Assembly (NCBI GenBank): GCA_947184155.2
Contig: CAMXCT020001556.1
Coordinates: 1-64,000, forward strand
DNA from: Cladocopium goreaui
Lineage: Eukaryota; Sar; Dinophyceae; Suessiales; Symbiodiniaceae
Reading direction: 5' to 3'
DNA length: 64,000 nucleotides
Shown: positions 1 through 64,000 of the stretch, one piece after another
Numbering within the stretch: the stretch's first letter is position 1
Layout: every line of letters starts with the position of its first letter
Notes under the pieces: generated by a model
Seen by the model: only the letters and a program-made list of their open reading frames with translations
Told to the model about the DNA's origin: nothing
The model's database searches: none
Program-made: the position numbers and the translations under genes

Positions 1-2500
1 TGAAGGGGACACCCAAAACATCGTAATGGAAGAAAACCAATAAATAAATACATCCCTTGGCTACTCATTTGACTTTTTTATACAACTCCAATAGTGCCTG
101 ATTACCATAAGACAAAGAAAAACATAACAATAATGAACATTGGAGCAAGAAATCCCAATAATAATAATACTAAACATCATCATCATCATCATAGTAATCA
201 TGGGGCGGTAAAAAAAAATAGTCCAAACAAAAAAATCAACGTTGCATTACATAGTGATTATGATGATAATTATTACAATGCTAATAACAAATAGTAAAAA
301 TAACAACAATACTAAGTTTTAACATGTTTATTCTTAGTATGCTAGTAACGGTAATATGTACAATCATCACGGGTAATAAGGTAAACGTTTATTGATGCGT
401 ATTGTTTTTCAAACCCCCCACTGCCAAATCTAAACCGATGAATCCGCTATGGTTGGTTCTTGGTGTGCGACACAAGGAACATTTGTATCGGCAATCCGAA
501 AAATCGGGAATTAGATGATTTCGTTTGAATTCCAAAGCAATATCATGTTGAAACATGCCTTTGTAAATCACAATCTGTATTGTTCTGTTCGGCTGGTGGC
601 ACGAATGACAAAACCAACATCCCGAACCGTTCCATCTCATATTATCCCGTGCAAACCCTTCGTTGCAAACAATTTTTCAAATCATAAGTATTTCGTGAAA
701 CGTGTTGACAATGTGATACAACCATGCCATGGAAAAATATTCACTGGCCTGTACTCTTGGAAGGCAACATCTTTGTCCATGGCGCTCGGGCTCCATGTGC
801 CTACATCCAGCACATTCGGTTATTGTCCTGTTTCCGCGTAATGTATTTATGCGCAAAGCACTTTAAGTTAGCCATGTGCAGATCCTAGATCCGTGAGCTC
901 ACTGCACTGGCACGTGAAAATGCATCAGTCCAAACGGTTTTGTTTTTGAAACATGTGTGACCGAATTCTTTGTGCGCACACCCCGCTGTCTTGCTTAAAC
1001 ATGCATTTTGTCACGAAACGGGTAGGTTTGTTTAGGTTATGTTTACCTAAGGCTGAATTGTCGAACCATGTTTGTCTGCCAGCCAGCACAAATTCCCATA
1101 AAGCAGCGAACATGGCGTTTGATGTTGACGATGACTGTTGTGGAATCACATGTTGTTCTCAACATCTCCCAACAAGTGGGTCCACTTGAAGGAGTCCACT
1201 TGGCCACATGGCCCAATAACATTCGCAAAGTCACAATGGATTTGTGCCGTCCCTCGAAAGACAGTTGCAAATACACGTTTTGATTCAAATTTGATTTCTG
1301 ATAATACTTTCTCAGTTCTGACCCTGCAATCCTTCACTTTTTTTTTGTCCCAAAACCCACCAAACCAAAAAAAAATGTCTACATGCGTGTCGCACTCAGA
1401 AGTAAGCATGTTTCCATGCGCCCTGCGTCACCCAAACCCTTCCCAACGACGAAAAAGGACTCAGAACAATAAGTTCCAGGCAATCGATTGTGCCTAGTTT
1501 CCCTTTGGGCACTGCCAGGCGCTGCCACCGTGGAACTATTGGTGGTGTCACGCCAGTGCGCCTTCAGGAAATGGCGGGCCTACTCGTTTCACCGTGCGAT
1601 TTTTTACCGCATATACGACGCGATGTTTGAATTGGACTTATCCGGGCAACATCTTTCGACGAAAATGGAACAACGTGCGCACGATTACAACCATTCAAAA
1701 CAAACACACACACGCGCACACCCATCACACCCCCAATCACCCCCATGCGCCACGCATCGCTGATGACATCCAATTGCGGATGGAAAATGTTCCACAACCA
1801 GATTGAAAACAAAACGCGCAAGCGGTGGCGTTATTACAATACTGTCATATCATTCCCTGTGGCCAAATGTGACGTTTCGCGGCGCAGCTACTCATGGCGA
1901 CCGGCCGCGCTCCACCACCGCACTTTGCCCTGCAATGGCGCGACGCATACCTGGACTGCGTCCTTTCCTTCCGGCCGAAGCACGAATGGCGCCACGCAAA
2001 TTCACGGCAGTTGTTTTTTTTGAACTTCGCACAAAAAAAACAAACAAACATTTGGATATGCAAACAAATGGTTGTATTTTTTTTGCCGGGTGCAAACTTT
2101 TACTGATTGTACGAGCCGCCCTTCTGCGACAGGCACTTGGCCGCAAGACGCCCCAGCGTTGGTAGTTTGTGTCGCTTCCTACACTCGGTTTATGGATTGT
2201 TTCCCATGCCGCTTTTGTGTTCCAGCCGCCGTCCTAGAGCATACCAGCGCAAAGTGAAGGTTCATATGTGAGTGGAATTTTTTTTTGGTGTCACAACAAT
2301 CTCTGTGACAAAATTGGGCTAAATATGTGGCACATTTGGCAACGCGTTCGTCGGCCCACTAATTCTCAATGGACAATGTGAAGTAAACGGGCTGCAGGCT
2401 GTCCGGGTTCGTGCCGGGTTATATCACTTACTATTTGTGGTGGTTCGTAAGAAAAAGGGGTTTGCAGGATGAATTTGTTACTTAATCGATTTTATTTTTT
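1..2500. other. no recognisable gene
   Basis: Only short open frames with no recognisable motif occur here, on both strands. Composition is mixed, with A and T homopolymer runs and a short CA-rich patch near 1700. No promoter, RNA gene or repeat array could be supported. Confidence 0.6.
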
Positions 2501-2514
2501 GCAATTGTTTTTTT

Positions 2515-2705
2515 AATGCTGTGTGTGTGTGTGTCGCTGTGTGTGTGTGCGCTTGTGTGATATGTATGTGTGTAAATAGATTTATACACACATGCATGTA
2601 GATGCTCATGGATACAAACAAAAACCGAGACAAAAATTGATTGATACATTGATACCATTGACACATTGATACACTGATACACTGGTACATTGATAGAGTG
2701 ATACA
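2515..2705. repeat. TG-rich and ATTGATACAC-type simple repeats
   Basis: A (TG)n-like tract at about 2518-2575 is followed at about 2637-2703 by degenerate tandem copies of a roughly 10-bp unit resembling ATTGATACAC. Open frames across it give low-complexity peptides and are not genes. Confidence 0.8.
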
Positions 2706-3429
2706 AAAATAAAGCGGTACGTGGATACATCAACACATGGCGACATACATACATATACATATGTTTAAAACAAAAATGTTCCAATTGATCAATTGATTGT
2801 ATTTCACTCACGATTTGGGTTTGCGTTTTCGTAATGCCGCACACCTGATGTTGCTACGTACGCTCTGCTCGGCAAAACTATTGTGTCACCAACTGGATGA
2901 TGGTGTCCCTGATCTAGAGTGTTGGGTTGCATTTTCTCTTTGTGCAAAAAGTGCGTTCACCTGCTTGAAACCCAAAGTCCAGATGAATTTGGCGGACATT
3001 TTCGCCCCTGCTCTGGCTGAGCCCCGGCGAGTTCGATGTCCCTGCCACCGCGCACACGCACAAAACAATTTTCGTTCCCGTGAGGCTATTCTGAGGCGAC
3101 GGACACTGAATATGCTCAAAATGAAAACAGCATGCCCGCAACCAAACCAAATTTGCCAACTGCACTGCCCATTTTAGTCTGACAATGGAACATGGGAACA
3201 ACGGTGCCATGCGCAGATGGAAGCACGTTGCGCATGCAGCAACTGCCCGTCGGAAAGATTCAAATGTGCGGCTGGGGCATATGCGGTTGGCGACACGTTG
3301 ATAAACACCCTTGGCGTTTTAGTACATTTCGGAAAATTTTCCATTACATCATGTGGTCGGAGTCGTGGGCTGGAAGGGGTTGAGAAGGGTTCGGGGGTGT
3401 AATAACGTTCTTGACGTGTGCGTGCTGGT

Positions 3430-3600
3430 TGCACATACATACATACATACATCCATGCATGCATACATACATTCATACATACATACATACATCTATACAT
3501 ACATACATACATACATGCATACATGCATACATACATACATACATACAAATATATATATATATATTTATTTATATATTTATATTTATATTTATATTATATT
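3430..3600. repeat. (ACAT)n microsatellite with adjoining AT-rich tract
   Basis: An ACAT tetranucleotide repeat spans about 3433-3546 and runs into a TATA/TTTA-rich stretch to about 3600. His/Tyr/Ile-rich open frames across it are artefacts of the repeat. Confidence 0.9.
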
Positions 3601-6600
3601 GTGTGTGTTTACCCATCCATATATATACATATTTGTGTTTAATTTATTTATTTTCATTTTTATATTTAAGTACTCTCTTCGTTTTGGACCTTTTAGGATG
3701 CTTTCGATGCTACGTTTCCAGCATGCACTTGGAATTTCCAAACCGCTTGTAACGCTACGTTTTCAACATGTTCTTGGAATTTGTAAGGGGCCTGCTGAGG
3801 TTACCGTTCCAACATGTTTTCTACGAACTTCTAGGGCGTTCTTGATGCCGCGTTTTGTAGTAGCAGAATGGCCCAGCCGTGATTTTCACAGATTTGAATG
3901 CTACCAACTTGCATGTGTTTTACAGCAACGGTTGCAAGACCCAGCTTCTCTTTGACCAGTGCAGGGAACTGACCAGAATACAGTTTTCCGCACGCACAAC
4001 AATTTAAAAAAAAAATGTGTGTCATTTAACAAAACCAAAAGTTCGCAAAAAACATTAAATCCAGGAAGCAAGCTGGGGTAGCGTCTTTTTTTGGTCGCTG
4101 GCACGAAATGCTTCGACCGTTAACGGCAAAGTCTTGAAAGGGCATTGCCTCAGTCTCCGCACGCTAAGGACAGACCTGGAGGTGGCATTGCTTAAGAGTT
4201 AATGTGGTATGTTTGGGGTTTGATGTGGCGAAGCAATTTGGGCAACCATGCCATCTTGACCAAAGGGTTGGGAAAAATCATGTGACTTGGAACAAACCGG
4301 GCAAGCATATGAAAAAAGTACTTTTGAGCGAAACGGGGGCTGGGAGTCAAGAACAAAAACAAAAATGCAAATACCAATGCAAAAAGAACATGCGCGTGCG
4401 AAAACCGGAGCGACATGTTACTTTCATTTTCAGACAAAGCAAACAGCGCTGTAAAAGTTGCAAAGTATGAGCATGGAGAAATGTTTCAATCAACAAATAC
4501 AGGGACCCGACAATGTCACGCCTAAGTCATTCCTTTTGCATTCCCCCTTAGGAACGCAACACCACGATGTCATGCCTGAGCCATGCCTTTTGGTCCCTTC
4601 ACACTTTGCACGCAAACCGTAAAATTTTCCTGTATGGGGTCCTTACTCCTTTGAAAGCCTTGCATTCCTGGACCGCATTATTTTGTTTCTGTCTCCGGGT
4701 TTGCGTTCCTGGTATGCTCTCCGGCTACGCTGTGGGTGCTCTGCGCCGCCTGGTCGTACACTATTACACTTGTCTCCCGCTTGTCTCCCATTTGTCTCGC
4801 ATTTGCCCCTCACTGTCTCCAAGTACGCTATGGATGCTCCGGCCGCATGAGTCTATTGATGTCCCTGATGGCTGTGTAAACATAGGTATAGACGTGGCCG
4901 GGGAATCTGAGCCTGGAAAAAAAACGAGATCAAAAACGAGATCAAACCGAGATGCAAACGAGATCCGGGCCCTGGCAGGAAAAAATTCCCGGAAAGTACA
5001 ATCGGAGGCTTCAATCGAAGTCCAACGGCATAGCAGAAATGGAGCAAAAACACAGTGTTTCGCAACATTGCTACCTTTTCGCGCATCTGCACTTTGTGTC
5101 TTCTGACTCTTTCTCTTCTCTGATTTTTTTTTTCTTCTCTGACTCTTCGGAACTCTGTTTTTTGATCGGTCCATATTGTCGGAAATTTGACCTCTAAACT
5201 TCCTTCTACTACCATCTACTACCACCTACTACCACCACCGCTACCGCTACTACCGCTACTACCACGACTGCCGCTACTACGCTACTTCCTACTCTTACTC
5301 CTACTACTCCTCCTCCTACACTCTGCTAGTGCAGCAGTTCAAAGTGTGGCAGTAGCCAGCGGCAGCAGCTGAGCAGCAGCCAGCAATTTAGCAGCAGTTT
5401 AACAATAGTTTCTGTATATATACATATATCATATATATTGTAATAATGGTGAAATTTTGAACAACAAAAAGCCGCTGATAAGAAAACAGCTGCACCAAAC
5501 TCATGTTCACCCACCTGAACGCAACAAACATTACATACGACCTAAGCATAACCTAAAGCCAACCTGAACCCAAGAAAAAACACAAAAACAGACTAAAAAT
5601 CATGCTCGTGCTGAAATCACCAGAGCCCCCCTGTGTTTTGCAAAAAGACACGGTTTCCAAGGAAAATTTTGCCGCAACTAACTATAGTATTTTAAAAAAA
5701 AACACGACTTTGTCTTTTGGCTGTAACCCACGGGCAAATTTCAAATATCTGCGTGTGACCATGTTGATCGGTGGCTGGTTTCCGCGTTTCATTTCCTGCA
5801 GGCATGCAGGGGTGAGTGTCGAAAGCATTCCGGGGAAGGTGCATCAAGGCCAACGCGTATGGGTTGAGAGGAAACAAAAAAACATTTTTTTAAGTTTTGG
5901 CTTGGAAAACAGTGGTTGGTAAGTTCAGAACATGAGTGTTGTGTTGGTGGCGGGAGGTTTGCTAATGTACTACATACCGGAAAAATGCGGCGAATGCAGG
6001 TATCATCCGCGGCTAAAAGTCGGGATGGGCGTGCGAGACAATCGAACCCATGAGGTGGCGTAGAGGACCCTCGCGTACGTGAAAGTTTTGACAGAACATG
6101 ACTCGACCCCCTGCCGCGATATTTTCTACAGGACAATTGGCTGCCGGAGTTGGAGAGGATATCGCTGAGTTCAAAGCAACTGCATTCGACATTGGTATGA
6201 AGGAGCAGTCTTCAGCGACAAGGGCGGCCGTGAAGAAAGGCATAACAACATGTGTTCCAATGAGAAACCCATGCAGAGACTGCCGCAACTCGGACAAACC
6301 AAGCATTACGCAGTTCCCTGCATAAAATGTTTTTGGAGGAGCGGATGGGGAGCGGTGTTTTTTTGTGCTATCTTACACCTTTTTGCCGCAGATGTTCCGG
6401 GTCAAGCCAGCGCCCGCACCTAGCGGCACCTGAATGGGGAGATAGACGTTTGCGCGTTTTTTTCATCAAATCCGCGAGGGTTGTGGGTAAGAAACCTTGT
6501 CGTCATGGGCGGCGTAGTTCCAGCAAAGATGTAAATTCAATTTTTGGCCCACGTGTGTTGTTTGCACGACATGTTTCCGGGGAATGCGTTCCAATGAGTC

Positions 6601-7280
6601 AGTGTTGGAACTTTGCGGGCGTCGTTTCTGGAAAGAATCTCGAAATTGTGGAATCACACATGGTGGATACAAACTAAGGGGATCAATTTTAATTATTTTG
6701 TGGAACTTCATGGTGGAACGATGTGGAACGTAACATTTTTGATATATGTCTTTCCGAACACCCTTTCTCGCAGCAAAGTCTCTTGGCTGGTTGTTGCCGG
6801 ATATGTTTGTGGGGCGATGGGGGTATAATTCCAAATCGCCCAGGCATGCGGCTCACCGCTGGGTTGGCCAAAGGTGTTTCTGCCAGGAGGTGATGCTGGG
6901 TCATGCTGGGTCCGTTCCTTGAGTGGAGGTGGTTCCAGGGAGGGTTTGTGAAGGTGGTTGCTGATGTGTTTGTGGGTTTTAAGTTTTAAGTTAAATTTGC
7001 CATTTATGTGATTATCCATTGTGGTTTGGTGTCCTCAAAAAACCACAAGACGTCAACGGCAGCATGGCAAAACCAAAACGCCAAATCGCCCTACCGGGAC
7101 GTGAACATTCATGGACGAACTCATGTCACGCAAATGCGGCAGGGTGTTGTTTCCTATTGACAGTTTTCTCAAATAGGCGCCACGGAACCATGATCCCTTC
7201 CAAATTGTTGGGCCCGGATGGACGCCAAACTGGAATTGTCAAACAGTATTGGACAATGGAAAAATATGCAGGAGGCACAC
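3600..7280. other. no recognisable gene; CTA-rich patch near 5.2 kb
   Basis: No open frame here has recognisable coding character. A CTACTAC-type simple repeat lies at about 5205-5330, followed by an AGCAGC-type patch at about 5360-5400. Nothing else could be assigned. Confidence 0.55.
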
Positions 7281-7285
7281 GATGG

Positions 7286-7391
7286 GGCCCCATAGTTAAC
7301 TAAGTTGGTTCATAACTATAATAACAATAGTGTCTGATACTTATAACTATATTTAGATGGGGTTATAAACCAACTTATAATTTGGGGGGCC
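7286..7391. mobile_element. candidate MITE / fold-back element
   Basis: The 106-bp segment begins GGCCCC and ends GGGGCC. Its two ends are imperfect inverted repeats of about 30 bp: the left arm contains TAAGTTGGTTCATAAC and the right arm contains the reverse complement of TATAAGTTGGTTTATAAC. The centre is AT-rich. Small size, terminal inverted repeats and no coding capacity fit a MITE. No clear target-site duplication is visible and no second copy was noticed in the window. Confidence 0.5.
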
Positions 7392-8930
7392 ATCCTGCAG
7401 GATTTGATTGACTATTTAAAACAGCAGCATGCGGCACACAATCACCAAAAGCAATAAATTTAATTAACTGCGTTTTCCCAACTTGGACATGCGCAATGGC
7501 GTGAAATGTTCATCTGCGAAACATTGTAACACATAATGCCAACACCTACGGGCAGTCCCGGATAACATGTCATGTTATTTTTGCAATCCCTGTTTCATGA
7601 TCATGCCAAAAAAAAAATGCGGATGTTTGGTCACTGCCGCATGTTTTTTGTTCTGCATTGCCCCGGTGGCGACGAAGTATCATGCATCACGTGGAAAAAC
7701 AAAACAAAATGTTGGATTAGCTACGCACAATCAACTCAGCCGAACTGTACGAGCGCCTCGCTAACATTTAAATAATCCAGAGACTTTGGTTTGCGTCCAT
7801 ATTGTGGCATTTGGCGCGCCAGAAGGGAATCCGGATTACCATGGATTACCATGTAATAAGACTGTTGTCAGATTCGTGCACAAATTTCGTTCACGGAAGT
7901 AAACCCATGGGCAGGTCAACTGGTTCAACTGGTTCCCTTTGTTGGTTGTTATCTTCTGTTCTTCGGTGCTGGCCTGGGTGTCAATGGCAATTGTTGTGAG
8001 TTTCTCACACTTGGACCTTCACGGGAAAACCAATGGAATCAATTCCAAGCACGTTGGTGACACGTGATATGTTTCAAAACTGTGGTAACGTTACTTGAAA
8101 TCCAACACAGCCAAGGGGCATCAACACGGGGAATCGTAGATTCAAGCCTGTGAGATGAAGGGTAGCCCTGTGTTGTGATTTCAATGCGTTTTCACGCAAA
8201 GAGCTGGCAACTGCCCATTCCAGTTTCATGGCATTGATTCGGTTGTGGTACTCAATCTTGGAAATCGTCTCTGTTATTTTGTTTTTCACGCAGCATCATC
8301 CAACGTTCCCGTTCGATTTTTTTTGTTGTTTTTGTCATGTTTTATATTTTGCGTTTTCGAACCCACAAATGCTGTGAATTGCCGTCCTTTCAAGTGTCGG
8401 TGAGTTACGGACGGCTCTACGACGAGACAAAAACGTGGGGGCCGGAAAAAATGTGAAAACATCCCCTCACATCAACATTTGTTAATTCACGCACCGTGGG
8501 TTAAAATACACGGAAATGTGGAAAACCCATGGCTAATTTGGGCACTCCAATTTGCAAAAAAAATGGCGACCCGGGATTCCGGGATAGTGAGTGAAGTACG
8601 GTTGTAAATTGGGAAGTTCCGTTGTTTGCCTTCCATAAAATGTTATGTTAACTCGGACCCCCAACATAAAAAACACCACTGTGGCAAGTTCTCGGCAATC
8701 TGATCGTTGCAGCCCTCAACCAATGCCAAAAACACCAATGACGGTATACTTGAAATGCCGGGGACAAGATAAAGGTGACATAATGTGTTTGTTGTTCCAA
8801 AACAAAATCCGCCCGCACCGAAGGTGCTGGGGCGTGATCTTCCGGATGGCCTCGTAAAAGGTTACAGGTTTACCTGGGGGGGGGGGCATTTTTCGGCCAA
8901 AACCTCCTGTTTTTGATAGGTCGTGACGCT
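7392..8930. other. no recognisable gene
   Basis: Short unrelated open frames only. Neither a repeat nor a motif could be supported. Confidence 0.55.
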
Positions 8931-8939
8931 CGCCTTCAA

Positions 8940-9430
8940 AAAACACTGTAAAAAACAGTACGGAAGACACCTGTTCGTGAACGCGCCCGTCCAAAATCGG
9001 CAAGCGAAAAGTGAAAAAAACCCGTGTTTTTCAACTTTTTGACCTCAATTTTTTGGTTTGCAACATCTTTTTTTGCGGTTCCGCAGGTGGCCGGGCCCGG
9101 AGGCGGATTTTTGAGTTTTTGGACCCGTTTTCGGACTGATTTTCGTCGTTTTGTGATAGCAGAAACACTGGTTTTTACAGTTGTTTTTCTGTTTTCTGCA
9201 TGCTTGACGGCTAGCTTCAAAACTTCCAAAAACCTCGTAAATTACGCTGTTTTATGTTACGGTGTGAATGAAAACATCGTAAATACCAGTGTTTTTTGAC
9301 GTTGGTTAAAAAAACACTGTAAATTACAGTGTTTTTGGCCACCTGACCCTCAAAAACCATGGTATTTGCAGTGGTTTCTGCTTCTCACCGCGCAAAAACA
9401 CTGTAAATAACAGCAATTTCGCCGTTTTTT
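8940..9430. repeat. cluster of palindromic AACACTGTAAATTACAGTGTT-like motifs
   Basis: AACACTG followed by a short A/T core and CAGT(GTT) recurs at about 8942, 9160, 9280, 9310 and 9395. The copy at 9310-9336 is a perfect palindrome with 13-bp arms around one central base. Spacing is irregular. This is either a family of short fold-back repeats or a clustered binding-site-like motif; function unknown. Confidence 0.6.
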
Positions 9431-9869
9431 CATGTTTTTCGTTATTTTTTGAACTGCGTTGGTCCGCTATACATGGCTATCAAATTCTTCGCGTTTTTTT
9501 TTTTCCGACAATCAGTACTTTCGGATGTTTTTGGTCTCAATGGCCGACATCATTGGCAGTTACGAGCGGCTGCCCAACGATGCGGTGCGGGCGGTTGCCG
9601 TCGCGAAGCGACGTGAATAATTGCGTTGCATGAATTGAATGCAAGGGGTTTCAGGACAGAATCGTCGGTGATTGGTTGATTGTAGATGTTCCATTGCCCA
9701 TGCATTTCATGCACCAGTGGGTGGCCTTTTCTACATCAAAATGATGTGAAAACATCAGCAAATCCGCACATTTTCATGGTACCCCATGCGATTTTCATTT
9801 TCCGTTGACACTTCTTCAATAAATTACACTCCGGTAATTTAACGTAACCGTGCGTTTTCGAATTTTACA

Positions 9870-10290
9870 GTGCTAACGTGACTATCACTTGGGTCTCCCA
9901 GACCAGCATGTTCCACAGAGACCCTGGCCAAGGAAAACCAACTAACGTGGCTATCATTTTACAGCTCAAAGGTTACAACATGGAAGGAAGCCCACTAACG
10001 TGGCTATCATTTTACACCATTCAAGGTTTCCAACATGGAAGGAAGCCCACTAACGTGGCTATCATTTTACAGCACTCAGGGTTTTCAGCATGGAAGGAAG
10101 CCCACTAACGTGGCTATCATTTTACACCATTCAAGGTTTCCAACAAGGAAGGAAGCCCACTAGCGTGGCTATCATTTTACACCATTAAAGGTTTTCAACA
10201 TGGAAGGAAGCCCACTAACGAAGCCCACTAACGTGGCTATCACTTTACAGCACTCAAGGTTTTCAACTTAAAAAACAACTAACGTGGCTA
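9870..10290. repeat. ~55-bp tandem repeat, about seven units
   Basis: The anchor CTAACGTGGCTATCA recurs at 9942, 9995, 10050, 10105, 10160 (one base changed), 10228 and 10279, mostly 55 bp apart. Units contain TTTTACA(C/G)C and AAGGAAGCC. One unit carries a 13-bp internal duplication near 10215. Peptides predicted across the array are repeat artefacts. Confidence 0.9.
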
Positions 10291-10489
10291 TTGGCAAAAT
10301 TAGCTATACCTAACATAGCTATTGTAAAGTGTTCCACATTGTTCCAGCTCAACCCATAAAGTGACTTGTTTTTTCCCTTTTGTTCTCTCTTGAATCTTAG
10401 GTAGCTAACGTGGCCCTTGCAGCCTGCATGGCACACATTGGTGCCAATGCCTTAAGGTTTTAATCAAACAAGTAAGCTTAAATATGACA

Positions 10490-12530
10490 TAGCTAGGGTC
10501 CCTGAAAAAACGGGCTGCATGTTCCCCATAGCTGGGTTAGCCAGTGGCGTATCCACTGGTGACTGCAGGCCGTAACCCCCTGCCCCCAGGGACCACAGTG
10601 GAGCATTTTACCAGGAACCTAACCTAGCAATTTTTGGGTGCCTGGTGGCTGCAAGCCGTAATCCCTTCCCCTAGGGACCACAGTGGAGTATTTTACCAGC
10701 CACCCAAAAATTGATTTTCATAGTTTTTTTTTCCGATCAATTTCAATAGCAAAGCTTTATTCACAAATGCATTTTTGGGGCTCGATTTGGCCCTGAAGCC
10801 ATTTGGTGGTGATGTTGAGCAACTTAGTATTGTAAAATGAAAAACATGTTCCCCATAGCTAGGTTAGCCAGTGGCGTATCCGGCCATAACCCCCTGCCCC
10901 CAGGGACCACAGTGGAGCATTTCACCACGAACCTAACCTAGCAATTTTTGGGCGCCTGGTGGCAGGCCGTAATCCCTTCCCCTAGGGACCACAGTGGAGC
11001 ATTTTAGCAGGCACCCAAAAATTGATTTTCATTGGCTTTTTTTTCCGATCAATTTCAATAGCACAGCTCTATTCAAAAATGCATTTTTGGTGCTCGATCT
11101 GGCCGGGAAGCCATTTGGCGGTGATTTTGAGCAACTTAGTCCCTGTAAAATGAAAAAAATGTTCCGCATAGCTAGGTTAGCCAGTGGCGTATCCACTGGT
11201 GGCTGCAGGCCGTAACCCCATGCCCCCAGGGACCACAGTGGAGCATTTTACCAGGAACCTAACCTAGCAATTTTTGGGTGCCTGGTGGCTGCAAGCCGTA
11301 ATCCCTTCCCCTAGGGACCACAGTGGAGCATTTTAGCAGGCACCCAAAAATTGATTTTCATTGGCTTTTTTTCCCATCAATTTCAATAGCACAGCTCTAT
11401 TCAAAAATGCATTTTTGGTGCTCGATCTGGCCGGGAAGCCATTTGGTGGTGATTTTGAGCAACTTAGTCCCTGTAAAATGAAAAAAATGTTCCCCATAGC
11501 TAGGTTAGCCAGTGGCGTATCCACTGGTGGCTGTAGGCCGTAACCCCCTGTCCCCAGGGACGACAGTGGAGCATTTTACCAGGAACCTAACCTAGCAATT
11601 TTTGGGTGCCTGGTGGCTGCAAGCCGTAATCCCTTCCCCTCGGGACCACAGTGGAGCTGGTGGCTGCAGGCCGTAATCCTTTCTCCGTAGGGACCACAGT
11701 GGAGCAGGCACCCAAAAAATGATTTTCATTTGCTTTTTTCCGATCAATTTCAATAGCACAGCTTTATTCAAAAATGCATTTTTGGTGCTCGATCTGGCCG
11801 GGAAGCCATTTGGTGGTGATTTTGAGCAACTTAGTCCCTGTAAAATGAAAAAAAATGTTCCCCATAGCTAGGTTAGCCAGTGGCGTATCCACTGGTGGCT
11901 GCAGGCCGTAACCCCCTGCCCCCAGGGACCACAGTGGAGCATTTCACCACGAACCTAACCTAGCAATTTTTGGGCGCCTGGTGGCTGCAGGCTGTAATCC
12001 TTTCTCCGCACGGACCACAGTGGAGCATTTTACCAGCCACCCAAAAATTGCTTTTCATTGGCTTTTTTTCCGATCAATTTCAATAGCACAGCTTTATTCA
12101 AAAATGCATTTTTGGTGCTCGATCTGGCCGGGAATCCATTTGGTGGTGATGTTGCACAACTTAGTCCCTGTAAAATGAAAAAAATGTCCCCCATAGCTAG
12201 GTTAGCCAGTGGCGTATCCACTGGTGGCTGCAAGCCGCAACCTTTGCCCCCGGGACCACAGTGGAGCATTTTACCAGGAACCTAACCTAGCAATTTTTGG
12301 GTGCCTGGTGGCTGCAGGCCGTAATCCCTTCCCCTGGGGACCAGTGGAGCAGTTTACCACGCGCCCAAAATTGATTTTCATAGCCTTTTTTCCGATCAAT
12401 TTCAATAGCACAGCTCTATTCAAAGATGCATTTTTGGGGCTCGATCTCGCCGGGGAGGCCATTTGGTGTTGATGTTGCGCGACTTAGTCCCTGTAAAATG
12501 AAAAAAATGTTCCCCATAGCTAGGTTAGCC
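10490..12530. repeat. ~330-bp tandem repeat, about six units
   Basis: The anchor GGTTAGCCAGTGG starts at 10535, 10862, 11175, 11503, 11871 and 12200, and a truncated one at 12523. Spacings are 327, 313, 328, 368, 329 and 323 bp. Each unit has two related half-segments built on GGGACCACAGTGGAGCATTTTA, so the array grew from an internally duplicated unit. The longer unit carries an extra partial half. Open frames that recur in each copy are shadows of the repeat. Confidence 0.92.
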
Positions 12531-12754
12531 CCTGCCTCGCTTCACAGACTTTCAGTCTCAATCTAGACTTCATCTTTAAATTCCACCCCCCCCTGCCTTG
12601 CTTCACAGACCTTCAGTCTCAATCTTTCGTTTCCATTAGTCTGGAAGTCCGCCCGCTACTCTAGCGTGTTGGGTCGCTTTGTGTTTGGGTGCCGCTGGAC
12701 ATGCAGGCTTTCATCTGTTCGGAATCCGGACCTTCTACAGGCCCTTGGTTTGCC

Positions 12755-13115
12755 AGGGGGGCTTCAAGGGGGCTTCAAGGTGAAGGAAGCTTGAAGGAGG
12801 CTTGTCGGGGGCACGAAGGGGGCTGGGTCGTGGGGGCCGGAAGGGGGGCTGGAAGGGAGCTTGAAGGGGGCTTGAAGGTGTCTTGACGGGGCTTTGAAGG
12901 GGGCTTGAAGGGGGCTTCAAGGTCGGGACCTTCAAGGGGGCTTCCTGGGGGCTTCAAGGGGTCTTCAAGGGGGCTTGACGGGGGCTTCAAGGGATCTTCA
13001 AGGTGAAGGGGGCTTCAAGGGGGCTTGAAGGGTGCACGAAGGGGGCTTGAAGGGAGCTTGAAGGGGGCACGAAGGGGGCTTCAAGACCCCTTGAAGGGTA
13101 CCTTCGAAGGGGGGT
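12755..13115. repeat. G-rich minisatellite (GGGGGCTTGAAG type)
   Basis: Short degenerate units such as GGGGGCTTCAAG and GGGGGCTTGAAG, separated by about 11-20 bp, fill this stretch, with nearly all G runs on the plus strand. Runs of four to six G at short spacing could form G-quadruplexes. Proline-rich open frames on the minus strand are translation artefacts. Confidence 0.85.
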
Positions 13116-14204
13116 GCTCGGAACCAGCCCCTTAGAGTATCAGGCAGAGGGAGCAGCAAGGTCCAATCTTATTAAGTAGACCTGGAATATCGAGGAGGCC
13201 CGCACATGCGAAGCCTGATTTCAATTGACTTTTCGGCCCCAGAAATGGAACCTGAAAGCGCACATGTGGTATCAGCTGTCTCCGTTCCCCTAGCTCCAAT
13301 GTGGCGATTTGCAATGCAGCACCACCCAGGCAACATTCACCAATACTTCGCTACTCCGCGCTACTCCGCTACTCCGTGCTATGTTTTAATTCACTTACCC
13401 AATGTAATTGACACGATATCGAAACGATGGCGGAGTAAGAAAGCCTTCAATACGTCACCTTGCCACATATTTTCGGAAGCAGATTCCTACTCCATCTCGT
13501 TTTAAATTTATACTATCAATTAATAACGGGATTGACTGAAAACATAATTATTCATGTTCTTTCTGGGCTGAAAACTTCGGTAGGAGTCTAGAGGGGCAAG
13601 GAGGGCTAACAAGGGGCAGTAAAGTATTCAATACAATCATTCAAATGGAAGCCGGCCACCTGCGCGAAAACCCACAAACTCCTCAACAGCAAGAAACACT
13701 TCAAGCAATCACCTAAGGGCTGCAAAAGGCTGATGGGCCTTCTTTTAGCGGGAAACAATCAAGCCACCAGACGCAACGAAATAATAAGAATCTAACTTCA
13801 AGTGGGTTCAAGCAGCAACCGATATGCACCCCGCTTGCCCCAACAAGAATCAAAATCATCTACAAAACTGCTTGCTCTAACGGACCCAATTCTGATTCCG
13901 GAAAACCCTTCCAACAACCGGCTTCGCTCAAAAGAGCCTTCCTAGTTGCCTCCGGTCGCCATAGCCACCAAGTTCATTGAACCAAAACAGTGGGCGCTGC
14001 GGCAGAGCCTGATACAAAAACTTTACAAAATGACCTAAACCGGTCACCCCAAAATGGGACCGTTTGGCAATCCCTTTTGGGACCACATGCCACTTAGTAA
14101 AAGAACATAGAAAAGCACTTTACACGTGTCCCAGTTTTGCGACCGTCAATAAAATATACACAAATCGCCCAAAAATCCACCGCAAAGCCGACACCTGCAA
14201 CCAA
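13116..14204. other. no recognisable gene
   Basis: The only open frame above 90 codons (13206-13505, plus) has no recognisable motif and no coding context. Nothing else was found. Confidence 0.5.
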
Positions 14205-14262
14205 TCCTTTTTTCCGTCCAACGCCAGATGCTCTCGCCAGGTCATTTAAAACAACCGAAATA
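14205..14262 (+). repeat. short interspersed sequence shared with 21002-21100
   Basis: TTTTTTCCGTCCAACGCC, then a CGCCAGGTC block and an ACAACCGAAA block, occur here and again in the same order at 21002-21100, where they form an insertion in repeat copy L. The two copies differ in the length between blocks. A short dispersed repeat is likely; class unknown. Confidence 0.5.
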
Positions 14263-14277
14263 CAATTGCCATTTGCA

Positions 14278-16239
14278 TTATTTCTCCACAAAACCAGGAT
14301 CAATTGAGACTAATCCAACACTGGTGGTGGAAGTTTCAAATGTTAAGTTGATATCCATATAATTATATATTAAATTATATGGCATATCGTTGTGATGTAA
14401 GGTAAGTGGAATTTATGTAAATATATTATTTACATAAATAAACCTTACTACAAAAAAAAATCGCAGTCGCCGACGCTCCGAAAAGGACAAAGCAAGCGCA
14501 CCACACTCGGACTTATTATTGATTTCCTTTTTGATTCCAGTAGTTGCACTGTCGGGGGTCAAATCCAAAGCCGGTCATGGTTCCAGCTGAGCTTTGTTTG
14601 GTGCGTTGGATGGGCCATGATTCCATCATTGTCAAACGTTGACACAAAGTGATTTGATGCTAAGTGTCAGAGCACCCGATGATTCCCCAATTTTTGGGTG
14701 GGAGTGAGTAACGGGGTGGGTGACAAAAAATTGCCCTTATTTAAAAGGGACTCCCGCCCTCCCACCACTTGATTGGGAAAAGCCACAGCATTACAATTGA
14801 TGATGTGACGTGCAAAGGATGTGGTTTGTTTCCAATGGAATTATTGAATGCCACATCGAAAATTAGAAATTGAAATTGGAAATAGAACGCCAAATTGTTT
14901 GCGTCACCATGTTTGGTTGGATGTTTCAACCTTTAACAAATGTTTGTTCACCACCAAACAGGGAGGATTCTTGTTGATCCTTATTTGTGAGACTTCACAA
15001 ATTTTTGTTTGGAGAAATAAGGCTTTCATCTTTTTCCAAAAGCGTGACATCTTATTTCTCCACAAAACCAGGATCAATTGAGACTAATCCAACACTGGTG
15101 GTGGAAGTTTCAAATGTTAAGCTGATATCCATATAATTATATATTAAATTATATGGCATATCGTTGTGATGTAAGGTAAGTGGAATTTATGTAAATATAA
15201 TATTTACATAAATAAACCTTACTAAAAAAAAAAATCGCAGTCGCCGACGCTCCAAAAAGGACAAAGCAAGTGCACCACACTCGGACTTATTATTGATTTC
15301 CTTTTTGATTCCAGTAATTGCACTGTCGGGGGTCAAATCCGAAGCCGGTCATGATTCCAGCTGAGCTTATGCTTGGTGCGTTGGATGGGCCATGATTCCA
15401 TCATTGTCACACGTTGACACAAAGTGATTTGATGCTAAGTGTCAGAGCACCCGATGATTCCCCAATTTTTGGGTGGGAGTGAGTAACGGGATGGGTGACA
15501 AAAATTTGCCCTTATTTAAAAGGGACTCCCGCCCTCCCACCACTTGATTGGGAAAAGCCACAGCATTACAATTGATGATGTGACGAGCAAAGGATGTGGT
15601 TTGTTTCCGATGGAATTGCTGAATGCCACATCGAAAATTAGAAATTGAAAATGGGAATAGAACGCCAAATTGTTTGCGTCACCATGTTTGGTTGGATGTT
15701 TCAACCTTTAACAAATGCTTGTTCACCACCAAACAGGGAGGATTCTTGTTGATCCTTATTTGTGAGACTTCACAAATTTTTGTTTGGAGAAATAAGGCTT
15801 TCATCTTTTTCCAAAAGCGTGACATCTTATTTCTCCACAAAACCAGGATCAATTGAGACTAATCCAACACTGGTGGTGGAAGTTTCAAATGTTAAGCTGA
15901 TATCCATATAATTATATATTAAATTATATGGCATATCGTTGTGATGTAAGGTAAGTGGAATTTATGTAAATATAATATTTACATAAATAAACCTTACTAA
16001 AAAAAAAAATCGCAGTCGCCGACGCTCCAAAAAGGACAAAGCAAGTGCACCACACTCGGACTTATTATTGATTTCCTTTTTGATTCCAGTAATTGCACTG
16101 TCGGGGGTCAAATCCGAAGCCGGTCATGATTCCAGCTGAGCTTATGCTTGGTGCGTTGGATGGGCCATGATTCCATCATTGTCACACGTTGACACAAAGT
16201 GATTTGATGCTAAGTGTCAGAGCACCCGATGATTCCCCA
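14278..16239. repeat. 775-bp tandem repeat, two and a half copies, rich in inverted repeats
   Basis: Copies start at about 14278, 15052 and 15827 (periods 774 and 775 bp); the third stops near 16239. Each unit holds a 10-bp-arm hairpin (14355-14382 in copy 1), a 12-bp-arm hairpin (14412-14438, TTTATGTAAATA arms) and, across the unit junction, an inverted repeat with arms of 17-19 bp (15003-15021 and 15051-15067). The 62- and 77-codon open frames are conserved only because the units are nearly identical. Confidence 0.9.
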
Positions 16240-17600
16240 CTGCGACAAGTGCTCTGGCAGGACCAATTCGACTTTGCTTGCTTGCCTAAGCCAGGGTGCA
16301 GCGAAGTTCATCCTTGAAGGTTGGCCATGGCGGTTTCCTGCGCCGGAGTAATGGAACAGAACTGAAGCAGCTTCATGGCACGGCTAATGATCTGTGCTTG
16401 CAGTTGATGGGCATCGGGCACTCCAAGTACACGGCACCAGGTGTGGGCTCCGATTGGGAACATGGCTTATGCAGTAACAAGTCTTCTTGTGTATGGGCGG
16501 TTCCTGCAATTGTGCCAGCTCTTGCATTCCAATCATCCTGCTTGCTGAGTGATGGTCCGTAAACATGCGCTTCTTTTCTACAAGCTAGCAGTACATCCCA
16601 CTCTTCGTCAAGTTATCCTCCACCCAATCCTGTACACTGCAACGTCCAGGGGGTCAGTGGGATTGAGTTGCCAGGCAGTGTTATCCATAATTATGATCTT
16701 CCAATCAGTGTATTGGGGTCAGCATGGCTGGCAAGAACTTCGTTGATAGCCAATTCCGCGTTGCTAGGATCAATTCCCAGTCGTTGTTGCAGTGCTGCAA
16801 GAAGAGGGACGATTTCGGCAGTGGGCAGTTGAAGGCTAGCTTGCTGTCCGCAGAAGACGTGGGCAGTCTGGCAGGTCTGGGGCCAGTTTTTTTTCCTCCG
16901 GTTTGGCCGATTCGCACTAGGCTCGGTCCTTACAATTGCGTAAGCAGTGAAAAGCAGGAATGTACAAGGACACGTGTGGTCCAAAAACTTAGGCAAATCA
17001 TCACGAAAACAACGACAAACAAAAAACAAAAAACCACCACAACCAAAAACGACCCGCAAATCCTCCAGCCAGATTTGCGTTTCGCCACAAAGCAAAACAG
17101 CGAAGCAACAAAGAACGGGGCAGGGCCCAACAAAACCAAAAAAGCATTCAGATTTGCCTTAGATACAGTGACCTTAGCCACCGTATCATCCTCAAAAACA
17201 TGCAAACTAATTATCCATTGCGGCAGTGCGTGAAGTATAATACATGATCGCCCAGAACGTCTCACCTGAGAACAGATAAGAGAATCCAGTGTTGCAGGCA
17301 GACTGATGTGGAGCACGACAGAGGCCGCTTGTATGGACGTCTTGTCAATATCAACTCCCGCATCGCTACTGTTCATCCTGCATCGTTCAGCGTACGCAAG
17401 TAAGTCTGTTCCAGTCATATACACCGCCGCAAGGGATTGTGATCTATTGCCCCCCCTAGATGGGGAGGAGAGTACTGACGGCCTGTAAGACATGCCAGAT
17501 AGTGTCAGCCCTCACAGGAACCGTCATATAGTAAAGGGCCCAAGACCCTAATGGGCACTGGGTAAAAAGGTGGCTGAAAAAGCCTGAATGTCACTATACG
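16240..17600 (-). other. unassigned region with one coding-like minus-strand stretch
   Basis: On the minus strand, about 16691-16850 reads as an orderly helical peptide (block PLLAALQQRLGIDPSNAELA), ending at a stop. It is unlike the low-complexity frames around it and may be a terminal exon or a gene remnant. The upstream part of the same open frame is Phe/Val-rich and looks non-coding. No family was recognised. Confidence 0.3.
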
Positions 17601-19228
17601 GCCATTGCAGACAGACGAAGCTTCTGACCATAGCATGGGCTCGTGAGCACAACCAGTATGCTACTGCCGAAATGTAAGCACATGTTGCATTCGCATGGCA
17701 GTCGAACTCGTCCCCCTAAGCTATGCAGGTTGAAATGGTTCGCTGTGCCAGTACCAGATTCTCTGACAGGAGTCACTAGGCGTCATCGTCCCAGCAACCT
17801 GCGGAGAGGACCAGATGCACCGTAAGTTAGCAGTGTATTCCAGACCAGGCCACTCTCCCACCGAGTAGGCCATCTGCCAGGGCACTACAGAACATCCGCA
17901 CAACGAACCATGTGGGCAGGCTTTGCTGCACGCGGGCGCTCCAGACTGAACTGCAGGAAGCTCAACTGGACAGCGCCAGTAAAGCTCACTGCAGTGCAGC
18001 CTAGTCCATGGCTCTACCGGGAATCTACCGCCCCTCTCGGAACAAAAGCAGAAACAAAACAAAGAGAGAAGGGCCCTCCCCAATACAAAGCCAAAGAAGA
18101 AGCCACATGAGAAAACAAACTAAACACAAAACGAATTCAGTGGGGGAAAAGGGGGGCGGTGAAAGAACTACCCCACCTCGGACGAATCCTTAGTCACTAC
18201 CAGATGAGACCATATAGCCAGGGTGAAACAATCTATTATGCAGAGCGGTATCCTCGGTATCCAGGCAAAAGAGGGAACAAACAACACGCAACCAACCAAC
18301 AAAAAACCTGCCAACAGGGGGGGAAGCAGAAAGAGGGGGGCGGCCAAAGCACAACACACACCACACATACAAGCCACACAGAAGAAGAGAGGAGAGGAGC
18401 CAGGAGGCAGCAAAGGACAGAGAGAGAACGGACACACACGCACCAGAAGCGGTTCGAACGTGCCTTAGCGGGGTCCAAAAAGGGGCCAAGGATCATACGA
18501 TGATGAATACCTCAGGGAGGGAGCACACAGCACCCCAACAACACAGGAAGCATGGTGTAGAGGGAAGGATCCCCACACAGGGCCAAGGCCTTTGTTGCCA
18601 TGAGACACAATGAAGAGGGGAGACAATGCGCCACAACACTCCACGCACAGAGGCAAGGCAACCAGGCCGTCGCCGGAAGCAACGATACCCAGAGGGAGGG
18701 ACCAGTAAAACCTGGGCCAAGGCGCCAAAGAGGACCATCCGAGGGGGAGGGGGGGCCACGTCAGGCAGGGAACAAATCAACAAACAAAGGAACCATAATA
18801 CAAGGCACCAACACCTAAGGTAGCTCTGCTAAGGGCAAAAACTAGGGATTAGTAAACGAATTCAGATACCTTAACTAGTGGAAAGGGTGGGAGAGTGGTT
18901 GTCTCGTCAATATTAAGTCTGGGGATAATAACATCAGTTTCATCACCCATCTATGATTGTCAGGCAAAGGCTGCGAGTGCAAGCACTCATGCAATAGGCT
19001 TCATGGTGGAAGAGACCTTAGTATGGTCTAAGCTCTCGACTCGACAGCACATTCTACACAACTGTGCAAAGGAAAACCATACTGCCCGGTCTGTTACGCC
19101 TAAGCTGGCACTCTCACCAACTATAAATGAGTGTGGCTACCAACTGTTTGCGAGATATGAATAGGTAGGGGCCGGGTATGCTCAGCACGATGAACCTGAC
19201 AATTATACATGAGGGAGAGTTGTGTCCC
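17600..19228. other. no recognisable gene; strongly strand-asymmetric DNA at 18.0-18.8 kb
   Basis: About 18000-18820 is purine-rich on the plus strand, hence pyrimidine-rich on the minus strand. It lies about 0.65-1.5 kb downstream of the minus-strand coding exon at 19476-20218. A similar pyrimidine-rich tract follows the paralogous gene at 63222-64000. No open frame here is convincing. Confidence 0.45.
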
Positions 19229-19238
19229 CTACTGCCGA

Positions 19239-19267
19239 CCAGTGCACCTGTCACGTCTTTGGACAGA
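19239..19267 (-). other. 29-bp motif shared by the 3' flanks of two paralogous genes
   Basis: Read on the minus strand, this stretch is TCTGTCCAAAGACGTGACAG followed by GTGCACTGG. Near-identical copies lie at 63434-63462 and 63517-63543 on the plus strand. All three lie downstream of the same conserved coding exon. Function unknown; a 3'-UTR or element-terminal signal is possible. Confidence 0.65.
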
Positions 19268-19475
19268 CACACCGGTATGGACAGGAACCTTAAGTGGAAT
19301 TGACGAAAGGACCAAATAGAGAGTTAAGTCAACTCCCACCAACATTGTTGATGAAGCAAATGCCACATATTGCCAGGGACAATGCGGAGTGAAAAAGAGA
19401 AGAGAGGAAAGGGAGAGAAGAGAAGGGGTGGACACAAAAAGGGTATAAGTAATGCGAACAGGGGTGGGCGGGGGA

Positions 19476-20218
19476 TCATGTCATACCTCTCGTGAAATGT
19501 TCCAAATAGTGCTTTTTGTCTGATGTAATGGTGTCATTCCATTCATTGGTGAGCCCAAACGAAACTGGGTTCACTCCTTGCTGGACAATAGCACGCTGCA
19601 GAAGCGCTCGGATCGCCCTTTGATGTTCGTCCAGGTCTTCCGGCGGAACCCTCCTGCGGACTTTCCTGTCTGGGAAGTTTCGTTCCCGCAGGTTGGTTTG
19701 CAAGGCATGTCCCGCTACATAAACTGCAGGTTGCTGGAATAAGACGCGCTCTGCAAATCTGTGGAGATGCACTGTCCACTCAGCAAACATATGGCTGTGC
19801 GACAGTTGATTCCTGAGTCGCGCTTCCGTTTGATGGAGGCTCCCATTGGTATGCCACAATCGTAAAAGACTGTAGTTGGAAGGCCAATCAAGTGGGCACA
19901 ATGTGGCTGTTTCTTTCCACTTCTCGGGCGTGAGCCCTGCGTGAGAGGGAGTGATAACTTCCAGAGTAGTGCGATTCGGTCCCAGTGGTTGGAGACCTCG
20001 CATCATGTATGGTTCAACGAGCCCTGTTGTATATCCACGGATGAGCTCCTGGAAACATCCAGCCATTTGAAAGTCTTCGTCCAAACCAAGGCGAAAACCA
20101 GGCATGTTTTTGGCAGCAAATTTAACTGCCTGGAGCAACTGCTTTGCTCCCTCCACCGGAGTCTCGTCACAGGAACGTTTCGGGCATGCGATGTTAATTT
20201 CTTGTGGTTTCTGCGCCG
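19476..20218 (-). CDS. 3' exon of a helicase-linked gene family, copy L (function unknown)
   Basis: The minus-strand frame begins directly after repeat copy L and ends at a stop at 19476. It aligns without large gaps to the C-terminal region of the plus-strand gene ending at 63221: shared blocks include LLQAVKF versus VLQAVKF, LEVI.PS..GLTPE.WK, and NYSLLRLWHT. By eye about two thirds of residues match in the core. Similarity starts within a few residues of the repeat boundary. No known domain was recognised and no helicase motif lies in this exon. No matching coding sequence was found upstream of the repeat, so this copy is probably a 5'-truncated fragment or has a distant upstream exon. Confidence 0.6.
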
Positions 20219-21207
20219 CTTGGTACCTTTGGGCTCCCAGTGCAGGGCCACGCCAAAAAGGCGAAAACCACGCAGAAGCATGGCCCTACGCAAGCACCAG
20301 GCGCACCCTGGGGCGGTACCCTTTCCACACCACGAGTCCCAGGTCAAGCCAAGGAGAGTGGATCCACTCACCGAGTGACGTGGGAACCGAAACCATTCAT
20401 TTCCACCAAGAATGTACAGCGTAAACCGTACACCCCGAATGGACGTGGAGACGGAACCCATTCATTTCACCCAAGATGATCACCACTCAATCCAAGAGAG
20501 ACCAACTCATGATGCCCCCATAGGTTCCCGGACTCCAGCGGCTACCGGAGAAGACGATCCAAGAAAGGAGTGGAAAGTCTTAGTCACCTTTTCAGTGACC
20601 CCAGTCCCTATGGAGCACAGCTCGGACCTTAGAGCCAAAAAACAAGGTCCTCACTGTGGCCAGACTGTACATTGAGCCCACTCTCCCCGAAGGTTGAGAG
20701 TGAATCGGTCGGTGACCCAGTCGTTAGCGATCCTATGTATCCCAGGGGGATACACTGTCTTGCGACAGGACCCTAACACTGTTAGGGAGGAACCGACGGT
20801 ATGAATATTGACCGTTTGCCCCGTTGACCCCTCCTCGAGACAAGTCCCCAAGTCTCTAAGAGGTTCACCGACCTTGCCTGTTCCCCAGTGTCATCATTGG
20901 GTGTTGCTACCCCAGACACAAGGTGAGGTGAGACCCGTCGGTCCCGTACCACGTGTGTACCGATCGGTCTGGGAGAACCCCATACCGTACGATCACCTAA
21001 GTTTTTTTTTCCGTCCAACGCCTTATGGCTTCCGCCAGGTCGTTCAACATGTTTCCAAGCATGTTGCAAATGAAATTAATTAATTGACAACCGAAACACA
21101 AAGAACAGAAAGCAAACAACAAAAAAACACACCAAAAACAAACACCGTAAGGATGTGCGCAAACACAAACGAGGGTGTGACATGAGAAGCAACCCAACAT
21201 GTCAACA
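20219..21207 (-). repeat. ~1-kb structured repeat, copy L
   Basis: This is the reverse-strand counterpart of repeats A, B and C at 54.6-61.9 kb. It is slightly more diverged, carries a ~150-bp insertion (about 21001-21150) and lacks the outermost 5' part. It ends ...ACCAAG on the minus strand exactly where the conserved exon 19476-20218 begins. The hairpins with GCAA and UUCG loops are preserved. See copy B for the full description. Confidence 0.85.
21001..21150. mobile_element. small insertion inside repeat copy L
   Basis: Copies A-C run without a break across the point where copy L holds about 150 extra bases. The insert starts with a T-rich run and CCGTCCAACGCC and shares two further blocks with 14205-14262. 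A short non-autonomous insertion is likely. The exact ends and any target duplication are unclear. Confidence 0.5.
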
Positions 21208-21639
21208 CTGGCAGGTCTGGGGCCAGGGTGTGTGGTTGTTGTTGTGATTGGGGACTTCCACTGCCGTCCAGAGACTCTGTAGCAACACCTGCGTCTTGGT
21301 CAGGCTGCGCTCTGTCGGAGACATGTGGTCTGGCCACTAATTTGTCTCCTCTGGCGAAATCGCAACCTGTGGGGTGTGTCCATAGCGGGGGTGCCTCGTC
21401 GAAACGGCGAGTGGTTGCAGTCCTTTACTTTGCCACTGTTGGAGCTTTTGTCCGAGACCTACTTTGCTCCCATGGAAGGGCATGTACTATGGGTGGCAGG
21501 CTGCACCCTTTATCCAACTCTTTGCTTTGGAAAAGCTTGTCCCCCGGGAGGCAGAGTATGGGGAAGTTGGCCGGGAATACAGACATGGGAGAGTGCTCCC
21601 TGTTCGAAGATGGGACGAGCCCAGGAAGGGTGGGGTTCG

Positions 21640-21960
21640 CTCAATAAAATCCGGTCGCAAGTAACGACCATCCCCGTGGCGTGCGTTCATCCGACGGGTT
21701 GCTATGGCTTGCAACTCTCGCGAACCATGGAGAAAAACGGTATTTGTATTCAAATTCGACATATTCAGCAATCAAGGCTGCTCCAAGGTCGGTCGAGGTA
21801 TGGGTACGAACGAAAGCAGATCTTGCTGCATCGTTATCCAAATAGTGAACCACAAGCTTGCCTACTATATTCGTTGACCATATCTTGACAGCAACCAGCA
21901 AAGGAAGGATCTCCAGTTCACAGATTGGATGGTTCCGCTAAGAATTCTCAAGGAGAGGCT
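21640..21960 (-). pseudogene. retroelement RNase H remnant
   Basis: The minus strand encodes an ELEILPLLVAV-like block, then VVHYLDNDAARSAF, then SPWFARVASHSNPSD. This is the order of the second and third acidic motifs and the C-terminal block of the RNase H-like domain in retroelement polyproteins. No RT domain adjoins it and the frame ends soon after, so this is a fragment. It resembles the family of the split RT gene at 27.2-39.5 kb. Confidence 0.65.
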
Positions 21961-22165
21961 GCGGGAGGTACTCCTAAGGAACACCGATGTGGTTGCAGGA
22001 AAGCTACGGTTTTGAGCCCCCAATCTGGAAACCGCCCAAAGACCTCAGGATACCCCGGCATGACGACAATGACGGCAAAATGCCATGTAATCTCGCAGCA
22101 CTCACCACAAACTGGTCGAAAGTGCGAACGGCACATGGTCCACGGTCTCCCGGACACAGAATGAC

Positions 22166-22652
22166 AATCCCCTTGGCTGTGACAGATTACGACCCTTGCG
22201 CTTGAAGTTACGAACCTTACGCTTTCAAATTACGACCGGCTAATCCCCTTGTCTGTGACAGATTACGACCCTCGAACTTGAAACTACGACCCGTGCACTC
22301 TCAAATTACGACCCGCTAATCCCCTTGTCTGTGACAGATTACGACCCTCGCACTTGAAACTACGACCCGTGCACTCTCAAATTACGACCCGCTAATCCCC
22401 TTGTCTGTGACAGATTACGACCCTCGCACTTGAAATTACGACCCGTGCACTCTCAAATTACGACCCGCTAATCCCCTTGTCTGTGACAGATTACGACCCT
22501 CGCACTTGAAATTACGACCCGTGCACTCTCAAATTACGACCCGCTAATCCCCTTGTCTGTGACAGATTACGACCCTCGCACTTGAAATTACGACCCGTGC
22601 ACTCTCAAATTACGACCCGCTAATCCCCTTGTCTGTGACAGATTACGACCCT
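22166..22652. repeat. perfect-period 76-bp tandem array
   Basis: CTGTGACAGATTACGACC starts at 22177, 22253, 22329, 22405, 22481, 22557 and 22633, always 76 bp apart. Each unit contains three copies of (T)TACGACC roughly 24 bp apart, so the array is also an iterated short-motif array. Units are almost identical except the first, implying recent homogenisation. No open frame is maintained. Confidence 0.95.
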
Positions 22653-23851
22653 GTCCCCGCTTTGGCCGTATACAATAGTATTTCCCTAAACGCAGAAAGG
22701 AGTGGAGGAATGGAAAGTGGGACCTAGAATCCTGGAAGTAGTGAAAGCTCTACTCCAGCCGCAACAGCTTGTCTAGCGTTGTATTGGCCGCACCCCCCCA
22801 AACCGCCCAATGCGCGGATCAGTCTAGCTTATATTGAGCAAAGTCGGGTTTGCATGACGCCGACCTGATCGACAAATGCTGGCAAAAAACTTTGTCTTAG
22901 CCCACCCTACCACAGCCTCAAGCATGACAATGCCACGGAAGTCTGAAGTGAAAACGTGTTTCAAAATCATGGCGCGTCATGATGACGGGATGAAAATGAA
23001 AATGTGAATGAGAATGCGCGGCGACGCAGAACGCAAAAGAACACGCGAAGCGAAACAAAAGGAGTCAAATGGGAGCTCGTTCCTGCGACCTCCCACAAAC
23101 CCGAGTTAGCAAACAAGTTGGTCAGGTGGCAACGTTTGCACTGCTCATTAAAGATATCGCTCTCACTTCGTCAGAGCACCCATACGTCAGTCCTCGGCAT
23201 CAGCACAATGCTGTGCAGATGTAGCCTCCGCACCACCGTCCGCCATGGAACGCTGAAACACAATGAATAGACTAGTGTCCAGGAATTGCCACTATGATGA
23301 CGAACAGCCTACAAAGCATGGTCTGCCTTAACTGTTGCTTGTGATTGCTTGTGGAAAGCTGAAACAGCTAGTACAATGCAAATCCTATAAAGTCAGTTCA
23401 GGGGTGACCAGTGCCTAGACCTAGTCGAGGCTGTCGGATGGAAACACATGCTCACAACAAAGGTCGAAATCTACGGTCCTCTCGTGCTTGTGGTGTCCTG
23501 CTACAACCATCCTTGAGTCAACAACAAACATCACGAAGCCGGATTTCATGAAACATGCTGTCTGATCTCATTGCACAGGTTGGCTTTTAACACGGACAAA
23601 CTCTTGACTTTTTTTGGAAGCAACAACCGCTGGAGGAAATTTTACAAAGCAATTGCAAGGCAACTTCAGCTTCTAAATTGAGCATGGGGCTTGCACAGAA
23701 GAACAGGGAAGGACGGAAAAACACATGCGGCTTGTGTGTTGTTCAAAACCATACATACAACAACCCAACTCTAGGCAGTTTCGGAGATCAGCGACTGAAG
23801 CAACGCATGTCATGCAATCCAAGTGACAGTGCGCGCCGAAGCGCTCTTTTT
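22653..23851. other. no recognisable gene
   Basis: This lies between the 76-bp array and the 3' end of the Rep-like gene. Short open frames without motifs only. Confidence 0.5.
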
Positions 23852-25344
23852 TTAAGGCACATAGCATTTCTCACCAACCCAAATGACGACGCAGTTTGCA
23901 TCAAGCCACTTCTTATTGTCCCACACAGCGTCTTCATCCATGGAACAAATCACCGGCTTTCGGCCGAGAAACACATTGTATGCATACATGCCCGTGCTGC
24001 TCTGACCTAACTGCACAGGCTCTGGTGGGCCCATCAGGACGTGTCGCCACCGCATGATGAAGTCACTTCCGTTGACATTATCCAAGACCAAGTGTGAGTG
24101 GGTTCTATGGTCCCAGGATTGAATGTTCAGAGCATCTCCATCACCAACATCCACTTTTAAGGGCTTCAGGCCAAAGACGTCAGACAATGCAAATCGGGTT
24201 TTGCCACTTCGCGACGGGCCCCACAGAACCAAGATAGTTGCCCGGTCGTTGACCGTTACAAACTGTTGCAGCCAGTCCTGTGGGGGCACAACTCCGCACT
24301 GATCACAACATGTCAAAACAAGCACGCCAAGCAATGCGGCACTTGAAAGCAATGTTGTGAAACTTTGGAGAAACCCACACCTTCAAACCCACACCTTTAA
24401 AACAACCTTGTGTACCCTCCCGCCTTGGCTTGCTGGAGCAGGTCTGGCCGCCAAGGCTTCTTAGGACATGCAGACGCAATCTTCTCACGGAGCTCCGCTG
24501 CATCCACATCCATGGCCTTCTCCTTCTCATAGACCTCCAAAGCCTCAAAGTTTCGTTTGCGACTGCTGAAGCCAACGGTCGTGTCAGCTGCATATTGTAG
24601 CCATTGGTCGCGACTCAATTTGCCACGGGCCACCAAATCATCAAACCACCTGGCCTGCACCCTGAAGTTGGTTTGCATAGCCCAATCCGTTTCAGTGAAC
24701 AGCGTTCCATATTTGTTGGCTTGGACATAAAAATATGCTCGGTCACAAGCAGCACGATAAGCAGCCCCACGACCGCGTGAAGCCCCATCCGCGCTGCTGC
24801 TGCCCACAGCTTCTAAATAATTGACTGCGCAATTTGGTCGCACCAGGAGCCCAGCCATGGTTGTGTACTGGAAAGGCTCCAGACTGGCACGTGTCAACCG
24901 TTTGCAGACTTCCCTCTGCTCGTGGATGTGGACACGGCCCACATCTTCACTTCGCAGCGACTCCTCCATGGTTGCAGAATATCGAACACCCTTGAACGGG
25001 CCCACTGCCTGTTCAGCACGCCAGCGCAAAAAATTGAGCCACTCAGCATGTGGATCTTCTGGGCTGCCAACATTCCAAGTGAAGAGAAAAGAGGTGCCAG
25101 TGAGTAGGAATGGGCCAGAACGTCCCCCCTCTTCGGGGGGAGCTTCAGGCAAAGGGACTTCCGCCTGCGAATCATCGACTTCACCCTCCAAGCTGCGTTT
25201 TGTTTCAACAACTCGCCGCCGCTCTACCTCTGCCAAGTCGAGGTCAAGGAGGTTGCCACCTGAGCTCATCACATGCTGGAAACACACAATATATTCATCG
25301 TCTGAGACGCAAGTTTGTTCCCAGGTCATGACACTATCTCCCAC
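23852..25344 (-). CDS. Rep-like protein: HUH endonuclease region plus SF3 helicase region
   Basis: The larger minus-strand frame (25344 down to about 24407) has the order expected of a rolling-circle initiator: FLFTWN (motif I), VHIHEQ (HUH-type motif II) and a Tyr/Lys block YFYVQANKYG (candidate motif III). The second frame (24341-23852) has a Walker A GPSRSGKTRF, a Walker B-like HLVLDNVN and a CSMDED block near the motif C position, as in SF3 helicases of CRESS-DNA Rep proteins. Walker B and motif C depart from the usual pattern, so ATPase activity is uncertain. The frames are joined here by a candidate 65-nt intron (24342-24406). With the exons upstream, this looks like a long-resident, intron-bearing endogenous Rep gene and not a fresh insertion. 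Confidence 0.7.
24342..24406 (-). other. candidate intron joining HUH and SF3 exons
   Basis: On the minus strand ACAAG|GTTGTT (donor at 24406) and TTTCAAG|TGCC (acceptor ending at 24342) bound 65 nt. Removing it joins the two Rep frames in phase 2 without a stop. An alternative donor a few bases upstream also preserves the frame, so the exact junction is inferred. Confidence 0.5.
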
Positions 25345-25630
25345 GGGTCACACATCACACCAGGTGAAAAGATGTGACTCATGGATGGCAGCAAAGCGGT
25401 CCACTCACACGGTGACAAAATGGTTGGAGCTTTGCTGTCTAACTGCATGGTGACCAGGCGCTCGGCTTGTCTGCCTGTCTCTCTACACCTGTCTCGCTTC
25501 AAATGTTAAACTGCTACTGCCTATACCACCTACCAGGTCCTACCACTAAATGAAACAACAAAACTTGTCTGTCTTTCGTCTGCAATCACCAAGGCATGCA
25601 ACCTACTGCCACACTGAAGCAAGCACAAAC

Positions 25631-25850
25631 CTCTTGCTGGTCCAAGGAACAAATCTCAAGCAAATCTTGACGGTTGCAGCGAGACCATTGCTTAGGAGGC
25701 ACATGGTCGCATGACCTAGCTTGAGCAACCGCTTTGAGTTGCTGTCTTCCAGCCTGCAAGGTTTCCTGCTGGCTCTGGGTATACGGCATGACGGGTCTAA
25801 TCTTGAACTTGACTTGAAAAGCAATCGGTTTCTCAACTTCAGAACACACT
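25631..25850 (-). CDS. probable internal exon of the Rep-like gene
   Basis: The minus-strand frame contains a Gln-rich helical stretch with the block PKQWSRCNRQDLLEICSLDQ. It ends at a candidate donor GAG|GTTTGTG at 25630. It lies between the 5' exon and the HUH exon on the same strand. Acceptor and exact start are not fixed. No family motif is visible in this part. Confidence 0.4.
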
Positions 25851-26385
25851 GCACAGCAAACGAAATGTTCTCGAATTCTGGACTTCCGGGTCGAAAAGTT
25901 CCACTCAAAATTCTCGCTTCCAGAGGGTCACAAATCGATCTGAAAATCTCAAATGTTGAAAAAGCCACCGTCACAACTCACTGAACTGCCAAAGAACATC
26001 CATGACAAGTCCTCACTAAATTGTTGTTTGTTCAAATTCATTGGTAAAAAGTCTAACCGCAACAAAATCTGACACTCACAATGCAAAGACTGGAAGCGGC
26101 ATCAACGACAACTCCATGCACAGTTTGTTGTTTGTTTGACTTTGTTTTGTTGGTGACACATCTGAAACAAAGCACAAAATGGAAGCCACATCACAATGAC
26201 AAACGCATGCACATTTTGTTGTTTGTTTGATGGAATTTGCGACCAATCTAATCTACATGACGTGAGAGGAATGGGAGGAAGGAGAGAAAACACTGAATTG
26301 TCGGAATGCAAAGATTGTTGCTTTCAATGAACACTGTATGCTCTCCTCCACTGGGAACAAACATGGGAAACGAAATCGTCTCAAC

Positions 26386-26496
26386 AGCTGGTAACTTTTC
26401 GCGCCTTGGCTTCAACACGCTCTCTATGTCGCTTCGACACAATCTAGCAGCCTTGCGGCACCAACGCTCCTTGAAAATGTGCTTCAGCACGCATGC
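26386..26496 (-). CDS. probable second exon of the Rep-like gene
   Basis: After the acceptor CTAGCAG|GCATGC the frame continues in phase with exon 1, giving a basic peptide with KHIFKERWCRKAARLCRSD. The downstream splice site was not identified; the low-numbered boundary given is approximate. Confidence 0.45.
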
Positions 26497-26565
26497 CTGC
26501 TAGAAAGGCCAAACGGCCCAACAGAGTCCGCACAGCCCACTGTCTGTTCATGGGTGGGCAGAGAC
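26497..26565 (-). other. 69-nt intron with GT donor and CAG|G acceptor
   Basis: Minus-strand GCCAAG|GTCTCTG opens and TTTCTAGCAG|GCATGC closes the intron, which is preceded by pyrimidines. Both flanking exons are in phase 0 and read the same frame across it. CAG|G acceptors are common in dinoflagellates. Confidence 0.65.
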
Positions 26566-26772
26566 CTTGGCCGCAGCTTTCGCCGCAGCTTGGCGGTCAG
26601 CTACAGCTTGATTCAAATCCTCATCAGACAGCAAACTCAAAGCCCCTTTGACCTTCTTGAGCTTTTTCTGCGCGGCTTTCAATTCCTTAGCCATCTCCTT
26701 CTTCTTGGCTAAGGCCTGCTGTTTCACAGCCTTCAAGCGAGCAATCCGTGTGGAGCGAAATCCCGGCTTCAT
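26566..26772 (-). CDS. first exon of the Rep-like gene: basic coiled-coil segment
   Basis: The 69 codons from an ATG at 26772 to the donor at 26565 encode an Arg/Lys-rich N-terminus, a Lys/Glu helical stretch (KKKEMAKELKAAQKKLKKVK) and the block LLSDEDLNQAVADRQ. A CTCCAG precedes the ATG immediately and could serve as a spliced-leader or ordinary acceptor. The basic coiled coil could mediate nucleic-acid binding or oligomerisation; this is inferred from composition. Linkage to the HUH exon rests on strand, order and one in-phase intron, not on transcript data. Confidence 0.5.
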
Positions 26773-27249
26773 CTGGAGATGGCAACGCCTGGGCGGTGAC
26801 CAGACATGTTTTGTGGCACATCCCGGCAATGCTGCAAAGATGTGCAACACCGGATCCATGAAGCAAGTGCAAAGCCAATCTAAAATGTGACACATCTGTG
26901 TCCTGCCTGGACACCTGGCATGCTTCAGCTGGAGAGACCCAGCACGCAAGACTGCTATAGGGAGTAGAAACAGCTTCGACAGGAAAAGGGTTCCATTGAA
27001 CGACTAGAGAAAAGCAGCTATAGGAAGATTGGAAGCTAGGACGATTGGACAATATCATCACCTGCGCATGAGCAGACAGTGCACGGTGCCTGAACTCAAA
27101 AAAAAGACTTGGACTCACACATGCAGCATGGCAGTGTGCCTGTGTAGGTTGCCACTACGGACAGAGAACTGCACACTTTTTGTTCTAGCAGACACAGCGC
27201 TTATGTCTTGCAAATCGGTCCCCATTTTGGGACCTCAAAAGCCTGGAAA
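26773..27249. other. no recognisable gene
   Basis: Open minus-strand frames here are not conserved in composition and precede the likely first exon of the Rep-like gene. This stretch may contain that gene's upstream region and the decayed 3' end of the RT gene to the right. Confidence 0.4.
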
Positions 27250-28155
27250 CCTTCGACCACATGAGCGTACCTTCAGTGTATGCACCGAAGAAGGAAACGA
27301 CTTTCCCACTTGGGTTCACTAGGATTCCACCTATCCACCTCTTAAAGCAGGTTGTGTATTGGTGGACTCAAAAGCGCCGTCCGTAAAAATTATCCACGTC
27401 ATCACGGTTTATGGACACATATCTGCTCGACACCAGGTGATTTCTCAATGTTCCCAATGTCGATCTCAGTTGACCGTCAACGCGGATCGACGGACTTTCT
27501 CGAGTGCCATGACAGGACCCTAGTGGGCCGCGTTCAGTCTTCTCCCAAAAACAAAGGTGCGAAACCAGACAATCCTGCCATGCAACCTTTCAAGAGCTTG
27601 GTTCCCACGGAGTTGTGGCGCAGGATTTCGTCAATGCATTCAAGAAGTTCCTTCGACCTCTCCTCCGTGTGCCCAACTTTGACCTCTCGGTTCTCCACGT
27701 TCTCTGTGTTCACCAGTCCCAAAGTCTTGAAGCAGTCTGAGAATGAGGGTCCTTTTGATCCTTCTGAGACAAAGTTTATGCCCAGTAGCTTGAACAAAGC
27801 TTCTGCATAAAATGTGGTGCTAAGCTCAGTCTGACGGTGAGAGGGCAGTGCAGTATACTGACATGGAATGCAAAGACCCTTCGAGCCTATGAACGCAATT
27901 GCAGATGAAATCCTGAGAAAGCCAAAATACTGCCAGTGGCTCTAGAAGAGTAATGCCAAAACTCTGAAAAATGCAACTCCTCCACCAGGTTTCTTCTTCT
28001 CCGAATGTGGCACATCCACTCCAAATTGTTTGTAGGCCGACTTCAAATCAAATGTTCTTCCCAAAAGTCCTTTGCCTTTGTTTACGAAACTCTGGGAGTC
28101 AAGTAGGATGGAGATGCCTGCCAGTATTTCATCTATGGCGTCAACTCTCAGCTTC
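27250..28155 (-). pseudogene. old reverse transcriptase / RNase H gene, 3' half (split by the copia insertion)
   Basis: Reading leftward, the minus strand shows VDAIDEILAG and LLGRTFDLKSAYKQFGVD (RT palm), then LFKLLGINFVSEGSK and a connecting helical stretch, then, after frame changes, IIFTDGAFE and GGILVNPSGKVVSFFGA (RNase H). Several frameshifts and stops separate these blocks, so it is not functional as it stands. The matching 5' half lies at 38612-39457, beyond the copia element. Confidence 0.75.
28151..28155. repeat. left target-site duplication (GCTTC)
   Basis: GCTTC directly precedes the left LTR and is repeated at 38607-38611 directly after the right LTR. Five bases is the usual duplication length for Ty1/copia integration. 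Confidence 0.9.
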
Positions 28156-28997
28156 TGTGAAAATATGACATCTGTGAGAAGATGTCTGACATCTGTGGTG
28201 AGATGATTCCATTGGTCTTTTCTGCATTGGAAGAAGTGAATTTGGTTTTCATCTTGATGATGAGCACAACCGTGATGGTTGACATCGTATTTGCACGTTT
28301 CATGTTTTGCACGTTTTATTGGAGATGACGAAACCCAACAACGATATACTTTTCGTCTTCTTTGAGTACTTTGATTGCACGGAGAACATTGTGAGGATTT
28401 GAATTTGTATAGTGACATGGAAAATCAAACCATTTTCCATACCTTTTGCATTATTTGTCGTCGACGAAGTGCACGAAGGAATCGTGAGAAGATCGTAGAA
28501 TTCATTTTTGTGACTTCGGAAGAAGGAACTTTGTTTGACATTGATTGGAGAAGAGTAGTGTGTTTTGTCTCTCAATGATGATAGAGCAACGTTCTGAAAG
28601 GCATTCAGAACTGGAGTTGCTAACAGATCTGAGGGAGACATCATGAATCATGTTTTGGTGCTTGAAATGTTTCAACGTTTTTCAAACACTCAAACTTATT
28701 TAAACAAACAAACCATGTCTTGATGTAAAGACCTTTTGTGAGGACATGTGTTTTTGATCGCTTTTGTGAAAGTTAGCAGAAAGATGCTGACTGGCGACTC
28801 CGCATCATTTTGTGTCAAGGCGTGACACACCAACAAGAACCATAGCGACATGAGCAAACATCTTGTTTCTGTTGCTTGTGTGTAAAAGTGGCTGAGCTCT
28901 GGGAGTGGTTGACTTGGTAGCGTGGACGGTTCTAGTGAGTTAAGGACGACGTCCTGGACGCTGACCCAAGGGTTTCGAAGGTTGCGTACCTTCTGCA
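28156..28997 (+). repeat. left LTR of the copia element
   Basis: It starts TGTGAAAATATG and ends TTCTGCA. It is about 97% identical by eye to 37758-38606, with small indels. Antisense open frames in both LTRs correspond to each other only because the LTRs match. Confidence 0.95.
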
Positions 28998-29010
28998 TGG
29001 TAGCGGAGCT
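28998..29010 (+). other. primer-binding site of the copia element
   Basis: TGGTAGCGGAGC follows the LTR without a gap. TGG complements the CCA end of a tRNA, and the stretch resembles initiator-Met primer sites (TGGTATCAGAGC in plants). The same 12-mer follows the left LTR of the second element at 40879. Confidence 0.85.
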
Positions 29011-29035
29011 GCCTGCTTGCTGCGCGTAAGTAGGA

Positions 29036-31921
29036 ATGGATCCAGGTAGTGTGAGTCAAGGTGTGCAAGGTTGTCCTAGTCCTGGTATGGCTGAAAGAGG
29101 TGAAGGAAGTGGTACCGGAAATGGTGGTTGTAACCGTAGTGACGGATTGCCGCCAGTGCCAAGAACGCCTAGTCAGCAAGGTAGTGGATCTGGGATGGAT
29201 GGACAAACACCTGAAGTAAGTAACATGCCCCAGCAGCAGCCACAGCAACAACAAGCAAATGTGTCACAGAACGTACAGGGATTTGCGAGCACGACAAACC
29301 TGGATGCAGGTGGTCAGGTAGGTCCGGTGCAGGGATGTCAACAAGGAAATGTCCCCGGAATGCAAGGACTGGGACCAGCATGGTTTGGTGCGCAATGGAT
29401 TCCCCAACAACAAACGTTTATGCAACAGAATTCGCAAGCGCGTGTGCCAAGTTATGGTTGTGCGAGTATGCCTGGTGGACCAAGGTCTGGAGATTTTCCA
29501 AACTTAGGAGTGAACCCAATGAGTTGCCAAGGAAACATGCCGAGTGGCCCGGTTGGAGCGAGCTTGGGAGGCTTGACGCCTCAGGCGGCGCAGATCCAAG
29601 AGGTCATGGCCATGTTAGGTAGCATGAGTGAGGGACAGCTACAGACAGTGCAGCAGCATATGCAAGATCGTTTTGTAACTATGCAACAGAGAAGAGGGGT
29701 TCCAGAAGTGTTTGGTGATGGTCTTGGTAGGGCAGCTGATTCGTCGTTTGCGACTCCGCAGCCATTTGATGTTTTGCCTGGTTTTGGTGTTCAACAATCA
29801 AATCATGGAAGTTCACAGCAATTGGATGTCTTCGCCAAAAGCGAAAAATGGTTGACACCGGCACCAACACCAGTAGGAACTTGGAAGACAAGAGAAGAAG
29901 AGGTGTTAGGTTGGGCTGGCTATTTGGATGAGTTGTCATCCTGGGCAGCTGGTGGAAGTTTAGAATTTTCTGTAGAAATCCAGCATAGTAGCCGTTGGCC
30001 CGGTCCCATCAGATGGAGTGCGCTCAGTGGAGCACAACAGGCAAGGTCTCGAAGGCTTATGTCCATCTTAAAAGCTGCGTTTCACGACAACCCCAGGTGT
30101 GTGGCGTTGGTGAACGCTTTCAGTGAGGGTGTGGCATTACATGGAGTAGGATCTAGTGACAGAGTGGCAGTAGCAGTAAACCAACAAGCAAACGGGGTTG
30201 AACTGCTTAGGCAACTTACTCTTGAATTTTCTCTGAGGTCAAGATCCGAAGCGCTCTCACTAAGGACGCAGATTGCAGGGAAGTCCTTTGTCCTGGCGGC
30301 GACACAGACATCGCCGAGTTCCTTGGTTAGTGATACTATCAGAAGAATTGATTATGAAGCTGCAAGGTTCTCAAGGTTGCTAGGAACTCTCCCTATGCAG
30401 GTGGACACCACAGGACTGAAGCTGGCAGATTCTGACATGCTAGTTGTTCTGCTGAAAAGTTTGCCTGAGACAGTGAAGAATTATGTTCTCCATCACAGCG
30501 GCGCAGACAATTACGAGTCCTACAGGAACGCTGCGATGCGTTGGGAAGAGCAACAACGCCTGTTTAGCGATTTTGGGACAGTAGGCCCCAGCAAGAGATT
30601 GAGTTCCCTGGAGGGGAGTGTAGAACATCATTCTCTTGATGCCGAACTCGTAGATGCAGTGGAAGGCAGGTGTGGAAAGTGTGGCAGTCGGAAACACACT
30701 GCCTCAGGTTGTACCGCAGACATGAGCAAGATTCGGTGTTTTAGATGCGGTAACATGGGACACATCAGCTTCAACTGCCCTGAGAGCAAAGAAGGTAAAG
30801 GTTCCAAAGGAAAGGGTGCTACCTTTAGAAGCAAAGGCAGTAGCAAAGGAAAGGGAAAGAAAGGCAAGTTGAATGAGGTTTCAGAAGATTGGACCGACTG
30901 GACTGCAGAGAGTTGGGACGATGATGACTATTGGTGGCATGACCAATGGCCGGAGAGCTGTGATGGTCAATGGGGAGTTTCGCAGACATGGTGGGACGAT
31001 GGTTCTGGATGGTATTGCGACGGGTATGGGTATACCTGGCAACAGGGACCAGTCCAAAGTGCGGAACCGAGTGCAAGTCACGACAATAGGTCTGATGTCC
31101 AAAAGACTGGCAGTGTCGGCAGCATGATCATTAATCCTTTGTTGTTTGACATGACATGTGAAACCACTGGAGGTCTTAGGTTTGTGCATAAGCATGAGGT
31201 TGCTGACATGGAAACCGAGAATGGGCTTGTGGTTGATTGCAAAGACTTTGAAATTGAGTTGGCTGACACGGGTTGTGTGCTGGCAGAGGGTTGCGACAGC
31301 TGTACTCGTGAGTCAAAAGAAAGTGAGTTGGCTGACACGGGTTGTGTACTGGCAGAGAGCTGCGACAGCTGTACTCGTGAGTCAAAAGAGAGTGAACTGG
31401 CTGACACGGGTTGTGTGCTGGCAGAGAGCTGCGACAGCTGTACTCGTGAGTCAGAAGAAGAAGATGAACTGGCTGACATGGGTTGTGTGCTGGCAAGGAG
31501 TTGCGACAGCTGTACTCATGAGTCAGAAGAGAAAGATGAGCTGACTGACACAGGTTGTGTGCTGGCAAGGAGTTGCGACAGCTGTACTTGTGAGTCAGAA
31601 GTAGTGAGAAGTGAACTGGCTGACACGGGTTGTGTGCTGGCAAAAGGTTGCGACAGCTGTACTCATGAGTCAGAGGAAGTTGAAGCGGCTGACATGGGTT
31701 GTGTGCTGGCAAGAGGTTGCGACAGCTGTACTCATGAGCCATGGTTTTGTGGTTTGAAGTGTGGAGATGAGGTTGGACTTGGTGACAGTTCCAACTTGGA
31801 GACACGTTTTGTTAATGACCCCAGCCGAGACTTGTGTGCCACTGTACCGATGAAAGTCGTTTTGGTGCGTGCACATGATTGGTTTGACGACCACAGTGAG
31901 GTTTCAGTTGAACGGCATTGA
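29036..31921 (+). CDS. Gag polyprotein with two zinc knuckles and a seven-fold Cys repeat
   Basis: The 961-residue frame starts at an ATG 26 nt after the primer-binding site. Order: a Gly/Gln/Pro-rich N-terminus (1-220), a helical capsid-like region (about 270-530), two CX2CX4HX4C zinc knuckles at residues 546-559 and 568-581, a Gly/Lys-rich basic stretch, a Trp/Asp-rich stretch (about 620-680), then seven tandem copies of a 22-25-residue Cys unit (741-902). It is far longer than an ordinary copia Gag, mainly because of the C-terminal repeats. The stop at 31919-31921 overlaps the protease/integrase frame. Expected role: particle assembly and RNA packaging. Confidence 0.92.
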   Translation: MDPGSVSQGVQGCPSPGMAERGEGSGTGNGGCNRSDGLPPVPRTPSQQGSGSGMDGQTPEVSNMPQQQPQQQQANVSQNVQGFASTTNLDAGGQVGPVQGCQQGNVPGMQGLGPAWFGAQWIPQQQTFMQQNSQARVPSYGCASMPGGPRSGDFPNLGVNPMSCQGNMPSGPVGASLGGLTPQAAQIQEVMAMLGSMSEGQLQTVQQHMQDRFVTMQQRRGVPEVFGDGLGRAADSSFATPQPFDVLPGFGVQQSNHGSSQQLDVFAKSEKWLTPAPTPVGTWKTREEEVLGWAGYLDELSSWAAGGSLEFSVEIQHSSRWPGPIRWSALSGAQQARSRRLMSILKAAFHDNPRCVALVNAFSEGVALHGVGSSDRVAVAVNQQANGVELLRQLTLEFSLRSRSEALSLRTQIAGKSFVLAATQTSPSSLVSDTIRRIDYEAARFSRLLGTLPMQVDTTGLKLADSDMLVVLLKSLPETVKNYVLHHSGADNYESYRNAAMRWEEQQRLFSDFGTVGPSKRLSSLEGSVEHHSLDAELVDAVEGRCGKCGSRKHTASGCTADMSKIRCFRCGNMGHISFNCPESKEGKGSKGKGATFRSKGSSKGKGKKGKLNEVSEDWTDWTAESWDDDDYWWHDQWPESCDGQWGVSQTWWDDGSGWYCDGYGYTWQQGPVQSAEPSASHDNRSDVQKTGSVGSMIINPLLFDMTCETTGGLRFVHKHEVADMETENGLVVDCKDFEIELADTGCVLAEGCDSCTRESKESELADTGCVLAESCDSCTRESKESELADTGCVLAESCDSCTRESEEEDELADMGCVLARSCDSCTHESEEKDELTDTGCVLARSCDSCTCESEVVRSELADTGCVLAKGCDSCTHESEEVEAADMGCVLARGCDSCTHEPWFCGLKCGDEVGLGDSSNLETRFVNDPSRDLCATVPMKVVLVRAHDWFDDHSEVSVERH
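31256..31740 (+). repeat. seven in-frame ~69-bp coding repeats in gag
   Basis: Each unit encodes a variant of ELADTGCVLAEGCDSCTRES, with three cysteines spaced CX5CX2C. Unit length varies from 63 to 75 bp without breaking the frame, and most changes keep the cysteines. The conserved cysteines suggest metal binding or disulfide-linked assembly. Confidence 0.9.
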
Positions 31922-33356
31922 ACCTTACTTGAAGTTTTTGCGACCTTTGCTTTCACAGGTCGCTGACAACACCGATGCTTCTTGGTGGCTTCTTGACTCT
32001 GGTGCATCCACAAGTGTTTTGGCTGAATCGAACTTGTCAGCCTTCAGGTCAGTGCTGCAGGACAGTGAGGGGTTAGGTAGCTACAAAGCTGCCAATGGAT
32101 CCTCAGTCAACATGTCAGGCACTGCTGAGATTGGAGTACAGATGCACATGTCAGGCACATCAGGTGATGATTGGTGTTGGAACAAAACACGTTTGAATGT
32201 TTTGGTGGGTTCCATCCGGCACAACATTTTGTCAATCACTTCATTGGCAGATTCGGGATGGAGATTCACACAAGGTCCAAAAGGTTTTGATTTGTTCCAT
32301 GAAAAGCTTGGAATGCATTGTCTTGATGTTGCTTATTTTGCCAATTGTCCTTGGGTTCGTTTGTATCCCGATGTTGGTAGTAGTAGTGCATACAGGTCTG
32401 ACTTGACTGTGAGTGATGCTCATGACTTTTCTGTCGCAGCTGTGTCTGGAGGAGACGACAATGAACTGGCACGTCACCGAAGACAGGGACATATTCCATT
32501 CAATCCGAACTGTTTGGAGTGTGCCAAGGGTCGTTCTGTTTTTCAGCACAGAAGAGACAAAGGTGACAGGAAAGAGGTTTCTATTCAGGCCGATTTTGCA
32601 TTCCTCAAGACATCAGGCGAGATCGCCACAGACGAACTCCCAGGTTCGGTGAAGATCCTTGTGTTAACCGAGATGATGTCGAGGTGCATTGGCTATGTGG
32701 TGGTTGGAGAAGATGTCGAAGCAGCCAGGAGACAGATTGTTGTATGGCTCCAACATTTTGGGTTGACTTCGAAGGCAGTCTCCATTGATGTCCACACCGA
32801 TAGCGAGAGGGCAGTGGGAGAGATCATTGGATCCTCTACTGGCCGATATACGTTCGCTATTCGGAGAGCCGCGCCACAACAACATCGATCGATTGGGTCG
32901 GCTGAACGAGCAGTGAGGGAATTAAAGGAATCCTTTTCTGTACTAAGGGCTGATCTGAATGCACAAGGGTTGGATGTCACGTTTTCACATGAGAATTTGG
33001 TTGACGTTTTGACGTATTTGGCTTTGTGCAACAACCATTTTTCAACATCGAGAGGTTCAGACAGAAGTCCATTGGAAATGGTGTCAGGAAGGAAGTTATC
33101 CAAACCAGTTTCGACTTTGTTTGGTGCTCAGGTTTTGGCAGAGATTCCTGATTCAATTCGGCAGCATTCACCACTTTCAACAAGGAATGTTGAGTGTACT
33201 TTCATTCACAGGGGATTGGAACGAGGTCCAGTTGTGCAGGGTCTCATTCGTGTGGATGGCAAAGCTGAGTTGATGCGTTTTGTAGCTAGGAACATCAGGG
33301 CTATTTCACCTTTGAGATGGGATTTGAATTCGGGACGGTGTTTTGACTCAATTTGA
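31869..33356 (+). CDS. copia protease and integrase
   Basis: The frame is open from about 31854, overlapping the gag end by about 68 nt in the +1 frame; no ATG is needed if it is expressed by fusion or recoding. It contains the aspartic protease motif WWLLDSGAST (Asp at about residue 43), an integrase zinc-binding H203-H208-C215-C218 block, and a catalytic triad D242, D311, E346 with D-E spacing of 35, as in copia integrases. It ends at a TGA at 33354-33356, which overlaps the RT frame. All key catalytic residues appear intact. Confidence 0.92.
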   Translation: MHMIGLTTTVRFQLNGIEPYLKFLRPLLSQVADNTDASWWLLDSGASTSVLAESNLSAFRSVLQDSEGLGSYKAANGSSVNMSGTAEIGVQMHMSGTSGDDWCWNKTRLNVLVGSIRHNILSITSLADSGWRFTQGPKGFDLFHEKLGMHCLDVAYFANCPWVRLYPDVGSSSAYRSDLTVSDAHDFSVAAVSGGDDNELARHRRQGHIPFNPNCLECAKGRSVFQHRRDKGDRKEVSIQADFAFLKTSGEIATDELPGSVKILVLTEMMSRCIGYVVVGEDVEAARRQIVVWLQHFGLTSKAVSIDVHTDSERAVGEIIGSSTGRYTFAIRRAAPQQHRSIGSAERAVRELKESFSVLRADLNAQGLDVTFSHENLVDVLTYLALCNNHFSTSRGSDRSPLEMVSGRKLSKPVSTLFGAQVLAEIPDSIRQHSPLSTRNVECTFIHRGLERGPVVQGLIRVDGKAELMRFVARNIRAISPLRWDLNSGRCFDSI

Positions 33357-36300
33357 CACTGGGACTGTAGGTAGTAGACCCCAAATTGTGAATGACAGTG
33401 GGACTGCACCAGCTGATATGAGTCAGCTACCTCCTGAAGAGTTGCGAAAGTTGAAAGGTCAGAGTTTGCCGGCACCATCACAGCCCAAACTTGTCTTGCC
33501 AGAGTCCAGCAGTGTGAAGAAGAAGACTGGTGAGTTGCGTTTGGCGCCAGCAGTGCCGTTAGCAAGATCGAACGTTGTCGTGACTCCACAGGAAGTTCCA
33601 GCAGAGCCGTCTCGAGTTTCTGTCACTCCATCTCCTACGTCACCAGCAGATACTGCAGATGTAGCTATTGGTAGTCCTGAGAGTCCTGAAAGAACTTCAC
33701 CTGACGTATCACGTTTTGAACCGACTCGTCGATGTCCAGCATGTGAGAGTGGCATGGAAGCACCTGGTATTAGGCACAACAAGGAATGTAGGAAGCGTTT
33801 TGCTGAGTTTGAGGAACAACGGAGAAAAGAAAGACGTGTTGAACCTGCACTCTCTCAGGAGAGCCCTGTAGTTGTACCCCAGGTTCAGGTACCAGTGGAA
33901 GAGGTCGATGATGATGAATTGGTACCAACACCTGAGTCCGCTCGGCGACAGCCGGAAACACAGGTTGAGTACACTAGAAGGTTTAAAAGAAAAGCTGAAA
34001 CCGACCGAGAACAGTTGGAAAGAGAGATCCGTGAAGATTCTGAGGAACTGCTTCAAACAAACATGGATTTTGATTGGTTTTGGGTTGGTAGTGGTGAGCC
34101 TGTGTTGGTTGCGAGTTTGGGTATACTTGAAGGTCCAGCGTCTTTTGCTCCGGCAACATCTCCTGAAATGTTTTCTGGTTCTCTTGATTCTGTTTGTTTC
34201 AATCGAGGCAATGAGCATGATTTTGTGAAGATGCGTCTTGGAGGTCAGGATGTCTTGGTTTGGAAACCGGACAGTATCATAGATGATCAGAGCTTGCAAG
34301 AGCTTGATTTGGAACAAGGTTTCAAAGGTATGCAAGAGGAGGTTAGGAACTTGGAACACTGCAAGACTGGCCGCATCATCACCCAGTCAGAGCTGGACGA
34401 CATGAAGAAGGCTGTTCCGAACCTTCGTTTGATCCAGTCGAGGTGGGTTGCAGCTTACAAAAGCAGTGAGAGGGTTCGAACCAGGATTGTTGCGAAAGAT
34501 TTCAATCGTGGCTCCTCAGCTAGATCCTTAGGATTTAGCAGTCCTACCCCTTCGATTGAAAGTGTTCATTTGGTACTTGCGATGGCAGCGACACGGAAGA
34601 TGCTTTTGCGTGCATTGGACGTGAGTCATGCCTTCATGCATAGTCCATTGGGAACTGGTGTACATGTTGTCTTGAAGATGCCGTTGTCGATTAGCTTTCC
34701 ATCAGGTGAAGCGACCTACTATTTGCTTGAAAAGGCATTGAACGGGTTACGTGATGCTTCACTGGCATGGTTGCAGCTTTTGACATTTACGGTTGAACAT
34801 GTAGGCCTTTGGTCGGATTCGTTGGAACCATGTGTGTATGGTGGACAGATTGTGAAAGATGGTCATGAGATTGGGTTTTGTTTGTGTGTGGTGTATGTTG
34901 ATGACATCTTGTTATTGTCGACCACTAAGGAAGCTGAAGAACATGTGGTTGCAACTTTGTCGTCTGTAGTGCCTGTGAAGACAACTGGAGAGATCGGAGA
35001 AGAGGGAGGATCCCTGACCTTTATTGGTCGTGTTATCAAGAGGGAAAGAGATTCCTCTGAGATCACTCTGGGTGTCGATCCACATTATCTTGACTCTACG
35101 TTTTCGGATTATGGTGTTATCCGTGGGTCTGAGAATGTTCCTGACATTTCAGGGCATTTGGAGAAAACCCTCACGGATAGCAACTTTCAGAAACCTTTGT
35201 CAGATGAAGCATACTCACGCTTCAGGAAGGCGTTGGGAAAATTGCTTTGGTTGTCACAGGTGCGTCATGACTTGAAGACATGGATGTCTGTTCTTGGGAC
35301 ACGACAGGCAAAACCGATGCACGGAACTGAACAAGCATTGAAAGCAGTTTTGAGATTCTTGTATGTTGACATGCATGCATGCTTGTGTTTACCGAGCAGA
35401 GATGAGACCATCATGAGTCAGGTTGACGATACTCAACTGAGATCAGTCCATCTTCATTCTTTCAGCGACGCTTCACATGCACCGTACCGTTTCAACAACC
35501 GCAAAGGTGTTAGCGGTGGAGCTGTTTTCTTTGAGAGGTCTTTGGTAAGGTCCCTGAGCCGACAGCAACAAGCTTTGAGCTTGAGTTCATGTGAGGCAGA
35601 ACTTTATGGTTTGCAATCAGTGTGTCAAGAAAGCGTTGCGTTTGGAAGACTGGTTCACCGTCTTCTGTTTGCACTTCATGAGATCGATGAGCCAGAAGAA
35701 GTTGTGATCTGGCTGGAGAGCGATTCAAGCTCCGCCTTGCAACTTGTGAGATCCATGGATGTGCCACGGCGTTCACGACACATTGAAATAAGATTGCATT
35801 GGTTACGAGAGCAGATGAGAGAGGGTTTGTTGAAATTGAGACACAGAAGTGGTGTTGAAAATCCAGCAGATCTTTTCACTAAATGCTTGAGTGCCAAAGC
35901 TTTCTACAAACATCGCTATGCTCTTGGGATTGTGGTTCCAGATGGTTTGACAGCTGAGTTGGCAGAACTTCGTGAGCTGAGTGTGTTGCAGCAAGTGTTG
36001 ACTCAGGGTTCTTCAATTGCGATTGTGGAACTGTGTTGTTCGGAACATTCGAACTTGAGAAAGGTCTGTGAAGTTTCGAAGGTCCCATACATTGGTGTAG
36101 TTGCTAAGGTGCAGAGTTCTGGAACGTTGAGTCGTGTAGCTGTTTGCATTCGACAGTGGAAGAATTCGTCATGTCCACCTTGGGTGCATATTCATGCATC
36201 GACTCCTTGTGGAAGTGGAAGTCCGCTTCGCAATTTCAATCCGGACTCAGTCACTGAAAAGGACCAGGAATGGGATGAGATCATCAACGCGATTGGTGGT

Positions 36301-36651
36301 TACTTCAAACATGCAGACTCATGTTCGTTTGAGCTGCCAGAACGAAATACCATTTGGTCCCGACCTGAGACAGTGAATCTTTTGCAGAGTTTTGACATGA
36401 GGCATGAGGCTTTGGTGAGGTTGTGCAAGACTGGATGCCAGAACAAGAATGGTATTCCGATTGGAAAGACATTGAAGTTTGTTTCCAATTCAGCTTGGTT
36501 TGCACTAAATCTTCACTCCAAACTTTCAACATGCACATGTCAGACTCATGCAGAACTTTATCAAATCAACTATACTGAAACAGCGTTTTACAACCGAAAG
36601 TTGGCAAGATACATTTTGATTGCGGTCAAACATGCTTCGAAGAAGAGTTGA
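33343..36651 (+). CDS. copia reverse transcriptase / RNase H with a C-terminal extra domain
   Basis: The 1102-residue frame overlaps the integrase frame in the +1 direction. Near the N-terminus lies a CX2CX11HX4C putative zinc finger (from residue 131). RT follows, with RWVAAYK..., RALDVSHAF (catalytic Asp about 426) and YVDD at 518-521. RNase H acidic residues lie at about 709 (SFSDAS), 751 (SCEAELYG) and 794 (ESDSSSA), and the domain closes with GVENPADLFTK. About 220 residues follow RNase H, with VELCCSEHSNLRKV and ASTPCGSGSPL; these resemble a Rossmann methyltransferase motif I and a Pro-Cys motif. That last assignment is inference. No internal stop is present. Confidence 0.92.
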   Translation: MTQFDTGTVGSRPQIVNDSGTAPADMSQLPPEELRKLKGQSLPAPSQPKLVLPESSSVKKKTGELRLAPAVPLARSNVVVTPQEVPAEPSRVSVTPSPTSPADTADVAIGSPESPERTSPDVSRFEPTRRCPACESGMEAPGIRHNKECRKRFAEFEEQRRKERRVEPALSQESPVVVPQVQVPVEEVDDDELVPTPESARRQPETQVEYTRRFKRKAETDREQLEREIREDSEELLQTNMDFDWFWVGSGEPVLVASLGILEGPASFAPATSPEMFSGSLDSVCFNRGNEHDFVKMRLGGQDVLVWKPDSIIDDQSLQELDLEQGFKGMQEEVRNLEHCKTGRIITQSELDDMKKAVPNLRLIQSRWVAAYKSSERVRTRIVAKDFNRGSSARSLGFSSPTPSIESVHLVLAMAATRKMLLRALDVSHAFMHSPLGTGVHVVLKMPLSISFPSGEATYYLLEKALNGLRDASLAWLQLLTFTVEHVGLWSDSLEPCVYGGQIVKDGHEIGFCLCVVYVDDILLLSTTKEAEEHVVATLSSVVPVKTTGEIGEEGGSLTFIGRVIKRERDSSEITLGVDPHYLDSTFSDYGVIRGSENVPDISGHLEKTLTDSNFQKPLSDEAYSRFRKALGKLLWLSQVRHDLKTWMSVLGTRQAKPMHGTEQALKAVLRFLYVDMHACLCLPSRDETIMSQVDDTQLRSVHLHSFSDASHAPYRFNNRKGVSGGAVFFERSLVRSLSRQQQALSLSSCEAELYGLQSVCQESVAFGRLVHRLLFALHEIDEPEEVVIWLESDSSSALQLVRSMDVPRRSRHIEIRLHWLREQMREGLLKLRHRSGVENPADLFTKCLSAKAFYKHRYALGIVVPDGLTAELAELRELSVLQQVLTQGSSIAIVELCCSEHSNLRKVCEVSKVPYIGVVAKVQSSGTLSRVAVCIRQWKNSSCPPWVHIHASTPCGSGSPLRNFNPDSVTEKDQEWDEIINAIGGYFKHADSCSFELPERNTIWSRPETVNLLQSFDMRHEALVRLCKTGCQNKNGIPIGKTLKFVSNSAWFALNLHSKLSTCTCQTHAELYQINYTETAFYNRKLARYILIAVKHASKKS

Positions 36652-36998
36652 GTTTACGTTTAAAACGGGGACCCTGTGACAGAGAGAGAGACAGAAGTTG
36701 GATCCACGTTTCATTTCGTTTCATTTTGTTTCATTTCTGTTTGCACGTTGTTTTCAAACAAACGTTGCCAAAGACAAACAGGAGTTTTCACGATGTTTCA
36801 TTTTGTGCAGAGTTTTGTTGCGCGATGCTGTAAGATGCAGTGTGTGTGCGCAGTGCAGAACAATCTGAAAGGCCACTGATCCTATCACACTTGTGATGGC
36901 GGTTTGACACTTCGTTTCACGTTCTAGGTTGATTGCTCCTAAGAGTTTAGCCACAGTCTAGTGCTTTTTCACTACCGGACGCGGTTTGGTTTGTAGCC
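36652..36998 (+). other. spacer between pol and the 3' ORF
   Basis: About 350 bp lacking a coding signal, with TTTCATTTCG/TTTCATTTTG repeats near 36710-36745. It may hold the leader or splice acceptor for the 3' ORF. Confidence 0.4.
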
Positions 36999-37580
36999 AT
37001 GGCCAAGTCTGGATGGACAGATGAGGATGAGAAGGCTTTGCTTGCTCTTCTTCAGAAGAAGTGGAATAGTGGAAATCCAGGGTCAGGCTATGCAGCCGGA
37101 TCCAGTGTTTTGACTCCTTTGGAGAGTCAAGGAGCAATGACAGATGGAAGCAAGCGACTTCGTGAGGCTCTGGATGATGATGAATTCGATTTGATTTCTT
37201 CAGCAGCTGAACCTTTGAATGCACAGTTGCCTGTCATGCCTATCCCAATCTTTCCTGGGATTGCCGACAAGGTCCTTGATCAGCTTACTGCTGATTTGGT
37301 ACCTGAAGGAATGAGTTTTCGAGATTGGAGCAGAACGAAGTTTGCGTTTGGAAAGTTTGCCAATGAAGGCAAGACATACCGTGAGGTATATGTCGATGAG
37401 GAGATGGCAGGATATTGCAAATGGAGTATGGGTCACCTGGGAAACAAGAGTACAAGTCCAATTGCAAAGGATTGGTATTCTTTTCTCTGCGCATGCAAGG
37501 TTGTGGAGGACTCTGGAAAGGTTGGAAAGCCAAAGGGTTGCTTCACTGGAACTTCAGTGCAGAGGCAGTTGGGTGATTGA
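36999..37580 (+). CDS. extra 3' ORF of the copia element (ExoX-C-like motif)
   Basis: A 193-residue frame starts with an ATG (MAKSGWTDEDEKALLALLQK), so its N-terminus has a WT-D-E pattern weakly like a SANT repeat. Its C-terminal part has FGKFANEGKTYREVY, then YCKWSMGHL and WYSFLCACK. That spacing resembles the short domain found C-terminal in ExoX-like nucleases (FGKY.GKT..EV...YV.W). It lies after pol and before the polypurine tract, where some LTR elements carry env or accessory ORFs. There is no signal peptide or membrane segment, so it is not env-like. Function unknown; nucleic-acid binding is a guess from motif likeness. Confidence 0.65.
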   Translation: MAKSGWTDEDEKALLALLQKKWNSGNPGSGYAAGSSVLTPLESQGAMTDGSKRLREALDDDEFDLISSAAEPLNAQLPVMPIPIFPGIADKVLDQLTADLVPEGMSFRDWSRTKFAFGKFANEGKTYREVYVDEEMAGYCKWSMGHLGNKSTSPIAKDWYSFLCACKVVEDSGKVGKPKGCFTGTSVQRQLGD

Positions 37581-37748
37581 GAATATCTTCATTGGTGCAA
37601 AGGCAAAGAAAAGACTATGAGCTGGTTGTTCATTGGATGGTGGACAACGGGACAACTCGTACTATATGTATCGACCTGTCGAGCTTGAGCGATATGTGCT
37701 GAATTCTGGATGGGTTACAGCGTATACCTATGGAATGGAGTTCATCTC

Positions 37749-37757
37749 AAAAGGGGG
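37749..37757 (+). other. polypurine tract of the copia element
   Basis: AAAAGGGGG lies immediately before the right LTR, where plus-strand DNA synthesis is primed. The same AAAAGGGGG in the context ATCTC occurs at 46512-46520 inside the second element. Confidence 0.9.
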
Positions 37758-38606
37758 TGTGAAAATATGACATCTGTGAGAAGATGTCTGACATCTGTGG
37801 TGAGATGATTCCATTGGTCTTTTCTGCATTGGAAGAAGTGAATTTGGTTTTCATCTTGATGATGAGCACAACCGTGATGGTTGACATCGTATTTGCACGT
37901 TTCATGTTTTGCACGTTTTATTGGAGATGACGAAACCCAACAACGATATACTTTTCGTCTTCTTTGAGTACTTTGATTGCACGGAGAACACTGTGAGGAT
38001 TTGAATTTGTATAGTGACATGGAAAATCAAACCATTTTCCATATACTTTGCTTTAGTTTTCGTCGACGAAGTGCACGAAGGAATCGTGAGAAGATCTTAG
38101 AATTCATTTTGTGACTTCGGAAGAAGGAACTTTGTTTGACATTGATTGGAGAAGAGTAGTGTGTTTTGTCTCTCAATGATGATAGCGAGAGCAACGTTCT
38201 GAAAGGCATTCAGAACTCGAGTTGCTAACAGATCTGAGGGAGACATCATGAATCATGTTTTGGTGCTTGAAATGTTTCAACGTTTTTCAAACACTCAAAC
38301 TTATTTAAACAAACAAACCATGTCTTGATGTAAAGACTTTTTGTGACGACATGTGTTTTTGATCGCTTTTGTGAAGTTGGCAGAAAGATGCTAACTGGCG
38401 ACTCCGCATCATTTTGTGTCAAGGCGTGACACACCAACAAGAACCATAGCGACATGAGCAAACATCTTGTTTCTGTGCTTGTGTGTTTGGTAAAAGTGGC
38501 TGAGCTCTGGGAGTGGTTGACTTGGTAGCGTGGACGGTTCTAGTGAGTTAAGGACGACGTCCTGGACGCTGACCCAAGGGTTTCGAAGGTTGCGGTACCT
38601 TCTGCA
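37758..38606 (+). repeat. right LTR of the copia element
   Basis: The 849-bp partner of 28156-28997 starts TGTGAAAATATG and ends TTCTGCA. It has a few extra small insertions relative to the left copy. Confidence 0.95.
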
Positions 38607-38611
38607 GCTTC
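38607..38611. repeat. right target-site duplication (GCTTC)
   Basis: Identical to 28151-28155. Deleting the element plus one copy of this pentamer reconnects the RT reading frame on the minus strand. Confidence 0.9.
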
Positions 38612-39457
38612 TCTGACATACCAAAGGCAGAGTTTACCCTGCAGATCGAGAAGTCGTCGATGAGACGTGTTGTCTTTCTGCTGAATTGGGAACCTCTTCG
38701 CTAAATGAATTGTTTGCCAAGGTCAGGGTGCGGTTCTTCAGCCAACCACCCATGCTACCTCTTGCATGTTTCATCCCACGCGACCTGGTCAACTGGCATC
38801 CATTCCGATGATTTAAGAGAGGCCACAACTGCCCATGTTGAGCCTCTTCGCCATCCCTTCAAGTTGTTCTATGGAAGAGTCTGGTGGCTACACCCTGGTT
38901 TGGAAAACGCCCGAAGACTGGACCCACCCCGTTGAGGGGAACCCTGACATACTTCGTCAACGATCTTCGAGTCGGAGTACTGAAAGTCTAGCAGAATCTC
39001 TTTCCACAACAGTAGCTTTTTGCTGAGGTTGAAGGTGCGGAGGGAGACCGGCATGGAGTTGCTGCTCTTCTACTCTGAGTTGGACGGCTCTTTTCATCCA
39101 TTTTTTCAAGAAGCTGGCGCGCTTGGACTTGATCTCAAACGGGTCACCAAGGAAGACTTCCTCCAGGACTTCCCTCATCAATGCAGGAAACTCGAGCGAA
39201 GGCCCGCCTTGGATGCCCAATTTCGTGAGCATCTTTTAGGGAAGTCCGCTGGGTCCCTTGGGATCGCAAGAGTGAGAACTTCGAAATGTGCCCTTATGGA
39301 TAACGTTGGTACCTTTTGGGAATTCTTGCAACAGCTTTTCAATGTGCTGATAGCCAACTGGAATAGCTGCGGTGACTCGTCCATATTCGGCTAAAAATTG
39401 TTTCGGCTTGTTGCCTCTGCTTTGTGCTGCAAACAAATTTCTCTTTCCAAGGCTTGG
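38612..39457 (-). pseudogene. old reverse transcriptase gene, 5' half (split by the copia insertion)
   Basis: Read leftward, the minus strand has GRVTAAIPVGYQHIEKLLQE, then, in another frame, FLGDPFEIKSKRASFLKKW and a basic helical stretch, and near its end RLIDDFS followed by VNSAFGMSEKL. The last block continues directly into VDAIDEI at 28155 once the copia element is removed. RLIDDFS is typical of a retroelement RT family widespread in dinoflagellate genomes. Frame changes show it is degenerate. It is cut on its 5' side by the second LTR element at 39458. Confidence 0.75.
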
Positions 39458-40878
39458 TGTGGAAGTTTGAACCCTTGTGGATGCAACTTGGCATTGGTGC
39501 GGTTGAGCCTTCAGTGGTGAAACTGGACTATGGGAAGGTGTCTGCATCAGACATAAGTAGTTTCAATATTGCTTTGTGGTATGAGAAGCTGCATGAGCTG
39601 ATCTGAGATATCGACCAGTGAGTCTAAGTGAATCTACTGGAGCTTGATTCTCCTTTGAATACAGTTTGAAGCGTTATTTTGCTTTATGACAGTGGACGAA
39701 TGCTTTCAGAAGCATTCGCTAGACAGATGAGTCGGGATGATGCGGTTTCATCGATCTCAGAGATTCCTTGACTCCTTGTGGGAGTGTGGATCTGACGGAG
39801 ATGGTATTGGAATATCCGTTTCGATTCTTGACGTTGCTTCAAACATCTGAGATGTTGGTGAAGTCCTTTGACTACCTCTTGCGAGGAAGTCTGATATTTT
39901 AGCGTTGTAAGGACAATGCCTACGCATAGTGTTCGACATCTGGGCATTTGATCTGGAAGTCTGATACTCCGGCATTGAGAAGACAATGCCTACGTATAGT
40001 AGTCAACCTCTGGGTATTTGGTCTGGAAGTCTGCTTTGTGACTTTTGTCTTTGTGACTTATTGCTGACGTTTGGTTATTGTGGTGAGCGAACTACTTTAG
40101 CGCTATGACTGCTGATGACTGGATATTAGCTGAGAAGTCGAGCAGAACATTCTGTTCTCCACGGTAGTTTGGAGCTATGAGAAGATGTCTCTGTGCGAAG
40201 AATTGTTTTGGAGATGGAACAGGAGGTTCCTTCCATGTTGTTCTGTATTGCAAGAGGATTTTGTAAAGGAATTTGAATGAATCATTTCGTTCTTGAATAG
40301 CCGTGTAACTAGTCTAGACGTTTGGTAGAGACTAGTAACTCCGGCTAGCTGGTTTATTTGCGTTTGGACGAGAACCAGTTTGACTTGAGAACTTTTGGAA
40401 ATGTTTCTGACGTTTTTGTGACTAGGTGATTTGTATATCATAGCAGTTTGGAATTGTTTCAACAACCTTTGAAGGAAGGTTGTGTATTGGAAACCTGGAA
40501 TCGAGTTTCCCAGTTGAGACATCGGCTCAAGGGAGTGGTGTCAAGTGTTCCGAAGAGAACTGAACTGCAGTGTCACCTAGGGCACTTGAAACACCACACT
40601 GGAACTTCTTGCTTCCTTTCTTTGTTTGTGGGCTGTGGCCGTGTGCCTGCCCTGGTTCTTGTTGACCTGTTCCGTTGTGTGTGGCGTCTGGAGAGAAAAG
40701 AAGGAGTCTGACGCGCACTTAGGAGTCGGGGTGGAACAAGTTCCTTTATCTGACATTGCAGAGAAGTAAGTAATTGCGGAGCCGCAACCACAGTAGGTGT
40801 TTGCGTCTGGCGTAGTGTTTTTCATGAAAGCGTCGATTTGGGTACACGAGAGGTGTACTTGGGTTTACGTTTTTCACA
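39458..40878 (+). repeat. left LTR of the second element
   Basis: Matches 47349-48763. It differs by a 13-bp insertion near 40845 and scattered substitutions. An internal pair of ~70-bp degenerate direct repeats around GACAATGCCTACG (39895-40025) is present in both LTRs. Confidence 0.92.
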
Positions 40879-40892
40879 TGGTAGCGGAGCCC
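40879..40892 (+). other. primer-binding site of the second element
   Basis: TGGTAGCGGAGCCC follows the left LTR directly. Its first 12 bases equal the site at 28998, implying the same tRNA primer. Confidence 0.85.
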
Positions 40893-42018
40893 TGAAAAGG
40901 GCTACCCACACCATCTTCCGCTGACCCTTGTTTGTGACAAGTTGCTAAGGACGTCATCTAAGGTGAGATTGGGATCTTGGGTATTGGAGCTCCGTGATCT
41001 GGGCGCCGAGGCAGCGATGAGCTCGTACGAAGGTGCACCTGTTTCACAGGAGGTGATGGTCTGAAAGTATAAGGTCACTAGGGAGTGTGAAGTTGGTTGG
41101 AGTCTGTTTGGTTCAGGTGACTTTGAGACTCTGTTTTATTTGTGCGTGTAGATTTCTACGGATCATGAGGATAGTGGACCTATCTCTGATGATTCAGCAT
41201 TGGTAGAACCAATCATTCTCTTGGACGACTACTCGTTTGCAAGTTGAGCAGGAGTCGGCAGGGTGTGTGCTTGGTGGGCTGGACAGAATTGGATCCATGT
41301 AGACTGTCGACAGTGGTACCTGTAGTAGAGCATACAAGATTAGTCAACCCTGGGCAGGACTCTTGTGACTTGGATGGAGGAGTTGAGTTTTTAATTTGTA
41401 GTTTGTGTTGACAGTGGATTCTGTAGGAGCAAGCTTCATTTTTCACTTTTTATAGGTACGTAGTTTTGGGAAAGCGTCCATGTGGTCTCGGCAGTATTCT
41501 GGTAGGAGTCTGTGTCATGGCGTGACGTATTGCCAGCGTAGGGTCACTATTGCAGGGCTGCGCTGGAGTATCTGGAGATGTATGCATGGAGGGAATGTCC
41601 CTGGACGTACGAGATTCGTTTCGGCAGTATGAAGTGACAGTAGGTAACTTGCTGCAACCGTGTAAGTGGAACACACTAAGGTGAGGATGAGAAGAAGTGA
41701 TTTGCATAATCTGGTAGAGCGACTGATTGCCAGGTTGGACACTGGACACTGAGGTAATGGATCAGAGTGCAAAGGCTGGGAACTGAGGACATTAGGTACA
41801 TGGTTCTTGCAAACAGCTGAGGCATGTCTTGGGTCTTGAACTCAGTTGGTCTTTAGAAGAGGGGTTAGTGAGAAAAGGTGTATCAGGTGGCTGGAATAAG
41901 CATGTGAAGAGCGCTTTCTGAGTTGTCATGGCAGTGTTATTCAATCTGAAGGTAGATTTGATTTTGAGCCCAATACGCATGAAACTTTGTCTTTGGAGTA
42001 CACTGTGGGTGATGTAAG
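40893..42018 (+). other. long leader of the second element, no gene seen
   Basis: About 1.1 kb between the primer-binding site and the first coding-like ORF. It could contain packaging signals; none can be recognised by eye. Confidence 0.4.
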
Positions 42019-42456
42019 GTGGAAGTCATGCTTGTCACTGATGACGCCAAGTATTGTTCAAGAAGGTCAAAGGTAGATCTGGTTGCCATGTCCGATCGGG
42101 GAGACCAGAAGGAAGTCTCTAAGGAGGAGCCAACATCTGTAACGTCTCGCGCTAAGCAACCAGTGATCAAGAATAGCTTCGACAAGAAGGGCCAGTCTTC
42201 CAAAGCTGTGCGGCGTCGAGCATATCCCATTGACGCGGCTACCGCACCTGTTGTCTTTGATGCGGAAGAAAGTGTGGCGGGCGTCAGAAGGGAGCCGCCG
42301 TTGATTGATGCTGCGACAATGTCGACGTCTGGGAAGGAAGGTCACTGTGATACACGTGCCCACTCGGACGATGAGTTGACGAGTGTGAGTGACGTCCCGG
42401 AGATGACAGCTGAGGAAGACCTGCTCAGAGAGGTTGGGCTGAATGATCCTAGTTAG
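42019..42456 (+). CDS. small acidic/charged ORF of the second element
   Basis: The 145-residue frame starts with an ATG and ends at a TAG. It is rich in charged residues and low in hydrophobics, with two related segments around IDAAT (PIDAATAPVVFDAEES and PLIDAATMST) and an acidic end. It could be the N-terminal part of a Gag-like protein. No family was recognised. Confidence 0.4.
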   Translation: MEVMLVTDDAKYCSRRSKVDLVAMSDRGDQKEVSKEEPTSVTSRAKQPVIKNSFDKKGQSSKAVRRRAYPIDAATAPVVFDAEESVAGVRREPPLIDAATMSTSGKEGHCDTRAHSDDELTSVSDVPEMTAEEDLLREVGLNDPS

Positions 42457-42806
42457 GCCATAGTTGTTGGTTTAGGAGGAGACGTCAGTAGAAATAGCTT
42501 TTGTGCTCTGCGGTTGGCTGCCTGGAAAGAAATGACCCGTTTGGCTCTGTTTTGATGCGGGAGCTTGAAACGTTGAACTGTTTGTGACCTAGAGGTGTAT
42601 AAGGTCGTTGGCTGAGAGAGGTAAAGCTGGAAGCGACAGAGAAAGCCGTTGGGTCAGTCTTGTGATGTTTGCACATGAGAAGTGTGGGAGTTTTGGTTTC
42701 CAAGGGTATGAGCTTTGGATGAACCTCTACTCATGTTTCCGCAGCTGTTTGTGACTGTTTTGTGTCAAGAGCTCTGAGACCGTGGCCGTGTGTGTGCGTT
42801 TCAAAC

Positions 42807-43181
42807 ATGGAGTCGCTCAAGCTCTGGATTGCTTTGACGCCTAAGCAGTTGGAAGAGTTGAACAAGGGCAATGAGGTGTTTCCAGATGAATATTCTGGTC
42901 GCTTTGACCTGCGCTTGGGACCTAAGGAGGCTGTGGATCGTGCCCAGTACTTTATGGATTGGACGCCTGAAGGTTTGAAGGGTGAACACTATCAGAAAGA
43001 CTATGCGGTGATGGAAATGGAAGTCTTTGCGCTCGGGTACCTTCAAAAGGTTGAGAGTGGAATCTTGGAGAAGACTAAGCCCACTGAGTACCGCTGGCAT
43101 GGGCCTGTGAAATGTGAAGAGTGGGACAGCAAAGGGCGCTTGTTGTACCGCATTAGTGAGATGGCTGTTAAGTTCATTTAA
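42807..43181 (+). CDS. 124-residue ORF of unknown function, copy 1
   Basis: The chosen ATG at 42807 gives MESLKLWIALTPKQLEEL at the N-terminus and YRWHGPVKCEEWDSKGRLLY near the end. A second, decayed copy follows at 43600. The pairing suggests a real protein family, because both ends of the peptide are conserved between copies (LWIA..P.QLEEL; R(W)xG, GRLLYRI). No known domain was recognised. Confidence 0.5.
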   Translation: MESLKLWIALTPKQLEELNKGNEVFPDEYSGRFDLRLGPKEAVDRAQYFMDWTPEGLKGEHYQKDYAVMEMEVFALGYLQKVESGILEKTKPTEYRWHGPVKCEEWDSKGRLLYRISEMAVKFI

Positions 43182-43599
43182 CTGGTCAGGGTCCAAGTAT
43201 AGCAATCGGGCAGACCATGGGGTCTTAGGTATAGTTTTTGAGTCCCAGTTTGAAATGCGGAAGGGAAAGAAGAAAGAGTTCCTTCGGCAGCCTGGAGGGT
43301 CTGAGTTGCTCATGTGATGAACGGACAGTTTGCATTGCTGTGGGGAAACTGTGCATTTGGGCACGTGGAGTTGTCATGCGGAGTTGGAGCTTGACTGTAG
43401 GGTCATGGGTCGTTGGTTCAGAGGAACTGTATGCGGCAAGGATCACAGTCAAGAGATCAGCCTGTACTGAGATTTGCAGTGAGTGTTTTGTTTGTCACAT
43501 GAAGCATTAGTTGCATTGCATGTCTGCATCGATGCCGCGAAGCCATTTGTTTTGCTTTTGCTGAGTGAAGGGATCTAATTTGTTTTTGATTTTAGAGCA

Positions 43600-43868
43600 A
43601 TGGAGGATAGCATCCGCCTTTGGATCGCTGTCGCCCCACCACAGTTGGAAGAACTGCGGACGCTTCAGAGGATCTCACCAGATATCTATACCTCCAGGAT
43701 TGATTTGAGTGCGACTCAAATGTACTGGAGAAAGTTCAGAAAGGTGAGTTCCGTTGGTATGGACTTCTTCTTCCTGAAGAATATGATGGGCAAGGAAGGT
43801 TGCTTTATCGGATCATCGATCAGATGGTTGTCTATGAGCCAGTTCGTGAACGTCCTGATCGAAACTGA
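43600..43868 (+). pseudogene. decayed second copy of the 124-residue ORF
   Basis: From the ATG at 43600 the frame gives MEDSIRLWIAVAPPQLEEL, matching copy 1. The middle third is missing. The C-terminal block (GEFRWYGLLLPEEYDGQGRL and LYRIIDQMV) then continues in a different frame to a TGA at 43866. A pyrimidine-rich TTTGATTTTAG precedes the start and could be a splice acceptor. The deletion and frame change indicate decay or an intron. Confidence 0.5.
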
Positions 43869-44499
43869 AGCGTGGGTGAGTTGTAGATTAGTGTACTTTA
43901 GGTCTCTAGGCTCAGCTGTGTGAGTTGGTGCAAAATGGTGGAAAGTGCGGTTTGAGTGCGTGCAATCGGTGATTGGCACATTTCAGTATTTTGATGCGGT
44001 CATGTTGCAAGAGTGTGGAATGCAGTCATGTGGAATCTCAATTTTAAACGAAACGAAACAAACGAAACGAAACAAACAAATGAAACACAAACAATTTTGA
44101 GTGTTTTGTGCAATGCTCCTTGTTTTGCAGTTAGGTTTTTATTTGTCAGTTTGTCAGTTGGCGAGTGCAGTTTTTGCGAAGATGACTTGTTGAAGGGTTC
44201 TTGCAAAACCACGGAGACAGGTTCATTTCCAGAACACTTGCATGCCTGTCAATCGATTTGATTTTGAGTTTGTGCGGCATACAGCAGGGAGTGCACAGTG
44301 AACTCACGAGAACTCGTTTTGACTTGTTTTAGGGATGGTGACTGTTCTGGCGTTTTGTAGAGAAGGACAGTCAGTTTTCCCTGTTTTGCTGTGTTGGAAA
44401 TGAATCCAGACTTTGGTTGCATGTTGGGACATGTGCTACTGGTTCGCAAAATTCCGGTATGTTGGTAGCATCTGGAATTTTGGGAAACAGTCTTGTTAG

Positions 44500-45633
44500 T
44501 TGTTGTGTATTGTTAAGCATGCATCTCATGTTGGTTGTTGGATTGATTTGATGTCTTGGTGGAGACCTGAAGAGTGCAGGGAATGCGGCTCTATCATCAG
44601 CCTGGCCNNNNNNNNNNNNNNNNNNNNNNNNNNNNNNNNNNNNNNNNNNNNNNNNNNNNNNNNNNNNNNNNNNNNNNNNNNNNNNNNNNNNNNNNNNNNN
44701 NNNNNNNCAGTCTTGATGGTAAGTAATGCTCTGGCAAAGAACATCGGTGACTGCGCTTCCAAGCTCACCACCTTCACAGAGGACTTGGGTCTGGCTGTGG
44801 ACAATGTTAGTGACGCCCGCAAAGAGCTCTCGAAAGGATTCGGCGAGCTTCGAGAGCAATTGAAGGCCCAGTCATATGGTACTACTGCCGTGACAGGAGC
44901 GGTGTCACACCAGAGTGCCGAGATTGTGAAATTGTTGAAAGCATTCGACAAATTCTCCCATGCTGGGAAGTGGGCCCTGTCGGGGAATGAGACGATCGAG
45001 AACAATGTCAAAGCTGTTCGGGAAGAGATCAAGACTCAGGGTGAAAGGCTTGAACAGTGTCTTCAGGGCGGTTTTGAGGAAGTCAGCCGACACCTCAAGG
45101 AGCTTGTCCGTGTGATGGGGACACCGGAAGGGATCCATAGGGACACACCTGAGACGCCGGAGATGGGTGGATTCTTTCCACCGAACCCACCTGTCAATCC
45201 TCCTGGCATGGTTGGGCCGACAGAGACAGCTGCCGTGCCCAGGGCGGGGTTACCTGGAGGCACTCCACCATCTATGAGAATGTCTGCCGCGCCTGCCAGT
45301 GGACCTCCGATGCCTGCGGCACCTGCCAGTGGATACCCAATGCCTGCGGGAGTAGGTGCGGGGCTGCCCCCGCCGCCAACGTTACCGGATTCTTTGTTCA
45401 TGGTTTATTGCCCAGAACGTCCAGGTGAACAGCGTCCCGCTGCCCCGATGGGTATTTCAACTCCCAGTCAGAGAACTGGGATAGTCACGAGGGACCCAGG
45501 CAGTGGCGTTTTACGAACGCTTTCACCCACTCCTTATCGTGGCGACCAGGTTTCAGCCATTACGGCCCTGTGGGCCCCGAATGGACTCGGCATGCTGAGA
45601 GACGGCAAGCAGCAGTACCGCCGTATCTATTAG
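44500..45633 (+). CDS. Gag-like coiled-coil and Pro-rich ORF, interrupted by the assembly gap
   Basis: Downstream of the gap the frame encodes a long helical, heptad-like stretch (for example DARKELSKGFGELREQL), then a Pro/Met/Ala-rich region with repeated SAAPASGPPMP-type units and an Arg-rich end. It stops at 45631-45633. Its size, coiled coil and place in the interior of a pol-less LTR element fit a structural Gag-like protein. No zinc knuckle is seen. The start is uncertain because 100 N lie within the frame, so continuity with the upstream 36 codons is unproven. Confidence 0.5.
   Translation: MLCIVKHASHVGCWIDLMSWWRPEECRECGSIISLAXXXXXXXXXXXXXXXXXXXXXXXXXXXXXXXXXXVLMVSNALAKNIGDCASKLTTFTEDLGLAVDNVSDARKELSKGFGELREQLKAQSYGTTAVTGAVSHQSAEIVKLLKAFDKFSHAGKWALSGNETIENNVKAVREEIKTQGERLEQCLQGGFEEVSRHLKELVRVMGTPEGIHRDTPETPEMGGFFPPNPPVNPPGMVGPTETAAVPRAGLPGGTPPSMRMSAAPASGPPMPAAPASGYPMPAGVGAGLPPPPTLPDSLFMVYCPERPGEQRPAAPMGISTPSQRTGIVTRDPGSGVLRTLSPTPYRGDQVSAITALWAPNGLGMLRDGKQQYRRIY
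44608..44707. other. assembly gap (100 N)
   Basis: Exactly 100 undetermined bases, the conventional size for a gap of unknown length. True distance and frame across it are unknown. Confidence 0.99.
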
Positions 45634-45921
45634 AAGGACAAGAATGGCTGGAGCATTCTCAGAGGTCCTCTATTGAGTGCTGTGAAAGGGATCCGTTTCC
45701 TGTCCTTTGGATGGAGTCCAGGGTCTGTATATCTTGTCAATTCCTGGCAGTTTGTGCAATAGAGAGAATAGTTGGTAATTGGTTTGTCAACCGCTGGCCA
45801 GCTCGAGGTTCACTCTAGTTTGCACGTGTTCGCCATGATCACTCTGGATCCTTTTGCGCTGCAAAAAGGAGAGAAGGGAAGCAGATCTTGAAAGGGGGCG
45901 AGAAGCTTGCATTGTGGAGTT

Positions 45922-46065
45922 GAGTTGTATCCTGGAAGGATCAGCTCTTGATAGGAAAGGTCTCATGCATGTATTGCACATGAACATGTATGTGAGTTGT
46001 ATCCTGGAAGGATCAACTCTTGGTAGGAAAGGTCTCATGTATGTGCTGCACATGAACACGTTTGT
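45922..46065 (+). repeat. 72-bp tandem duplication
   Basis: GAGTTGTATCCTGGAAGGATC begins at 45922 and again at 45994. The two units differ at about ten positions. Each contains TCCTGGAAGGA, a near-palindrome. Confidence 0.85.
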
Positions 46066-46511
46066 GGATTCGTTGTGAGTTTGTGCATTGTGATTGTTTT
46101 ACTGTTGATGGTGGTTTGTATTTTGACTTATGTGTGTCTGCCGCCATTTTTCCAGATGATGACATGGCCAGATCCGATTCTTGAATGAAAGAAGAATCAA
46201 TGAGGATCCAGGCTAAATGTCTGATGGAAACCCATGTAAGATCTTGTGTTTGATCTGAGCGTTTTAGTGGTTGCTTTGCCTTTGATGTCAGTGGATTGGA
46301 CATCCCTGACTTGAGGTACATGTCAATATTGTTGGATTTGTACTCTTGACGTATGCAAATGTGTTGATGTCAGTGGAATGGATTTCCCTGACATTGTTAA
46401 TATATGTGTTTGTAAGTTTGTTTTGGTATTTTTTTTCTTTGTTTGACTATGTAATAGATCAGCTTTTATGATGGCCAGAATTCATTTTTGAAGGTTGATG
46501 GACTTTATCTC

Positions 46512-46520
46512 AAAAGGGGG
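46512..46520 (+). other. second polypurine-tract-like site in the second element
   Basis: ATCTCAAAAGGGGG here equals the sequence ending at the right LTR of the copia element (37744-37757), but the following bases (ACAAGG) do not start an LTR. It may mark an ancestral 3' boundary or an internal priming site. Confidence 0.5.
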
Positions 46521-46550
46521 ACAAGGTCCAGCCTTGGAGATTTGCCCTGA

Positions 46551-46650
46551 GCTTAGCGCATCTAGTATCCTGCGTGCCCGAAACTTAAAGCGCTTGGTAT
46601 CTAGCGTGTCCGAAGCTCAGCACATCTAGTATATAGCTTGTTTGAAGCTG
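46551..46650 (+). repeat. degenerate ~33-bp repeat, three units
   Basis: Three diverged units share (C/A)GCGCATCTAGTAT..GCGTG.CCGAA.CT. They lie just after the second polypurine-like site. Confidence 0.6.
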
Positions 46651-47340
46651 AGTTTGCCTGGTGCATCAATGTATTCACGTTCAAGACTAGTGACACCACG
46701 AATGTGGATTTTATCTGAGTATTCTGGACTGATGACAGTTTCGCTTGTCTGACACGCCTATCTTCCAAAGGAAGACGTGGATTAGCTGAAACAGTCGGCC
46801 TTTGTTTTTTGTGTTGACTCCGACAGTGCTTCGTCTGTCTCCGTCTTGGATCTCGTGTGTGTGTTGTTGGTGTTTTGTTTTGTTTCCGTCTGTTCTAGGG
46901 AACCACAAACAGCACTGTAGTTGATCGTGAATTGACGCCATGGTCTCTTTGATCAGTCGATGGATTCTGAGCTTGGTGATGTTGACTGGTTAAGGATGGA
47001 TGGGAGCTGTGCCCATGGAGACATCTATGGAGTATTGCTGACATCAGCGCTGACGATGGTCGTGGATATGGATGGACTGTTTATTTTGATGAGCGAAGGG
47101 TTGGAGGAACAACCGTATATTTCTTTGAGAATCAGGTGGCTTCTCAAAGACAGTTACATTTTTTTGGAAACTTCGAGTGTTTCAGAGGAGTTTAGACTTC
47201 ATTTTTCGGTCAGGTGATTGGAATATCGAAGCCTTTTGGCAAATACGATGTATTCCACACATTTGACTTTGACAATATGGCGAAGTTCATACTGGATATG
47301 AATTTGAGTGGGTATAGAGAGAGAAATGAATGTCATGTCG
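46651..47340 (+). other. 3' interior of the second element, no gene assigned
   Basis: One 85-codon frame (46960-47217) has no motif. Nothing supports a gene. Confidence 0.4.
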
Positions 47341-47348
47341 AAAGGGAG
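47341..47348 (+). other. polypurine tract of the second element
   Basis: AAAGGGAG precedes the right LTR directly. Confidence 0.75.
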
Positions 47349-48763
47349 TGTGGAAGTTTGAACCCTTGTGGGTGCAACTTGGCATTGGTGCGACCTGACT
47401 TTCATTGAGCCTTCAGTGGTGAAACTGGACTATGGGAAGGTGTCTGCATCAGACATAAGTAGTTTCAATATTGCTTTGTGGTATGAGAAGCTGCATGAGC
47501 TGATCTGAGATATCGACCAGTGAGTCTAAGTGAATCTACTTGGAGCTTGATTCTCCTTTGAATACAGTTTGAAGCGTTATTTTGCTTTATGAGAGTGGAC
47601 GAATGCTTTCAGAAGCATTCGCTAGACAGATGAGTCGGGATGATGCGGTTTCATCGATCTCAGAGATTCCTTGACTCCTTGTGGGAGTGTGGATCTGACG
47701 GAGATGGTATTGGAATATCCGTTTCGATTCTTGACGTTGCTTCAAACATCTGAGATGTTGGTGAAGTCCTTTGACTACCTCTTGCGAGTATGTGAGATAC
47801 TTCGGCATTGTGAGGACAATGCCTACGTATAGTATTCGACATCTAGGTATTTGATCTGGAAGTCTGATACTCCGGCATTGAGAAGACAATGCCTACGTAT
47901 AGTAGTCAACCTCTAGGTATTTGATCTGGAAGTCTGCTTTGTGACCTTTGTCGTTATGACTTATTGCTGACGTTTGGTTATTGTGGTGAGCGAACTACTT
48001 TAGCGCTATGACTGCTGATGACTGGATATTAGCTGAGAAGTCGAGCAGAACATTCTGTTCTCCACAGTAGTTTGGAGCTATGAGAAGACATCTCTGTGTG
48101 AAGAACTGTTTTGGAGATGGAACAGGAGGTTCCATGTTCTGTATTACAAGAGGATTTTGTAAAGGAATTTGAATGAATCATTTCGTTCTTGAATAGCCGT
48201 GTAACTAGTCTAGACGTTTGGTAGAGACTAGTAACACCGGCTAGCTGGTTACTTGCGTTTGGATGAGAACCAGTTTGACTTGAGAACTTTTGGAAATGTT
48301 TCTGACGTTTTGCGACTAGGTGATTTGTATATCATAGCAGTTTGGAATTGTTTCAACAACCTTTGAAGGAAGGTTGTGTATTGGAAACCTGGAATCGAGT
48401 TTCCCAGTTGAGACATCGGCTCAAGGGAGTGGTGTCAAGTGTTCCGAAGCGAACTGAACTGCAGTGTCACCTAGGGCACTTGAAACAGTAGCCACACTGG
48501 AACATCTTGCTTCCTTTCTTTGTTTGTGGGCTGTGGCCGTGTGCCTGCCCTGGTTCTTGTTGACCTGTTCCGTTGTGTGTGGCGTCTGGAGAGAAAAGAA
48601 GGAGTCTGACGTGCACTTAGGAGTCGGGGTGGAACAAGTTCCTTTATCTGACATTGCAGAGAAGTAAGTAATTGCGGAGCCGCAACCACAGTAGGTGTTT
48701 GCGTCTGGCGTAGTGTTTTTCATGAAAGCGTCGATTTGGGTACTTGGGTTTACGTTTTTCACA
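47349..48763 (+). repeat. right LTR of the second element
   Basis: The 1,415-bp partner of 39458-40878, starting TGTGGAAG and ending TTTTTCACA. An 8-bp insertion (ACCTGACTTTCATTGAG versus GGTTGAG region) near 47392 and scattered substitutions distinguish the two. Confidence 0.92.
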
Positions 48764-48959
48764 CTATAGAGCCTAAAGCACTATGGACTGCATGGTTCCA
48801 AAACCGATTGGGCCAGGCTAGACTCCATGACAAGCACGCTTCATGGGAGCACATGTAGGAAATCGTCACATGCGTGTGTTTGTGCGCACATGTGAGTATG
48901 TGTTCAACTACTGTATTCTGACGACATCCCATCACATGCCCATTCATATGTTCACCCAT

Positions 48960-49290
48960 ATGTCTATACTCGTACGTTCACTCGTTCACTCGTACGTTCA
49001 CTCGTACGTTCACTCGTACGTCCACTCGTTCACTCGTACGTCCACTCGTACGCGCACGTGCACGTACAGAAATAAGGTCGACTACCTGCCATCCGAATAC
49101 ATAACGAATACTTTCGGGCAATTCACGTTCAAAAATAAGGTCGACTCCAGTCGACCCTATTTCTGAACGTGTCGAGTGTACGTACGAGTGTGCGTGTCAG
49201 TGTGCGTGTGTGCGTACGTGTGAACGTACGTGGCGTACGTATGAGCGTACGTGGCGCGCGTATGTGCGAGCGTGTGAACGAACGTGCCTG
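48960..49290. repeat. large imperfect palindrome with CGTACG-rich arms
   Basis: The core, 49124-49146 and 49149-49171, is an inverted repeat with 23-bp arms and about two or three mismatches around GTCGACTCCAGTCGAC. Outside it, the left flank (48968-49066) repeats CGTACGTTCACTC and the right flank (49172-49290) repeats the complementary GTGNACGTACG theme. A further AAATAAGGTCGACT lies at 49070-49084. The whole can fold into a long hairpin. Confidence 0.75.
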
Positions 49291-49299
49291 TGTACCTAT

Positions 49300-50364
49300 G
49301 TACATGCATATGACATATCTGTACAATGCACTGGCAATGACATTGCTGCAATCCATCAACACTCGATGCGTGAGCCCTAAGTGCTGTCACTGCTGTTGAA
49401 AAAAAACCTTTTCATCCATCAATACACAGAAAGTCAGGCATCGATTTTCTCTCTCCCTTCCATCTCTTGCACTGAACATCCAGGTCTACGGCTATATGTT
49501 TTCTGTCTTTCCAGAAAGCCCATGTGATTTCGTTGCTTGAATTCAGTATGGACCCTATCTGATCCACATCTCACATATTTATGCAATGTCACATGGTCAA
49601 ACCATGCATGACTGACCAGGGAACACTGACTCGTCACGCAGCAACCATTGCCTTAGGATTCTTCAATCAGGCAGGCGGCATGGGAACACCTCTCCCTGGA
49701 TGTATGGTAAGCCAGTAAGTTCGTATGGCCTGTAAAGTCAGTAAGTTCGTATGGCCTGTAATTGTGAATCTTTAACCATGTAAATCTTATTACCATATCA
49801 TATATGAGTCAGAGTCAAATGAATATAATATGAGTAAGTATGGGTCATATGAATTTTCCTGGAAAAGTAAATCTGTTATTATGTGCTGCGCAGTATCAGA
49901 GAGCATCAGTCAGACTGTCTGAGTAAGAAACAATTGGCCACTTGGCTGTAGGTGCCTAGGGCCTAAGACTTGTGTTGTTCAAACCACAAAGTCAATGTTG
50001 AAGGCTTCTATTTCCAGAAAGTCAAGCTACAGAATAGAGATTTGTGTGGCCTTTCTTGTCAGTCCGATGAGGGGCAAGGATGCTCCCCTGATGAAGCCAG
50101 TTCATCAATCGATCGTAAGACCCTTTACCATTTCCAGTGAAAGCTTTTGTTGTTTTGAGCACAGAACAACCGTGGTAGTAGCATTTGACAGCAATGGCAT
50201 GCTGAGAAGTGCCCGGGCGAACTTCAGTAATGCGGCCTTGGGACAGCACATCATTGATCAGTGTCTTGAAACACTGATGTGATGGTTGGACAATTCGTCT
50301 GAATATGTTCACTGACTACTCACCACCATCTTCTTATTCACCCCGCTTCGCGTGGGGTGGCCGC
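49300..50364. other. no recognisable gene
   Basis: A 96-codon minus-strand frame (50022-50312) has no motif and no coding context. A short direct repeat AGTAAGTTCGTATGGCCTGTA occurs twice at about 49711-49762. Confidence 0.5.
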
Positions 50365-50860
50365 CCACACCGCAGGTTTATTTCGGTCCGTGAGAGGGGC
50401 TAAGGGTGGTTTTCCTCTGTGGGGCTCCCCAAGCTAAGAATTTTCACTTTCCCCCCCCGTGGGGGCTCCCCAAGCTAGGGAATTTTCACTTTTCCCCCCC
50501 GTGGGGGCTCCCCAAGCTAGGGAATTTTCACTTTTCCCCCCCGTGGGGGGCTCCCCAAGCTTAAAGTAATTTTCCTACTTTTTTTTTTCCCCCCCCCCCC
50601 GTGGGGGCCCCCAAGCTAGGGATTTTTAACTTTTCCTCCCCCCCCCGTGGGGCTCCCCAAGCTAGGAATTTTTCACTTTTTTCCCCCCCTTGGGGGCTCC
50701 CCAAGCTAGGGGGGGGGGGAATTTTTTAACTGTTCCTCCCCCCCGTGGGGGTTTCCGTTTTCCCAAGCTAGGGAATTTTCACTTTTCCCCGCCGTGACAG
50801 CTTCCCAAGCTATGGAATTTTCACTTTTCCCTCCCTTGGAGGCTCTCCAAGCTGCGGAAT
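50365..50860. repeat. 42-56-bp tandem array with C-run/G-run hairpins
   Basis: CCCCAAGCTA recurs at 50427, 50467, 50510, 50553, 50609, 50655 and 50699, with weaker copies to about 50850. Each unit is AGGGAATTTTCACTTTTCC plus CCCCCGTGGGGGCTC; the last part forms a C/G hairpin. Run-length differences explain the variable period. Confidence 0.9.
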
Positions 50861-51059
50861 ACCATTAATTTTTATAATCACCATGTTCCCGGGCTAAAAA
50901 CCTAGAACCCTGAGATATAAGGTAAAAATGTGAAAAAGGCTGAAAACATGGGGCACTAGATATCATATATATATATATTGATTGATATAAAGCTGGACAG
51001 GTAATTTCAAATAGCTAGACAACGACGCCTAGATAGTCTCCCAAATCCCGTGTTCTGTG

Positions 51060-51500
51060 AATGTGTTTCCATGTTTTTGCAATGGTTTCCTTCAAAGCAC
51101 GGTACTTTACACTTTTGTCGCCATAAAACCGGTCGAAAACATCATGTTCGACAATGCTTCCAATTCCCTTATCTCCCCACCCGTTGAAAATACCGCTATT
51201 TACAGTGTTTTCTTCAATTTTTCCATGTTCCAATGCCGGTAGCCAACTCCAACATATATATAAGAAATCCTTCCAAAACATTGTTTTTGACAGTGTTTTT
51301 CCAATGTTTCCAGTCAAACAGACGGTAATTTACACGTTTTTTGCCATAAAGGCAGTAAATCCTTCCAAAACATTGCTTTTGACAATGTTTTTGTAATGTT
51401 TCCAGTCAAGCATACGGTAATTTACACGTTTTTTGCTATAACGTCAGTCCAAAACACTTGTTTTTGCAATGTTTTCAATGCTCTGGCATCCAAAAACCCT
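51060..51500. repeat. degenerate ~86-bp repeats around ACGGTAATTTACAC
   Basis: Copies near 51099, 51326 and 51412 share (A)CGGTAATTTACACGTTTTTTGC and ATGTTTCCAGTCAA. The style resembles the AACACTGTAAATTACAG cluster at 9 kb. Confidence 0.65.
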
Positions 51501-52541
51501 GCAAAATCTTGCTATGTACAATGTTTTTTTCATTTTTGGCCGTTTTTCCATTGCCGGAAAGCTACCAAAATGAACCAAAATTCCATTTCAATACCCTCTT
51601 GCGCTCAGACACCCAAAAATCCTCGAAAAATGTCGAAAACACCACCGTATTCTGGTCTCGGTGCGAAACCGTTTTTGGCCCCCTCCCCCCAGCTAAAGCT
51701 GATATAGCGACTGCTATATTAACAAATGTCATTGAGCATTTAGTGTTGCTGTTTTGCCCCCCAATAAGCACGCCTTCACCGCCAAAGCGGTGTGGGCGGA
51801 TTTTTCAAAGTGCTCTATTGTCTATTGTCTATTGAAGTTTTCTACATTTCCCTGACCGTGACAATGAACTAAAATAATGGACAAAATCGGAAAGAGGTAA
51901 CACACACACACACACTTGCTCAGAAATATCTTATCGAATTATTGATGTGGAATGCATCAAACGTGCAAAAACACCTCATTTAAGTCTGACAGGAGAGAAC
52001 TGGATGACCTTACGTGGAAATCATTGTGAAGTAAACTTTCTACGTCCTTGTTCAGAGGAAGGTTCTGATGCAGCTCAATCCACTGTAATTGATCAAAATT
52101 GATTTCAGATTGCGACAACAGTGCAGAAAAGAAATGAACATCGAATCGACTTGCCGGTTCTTGGCTTAGCCGGTTGCCATTGACGAAAAATGAAATTGGT
52201 GCAGGTACGCAGTCACCAGATCAAATGGGTGTGTTCGTTGGTAGCGGTCCCAAATGATCTGCCGCTACCCCCTGCTGAAAAAGTTGAGTTTGAAAATTGG
52301 AAAAAGGAAACCCGAAAACCATGCAAAACGGCAACAATAAGTAGAAGTTTTACATCTTTTCAGATGGTCCACACACACGCCTCGCTGCCGCGAGGCTCTT
52401 TTTTTGATGTTCGGAGAATGGTTCACTACGCTCTTATTGGTGCCCTGACACTGGATGTAGCGATTAACGCAAGATCAAAATACAGGGAAGTAGGACAATG
52501 GTGAATTAAGCTGCAGGCTCAGGAGATCTTGTCGACCATTT
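51501..52541. other. no recognisable gene
   Basis: Short frames only. A short CA repeat lies near 51900-51915. Confidence 0.5.
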
Positions 52542-54218
52542 TCAATCGCTGATATCGGAGATTGCCTCCATTTGGTAGGCTTGGTCCGACAAGTTGCGAG
52601 TTGTTTCTGCCAGATGACTGGCAAGGTGGGCCAAGTCTTCCGCCGAGAAGATCTGAACCGGATGTCTTGACAGATCATCATCTGGGTCTTCTAATCATTC
52701 TAATCGTTCCATGATGGCTTGGTTCGCTTCTCGATCATTGTTGAGAATGTTCCAAAGAATGGTAGCCAGTTGATGGATCTGGACAGGTAGTGGAGTGATG
52801 TCAACATTGCCAGTCACGGAATCTGTGTCCTCCATACTGGATTCTTGGCCCGTTGCTGGACTTGCTCCTGCTTCCGGACGATGACGAGTATCCGGGTGGG
52901 TTGGGATCTCTTCCGGAATGTTGAAATGGCGACGCCAGTAATTGGCAAGTTGGGTTGATTGAGTCCAAGAGTCAATCCATCCATTTCGACAGGCACGAAT
53001 GTGTCCAACAATCCCATTGAAGAAATACTCCGGCTGGCGGTTCCGATGGATTCCCTGTTGATCCACCTCCGTCACCATAAGGCGACGGATGTCAGGTAGG
53101 TTTCGATCAGCCTGAGGAGTACGAACTTCCACAAAGTAGTGAGCATGTAATTGACGTCTGTACTCTTTGATCTGTTGTTGAAGTGGATATTCTTCTGCTG
53201 TGTCAGTCTCCCTTGAGGGATGATCGGAGTTTGATAGCTGGATGTCGTGGGCAAAGGAGTTGGTGAAGGAGAGACAGGGTACTCCGGAGAGTGGGAGTGA
53301 TCAGCATATCCTTGGGCTGGATGAGTGTGCCAGCTTTGATAATCATAATGACCAGTATAGGAACTGGAAGGAAAACTTGAGTCTTGCCAATCGGAATTGT
53401 TTCCAGTATGTCCAGCTGAGCGAGAGTGACGGCATGGCATGCTCATCGAAAGTGGAGGAAAGGTGAAACCAGCAGCAACAGAGTCGCGTTTTGTCATATT
53501 ACAGCTAGAGCCAAAAAACAGAAGAGGAAAGACCGTAAAACACCTAAAGAAACAGAAAAAAGGCAGACAGAAGGTAACGCAGTTATTTTCTCACGGAAGC
53601 ATGTTGCGATTCGGAAGGGCCTCGTGACAACTGACCCGCATGATATAAGGCCGAGAGTGAAACGAAAAATAGCTGATCCGTTCATTGGGAAATAACATTC
53701 TTCCTATGAGGCCATATTCTTGACCCTCAGTCCAACGAGGTCGATGGTTGTGAAGAAGGTCGACCAACAGTTCTTCTTCATGAAGGACAAAAGTGTCGTC
53801 GGTCTCGTCTTGCCATCTGATGTCCATAGATGAGGGACGAAGATAACGGTCCCATGTATTCCAAATATGTTGGCTGATGGTGTATAGAAGATTGTAGACC
53901 GTGAAGGTTTCAAGTCGCTGGGTAGTGACCAGCACCGTGTAGGTAAACAAAGCGTGCTCTTCTTGGCGGCCCAAAAGTGGAAGGGCTTCACAAGTAGTCC
54001 AGTGCATGAATGTCATCGTGGATTCGGGCCATATGAGATCTCACACCTTCCAAATTCACTATGATAAGGACATCTCGAAGACGAGGAGGCGCAGGGACTT
54101 CTTGCCATGAGTCGCGGAAGGCATTGTAACGCTGTGAAGGGTGAGGCTGCCACATGGGGCTGTCCCTTGAACGTGATCGTTCGCGGGAAATGCGATTGGA
54201 TCGAGATGAATAAACCAT
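52542..54218 (-). CDS. unknown protein with an N-terminal SR-like segment; disrupted or intron-bearing
   Basis: An ATG at 54218 follows a pyrimidine-rich stretch and a CGCAG acceptor-like site, giving MVYSSRSNRISRERSRSRDS. The coding signal then runs through successive minus-strand frames: 54218-53988, 54016-about 53620, 53497-about 53215 and about 53215-52695. A likely intron at about 53620-53510 has TTTTTTCTGTTTCTTTAG near its end. The other transitions, near 54005 and 53215, look like frameshifts. An in-frame TGA at 52697-52695 is followed by 50 further coding-like codons to 52542. Middle parts are rich in Ser/Pro/Tyr/His; the C-terminal part is helical and acidic. No family recognised. 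Confidence 0.45.
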
Positions 54219-54390
54219 ATTGGCTGCGGTGTGGACGAAAACAATTCAATGACAAGAGAGGAAAGGAGCAAAGGAACAAGCAGAAAAGAACAAAGACAAG
54301 GAGGGAAGAGGAGAAGAAGGGACAACAAACCAACCAAGACAGTGTGACAAGAAACAGCAGCGTGACACCTCTTTTCCTAGATCGCAGCAT

Positions 54391-54607
54391 TTAGTCCTCA
54401 GTCTCAGGTTCCGTAGGAACGTTGATACGACCATATTGGTCCGTCGATTTCAGGAAGCCCCATCGGATCTTGCAGAGCTGTGGGTCGCGATGTAGCCGTG
54501 CTCCAGTAGTTTTCCAAGAAGGACGGGAGCGATTGTCCTGTTTCATGCTCGCTAACTCCCGATCATCTGCTTCGGTCCATACTCTGGAAAGTGACTCTCG
54601 AGGAAGA
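54391..54607 (-). CDS. 3' exon with Myb/SANT-like motif
   Basis: The minus-strand frame abuts repeat A and ends at a TAA at 54393-54391. It contains WTEADDRELASMKQ, then W and then CKIRWGFLK, with the spaced tryptophans and the C..RW..LK close of a Myb/SANT-type helix-turn-helix. This suggests DNA binding, but only one repeat is visible. The part upstream must lie in or beyond repeat A and was not identified. The gene at 54218 starts about 170 bp downstream on the same strand, a compact head-to-tail arrangement. Confidence 0.5.
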
Positions 54608-55627
54608 TGGACCCGAGAGGGTCCAGGGGGACGTTAAACTTGGGTATAGCGCAGGGGAGTTGCTGAAGGCCCCCGTCCCTAACGAACCGTGAATTAACAC
54701 GGTACCTTGGTACCCCCTAGTCGGCGTGTGTTGACATGTTGTGTTGCTCCTCATGTCACACCCTCGTTTGTGTTTGCGCACATCCTTGGGTGATCGTGCG
54801 GTATCTCGGGGTTCTCCCGGACCGATCGGTACACACGTGGGACGGGACCGACGGGTGGTACGGGACCGACGGGTCTCACCTTACCTTGTGTCTAGGGTAG
54901 CAACACCCAATGATGACACGGGGGAACAGGCAAGGTCGGTGAACCTCTTAGAGACTTGGGGACTTGTCTCGAGGAGGGGTCAACGGGGCAACCCGTTGGC
55001 TAACGGTCAATATTCATCGTTGGGTAGCTAAGCTCGCGGTGGACAAGACCGTCGGTTCCTCCCTAACAGTGTTAGGGTCCTGTCGCAAGACAGGTGTATC
55101 CCCCTGGGATACATGGGATCGCTAACGACTGGGTCACCGACCGGTTCACTCTCAACCTTCGGGGAGAGTGGGCTCAATGTACAGTCTGGCCACAGTGAGG
55201 ACCTTGTTTTTGGCTCTAAGGTCCGAGCTGTGCTCCATAGGGACTGGGGTCACTGAAAAGGTGACTAAGACTTTCCACTCCTTTCTTGGATCGTCTTCTC
55301 CGGTAGTCGCTGGAGTCCGGGAACCTATGGGGGCATCATGAGTTGGTCCCTTGGATTGAGTGGTGATCATCTTGGGTGAAATGAATGGGTTCCGTCTCCA
55401 CGTCCATTCGGGGTGTACGGTTTACGCTGTACATTCTTGGTGGAAATGAATGGGTTCGGTTCCCACGTCACTCGGTGAGTGGATCCACTCTCCTTGGTTT
55501 GACCTGGGACTCATGGTGTGGAAAGGGTACCGCCCCTGGGTGCGCCTGGTGCTTGCGGGGGGCCATGCTTCTGCGTGGATTTCGCCTTTTTGGCGTGGCC
55601 CTGCACCGGGAGCCCAAAGGTACCAAG
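54608..55627 (+). repeat. ~1-kb structured repeat, copy A
   Basis: It lacks the first ~50 bp found in B and C, starting at TGGACCCGAGAG, and ends ACCAAG. It carries a short duplication near 54840-54868 (GGGACCGACGGGTGG). It lies between the minus-strand Myb-like exon and the plus-strand helicase gene, so it may be an intron or leader part of either. See copy B. Confidence 0.9.
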
Positions 55628-55696
55628 CGGATTATGACCTTTTCTTCTAGAACCATGCGCAAATGAAAGTGTATGGCCCCTCGCTGGCAATGACAG

Positions 55697-56450
55697 ATGA
55701 TTGGGAGCATCACCCAACTCGGGTTGACCAAAACAACGCATGAGTATGCAATCTACCAGCTTTTCTCCACTGCCGTGGGATGGAGTGCATGGAAGGAATT
55801 TTTGCCGGATAGATTTGCCAACCTCAAGCTCTTGATCACCCGTGCTATACGGCTACTGACTGCGGCAACCATCCGGCCAGCACATGCGAGACCTCCCCAT
55901 CCCACATGGGTCACGGCAGTTCGTCAAATCTTCAGATGCTACCATCCACAGGGCAAACTGCTGTTGGTGCGAGCCTGTTTTCCCCATCTTGTGACAGCAT
56001 CCATCCCAGACGGTATAAGAGACATCGATGTTCTTCGCTTTTCGGCGGGATCGTACACTGGATTGGCAATCCACAAAGTGCTCAATGAGTTCGATTGCTT
56101 CCCAGGTACCACAAAGGTAGCTGCAATTGCCACTCCGCCAGAAATGCTGAGGCTGACAACTGGGGAACGAAGAGTGGTGCTTCTACATTGCCTTGAAGAC
56201 CGTCTCTGCGTGTGGCACCCTGACACCCTCACAGACCTTAGCTATAATGTAGTCCTCATCGACGGGCAGCCTTCCTGGAGTGGCCGAGCACGGCATGCGT
56301 ATGGACATTTATTGTTCACATCAATTGAGGAAGGTACCCATCATATTGATTATCTCCAGATTACGACCCCTGAGGTCATACCACATGGGATACGGTGTGA
56401 GGGGCTCCTACGGGTGCTCTCATGGGTTAGCTTTGATCTCCCTGACCATG
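55697..56450 (+). CDS. helicase gene, first recognised exon
   Basis: The ATG at 55697 follows CAATGACAG, a possible spliced-leader acceptor; stops precede it in frame. The exon encodes about 251 residues with no recognised domain: a helical N-terminus, then an alternating hydrophobic region (for example LLLVRACFPHLVTAS). The frame would stop four bases into repeat B, but continues without a stop into the next exon if bases 56451-57500 are removed. Confidence 0.55.
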
Positions 56451-57500
56451 GGTAGGGGGATGGGGTCCCCAATACCATGTGGTCAACAGGGGGAGGTGGA
56501 CCCGAGAGGGTCCGGGGGGACGTTAAACTTGGGTATAGCGCAGGGGAGTTGCTGAAGGCCCCCGTCCCTAACGAACCGTGAATTAACACGGTACCTTGGT
56601 ACCCCCTAGTCGGCGTGTGTTGACATGTTGTGTTGCTCCTCATGTCACACCCTCGTTTGTGTTTGCGCACATCCTTGGGTGATCGTGCGGTATCTCGGGG
56701 TTCTCCCGGACCGATCGGTACACACGTGGTACGGGACCGACGGGTCTCACCTTACCTTGTGTCTAGGGTAGCAACACCCAATGATGACACGGGGGAACAG
56801 GCAAGGTCGGTGAACCTCTTAGAGACTTGGGGACTTGTCTCGAGGAGGGGTCAACGGGGCAACCCGTTGGCTAACGGTCAATATTCATCGTTGGGTAGCT
56901 ATAAGCTCGCGGTGGACAAGACCGTCGGTTCCTCCCTAACAGTGTTAGGGTCCTGTCGCAAGACAGGTGTATCCCCCTGGGATACATGGGATCGCTAACG
57001 ACTGGGTCACCGACCGGTTCACTCTCAACCTTCGGGGAGAGTGGGCTCAATGTACAGTCTGGCCACAGTGAGGACCTTGTTTTTGGCTCTAAGGTCCGAG
57101 CTGTGCTCCATAGGGACTGGGGTCACTGAAAAGGTGACTAAGACTTTCCACTCCTTTCTTGGATCGTCTTCTCCGGTGGTCGCTGGAGTCCGGGAACCTA
57201 TGGGGGCATCATGAGTTGGTCCCTTGGATTGAGTGGTGATCATCTTGGGTGAAATGAATGGGATCCGTTTCCACGTCCATTCGGGGTGTACGGTTTACGC
57301 TGTAGATTCCTGGTGGAAATGAATGGGTTCGGTTCCCACGTCACTCGGTGAGTGGATCCACTCTCCTTGGTTTGACCTGGGACTCATGGTGTGGAAAGGG
57401 TACCGCCCCTGGGTGCGCCTGGTGCTTGCGGGGGGCCATGCTTCTGCGTGGATTTCGCCTTTTTGGCGTGGCCCTGCACCGGGAGCCCAAAGGTACCAAG
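56451..57500 (+). repeat. ~1.05-kb structured repeat, copy B (candidate mobile intron)
   Basis: It begins GGTAGGGGGATGGGG and ends GGTACCAAG. Removing this 1,050-bp span joins the codons of both neighbouring exons in frame. Strong hairpins on the plus strand: GGACCC-GAGA-GGGTCC (56498-56513), CCTAA-CAGTG-TTAGG (56935-56949), CCTGTC-GCAA-GACAGG (56952-56967), TGTATCCC-CCT-GGGATACA (56968-56986) and a CACTCTC/GAGAGTG stem capped by C-UUCG-G (57020-57043). GNRA and UUCG loops are typical of stable structured RNAs. The apparent ORFs in its last 200 bp enter the following exon in different frames in B and C, so they are not a shared coding part. No protein is encoded. Confidence 0.88.
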
Positions 57501-59578
57501 CGTGCAAACGGACCCTCAGTTCACTTCTTCAGGCTGCTGGCAAGGGATGTTCTGATCTACATATGGTGCCATGGGATGGCAGAGATGTCAGAGATGACCC
57601 CATTGCTACAGAGCAGGATCTGCGACAGGTCCTGATCGACATGATCCCAATTCCTGGGCAGGCGAACGCAGAAGGAGGAGAACTCATGAGAAGCCTGCTA
57701 ACTGAATTCCTCCGTGGTTTCCCCCTGCGCATATTGATCTTCCTGCTAGATATGGTGTTGCCTCAATTGGATGCTTACCATGCAGGTCGTCAGCTACAAC
57801 ACTTGAACCCTTGGACCAGTGTTGTGTTGGCGCAACGACAAGAGCGAGGTCAACCGGGAGTTGAGCTGGTAGTCCGATATGGCTATGAGGCCTTTGCGGG
57901 ATTTCATGTTATGCAGCTGATCACTGAGTGCATTCCTCTCTTGCTCTTCAGCGACCCAAAGGCGGTTCCTTCCGCGTCACCATGGAGTCTGTGTGAAAAT
58001 GGCAACTTAGGAAGCATGGAAGCCAATGTGATGGCAGGGAGGGCCCTGTTTGGGCGGTTCCAGCTCCCCGAGGGCCCACGTCGCTGCGCCATTTTTCTTG
58101 TCCAAGAAAAAGTAATGCAAGGTACTAGTCGTTCCGCGGATTCCCGTGCATACCGTCGAATCGCTCCAAAATCCCTTGAGCTAGTCCTGGTCTCCAGGCC
58201 TGTCGCGTTTGCATTTTGTGGCCGCCTCCTAGTGCAACAGCCAGCGGAAGTGGAATACTTTGACCCAATGCGAGACTGGCCGAAACCTATTGTCTTCCAC
58301 GCAAGCTTCTGTGTGTTGATGGAAGAAATGGCATTCCTTGGTGACACACGAAGCAGATGTGAATTGCTGGTTTTTGCACAGGCTAACCCGGCACGACTCC
58401 CACTGACGATGGGTATTCTTCAGCCCAATATCCCAGTGCGACGAATGATGAGTGAACGCCGGACGAAGCTGACGGACGCATTGGTCCAAGTGCTCTGTCG
58501 CCTACTTACACCCATTGGAGTTGCTCTCCCAGGCCCGCATGATGAATATATGCGCGACAGCCTACTCCCTTTGGCAGCGCATGGTGATGGGCATGTCCTT
58601 ACTGTGGCAGTAGCATTGCTCCTGGCGATCCTCACTGGCCGTTCTGACCTTTGCATCGCAGGCGTTTTTGGTGCCGGAAAGACGCGTTCCTTGGCGGTGT
58701 TGTTAATTGCCTTCAGCTGCGAGCTAAGTGATTTCTATGCGATCGTGTACACCAAAGAAAATGTTGCTGCAAAAGCCTTGGCGGATCAAATCAGTGACCT
58801 AGCTCCACCAACACGAAGTGCCTTTGGACGGTTACTGGGTCGCATCGAGGAAGGCAAAGGCGAAGCGTATGCAACCAAAATTGATGTTCGATGCAGTGAT
58901 CGCAATAGAGTTATTGCTGAGAAACGCATATTGATTGCGACCGGAGGCTCCGCTACGGCGGAAATGGCAATGAAATACTCGTCTTTTAGTCTCTGGCTCT
59001 CTAAGGTCTGGCTTGCATTTATGGATGAAAGTCAACAGTACGGCAACTACCATGAAATTGCCGCTCTTGCTGCAATCCAGCAACCAGCACTGCTTGTATT
59101 TGTCGGTGACCACAGGCAAACACCTGGAGGTCTCTCCAAGGGAAGGGCTGCAGCTGCGAATAGACAGAAGCTTCTTCATCGTCCCTTGGGGCTACGAGCT
59201 TTGAATCGCCCTGGCGACTATTTGCCCCCTGCCCGGCTCACCAAGTTAATTGCACTCCTATGGCCGGATGCGAGCCAGGACAACGACTCTGAAGTGGCGC
59301 GGCTACTCAACCTTGGCCAAGCACCACACACAGGAACTTGGGTTACTGCAACAACTGCCCAGCATCTACCAATTTCCTTGGCACGCCTTTTCAGTGAGGA
59401 AACGCTCAGCCACCTGAATGTTCAGAGTTGCCTGATTTCTGCAATACTGGCTGTCTTGCTTATTGCTACTGCGCCAGAAGAATTCGGCATCCCTGAGTGT
59501 ACAACTACGATTGAAGCAGCCGGCCTAGATGGTCCGCATAGATGGGGCATCCCAACAGCTCCAGAGTGTCCCTGTTGA
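57501..59578 (+). CDS. UPF1-like SF1 helicase, N-terminal and first helicase domain
   Basis: After repeat B the frame is open to a TGA at 59576-59578. An N-terminal region of about 390 residues without recognised domains precedes GVFGAGKTRSLAVLL (Walker A), then WLAFMDESQQYGNYHE (Walker B, DExQ type) and VFVGDHRQTPGG (motif III). This set is typical of UPF1-like superfamily 1 helicases, which unwind RNA or DNA 5' to 3'. It is unlike Pif1/Helitron helicases. The remaining helicase motifs lie in the next frame, after an overlap at 59542-59578. Confidence 0.8.
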
Positions 59579-60828
59579 CGTATAAAGCCATCGTCGCAGT
59601 CAGGTACCCGGAATTGGTGCTACATGATCAGGATCCCATCCAAATAGGCCATTTTGTCCCCCACAATTATAGGGTTGGGCAGGGAGGATTTCGTACTGTG
59701 TTATGGGAAGTACCCAGAGATTCCAGAGACCTCCTGGCTGCTATTGAGGATATCGTGGTATTTCTCAACTATCTTCAAAAGTGCTATCGAGACCTCAATC
59801 AAGGAGCGACGGCGCAGCTCCTGGTAATGTGTAATCGCACGGCAGTACACACACAACTTCTGCAGCATGGCTTCCAGGCTGCTTGGTTTGGTGGTCTGCG
59901 GATCGCCACCACCTCGTCAGCAGCAGGGGCCACTGCGCGAATCGCAGTAGTGGTCCAGACAGGATGTGGTTTCCTCAGTGGGGGCCGTCGAGGGGCAACG
60001 GTAGAAGACAAAGAGGATTGCTTTGGACGAGCCACCGTCGCGCTCACTAGAGCCATTCAGCATACATACATCGTCTCCCCCATTGATATGGCTGGGCTGA
60101 TTGGGATGGCGCAGACGCTTGTGGTATATCATTACGGGTATTATACCCTTAAAGATCGCACTGTCCAGTTCCATGAGCCCAAGCACGTGCCATCTGATGC
60201 AGAAGCGGTCCTTGAGTGGGGACTAAATACACCGTTTAATTCCCAAGACAAACCGCTTCTTGCCATAGCTATGGTAGTGACCGTGAATGGCGCACGATCC
60301 CTTAAAAGGTTTCGATTGGTCATTGCACAGAAGTCAAAGCTGCGGCTCACGCAGGAAGTCACTGCAGCGCTAGCCTCCCACAGTCGTGACCACCGCCTCA
60401 CGGCGAGCAGTTTCTTTCCGTGCTCCATAGATAGGGAATACCTGTACGGCTATGCCGGCGATGGATATCGTTCTCCACTTTGGTTGTGTGCTTCCCACAA
60501 TGGCTCCCCTGTTCTGGTACACAGGCTCAGAGGAAGCAAGATGTATTTTCATCAAGCCACCAAAGATCGGCGAATATTGCTCATCCCAGGTATCCACTAT
60601 TTTGACGCGCACCGACTGCAACCACTGCTATTACAAGCTCCTGCACTGCAAGTACATATGAGAGAGAGCCCTCTGGTAGGCCCGGAAGGGGCTGGCGAGA
60701 CAGTGGACGATCCCTCGTCGGAAGAAGAACAAGCCACCACTGCAAGTGAAACTGAGGCAGAGAGTGAAGATGATGACGAGGATACACCTCCAGAGGAACC
60801 ATGGTGCCCGCCAATCCCACCGGCCATG
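59542..60828 (+). CDS. UPF1-like SF1 helicase, second helicase domain and acidic tail
   Basis: The frame overlaps the preceding one by 37 bp in a different phase. It has VSLLTYKAIVAV at its start (motif IV-like), LLVMCNRTAVH, then FGRATVALTRAIQHTYIV, the conserved motif VI (VALTRA) of UPF1-like helicases. The C-terminus is acidic (SSEEEQ...ESEDDDEDTPPEE). Together with the previous frame it forms one complete SF1 core, so the phase change is a frameshift, an unrecognised short intron or a sequencing error. The ATG at 59542 is probably not a genuine start. The coding frame continues to ATG 60826-60828, where repeat C begins. Confidence 0.75.
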
Positions 60829-61876
60829 GGTAGGGGGATGGGGTCCCCAATACCATGTGGTCAACAGGGGGAGGTGGACCCGAGAGGGTCCGGTGGGACG
60901 TTAAACTTGGGTATAGCGCAGGGGAGTTGCTGAAGGCCCCCGTCCCTAACGAACCGTGAATTAACACGGTACCTTGGTACCCCCTAGTCGGCGTGTGTTG
61001 ACATGTTGTGTTGCTCCTCATGTCACACCCTCGTTTGTGTTTGCGCACATCCTTGGGTGATCGTGCGGTATCTCGGGGTTCTCCCGGACCGATCGGTACA
61101 CACGTGGTACGGGACCGACGGGTCTCACCTTACCTTGTGTCTAGGGTAGCAACACCCAATGATGACACGGGGGAACAGGCAAGGTCGGTGAACCTCTTAG
61201 AGACTTGGGGACTTGTCTCGAGGAGGGGTCAACGGGGCAACCTGTTGGCTAACGGTCAATATTCATCGTTGGGTAGCTAAGCTCGCGGTGGACAAGACCG
61301 TCGGTTCCTCCCTAACAGTGTTAGGGTCCTGTCGCAAGACAGGTGTATCCCCCTGGGATACATGGGATCGCTAACGACTGGGTCACCGACCGGTTCACTC
61401 TCAACCTTCGAGGAGAGTGGGCTCAATGTACAGTCTGGCCACAGTGAGGACCTTGTTTTTGGCTCTAAGGTCCGAGCTGTGCTCCATAGGGACTGGGGTC
61501 ACTGAAAAGGTGACTAAGACTTTCCACTCCTTTCTTGGATCGTCTTCTCCGGTGGTCGCTGGAGTCCGGGAACCTATGGGGGCATCATGAGTTGGTCCCT
61601 TGGATTGAGTGGTGATCATCTTGGGTGAAATGAATGGGATCCGTTTCCACGTCCATTCGGGGTGTACGGTTTACGCTGTACATTCCTGGTGGAAATGAAT
61701 GGGTTCGGTTCCCACGTCACTCGGTGAGTGGATCCACCCTCCTTGGTTTGACCTGGGACTCATTGTGTGGAAAGGGTACCGCCCCTGGGTGCGCCTGGTG
61801 CTTGCGGGGGGCCATGCTTCTGCGTGGATTTCGCCTTTTTGGCGTGGCCCTGCACCGGGAGCCCAAAGGTACCAAG
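60829..61876 (+). repeat. ~1.05-kb structured repeat, copy C (candidate mobile intron)
   Basis: The end points equal those of copy B (CCATG|GGTAGG and CCAAG|CG). Removing 1,048 bp moves reading from frame 1 to frame 2, exactly as the flanking coding frames require. It is nearly identical to B; one change replaces the G closing the UUCG loop (TTCGA near 61408). See copy B. Confidence 0.88.
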
Positions 61877-63221
61877 CGGGATGATCCTACGGAACAGGAA
61901 ATCAAAGGTGCTGCGGACAAGTTGGCCACTATGATGAGCAGTTCACAGCCTAGCGCTAGTGTTTTCTATCAACCTGACAACCTTGGTGCTCTTCCACACC
62001 TGTGGCTGCAAGCTAAGCTTACTATCTCCCTGACTTCAATGCAGGAAAAGTTTGCCCGCCTTTTCATGTCAATTGCGTCAGAACTGTGGCTGCGGGGCGT
62101 GATTGAGACGGTTGAGGAGGTCTTTGCACATGCTGCCCGGAGTTTTACCCTCCGGCTGGCCGAAACGCTTTCGCAGTACATCTGCTCTCTCACTCGAAGA
62201 GCAGAGTCCCTGGCTACCCCAGAGACGGAATGCCTGCTATATGCCACTTTCTGGTTTCGTCCAATCCTCTCCGAGCTCATTGTGGCAGCCAGAGAGTGCA
62301 GAGGTGAACCGCAAACGTGCCCCCAGTGGCCCTGTCAAAGTTGTCGTCACGAATCAGCCCCACTCGCGGCGTCACACTGGGGTCGACCTGGTTAGTGGTA
62401 CTACGGCCTTATTGGCGTGGTTTCCGGCGAGCTGGGCCAGCAAGATTGCGCCATGTTTCTTAGGGGAAGCTGGCGGTAACACCCAAGCCCCACAGGAGGT
62501 TTCCTTCTCCTGTCCCCATCGAGTATTTGAGGGGTTGCAGAGAGAAGCGGCTGATCAAGTCTTGCAGGCGGTTAAATTTATTGACAAGAACGCTCCAGGA
62601 CTGAGCCTGGCCTTGGATGAGGAATTTCAAGCAGCTGACTGCTTTTCAGAGCTCGCCCGAGGATACACACAAGGGGTAGTTGACCCCTATATAATGATGG
62701 GCCTACAACCCACTGGACCCACCAGAGTCAACTTGGAAGTAATTGTACCATCCCCCAAAGGACTTACGCCTGAAATGTGGAAGCAGACAGCCACTTTGTG
62801 CCCGCTTGAGTGGCCGTGCAACTATAGCCTTCTGAGATTGTGGCACACGCCCAAAAGTTTCCACCAATATGCTGCACAACTCAAGCAACAAGTACAGCAT
62901 CAACATATGTTCACACACTGGGAAGTCAACCGCGCTAAGTTAGCCAGCAGAGTGTTGTTCCAACGACCAGCTTATTATCTACCGGAAACGATTCTGCAAC
63001 AGCACGTGCGAGAGCGCGTCTTCCCTGATCGGAAACTACGCAAAAGAGCACCTGATAATGACGTAGCTGCTTTCGAAACCAAATGCAACGAAGTACGTCG
63101 CTTGGCTGCAACGAACGAAGCAGAGAACCCTGTCTCCTTTGCCATTGGGAATAGCTGGAATGATACTCTCCGAGCTGACAAACACCACCACCTTGAATAC
63201 ACTACACGGAGTCAGACATAG
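61877..63221 (+). CDS. helicase gene, 3' exon with conserved C-terminal region
   Basis: The frame entered from repeat C (DDPTEQEIKGAADKL...) is open to about 62310. Coding character then passes to another frame, open to a TAG at 63219-63221 (for example VKVVVTNQP, then FPASWASKIAPCFL), so one frameshift or short intron lies near 62290-62330. From about 62490 on, the peptide matches copy L (19476-20218): VLQAVKF, LARGYTQGVVDPY, GLQPTGPTRVNLEV, NYSLLRLWHT. No known domain was recognised. The conserved region in two distant copies indicates a functional family. Confidence 0.6.
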
Positions 63222-63433
63222 CCTTCTTTCTTCCTCCTCCTCCACTTGCTCCTGGGTCGCACCCCTCACATCACCTCGTCGTCTCTCTGGCCTAATTTTT
63301 GTTTCTCTTTTGGCCCCCCTTATCAGTTGGGTGGGGCCCTTTTTGCCCCGGTCGGGACCTAATATTGGCTCCTCCGTGTCCGGTTAGTCCCTCACTTGTT
63401 TTGTTCACTTGGGTCTTCATTTTCACTGGCGTA

Positions 63434-63462
63434 TCTGTCCATAGACGTGACAGGTGCACTGG
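63434..63462 (+). other. 29-bp shared 3'-flank motif, copy 2
   Basis: TCTGTCCATAGACGTGACAG plus GTGCACTGG. It differs at about one base from the copy at 19239-19267 (minus). Confidence 0.65.
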
Positions 63463-63516
63463 TGCCCTATTCTCCCAAGTGTATATTTTGGGCTAAGTTT
63501 TCTCTGTACTTGTGTG

Positions 63517-63543
63517 TCTGTCCGTAGACGTGACAGGTGCACT
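63517..63543 (+). other. 29-bp shared 3'-flank motif, copy 3
   Basis: TCTGTCCGTAGACGTGACAG plus GTGCACT, 83 bp after copy 2. The surrounding bases differ, so the motif itself is conserved or recently copied. Confidence 0.6.
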
Positions 63544-64000
63544 CGTACTCCTCTAATTCGTTTTGCTGTTTCTTGTCTTGTTTTGCTGCACGCCCCTCCT
63601 CCTTTTATGTCTTTTGTTCGCTTCTTGCCTTACTTAGGTCAAGCGCACTTTGCTCTTCACTTGCTTTGTCTGTGCTGCCCTCTTTCTCTTTGGCTGTCCT
63701 GTGCTTCCTTGCATGTGTTGCCCTGTGGGGCTCGTGGGTTTGTGCTGTCTTTGTGCTCCTGCTGTTTCGCCTCGTCGCCTTTCTGGTTTTTTGTGCTCCT
63801 CGCTGTGCTTGTGCGGGCCCTGTTGTTTCCTTGGTTGTCTGCCCTCTTTTGTTGTGGTTCCTGTCTCTGTCCTGTCTGCCTTCCCTCCCCCGCGAGTGGT
63901 CTTGTTTGTGCTCTGGTCCAGCCTGCACCCTGGTGTGCTGGTACCTCCCTCTGAGTATCTGGTTGCAGCTGTGACGGCTCAGTTGCCCTGCTTTCATGCT

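What the first reader, a model, noticed from the sequence alone, without database searches (positions are those of the whole stretch)
54608..61876. A ~1-kb repeat interrupts a helicase gene family like a mobile intron
Three direct copies (A, B, C) and one reverse copy (L, 20219-21207) are near-identical, while the exons between them are unrelated to each other. Copy L ends at a codon where the plus-strand paralogue has no repeat, so positions differ between paralogues. That is what repeated intron gain by an introner-like element would leave. Introners are known in some dinoflagellates; a 1-kb structured one would be unusual.
Basis: partly seen in the sequence, partly recalled or inferred. Interest (0 to 1): 0.88.

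Follow-up and report, generated by a model that had tools for sequence, protein, structure and literature searches.

The report
Mobile intron with self-matching guides
A one-kilobase, intron-like RNA element sits in many places inside a giant jumping gene, and nearly every copy examined carries its own short guide matched to the exact spot where it sits, which points to a guide-directed mobile intron of a kind not known from cell nuclei.

Summary
The repeat is real and stranger than described. B (56450-57502) and C (60828-61878) are full copies of a family whose 5' end occurs 176 times in the 1.17-Gb genome. Paralogues give exact empty sites: clean insertion after T, no duplication, no loss. 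Copies are near-identical except for two short tracts. Tract 1 (element nt 30-35) pairs with the last six bases of that copy's OWN 5' exon: all six pairs in 90 of 99 copies, U.G at the splice site; shifted registers give 16-25% instead of 94%. Sixty copies picked without regard to flanks repeat it (54 of 60); so does a second subfamily (20 of 22). Guides turn over about 100 times faster than the rest. Thirty of 31 long loci belong to one giant LINE-like retroelement; 81 of 88 flanks match it, none antisense. One retroelement copy in the window is truncated inside the element and flanked by an 18-bp target duplication, so element-bearing RNA was reverse transcribed. Best reading: a group-I-like, guide-directed mobile intron that reverse-splices into retroelement RNA and rides its reverse transcriptase. 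Splicing is untested, no group I or II core was recognised, and my added-guanosine prediction was not clearly met.

The parts
56450..57502 (+). Full element copy B (GGGTAGGGGG...GGTACCAAGCG), between helicase-gene exons
   Evidence: Exact borders from empty sites of paralogues; frame kept when removed
56479..56484 (+). Guide 1 of B (GTGGTC), pairs with 56444-56449 (GACCAT), U.G at the junction
56444..56449 (+). 5' exon target of B
56528..56535 (+). Guide 2 tract of B (weak match here: 3-nt run)
60828..61878 (+). Full element copy C
60857..60862 (+). Guide 1 of C (GTGGTC), pairs with 60822-60827 (GGCCAT), one further G.U inside
60822..60827 (+). 5' exon target of C
60906..60913 (+). Guide 2 tract of C (4-nt run with upstream exon)
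54602..55629 (+). Element copy A, 5'-truncated; its 3' flank resembles the helicase exon in front of which L013 carries its copy
   Evidence: no target duplication found for this copy
20217..21208 (-). Element copy L, 5'-truncated; its 5' end is the 5' end of a retroelement copy
16887..21208 (-). 5'-truncated giant-retroelement copy beginning inside element L and ending in A8
21209..21226 (.). Target site duplication beside the 5' end of the retroelement copy (18 bp)
16869..16886 (.). Target site duplication beside the 3' end of the retroelement copy (18 bp)
55694..56449 (+). Helicase-gene exon before B
57503..59575 (+). Helicase-gene exon after B (AAA_19 E 0.0011, below the Pfam cut-off)
59542..60827 (+). 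Helicase-gene segment before C, in another frame (decayed copy)
61879..63218 (+). Helicase-gene C-terminal part after C, in two frames
19479..20216 (-). Helicase-gene C-terminal exon after L

Best explanation
A noncoding, structured mobile intron. SHOWN: it sits in sense orientation inside a giant LINE-like retroelement, mostly in ORFs; insertion is exact (after T, no duplication, no loss); nearly every copy examined carries guide 1 (6 nt), and many a weaker guide 2, complementary to its own 5' exon; guides turn over far faster than the rest; at least one element-bearing RNA was reverse transcribed. INFERRED: the RNA is cut at U|G by a P1-like exon:guide helix (as in group I introns: 5' exon U, last intron base G), the exons are joined, and the freed element reverse-splices into other retroelement transcripts at sites its guides can pair with; the retroelement's own reverse transcriptase then writes the product into DNA. 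After entry the guide is re-fitted to the new exon, perhaps by template switching between the two arms of the exon/guide inverted repeat, so the element keeps acquiring new targets.
For: Empty sites. Guide 1: 153/160 WC pairs vs shuffled 69.5+-6.3 (32 copies); 60 new copies 279/300 vs 112.8+-8.6, all six pairs in 54/60; register scan 93.9% vs 15.6-25.1% over 99 copies; subfamily 2 20/21 (20/22 with L127), with only 3 guides among the 21. Guide 2: run sums 185 vs 121.6+-5.9 and 261 vs 180.2+-7.1. -1 is T in 96/99. P1 hairpin (5 or 6 of 6 pairs) in the predicted fold of 37/39, with swapped exons 7/39. Guide turnover 2.9 of 5 nt vs 0.03 expected in 197 close, non-independent pairs. RNA covariation between subfamilies: 20 of 348 predicted pairs changed on both sides. 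Same guide at unrelated sites for 19 guides. 30/31 long loci chain colinearly into one retroelement, 81/88 flanks hit these loci in sense, 0 antisense. 18-bp TSD and A8 around a copy truncated inside the element. L025 and L084 have retroelement sequence after the element but not before it, start exactly at element nt 1, and their guides fit the exon that is missing.
Against: No transcript data: splicing is not shown, and two public gene models read from the element's 3' end into the exon (P0057, P0058). No Rfam group I or II model matched. A second guide is not a group I feature (recalled). The added-guanosine prediction was not clearly met. Nine of 99 copies lack full guide-1 pairing (four of them have five of six), and the four copies fetched for a non-T at -1 are all unmatched. 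Guide 2 is poor in the window's B and C. In one search the covariation term is small (-2.25 of -421 kcal/mol) and several pairs, some in the 5' hairpin, are broken in subfamily 2 as aligned. TSD shown for one copy only; not found for copy A. L025 is a fragment cut on both sides (393 nt of exon).
Confidence: 0.7

Rival explanations
1. A spliceosomal introner: the element carries GT-AG sites (GG|GTAGGG...CCAAAG|GTACCAAGCG), leaving 12 nt in frame; guide pairing only serves insertion.
For: The 12-nt residue reads GYQA in copy B and has no stop in the other frames by inspection; introners occur in dinoflagellates (PMC9860276, PMC7789003, passages).
Against: No target duplication, no inverted repeats, 1.05-1.09 kb; subfamily 2 starts AGCCCGGGCGG without the GT at that place. 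Uninterrupted paralogue proteins match exact excision, but this shows the insertion unit, not the spliced product. A differently placed GT-AG in frame is also possible in subfamily 2 (by inspection), so frame alone does not exclude it.
Confidence: 0.12
2. A group II-like or wholly new ribozyme: guide 1 = EBS1 for -1..-6, guide 2 = EBS2 for about -8..-14, splicing by branching.
For: Two tracts both pairing with the 5' exon at IBS1/IBS2-like places; 1-kb predicted multi-domain fold.
Against: Ends GGGUAG...GCG, not GUGYG...AY (PMC4424553 passages); no Rfam group II match; strict U.G at -1; order of the two tracts reversed (recalled for group II); no intron-encoded protein seen.
Confidence: 0.2
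3. DNA-level guided insertion (IS200/IS605- or IStron-like), with selection removing antisense copies.
For: A base-paired left flank and no target duplication are features of that class (recalled).
Against: No transposase gene in the unit; 0 antisense hits among 88 flanks; RNA covariation; a retroelement copy truncated inside the element.
Confidence: 0.05
4. Never spliced: a parasite that simply breaks retroelement copies and rides as an insertion in their RNA.
For: The window's host copy is decayed; no transcripts seen; public gene models do not splice it.
Against: The longest open frames on both sides agree in 25 of 32 copies (one third expected); guides fit the upstream exon; RNA fold kept. 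L025 and L084 start exactly at the 5' junction.
Confidence: 0.1

Closest known systems
Group I introns (nuclear rDNA type)
   Same: 5' exon paired to an internal guide in a P1 hairpin (PMC3679873 passages); U.G at the splice site and last intron base G (rules recalled); proposed spread by reverse splicing
   Different: Nuclear ones are described as restricted to rDNA (PMC3679873 passages; PMC8395846 start of abstract); no Rfam-recognisable core here; second guide; guides differ from copy to copy; host is a retroelement
Mobile group II introns
   Same: Two exon-binding tracts for the 5' exon, retro-mobility
   Different: Other ends, no Rfam match, no intron-encoded protein; group II introns are described as excluded from nuclear genomes except inert transfers (PMC4424553 passages)
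Introners (spliceosomal), incl. Symbiodinium and Amoebophrya
   Same: Many near-identical intron-like insertions into coding sequence
   Different: 4-bp TSD and TIR in Symbiodinium, short IR and DR in part of the Amoebophrya introns (passages); none here; no self-matching guides in the passages read
IStrons
   Same: Intron-like mobile element that could heal its own insertion
   Different: IStrons join a group I ribozyme to an IS transposon in bacteria (PMC4227781, start of abstract); here no transposase
LINE non-LTR retroelements (the host)
   Same: Endonuclease-like, RT and RNase H-like ORFs; TSD, poly(A) and 5' truncation in copy L
   Different: Composite span of tens of kilobases with a helicase gene of about 2300 aa and a UCH-like ORF

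Membership tests
Group I intron | 5' exon pairs with an internal guide (P1, 4-6 bp) | tested here: met
   90/99 copies all six pairs; P1 in MFE 37/39
Group I intron | U.G pair at the 5' splice site (rule recalled) | tested here: met
   -1 = T in 96/99; first guide base G in all 99 listed guides
Group I intron | Intron ends in G | tested here: met
   32/32 end AAGCG; border fixed by empty sites with a non-G first exon base, e.g. L011, L014, L015
Group I intron | Conserved P3-P9 catalytic core | tested here: inconclusive
   No Rfam group I match in B at E<=5 or in L017b at E<=10; a divergent core could be missed; no positive control was run
Group I intron | Guanosine-dependent self-splicing, guanosine added to the intron | not testable with these tools
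   Indirect sign only: G before the element in 5 of 7 unmatched copies with non-T at -1, three of them chosen or found for that base
Group II intron | GUGYG...AY ends | tested here: not met
   GGGUAG or AGCCC ... AAGCG
Group II intron | EBS1/EBS2 pairing with the 5' exon | tested here: met
   Tracts pair with -1..-6 and about -8..-14; the second is weak in many copies
Group II intron | Domain V | tested here: inconclusive
   No Rfam group II match; no positive control was run
Spliceosomal introner | GT/GC/GA-AG at the intron ends | tested here: inconclusive
   Not at the insertion borders; an internal GT-AG leaving 12 nt is possible in family 1
Spliceosomal introner | TSD and/or TIR of a DNA transposon (not in all families) | tested here: not met
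   Empty sites show no TSD; the ends are not inverted repeats
LINE (host retroelement) | TSD, poly(A), 5' truncation | tested here: met
   18-bp TSD and A8 for copy L; not found for copy A
LINE (host retroelement) | Endonuclease and reverse transcriptase | tested here: met
   RVT_1 above cut-off in L014, L019, L028; Exo_endo_phos 3e-4 in L019, below cut-off

The most novel reading that the evidence does not exclude
A new class of self-retargeting mobile intron in a eukaryotic nucleus: a ribozyme-like element that hitch-hikes on a giant LINE by guide-directed reverse splicing into its RNA, and rewrites its guides by templated copying so that they fit each new exon.
Probability: 0.4. Interest if true: 0.97.

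Novelty: categorically new. Interest (0 to 1): 0.93.

Why it matters
Group I introns in nuclei are described only from rDNA, and a 2013 review says experimental evidence for the complete path of reverse splicing, reverse transcription and genomic integration is lacking (PMC3679873 passages). Here one genome holds many recent events with exact empty sites, matched guides, and retroelement copies that seem caught mid-way, so that path becomes directly testable. A natural element whose RNA guide is re-fitted to its target would also be a new principle of programmable insertion and a new source of introns. If a group I core is later found, it becomes a new variant of a known kind in a place where none was known.

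Tried and rejected
Ordinary introner: set back for lack of TSD and TIR. Known RNA families: none at gathering score in the window; in B weak tRNA-Sec, histone and PVT1 hits below gathering; in L017b four chance-level hits. Viral collection: two core patterns, 0 exact hits each. Protein searches for a spliced gene model do not settle it; P0010 matches exact joining but may come from an uninterrupted copy. Added-guanosine reading: prediction written down, tested. C4112 (G): unmatched, upstream unlike the retroelement, but no 3' end and no retroelement found where expected. C5804 (G): unmatched, upstream 86% like L012:1158-1213, a stretch that also lies in L025 in the other orientation and so may be a separate repeat; downstream 46 nt no hit. 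C4445 (C), which I expected to be ordinary, and C4165 (A) are unmatched too. L127 (subfamily 2) is unmatched with G at -1. So it is not established. Target duplication for copy A: not found up to C1556:66700. Organism: not identified; the 18S and spliced-leader searches did not complete.

On re-checking, the first chaining of loci (31 of 31) proved too lax: with at least 800 nt of colinear match, 30 of 31 remain and L025 is tied only by 393 nt of helicase exon behind the element, with other dispersed repeats in front. Some of the 81 flank hits (60-nt queries) could likewise fall in dispersed repeats.

Sampling: 39 unique full copies come from the 40 best hits to B and neighbours inside the fetched loci (two of 41 dropped as duplicates). 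Sixty more were taken in listing order from the 100 places printed of 176. Subfamily 2: 20 of the 40 places listed, plus L017b and L127. Four copies were fetched because of a non-T at -1 and are not in the 99. Empty-site counts use the 28 of 39 copies with a gap-free relative of 80% or more.
Full report
1. The observation. Repeat search and alignment confirm copies A, B, C and L. B and C are complete; A lacks about the first 41 nt, L about the first 167 and holds a foreign insertion. The whole genome (G000, 1.17 Gb, 6202 contigs) gives 431 first-look candidates, the 40 scored being 97-100% identical over the full query. The 5' end is found 176 times with up to 2 mismatches (100 + 76; reversed control 0), an internal stretch 242 times with up to 3 (control 0).

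2. Exact unit. In 32 of 32 full copies with long flanks the unit ends AAAGGTACCAAGCG and in 30 of 32 begins GGGTAGGGGGAT. Paralogous gene copies supply empty sites: 28 of 39 unique copies have at least one gap-free relative of 80% identity or better. The unit sits after T, with no duplicated and no lost base; where the next exon base is not G (L011, L014, L015, L026, L028, L030, L033, L038) the border is unambiguous. The longest open frames on the two sides agree in 25 of 32 copies (cut there 3 nt short of the final unit, which leaves the frame unchanged; one third expected by chance). L021 and L028 are about 99% identical over 6.5 kb and each has the element at a site that is empty in the other, so events are recent; gain and loss are not told apart.

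3. Guides. Aligning 32 copies shows 101 variable columns of 1060; columns 30-34 and 80-88 (from 0) stand out as hypervariable. The first tract is complementary to the last six bases of the 5' exon of the same copy: 153 of 160 Watson-Crick pairs at -2..-6 against 69.5 +- 6.3 when guides are shuffled among copies (maximum 98 in 10000). I then fetched 60 copies chosen only by their 5' end: 279 of 300 pairs against 112.8 +- 8.6 (maximum 145), all six pairs in 54 of 60. Over all 99 copies the match is 465/495 in register and 15.6-25.1% at eight other registers; with one copy per distinct guide it is 220/235 against 89.5 +- 7.3, and 42 of 47 have all six pairs. The base at -1 is T in 96 of 99. The nine copies without full pairing are L047, L084, L092, L093, L096, L101, L018 (4402), L025 and L042; L093, L101, L018 and L042 have five of six. 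Four further copies fetched because they have no T at -1 are all unmatched. The second tract pairs with roughly -8 to -14: longest-run sums 185 against 121.6 +- 5.9 (39 copies) and 261 against 180.2 +- 7.1 (59 copies). It is weak in the window's own B and C.

4. P1-like hairpin. With 14 exon bases, the predicted fold pairs exon and guide (5 or 6 of 6 pairs) around a small internal hairpin in 37 of 39 copies, and in 7 of 39 when exons are swapped. A divergent subfamily (L017b; 40 listed copies of 96-100%) starts AGCCCGGGCGG and keeps the arrangement: 20 of 21 copies have all six pairs, 20 of 22 with L127, which is unmatched. The 21 have only three guide sequences, so the shuffle control is less striking (99/105 against 74.8 +- 5.3, maximum 94). 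The guide GTCTGT lies before ACAGAT-like sites in many different contexts: a fixed guide chooses targets. In a six-sequence alignment 20 of 348 predicted pairs changed on both sides, among them four neighbouring pairs of the helix just before the 3' end (GGUACC/GGUACC to GUGUGC/GCACAC) and one in the CCAUAGG/CCUAUGG helix. Against this, the covariation term is small and several pairs, some in the 5' hairpin, are broken in subfamily 2 as aligned.

5. Guide turnover. In 197 pairs of copies that differ at 8 or fewer positions elsewhere, guide 1 differs at 2.9 of 5 positions; 0.03 would be expected (the pairs are not independent). L011 and L018 (4402) differ at one base outside the guides but at 4 of 5 guide bases; each fits its own site (L018 five of six). 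On the other hand 19 guides occur at two or more unrelated sites. So guides both select targets and change quickly. Some guide-2 length changes add stretches complementary to the local exon: L034 against L019, L018 against L022, and L106 against L100 at one and the same site. Exons of filled sites also fit the guide slightly better than their best empty relatives (166/168 against 157/168 pairs; mismatches at -6..-1 12/168, elsewhere 103/1842). Templated repair of an imperfect inverted repeat (quasi-palindrome correction, recalled) would do this; diversified guides followed by selection of matching sites is the alternative, and the data here do not decide.

6. Host. With the element masked, 30 of 31 long loci, the window included, chain by at least 800 nt of colinear match (weakest link 1446 nt); the composite spans roughly 45 kb including element copies and flanks. 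Its ORFs include endonuclease-like, reverse transcriptase, RNase H-like, UCH-like and helicase-like domains (only the RT is above the Pfam cut-off). L025 is tied only by 393 nt of helicase exon. 81 of 88 short 5' flanks hit these loci, with no antisense hit. In the window the minus-strand copy runs from 21208 to 16887, ends in A8 and is flanked by an 18-bp duplication at 21209-21226 and 16869-16886: target-primed insertion of an RNA that contained the element, truncated inside it. L025 and L084 have retroelement sequence behind the element but not in front, start exactly at element nt 1, and their guides fit the exon that is missing: ACTGAT in L019, the one paralogue found for L084, and GAGCAT in L011, one of six for L025, the others differing at -1 or -2. 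An RNA cut at the 5' splice site would leave this; reverse transcriptase stopping at the hairpin, or for L025 a later rearrangement, are other ways to get it.

7. What failed. L025 and L084 have a G in front, as the guanosine of group I step 1 would leave. I wrote down what this predicts and tested four more copies: neither G copy met all three points, and the C and A copies were also unmatched. I do not claim it. No group I or group II model of Rfam matched. Two public gene models run from the element into the exon. The organism was not identified.

8. Mechanism. Most likely the element leaves retroelement RNA by P1-directed splicing and enters other retroelement RNA by the reverse reaction, and the retroelement's enzyme makes the DNA copy. 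This accounts for the sense orientation, the exact unit without duplication, the lack of an element-borne enzyme, the single host family, the same guide at unrelated sites, and the truncated copy with a target duplication. Splicing, catalysis and reverse splicing are inferred.

9. Literature. In the listings of nine searches and the passages cited I saw no nuclear protein-coding group I intron, no intron with a guide matched copy by copy, and no such element in a LINE. Subscription papers and preprints are not covered. I read passages of PMC3679873, PMC4424553, PMC7789003 and PMC9860276, and only starts of abstracts of the others named.

Noticed in passing
window 28156-38057: Copia-type retrotransposon (zinc knuckle, RVT_2 E 9e-19) between 98% identical repeats of at least 300 bp, probably LTRs
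   Followed up: no
window 39638-40845 and 47541-48743: Second pair of 96-99% repeats 7.9 kb apart, possibly LTRs of another element
   Followed up: no
window 10375-12530, 14278-16126, 22090-22697, 50427-50884: Tandem or near-tandem arrays with periods of about 320, 775, 76 and 42 bp
   Followed up: no
L010, L014, L019, L026, L013 (order, links): Giant LINE-like retroelement of tens of kilobases with a helicase gene of about 2300 aa; 90% clusters of related proteins in ENA hold up to 1018 members
   Followed up: partly
window 21002-21148 inside copy L: Foreign stretch of about 147 bp with a run of nine A in the element's orientation, inserted in copy L
   Followed up: no
P0057, P0058: Public gene models start inside the element's 3' end and read on into the exon, so such annotations are probably wrong
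   Followed up: partly
L131, L133, L135, L136: Element 5' ends with unmatched guides; for three of the four the upstream DNA is unlike the retroelement loci; what lies downstream was not read or not recognised
   Followed up: partly
L025:387-2810 (element orientation), L012:575-1464, L010:509-1239, L024:9195-9701: Other dispersed repeats shared by several loci outside the retroelement, in both orientations
   Followed up: no
L017:7712-8798 (minus), L127, L018:6152-7243: Subfamily 2 and one family-1 copy (L018b) carry an extra stretch of about 50-55 nt near two thirds of the element that resembles a neighbouring module
   Followed up: no
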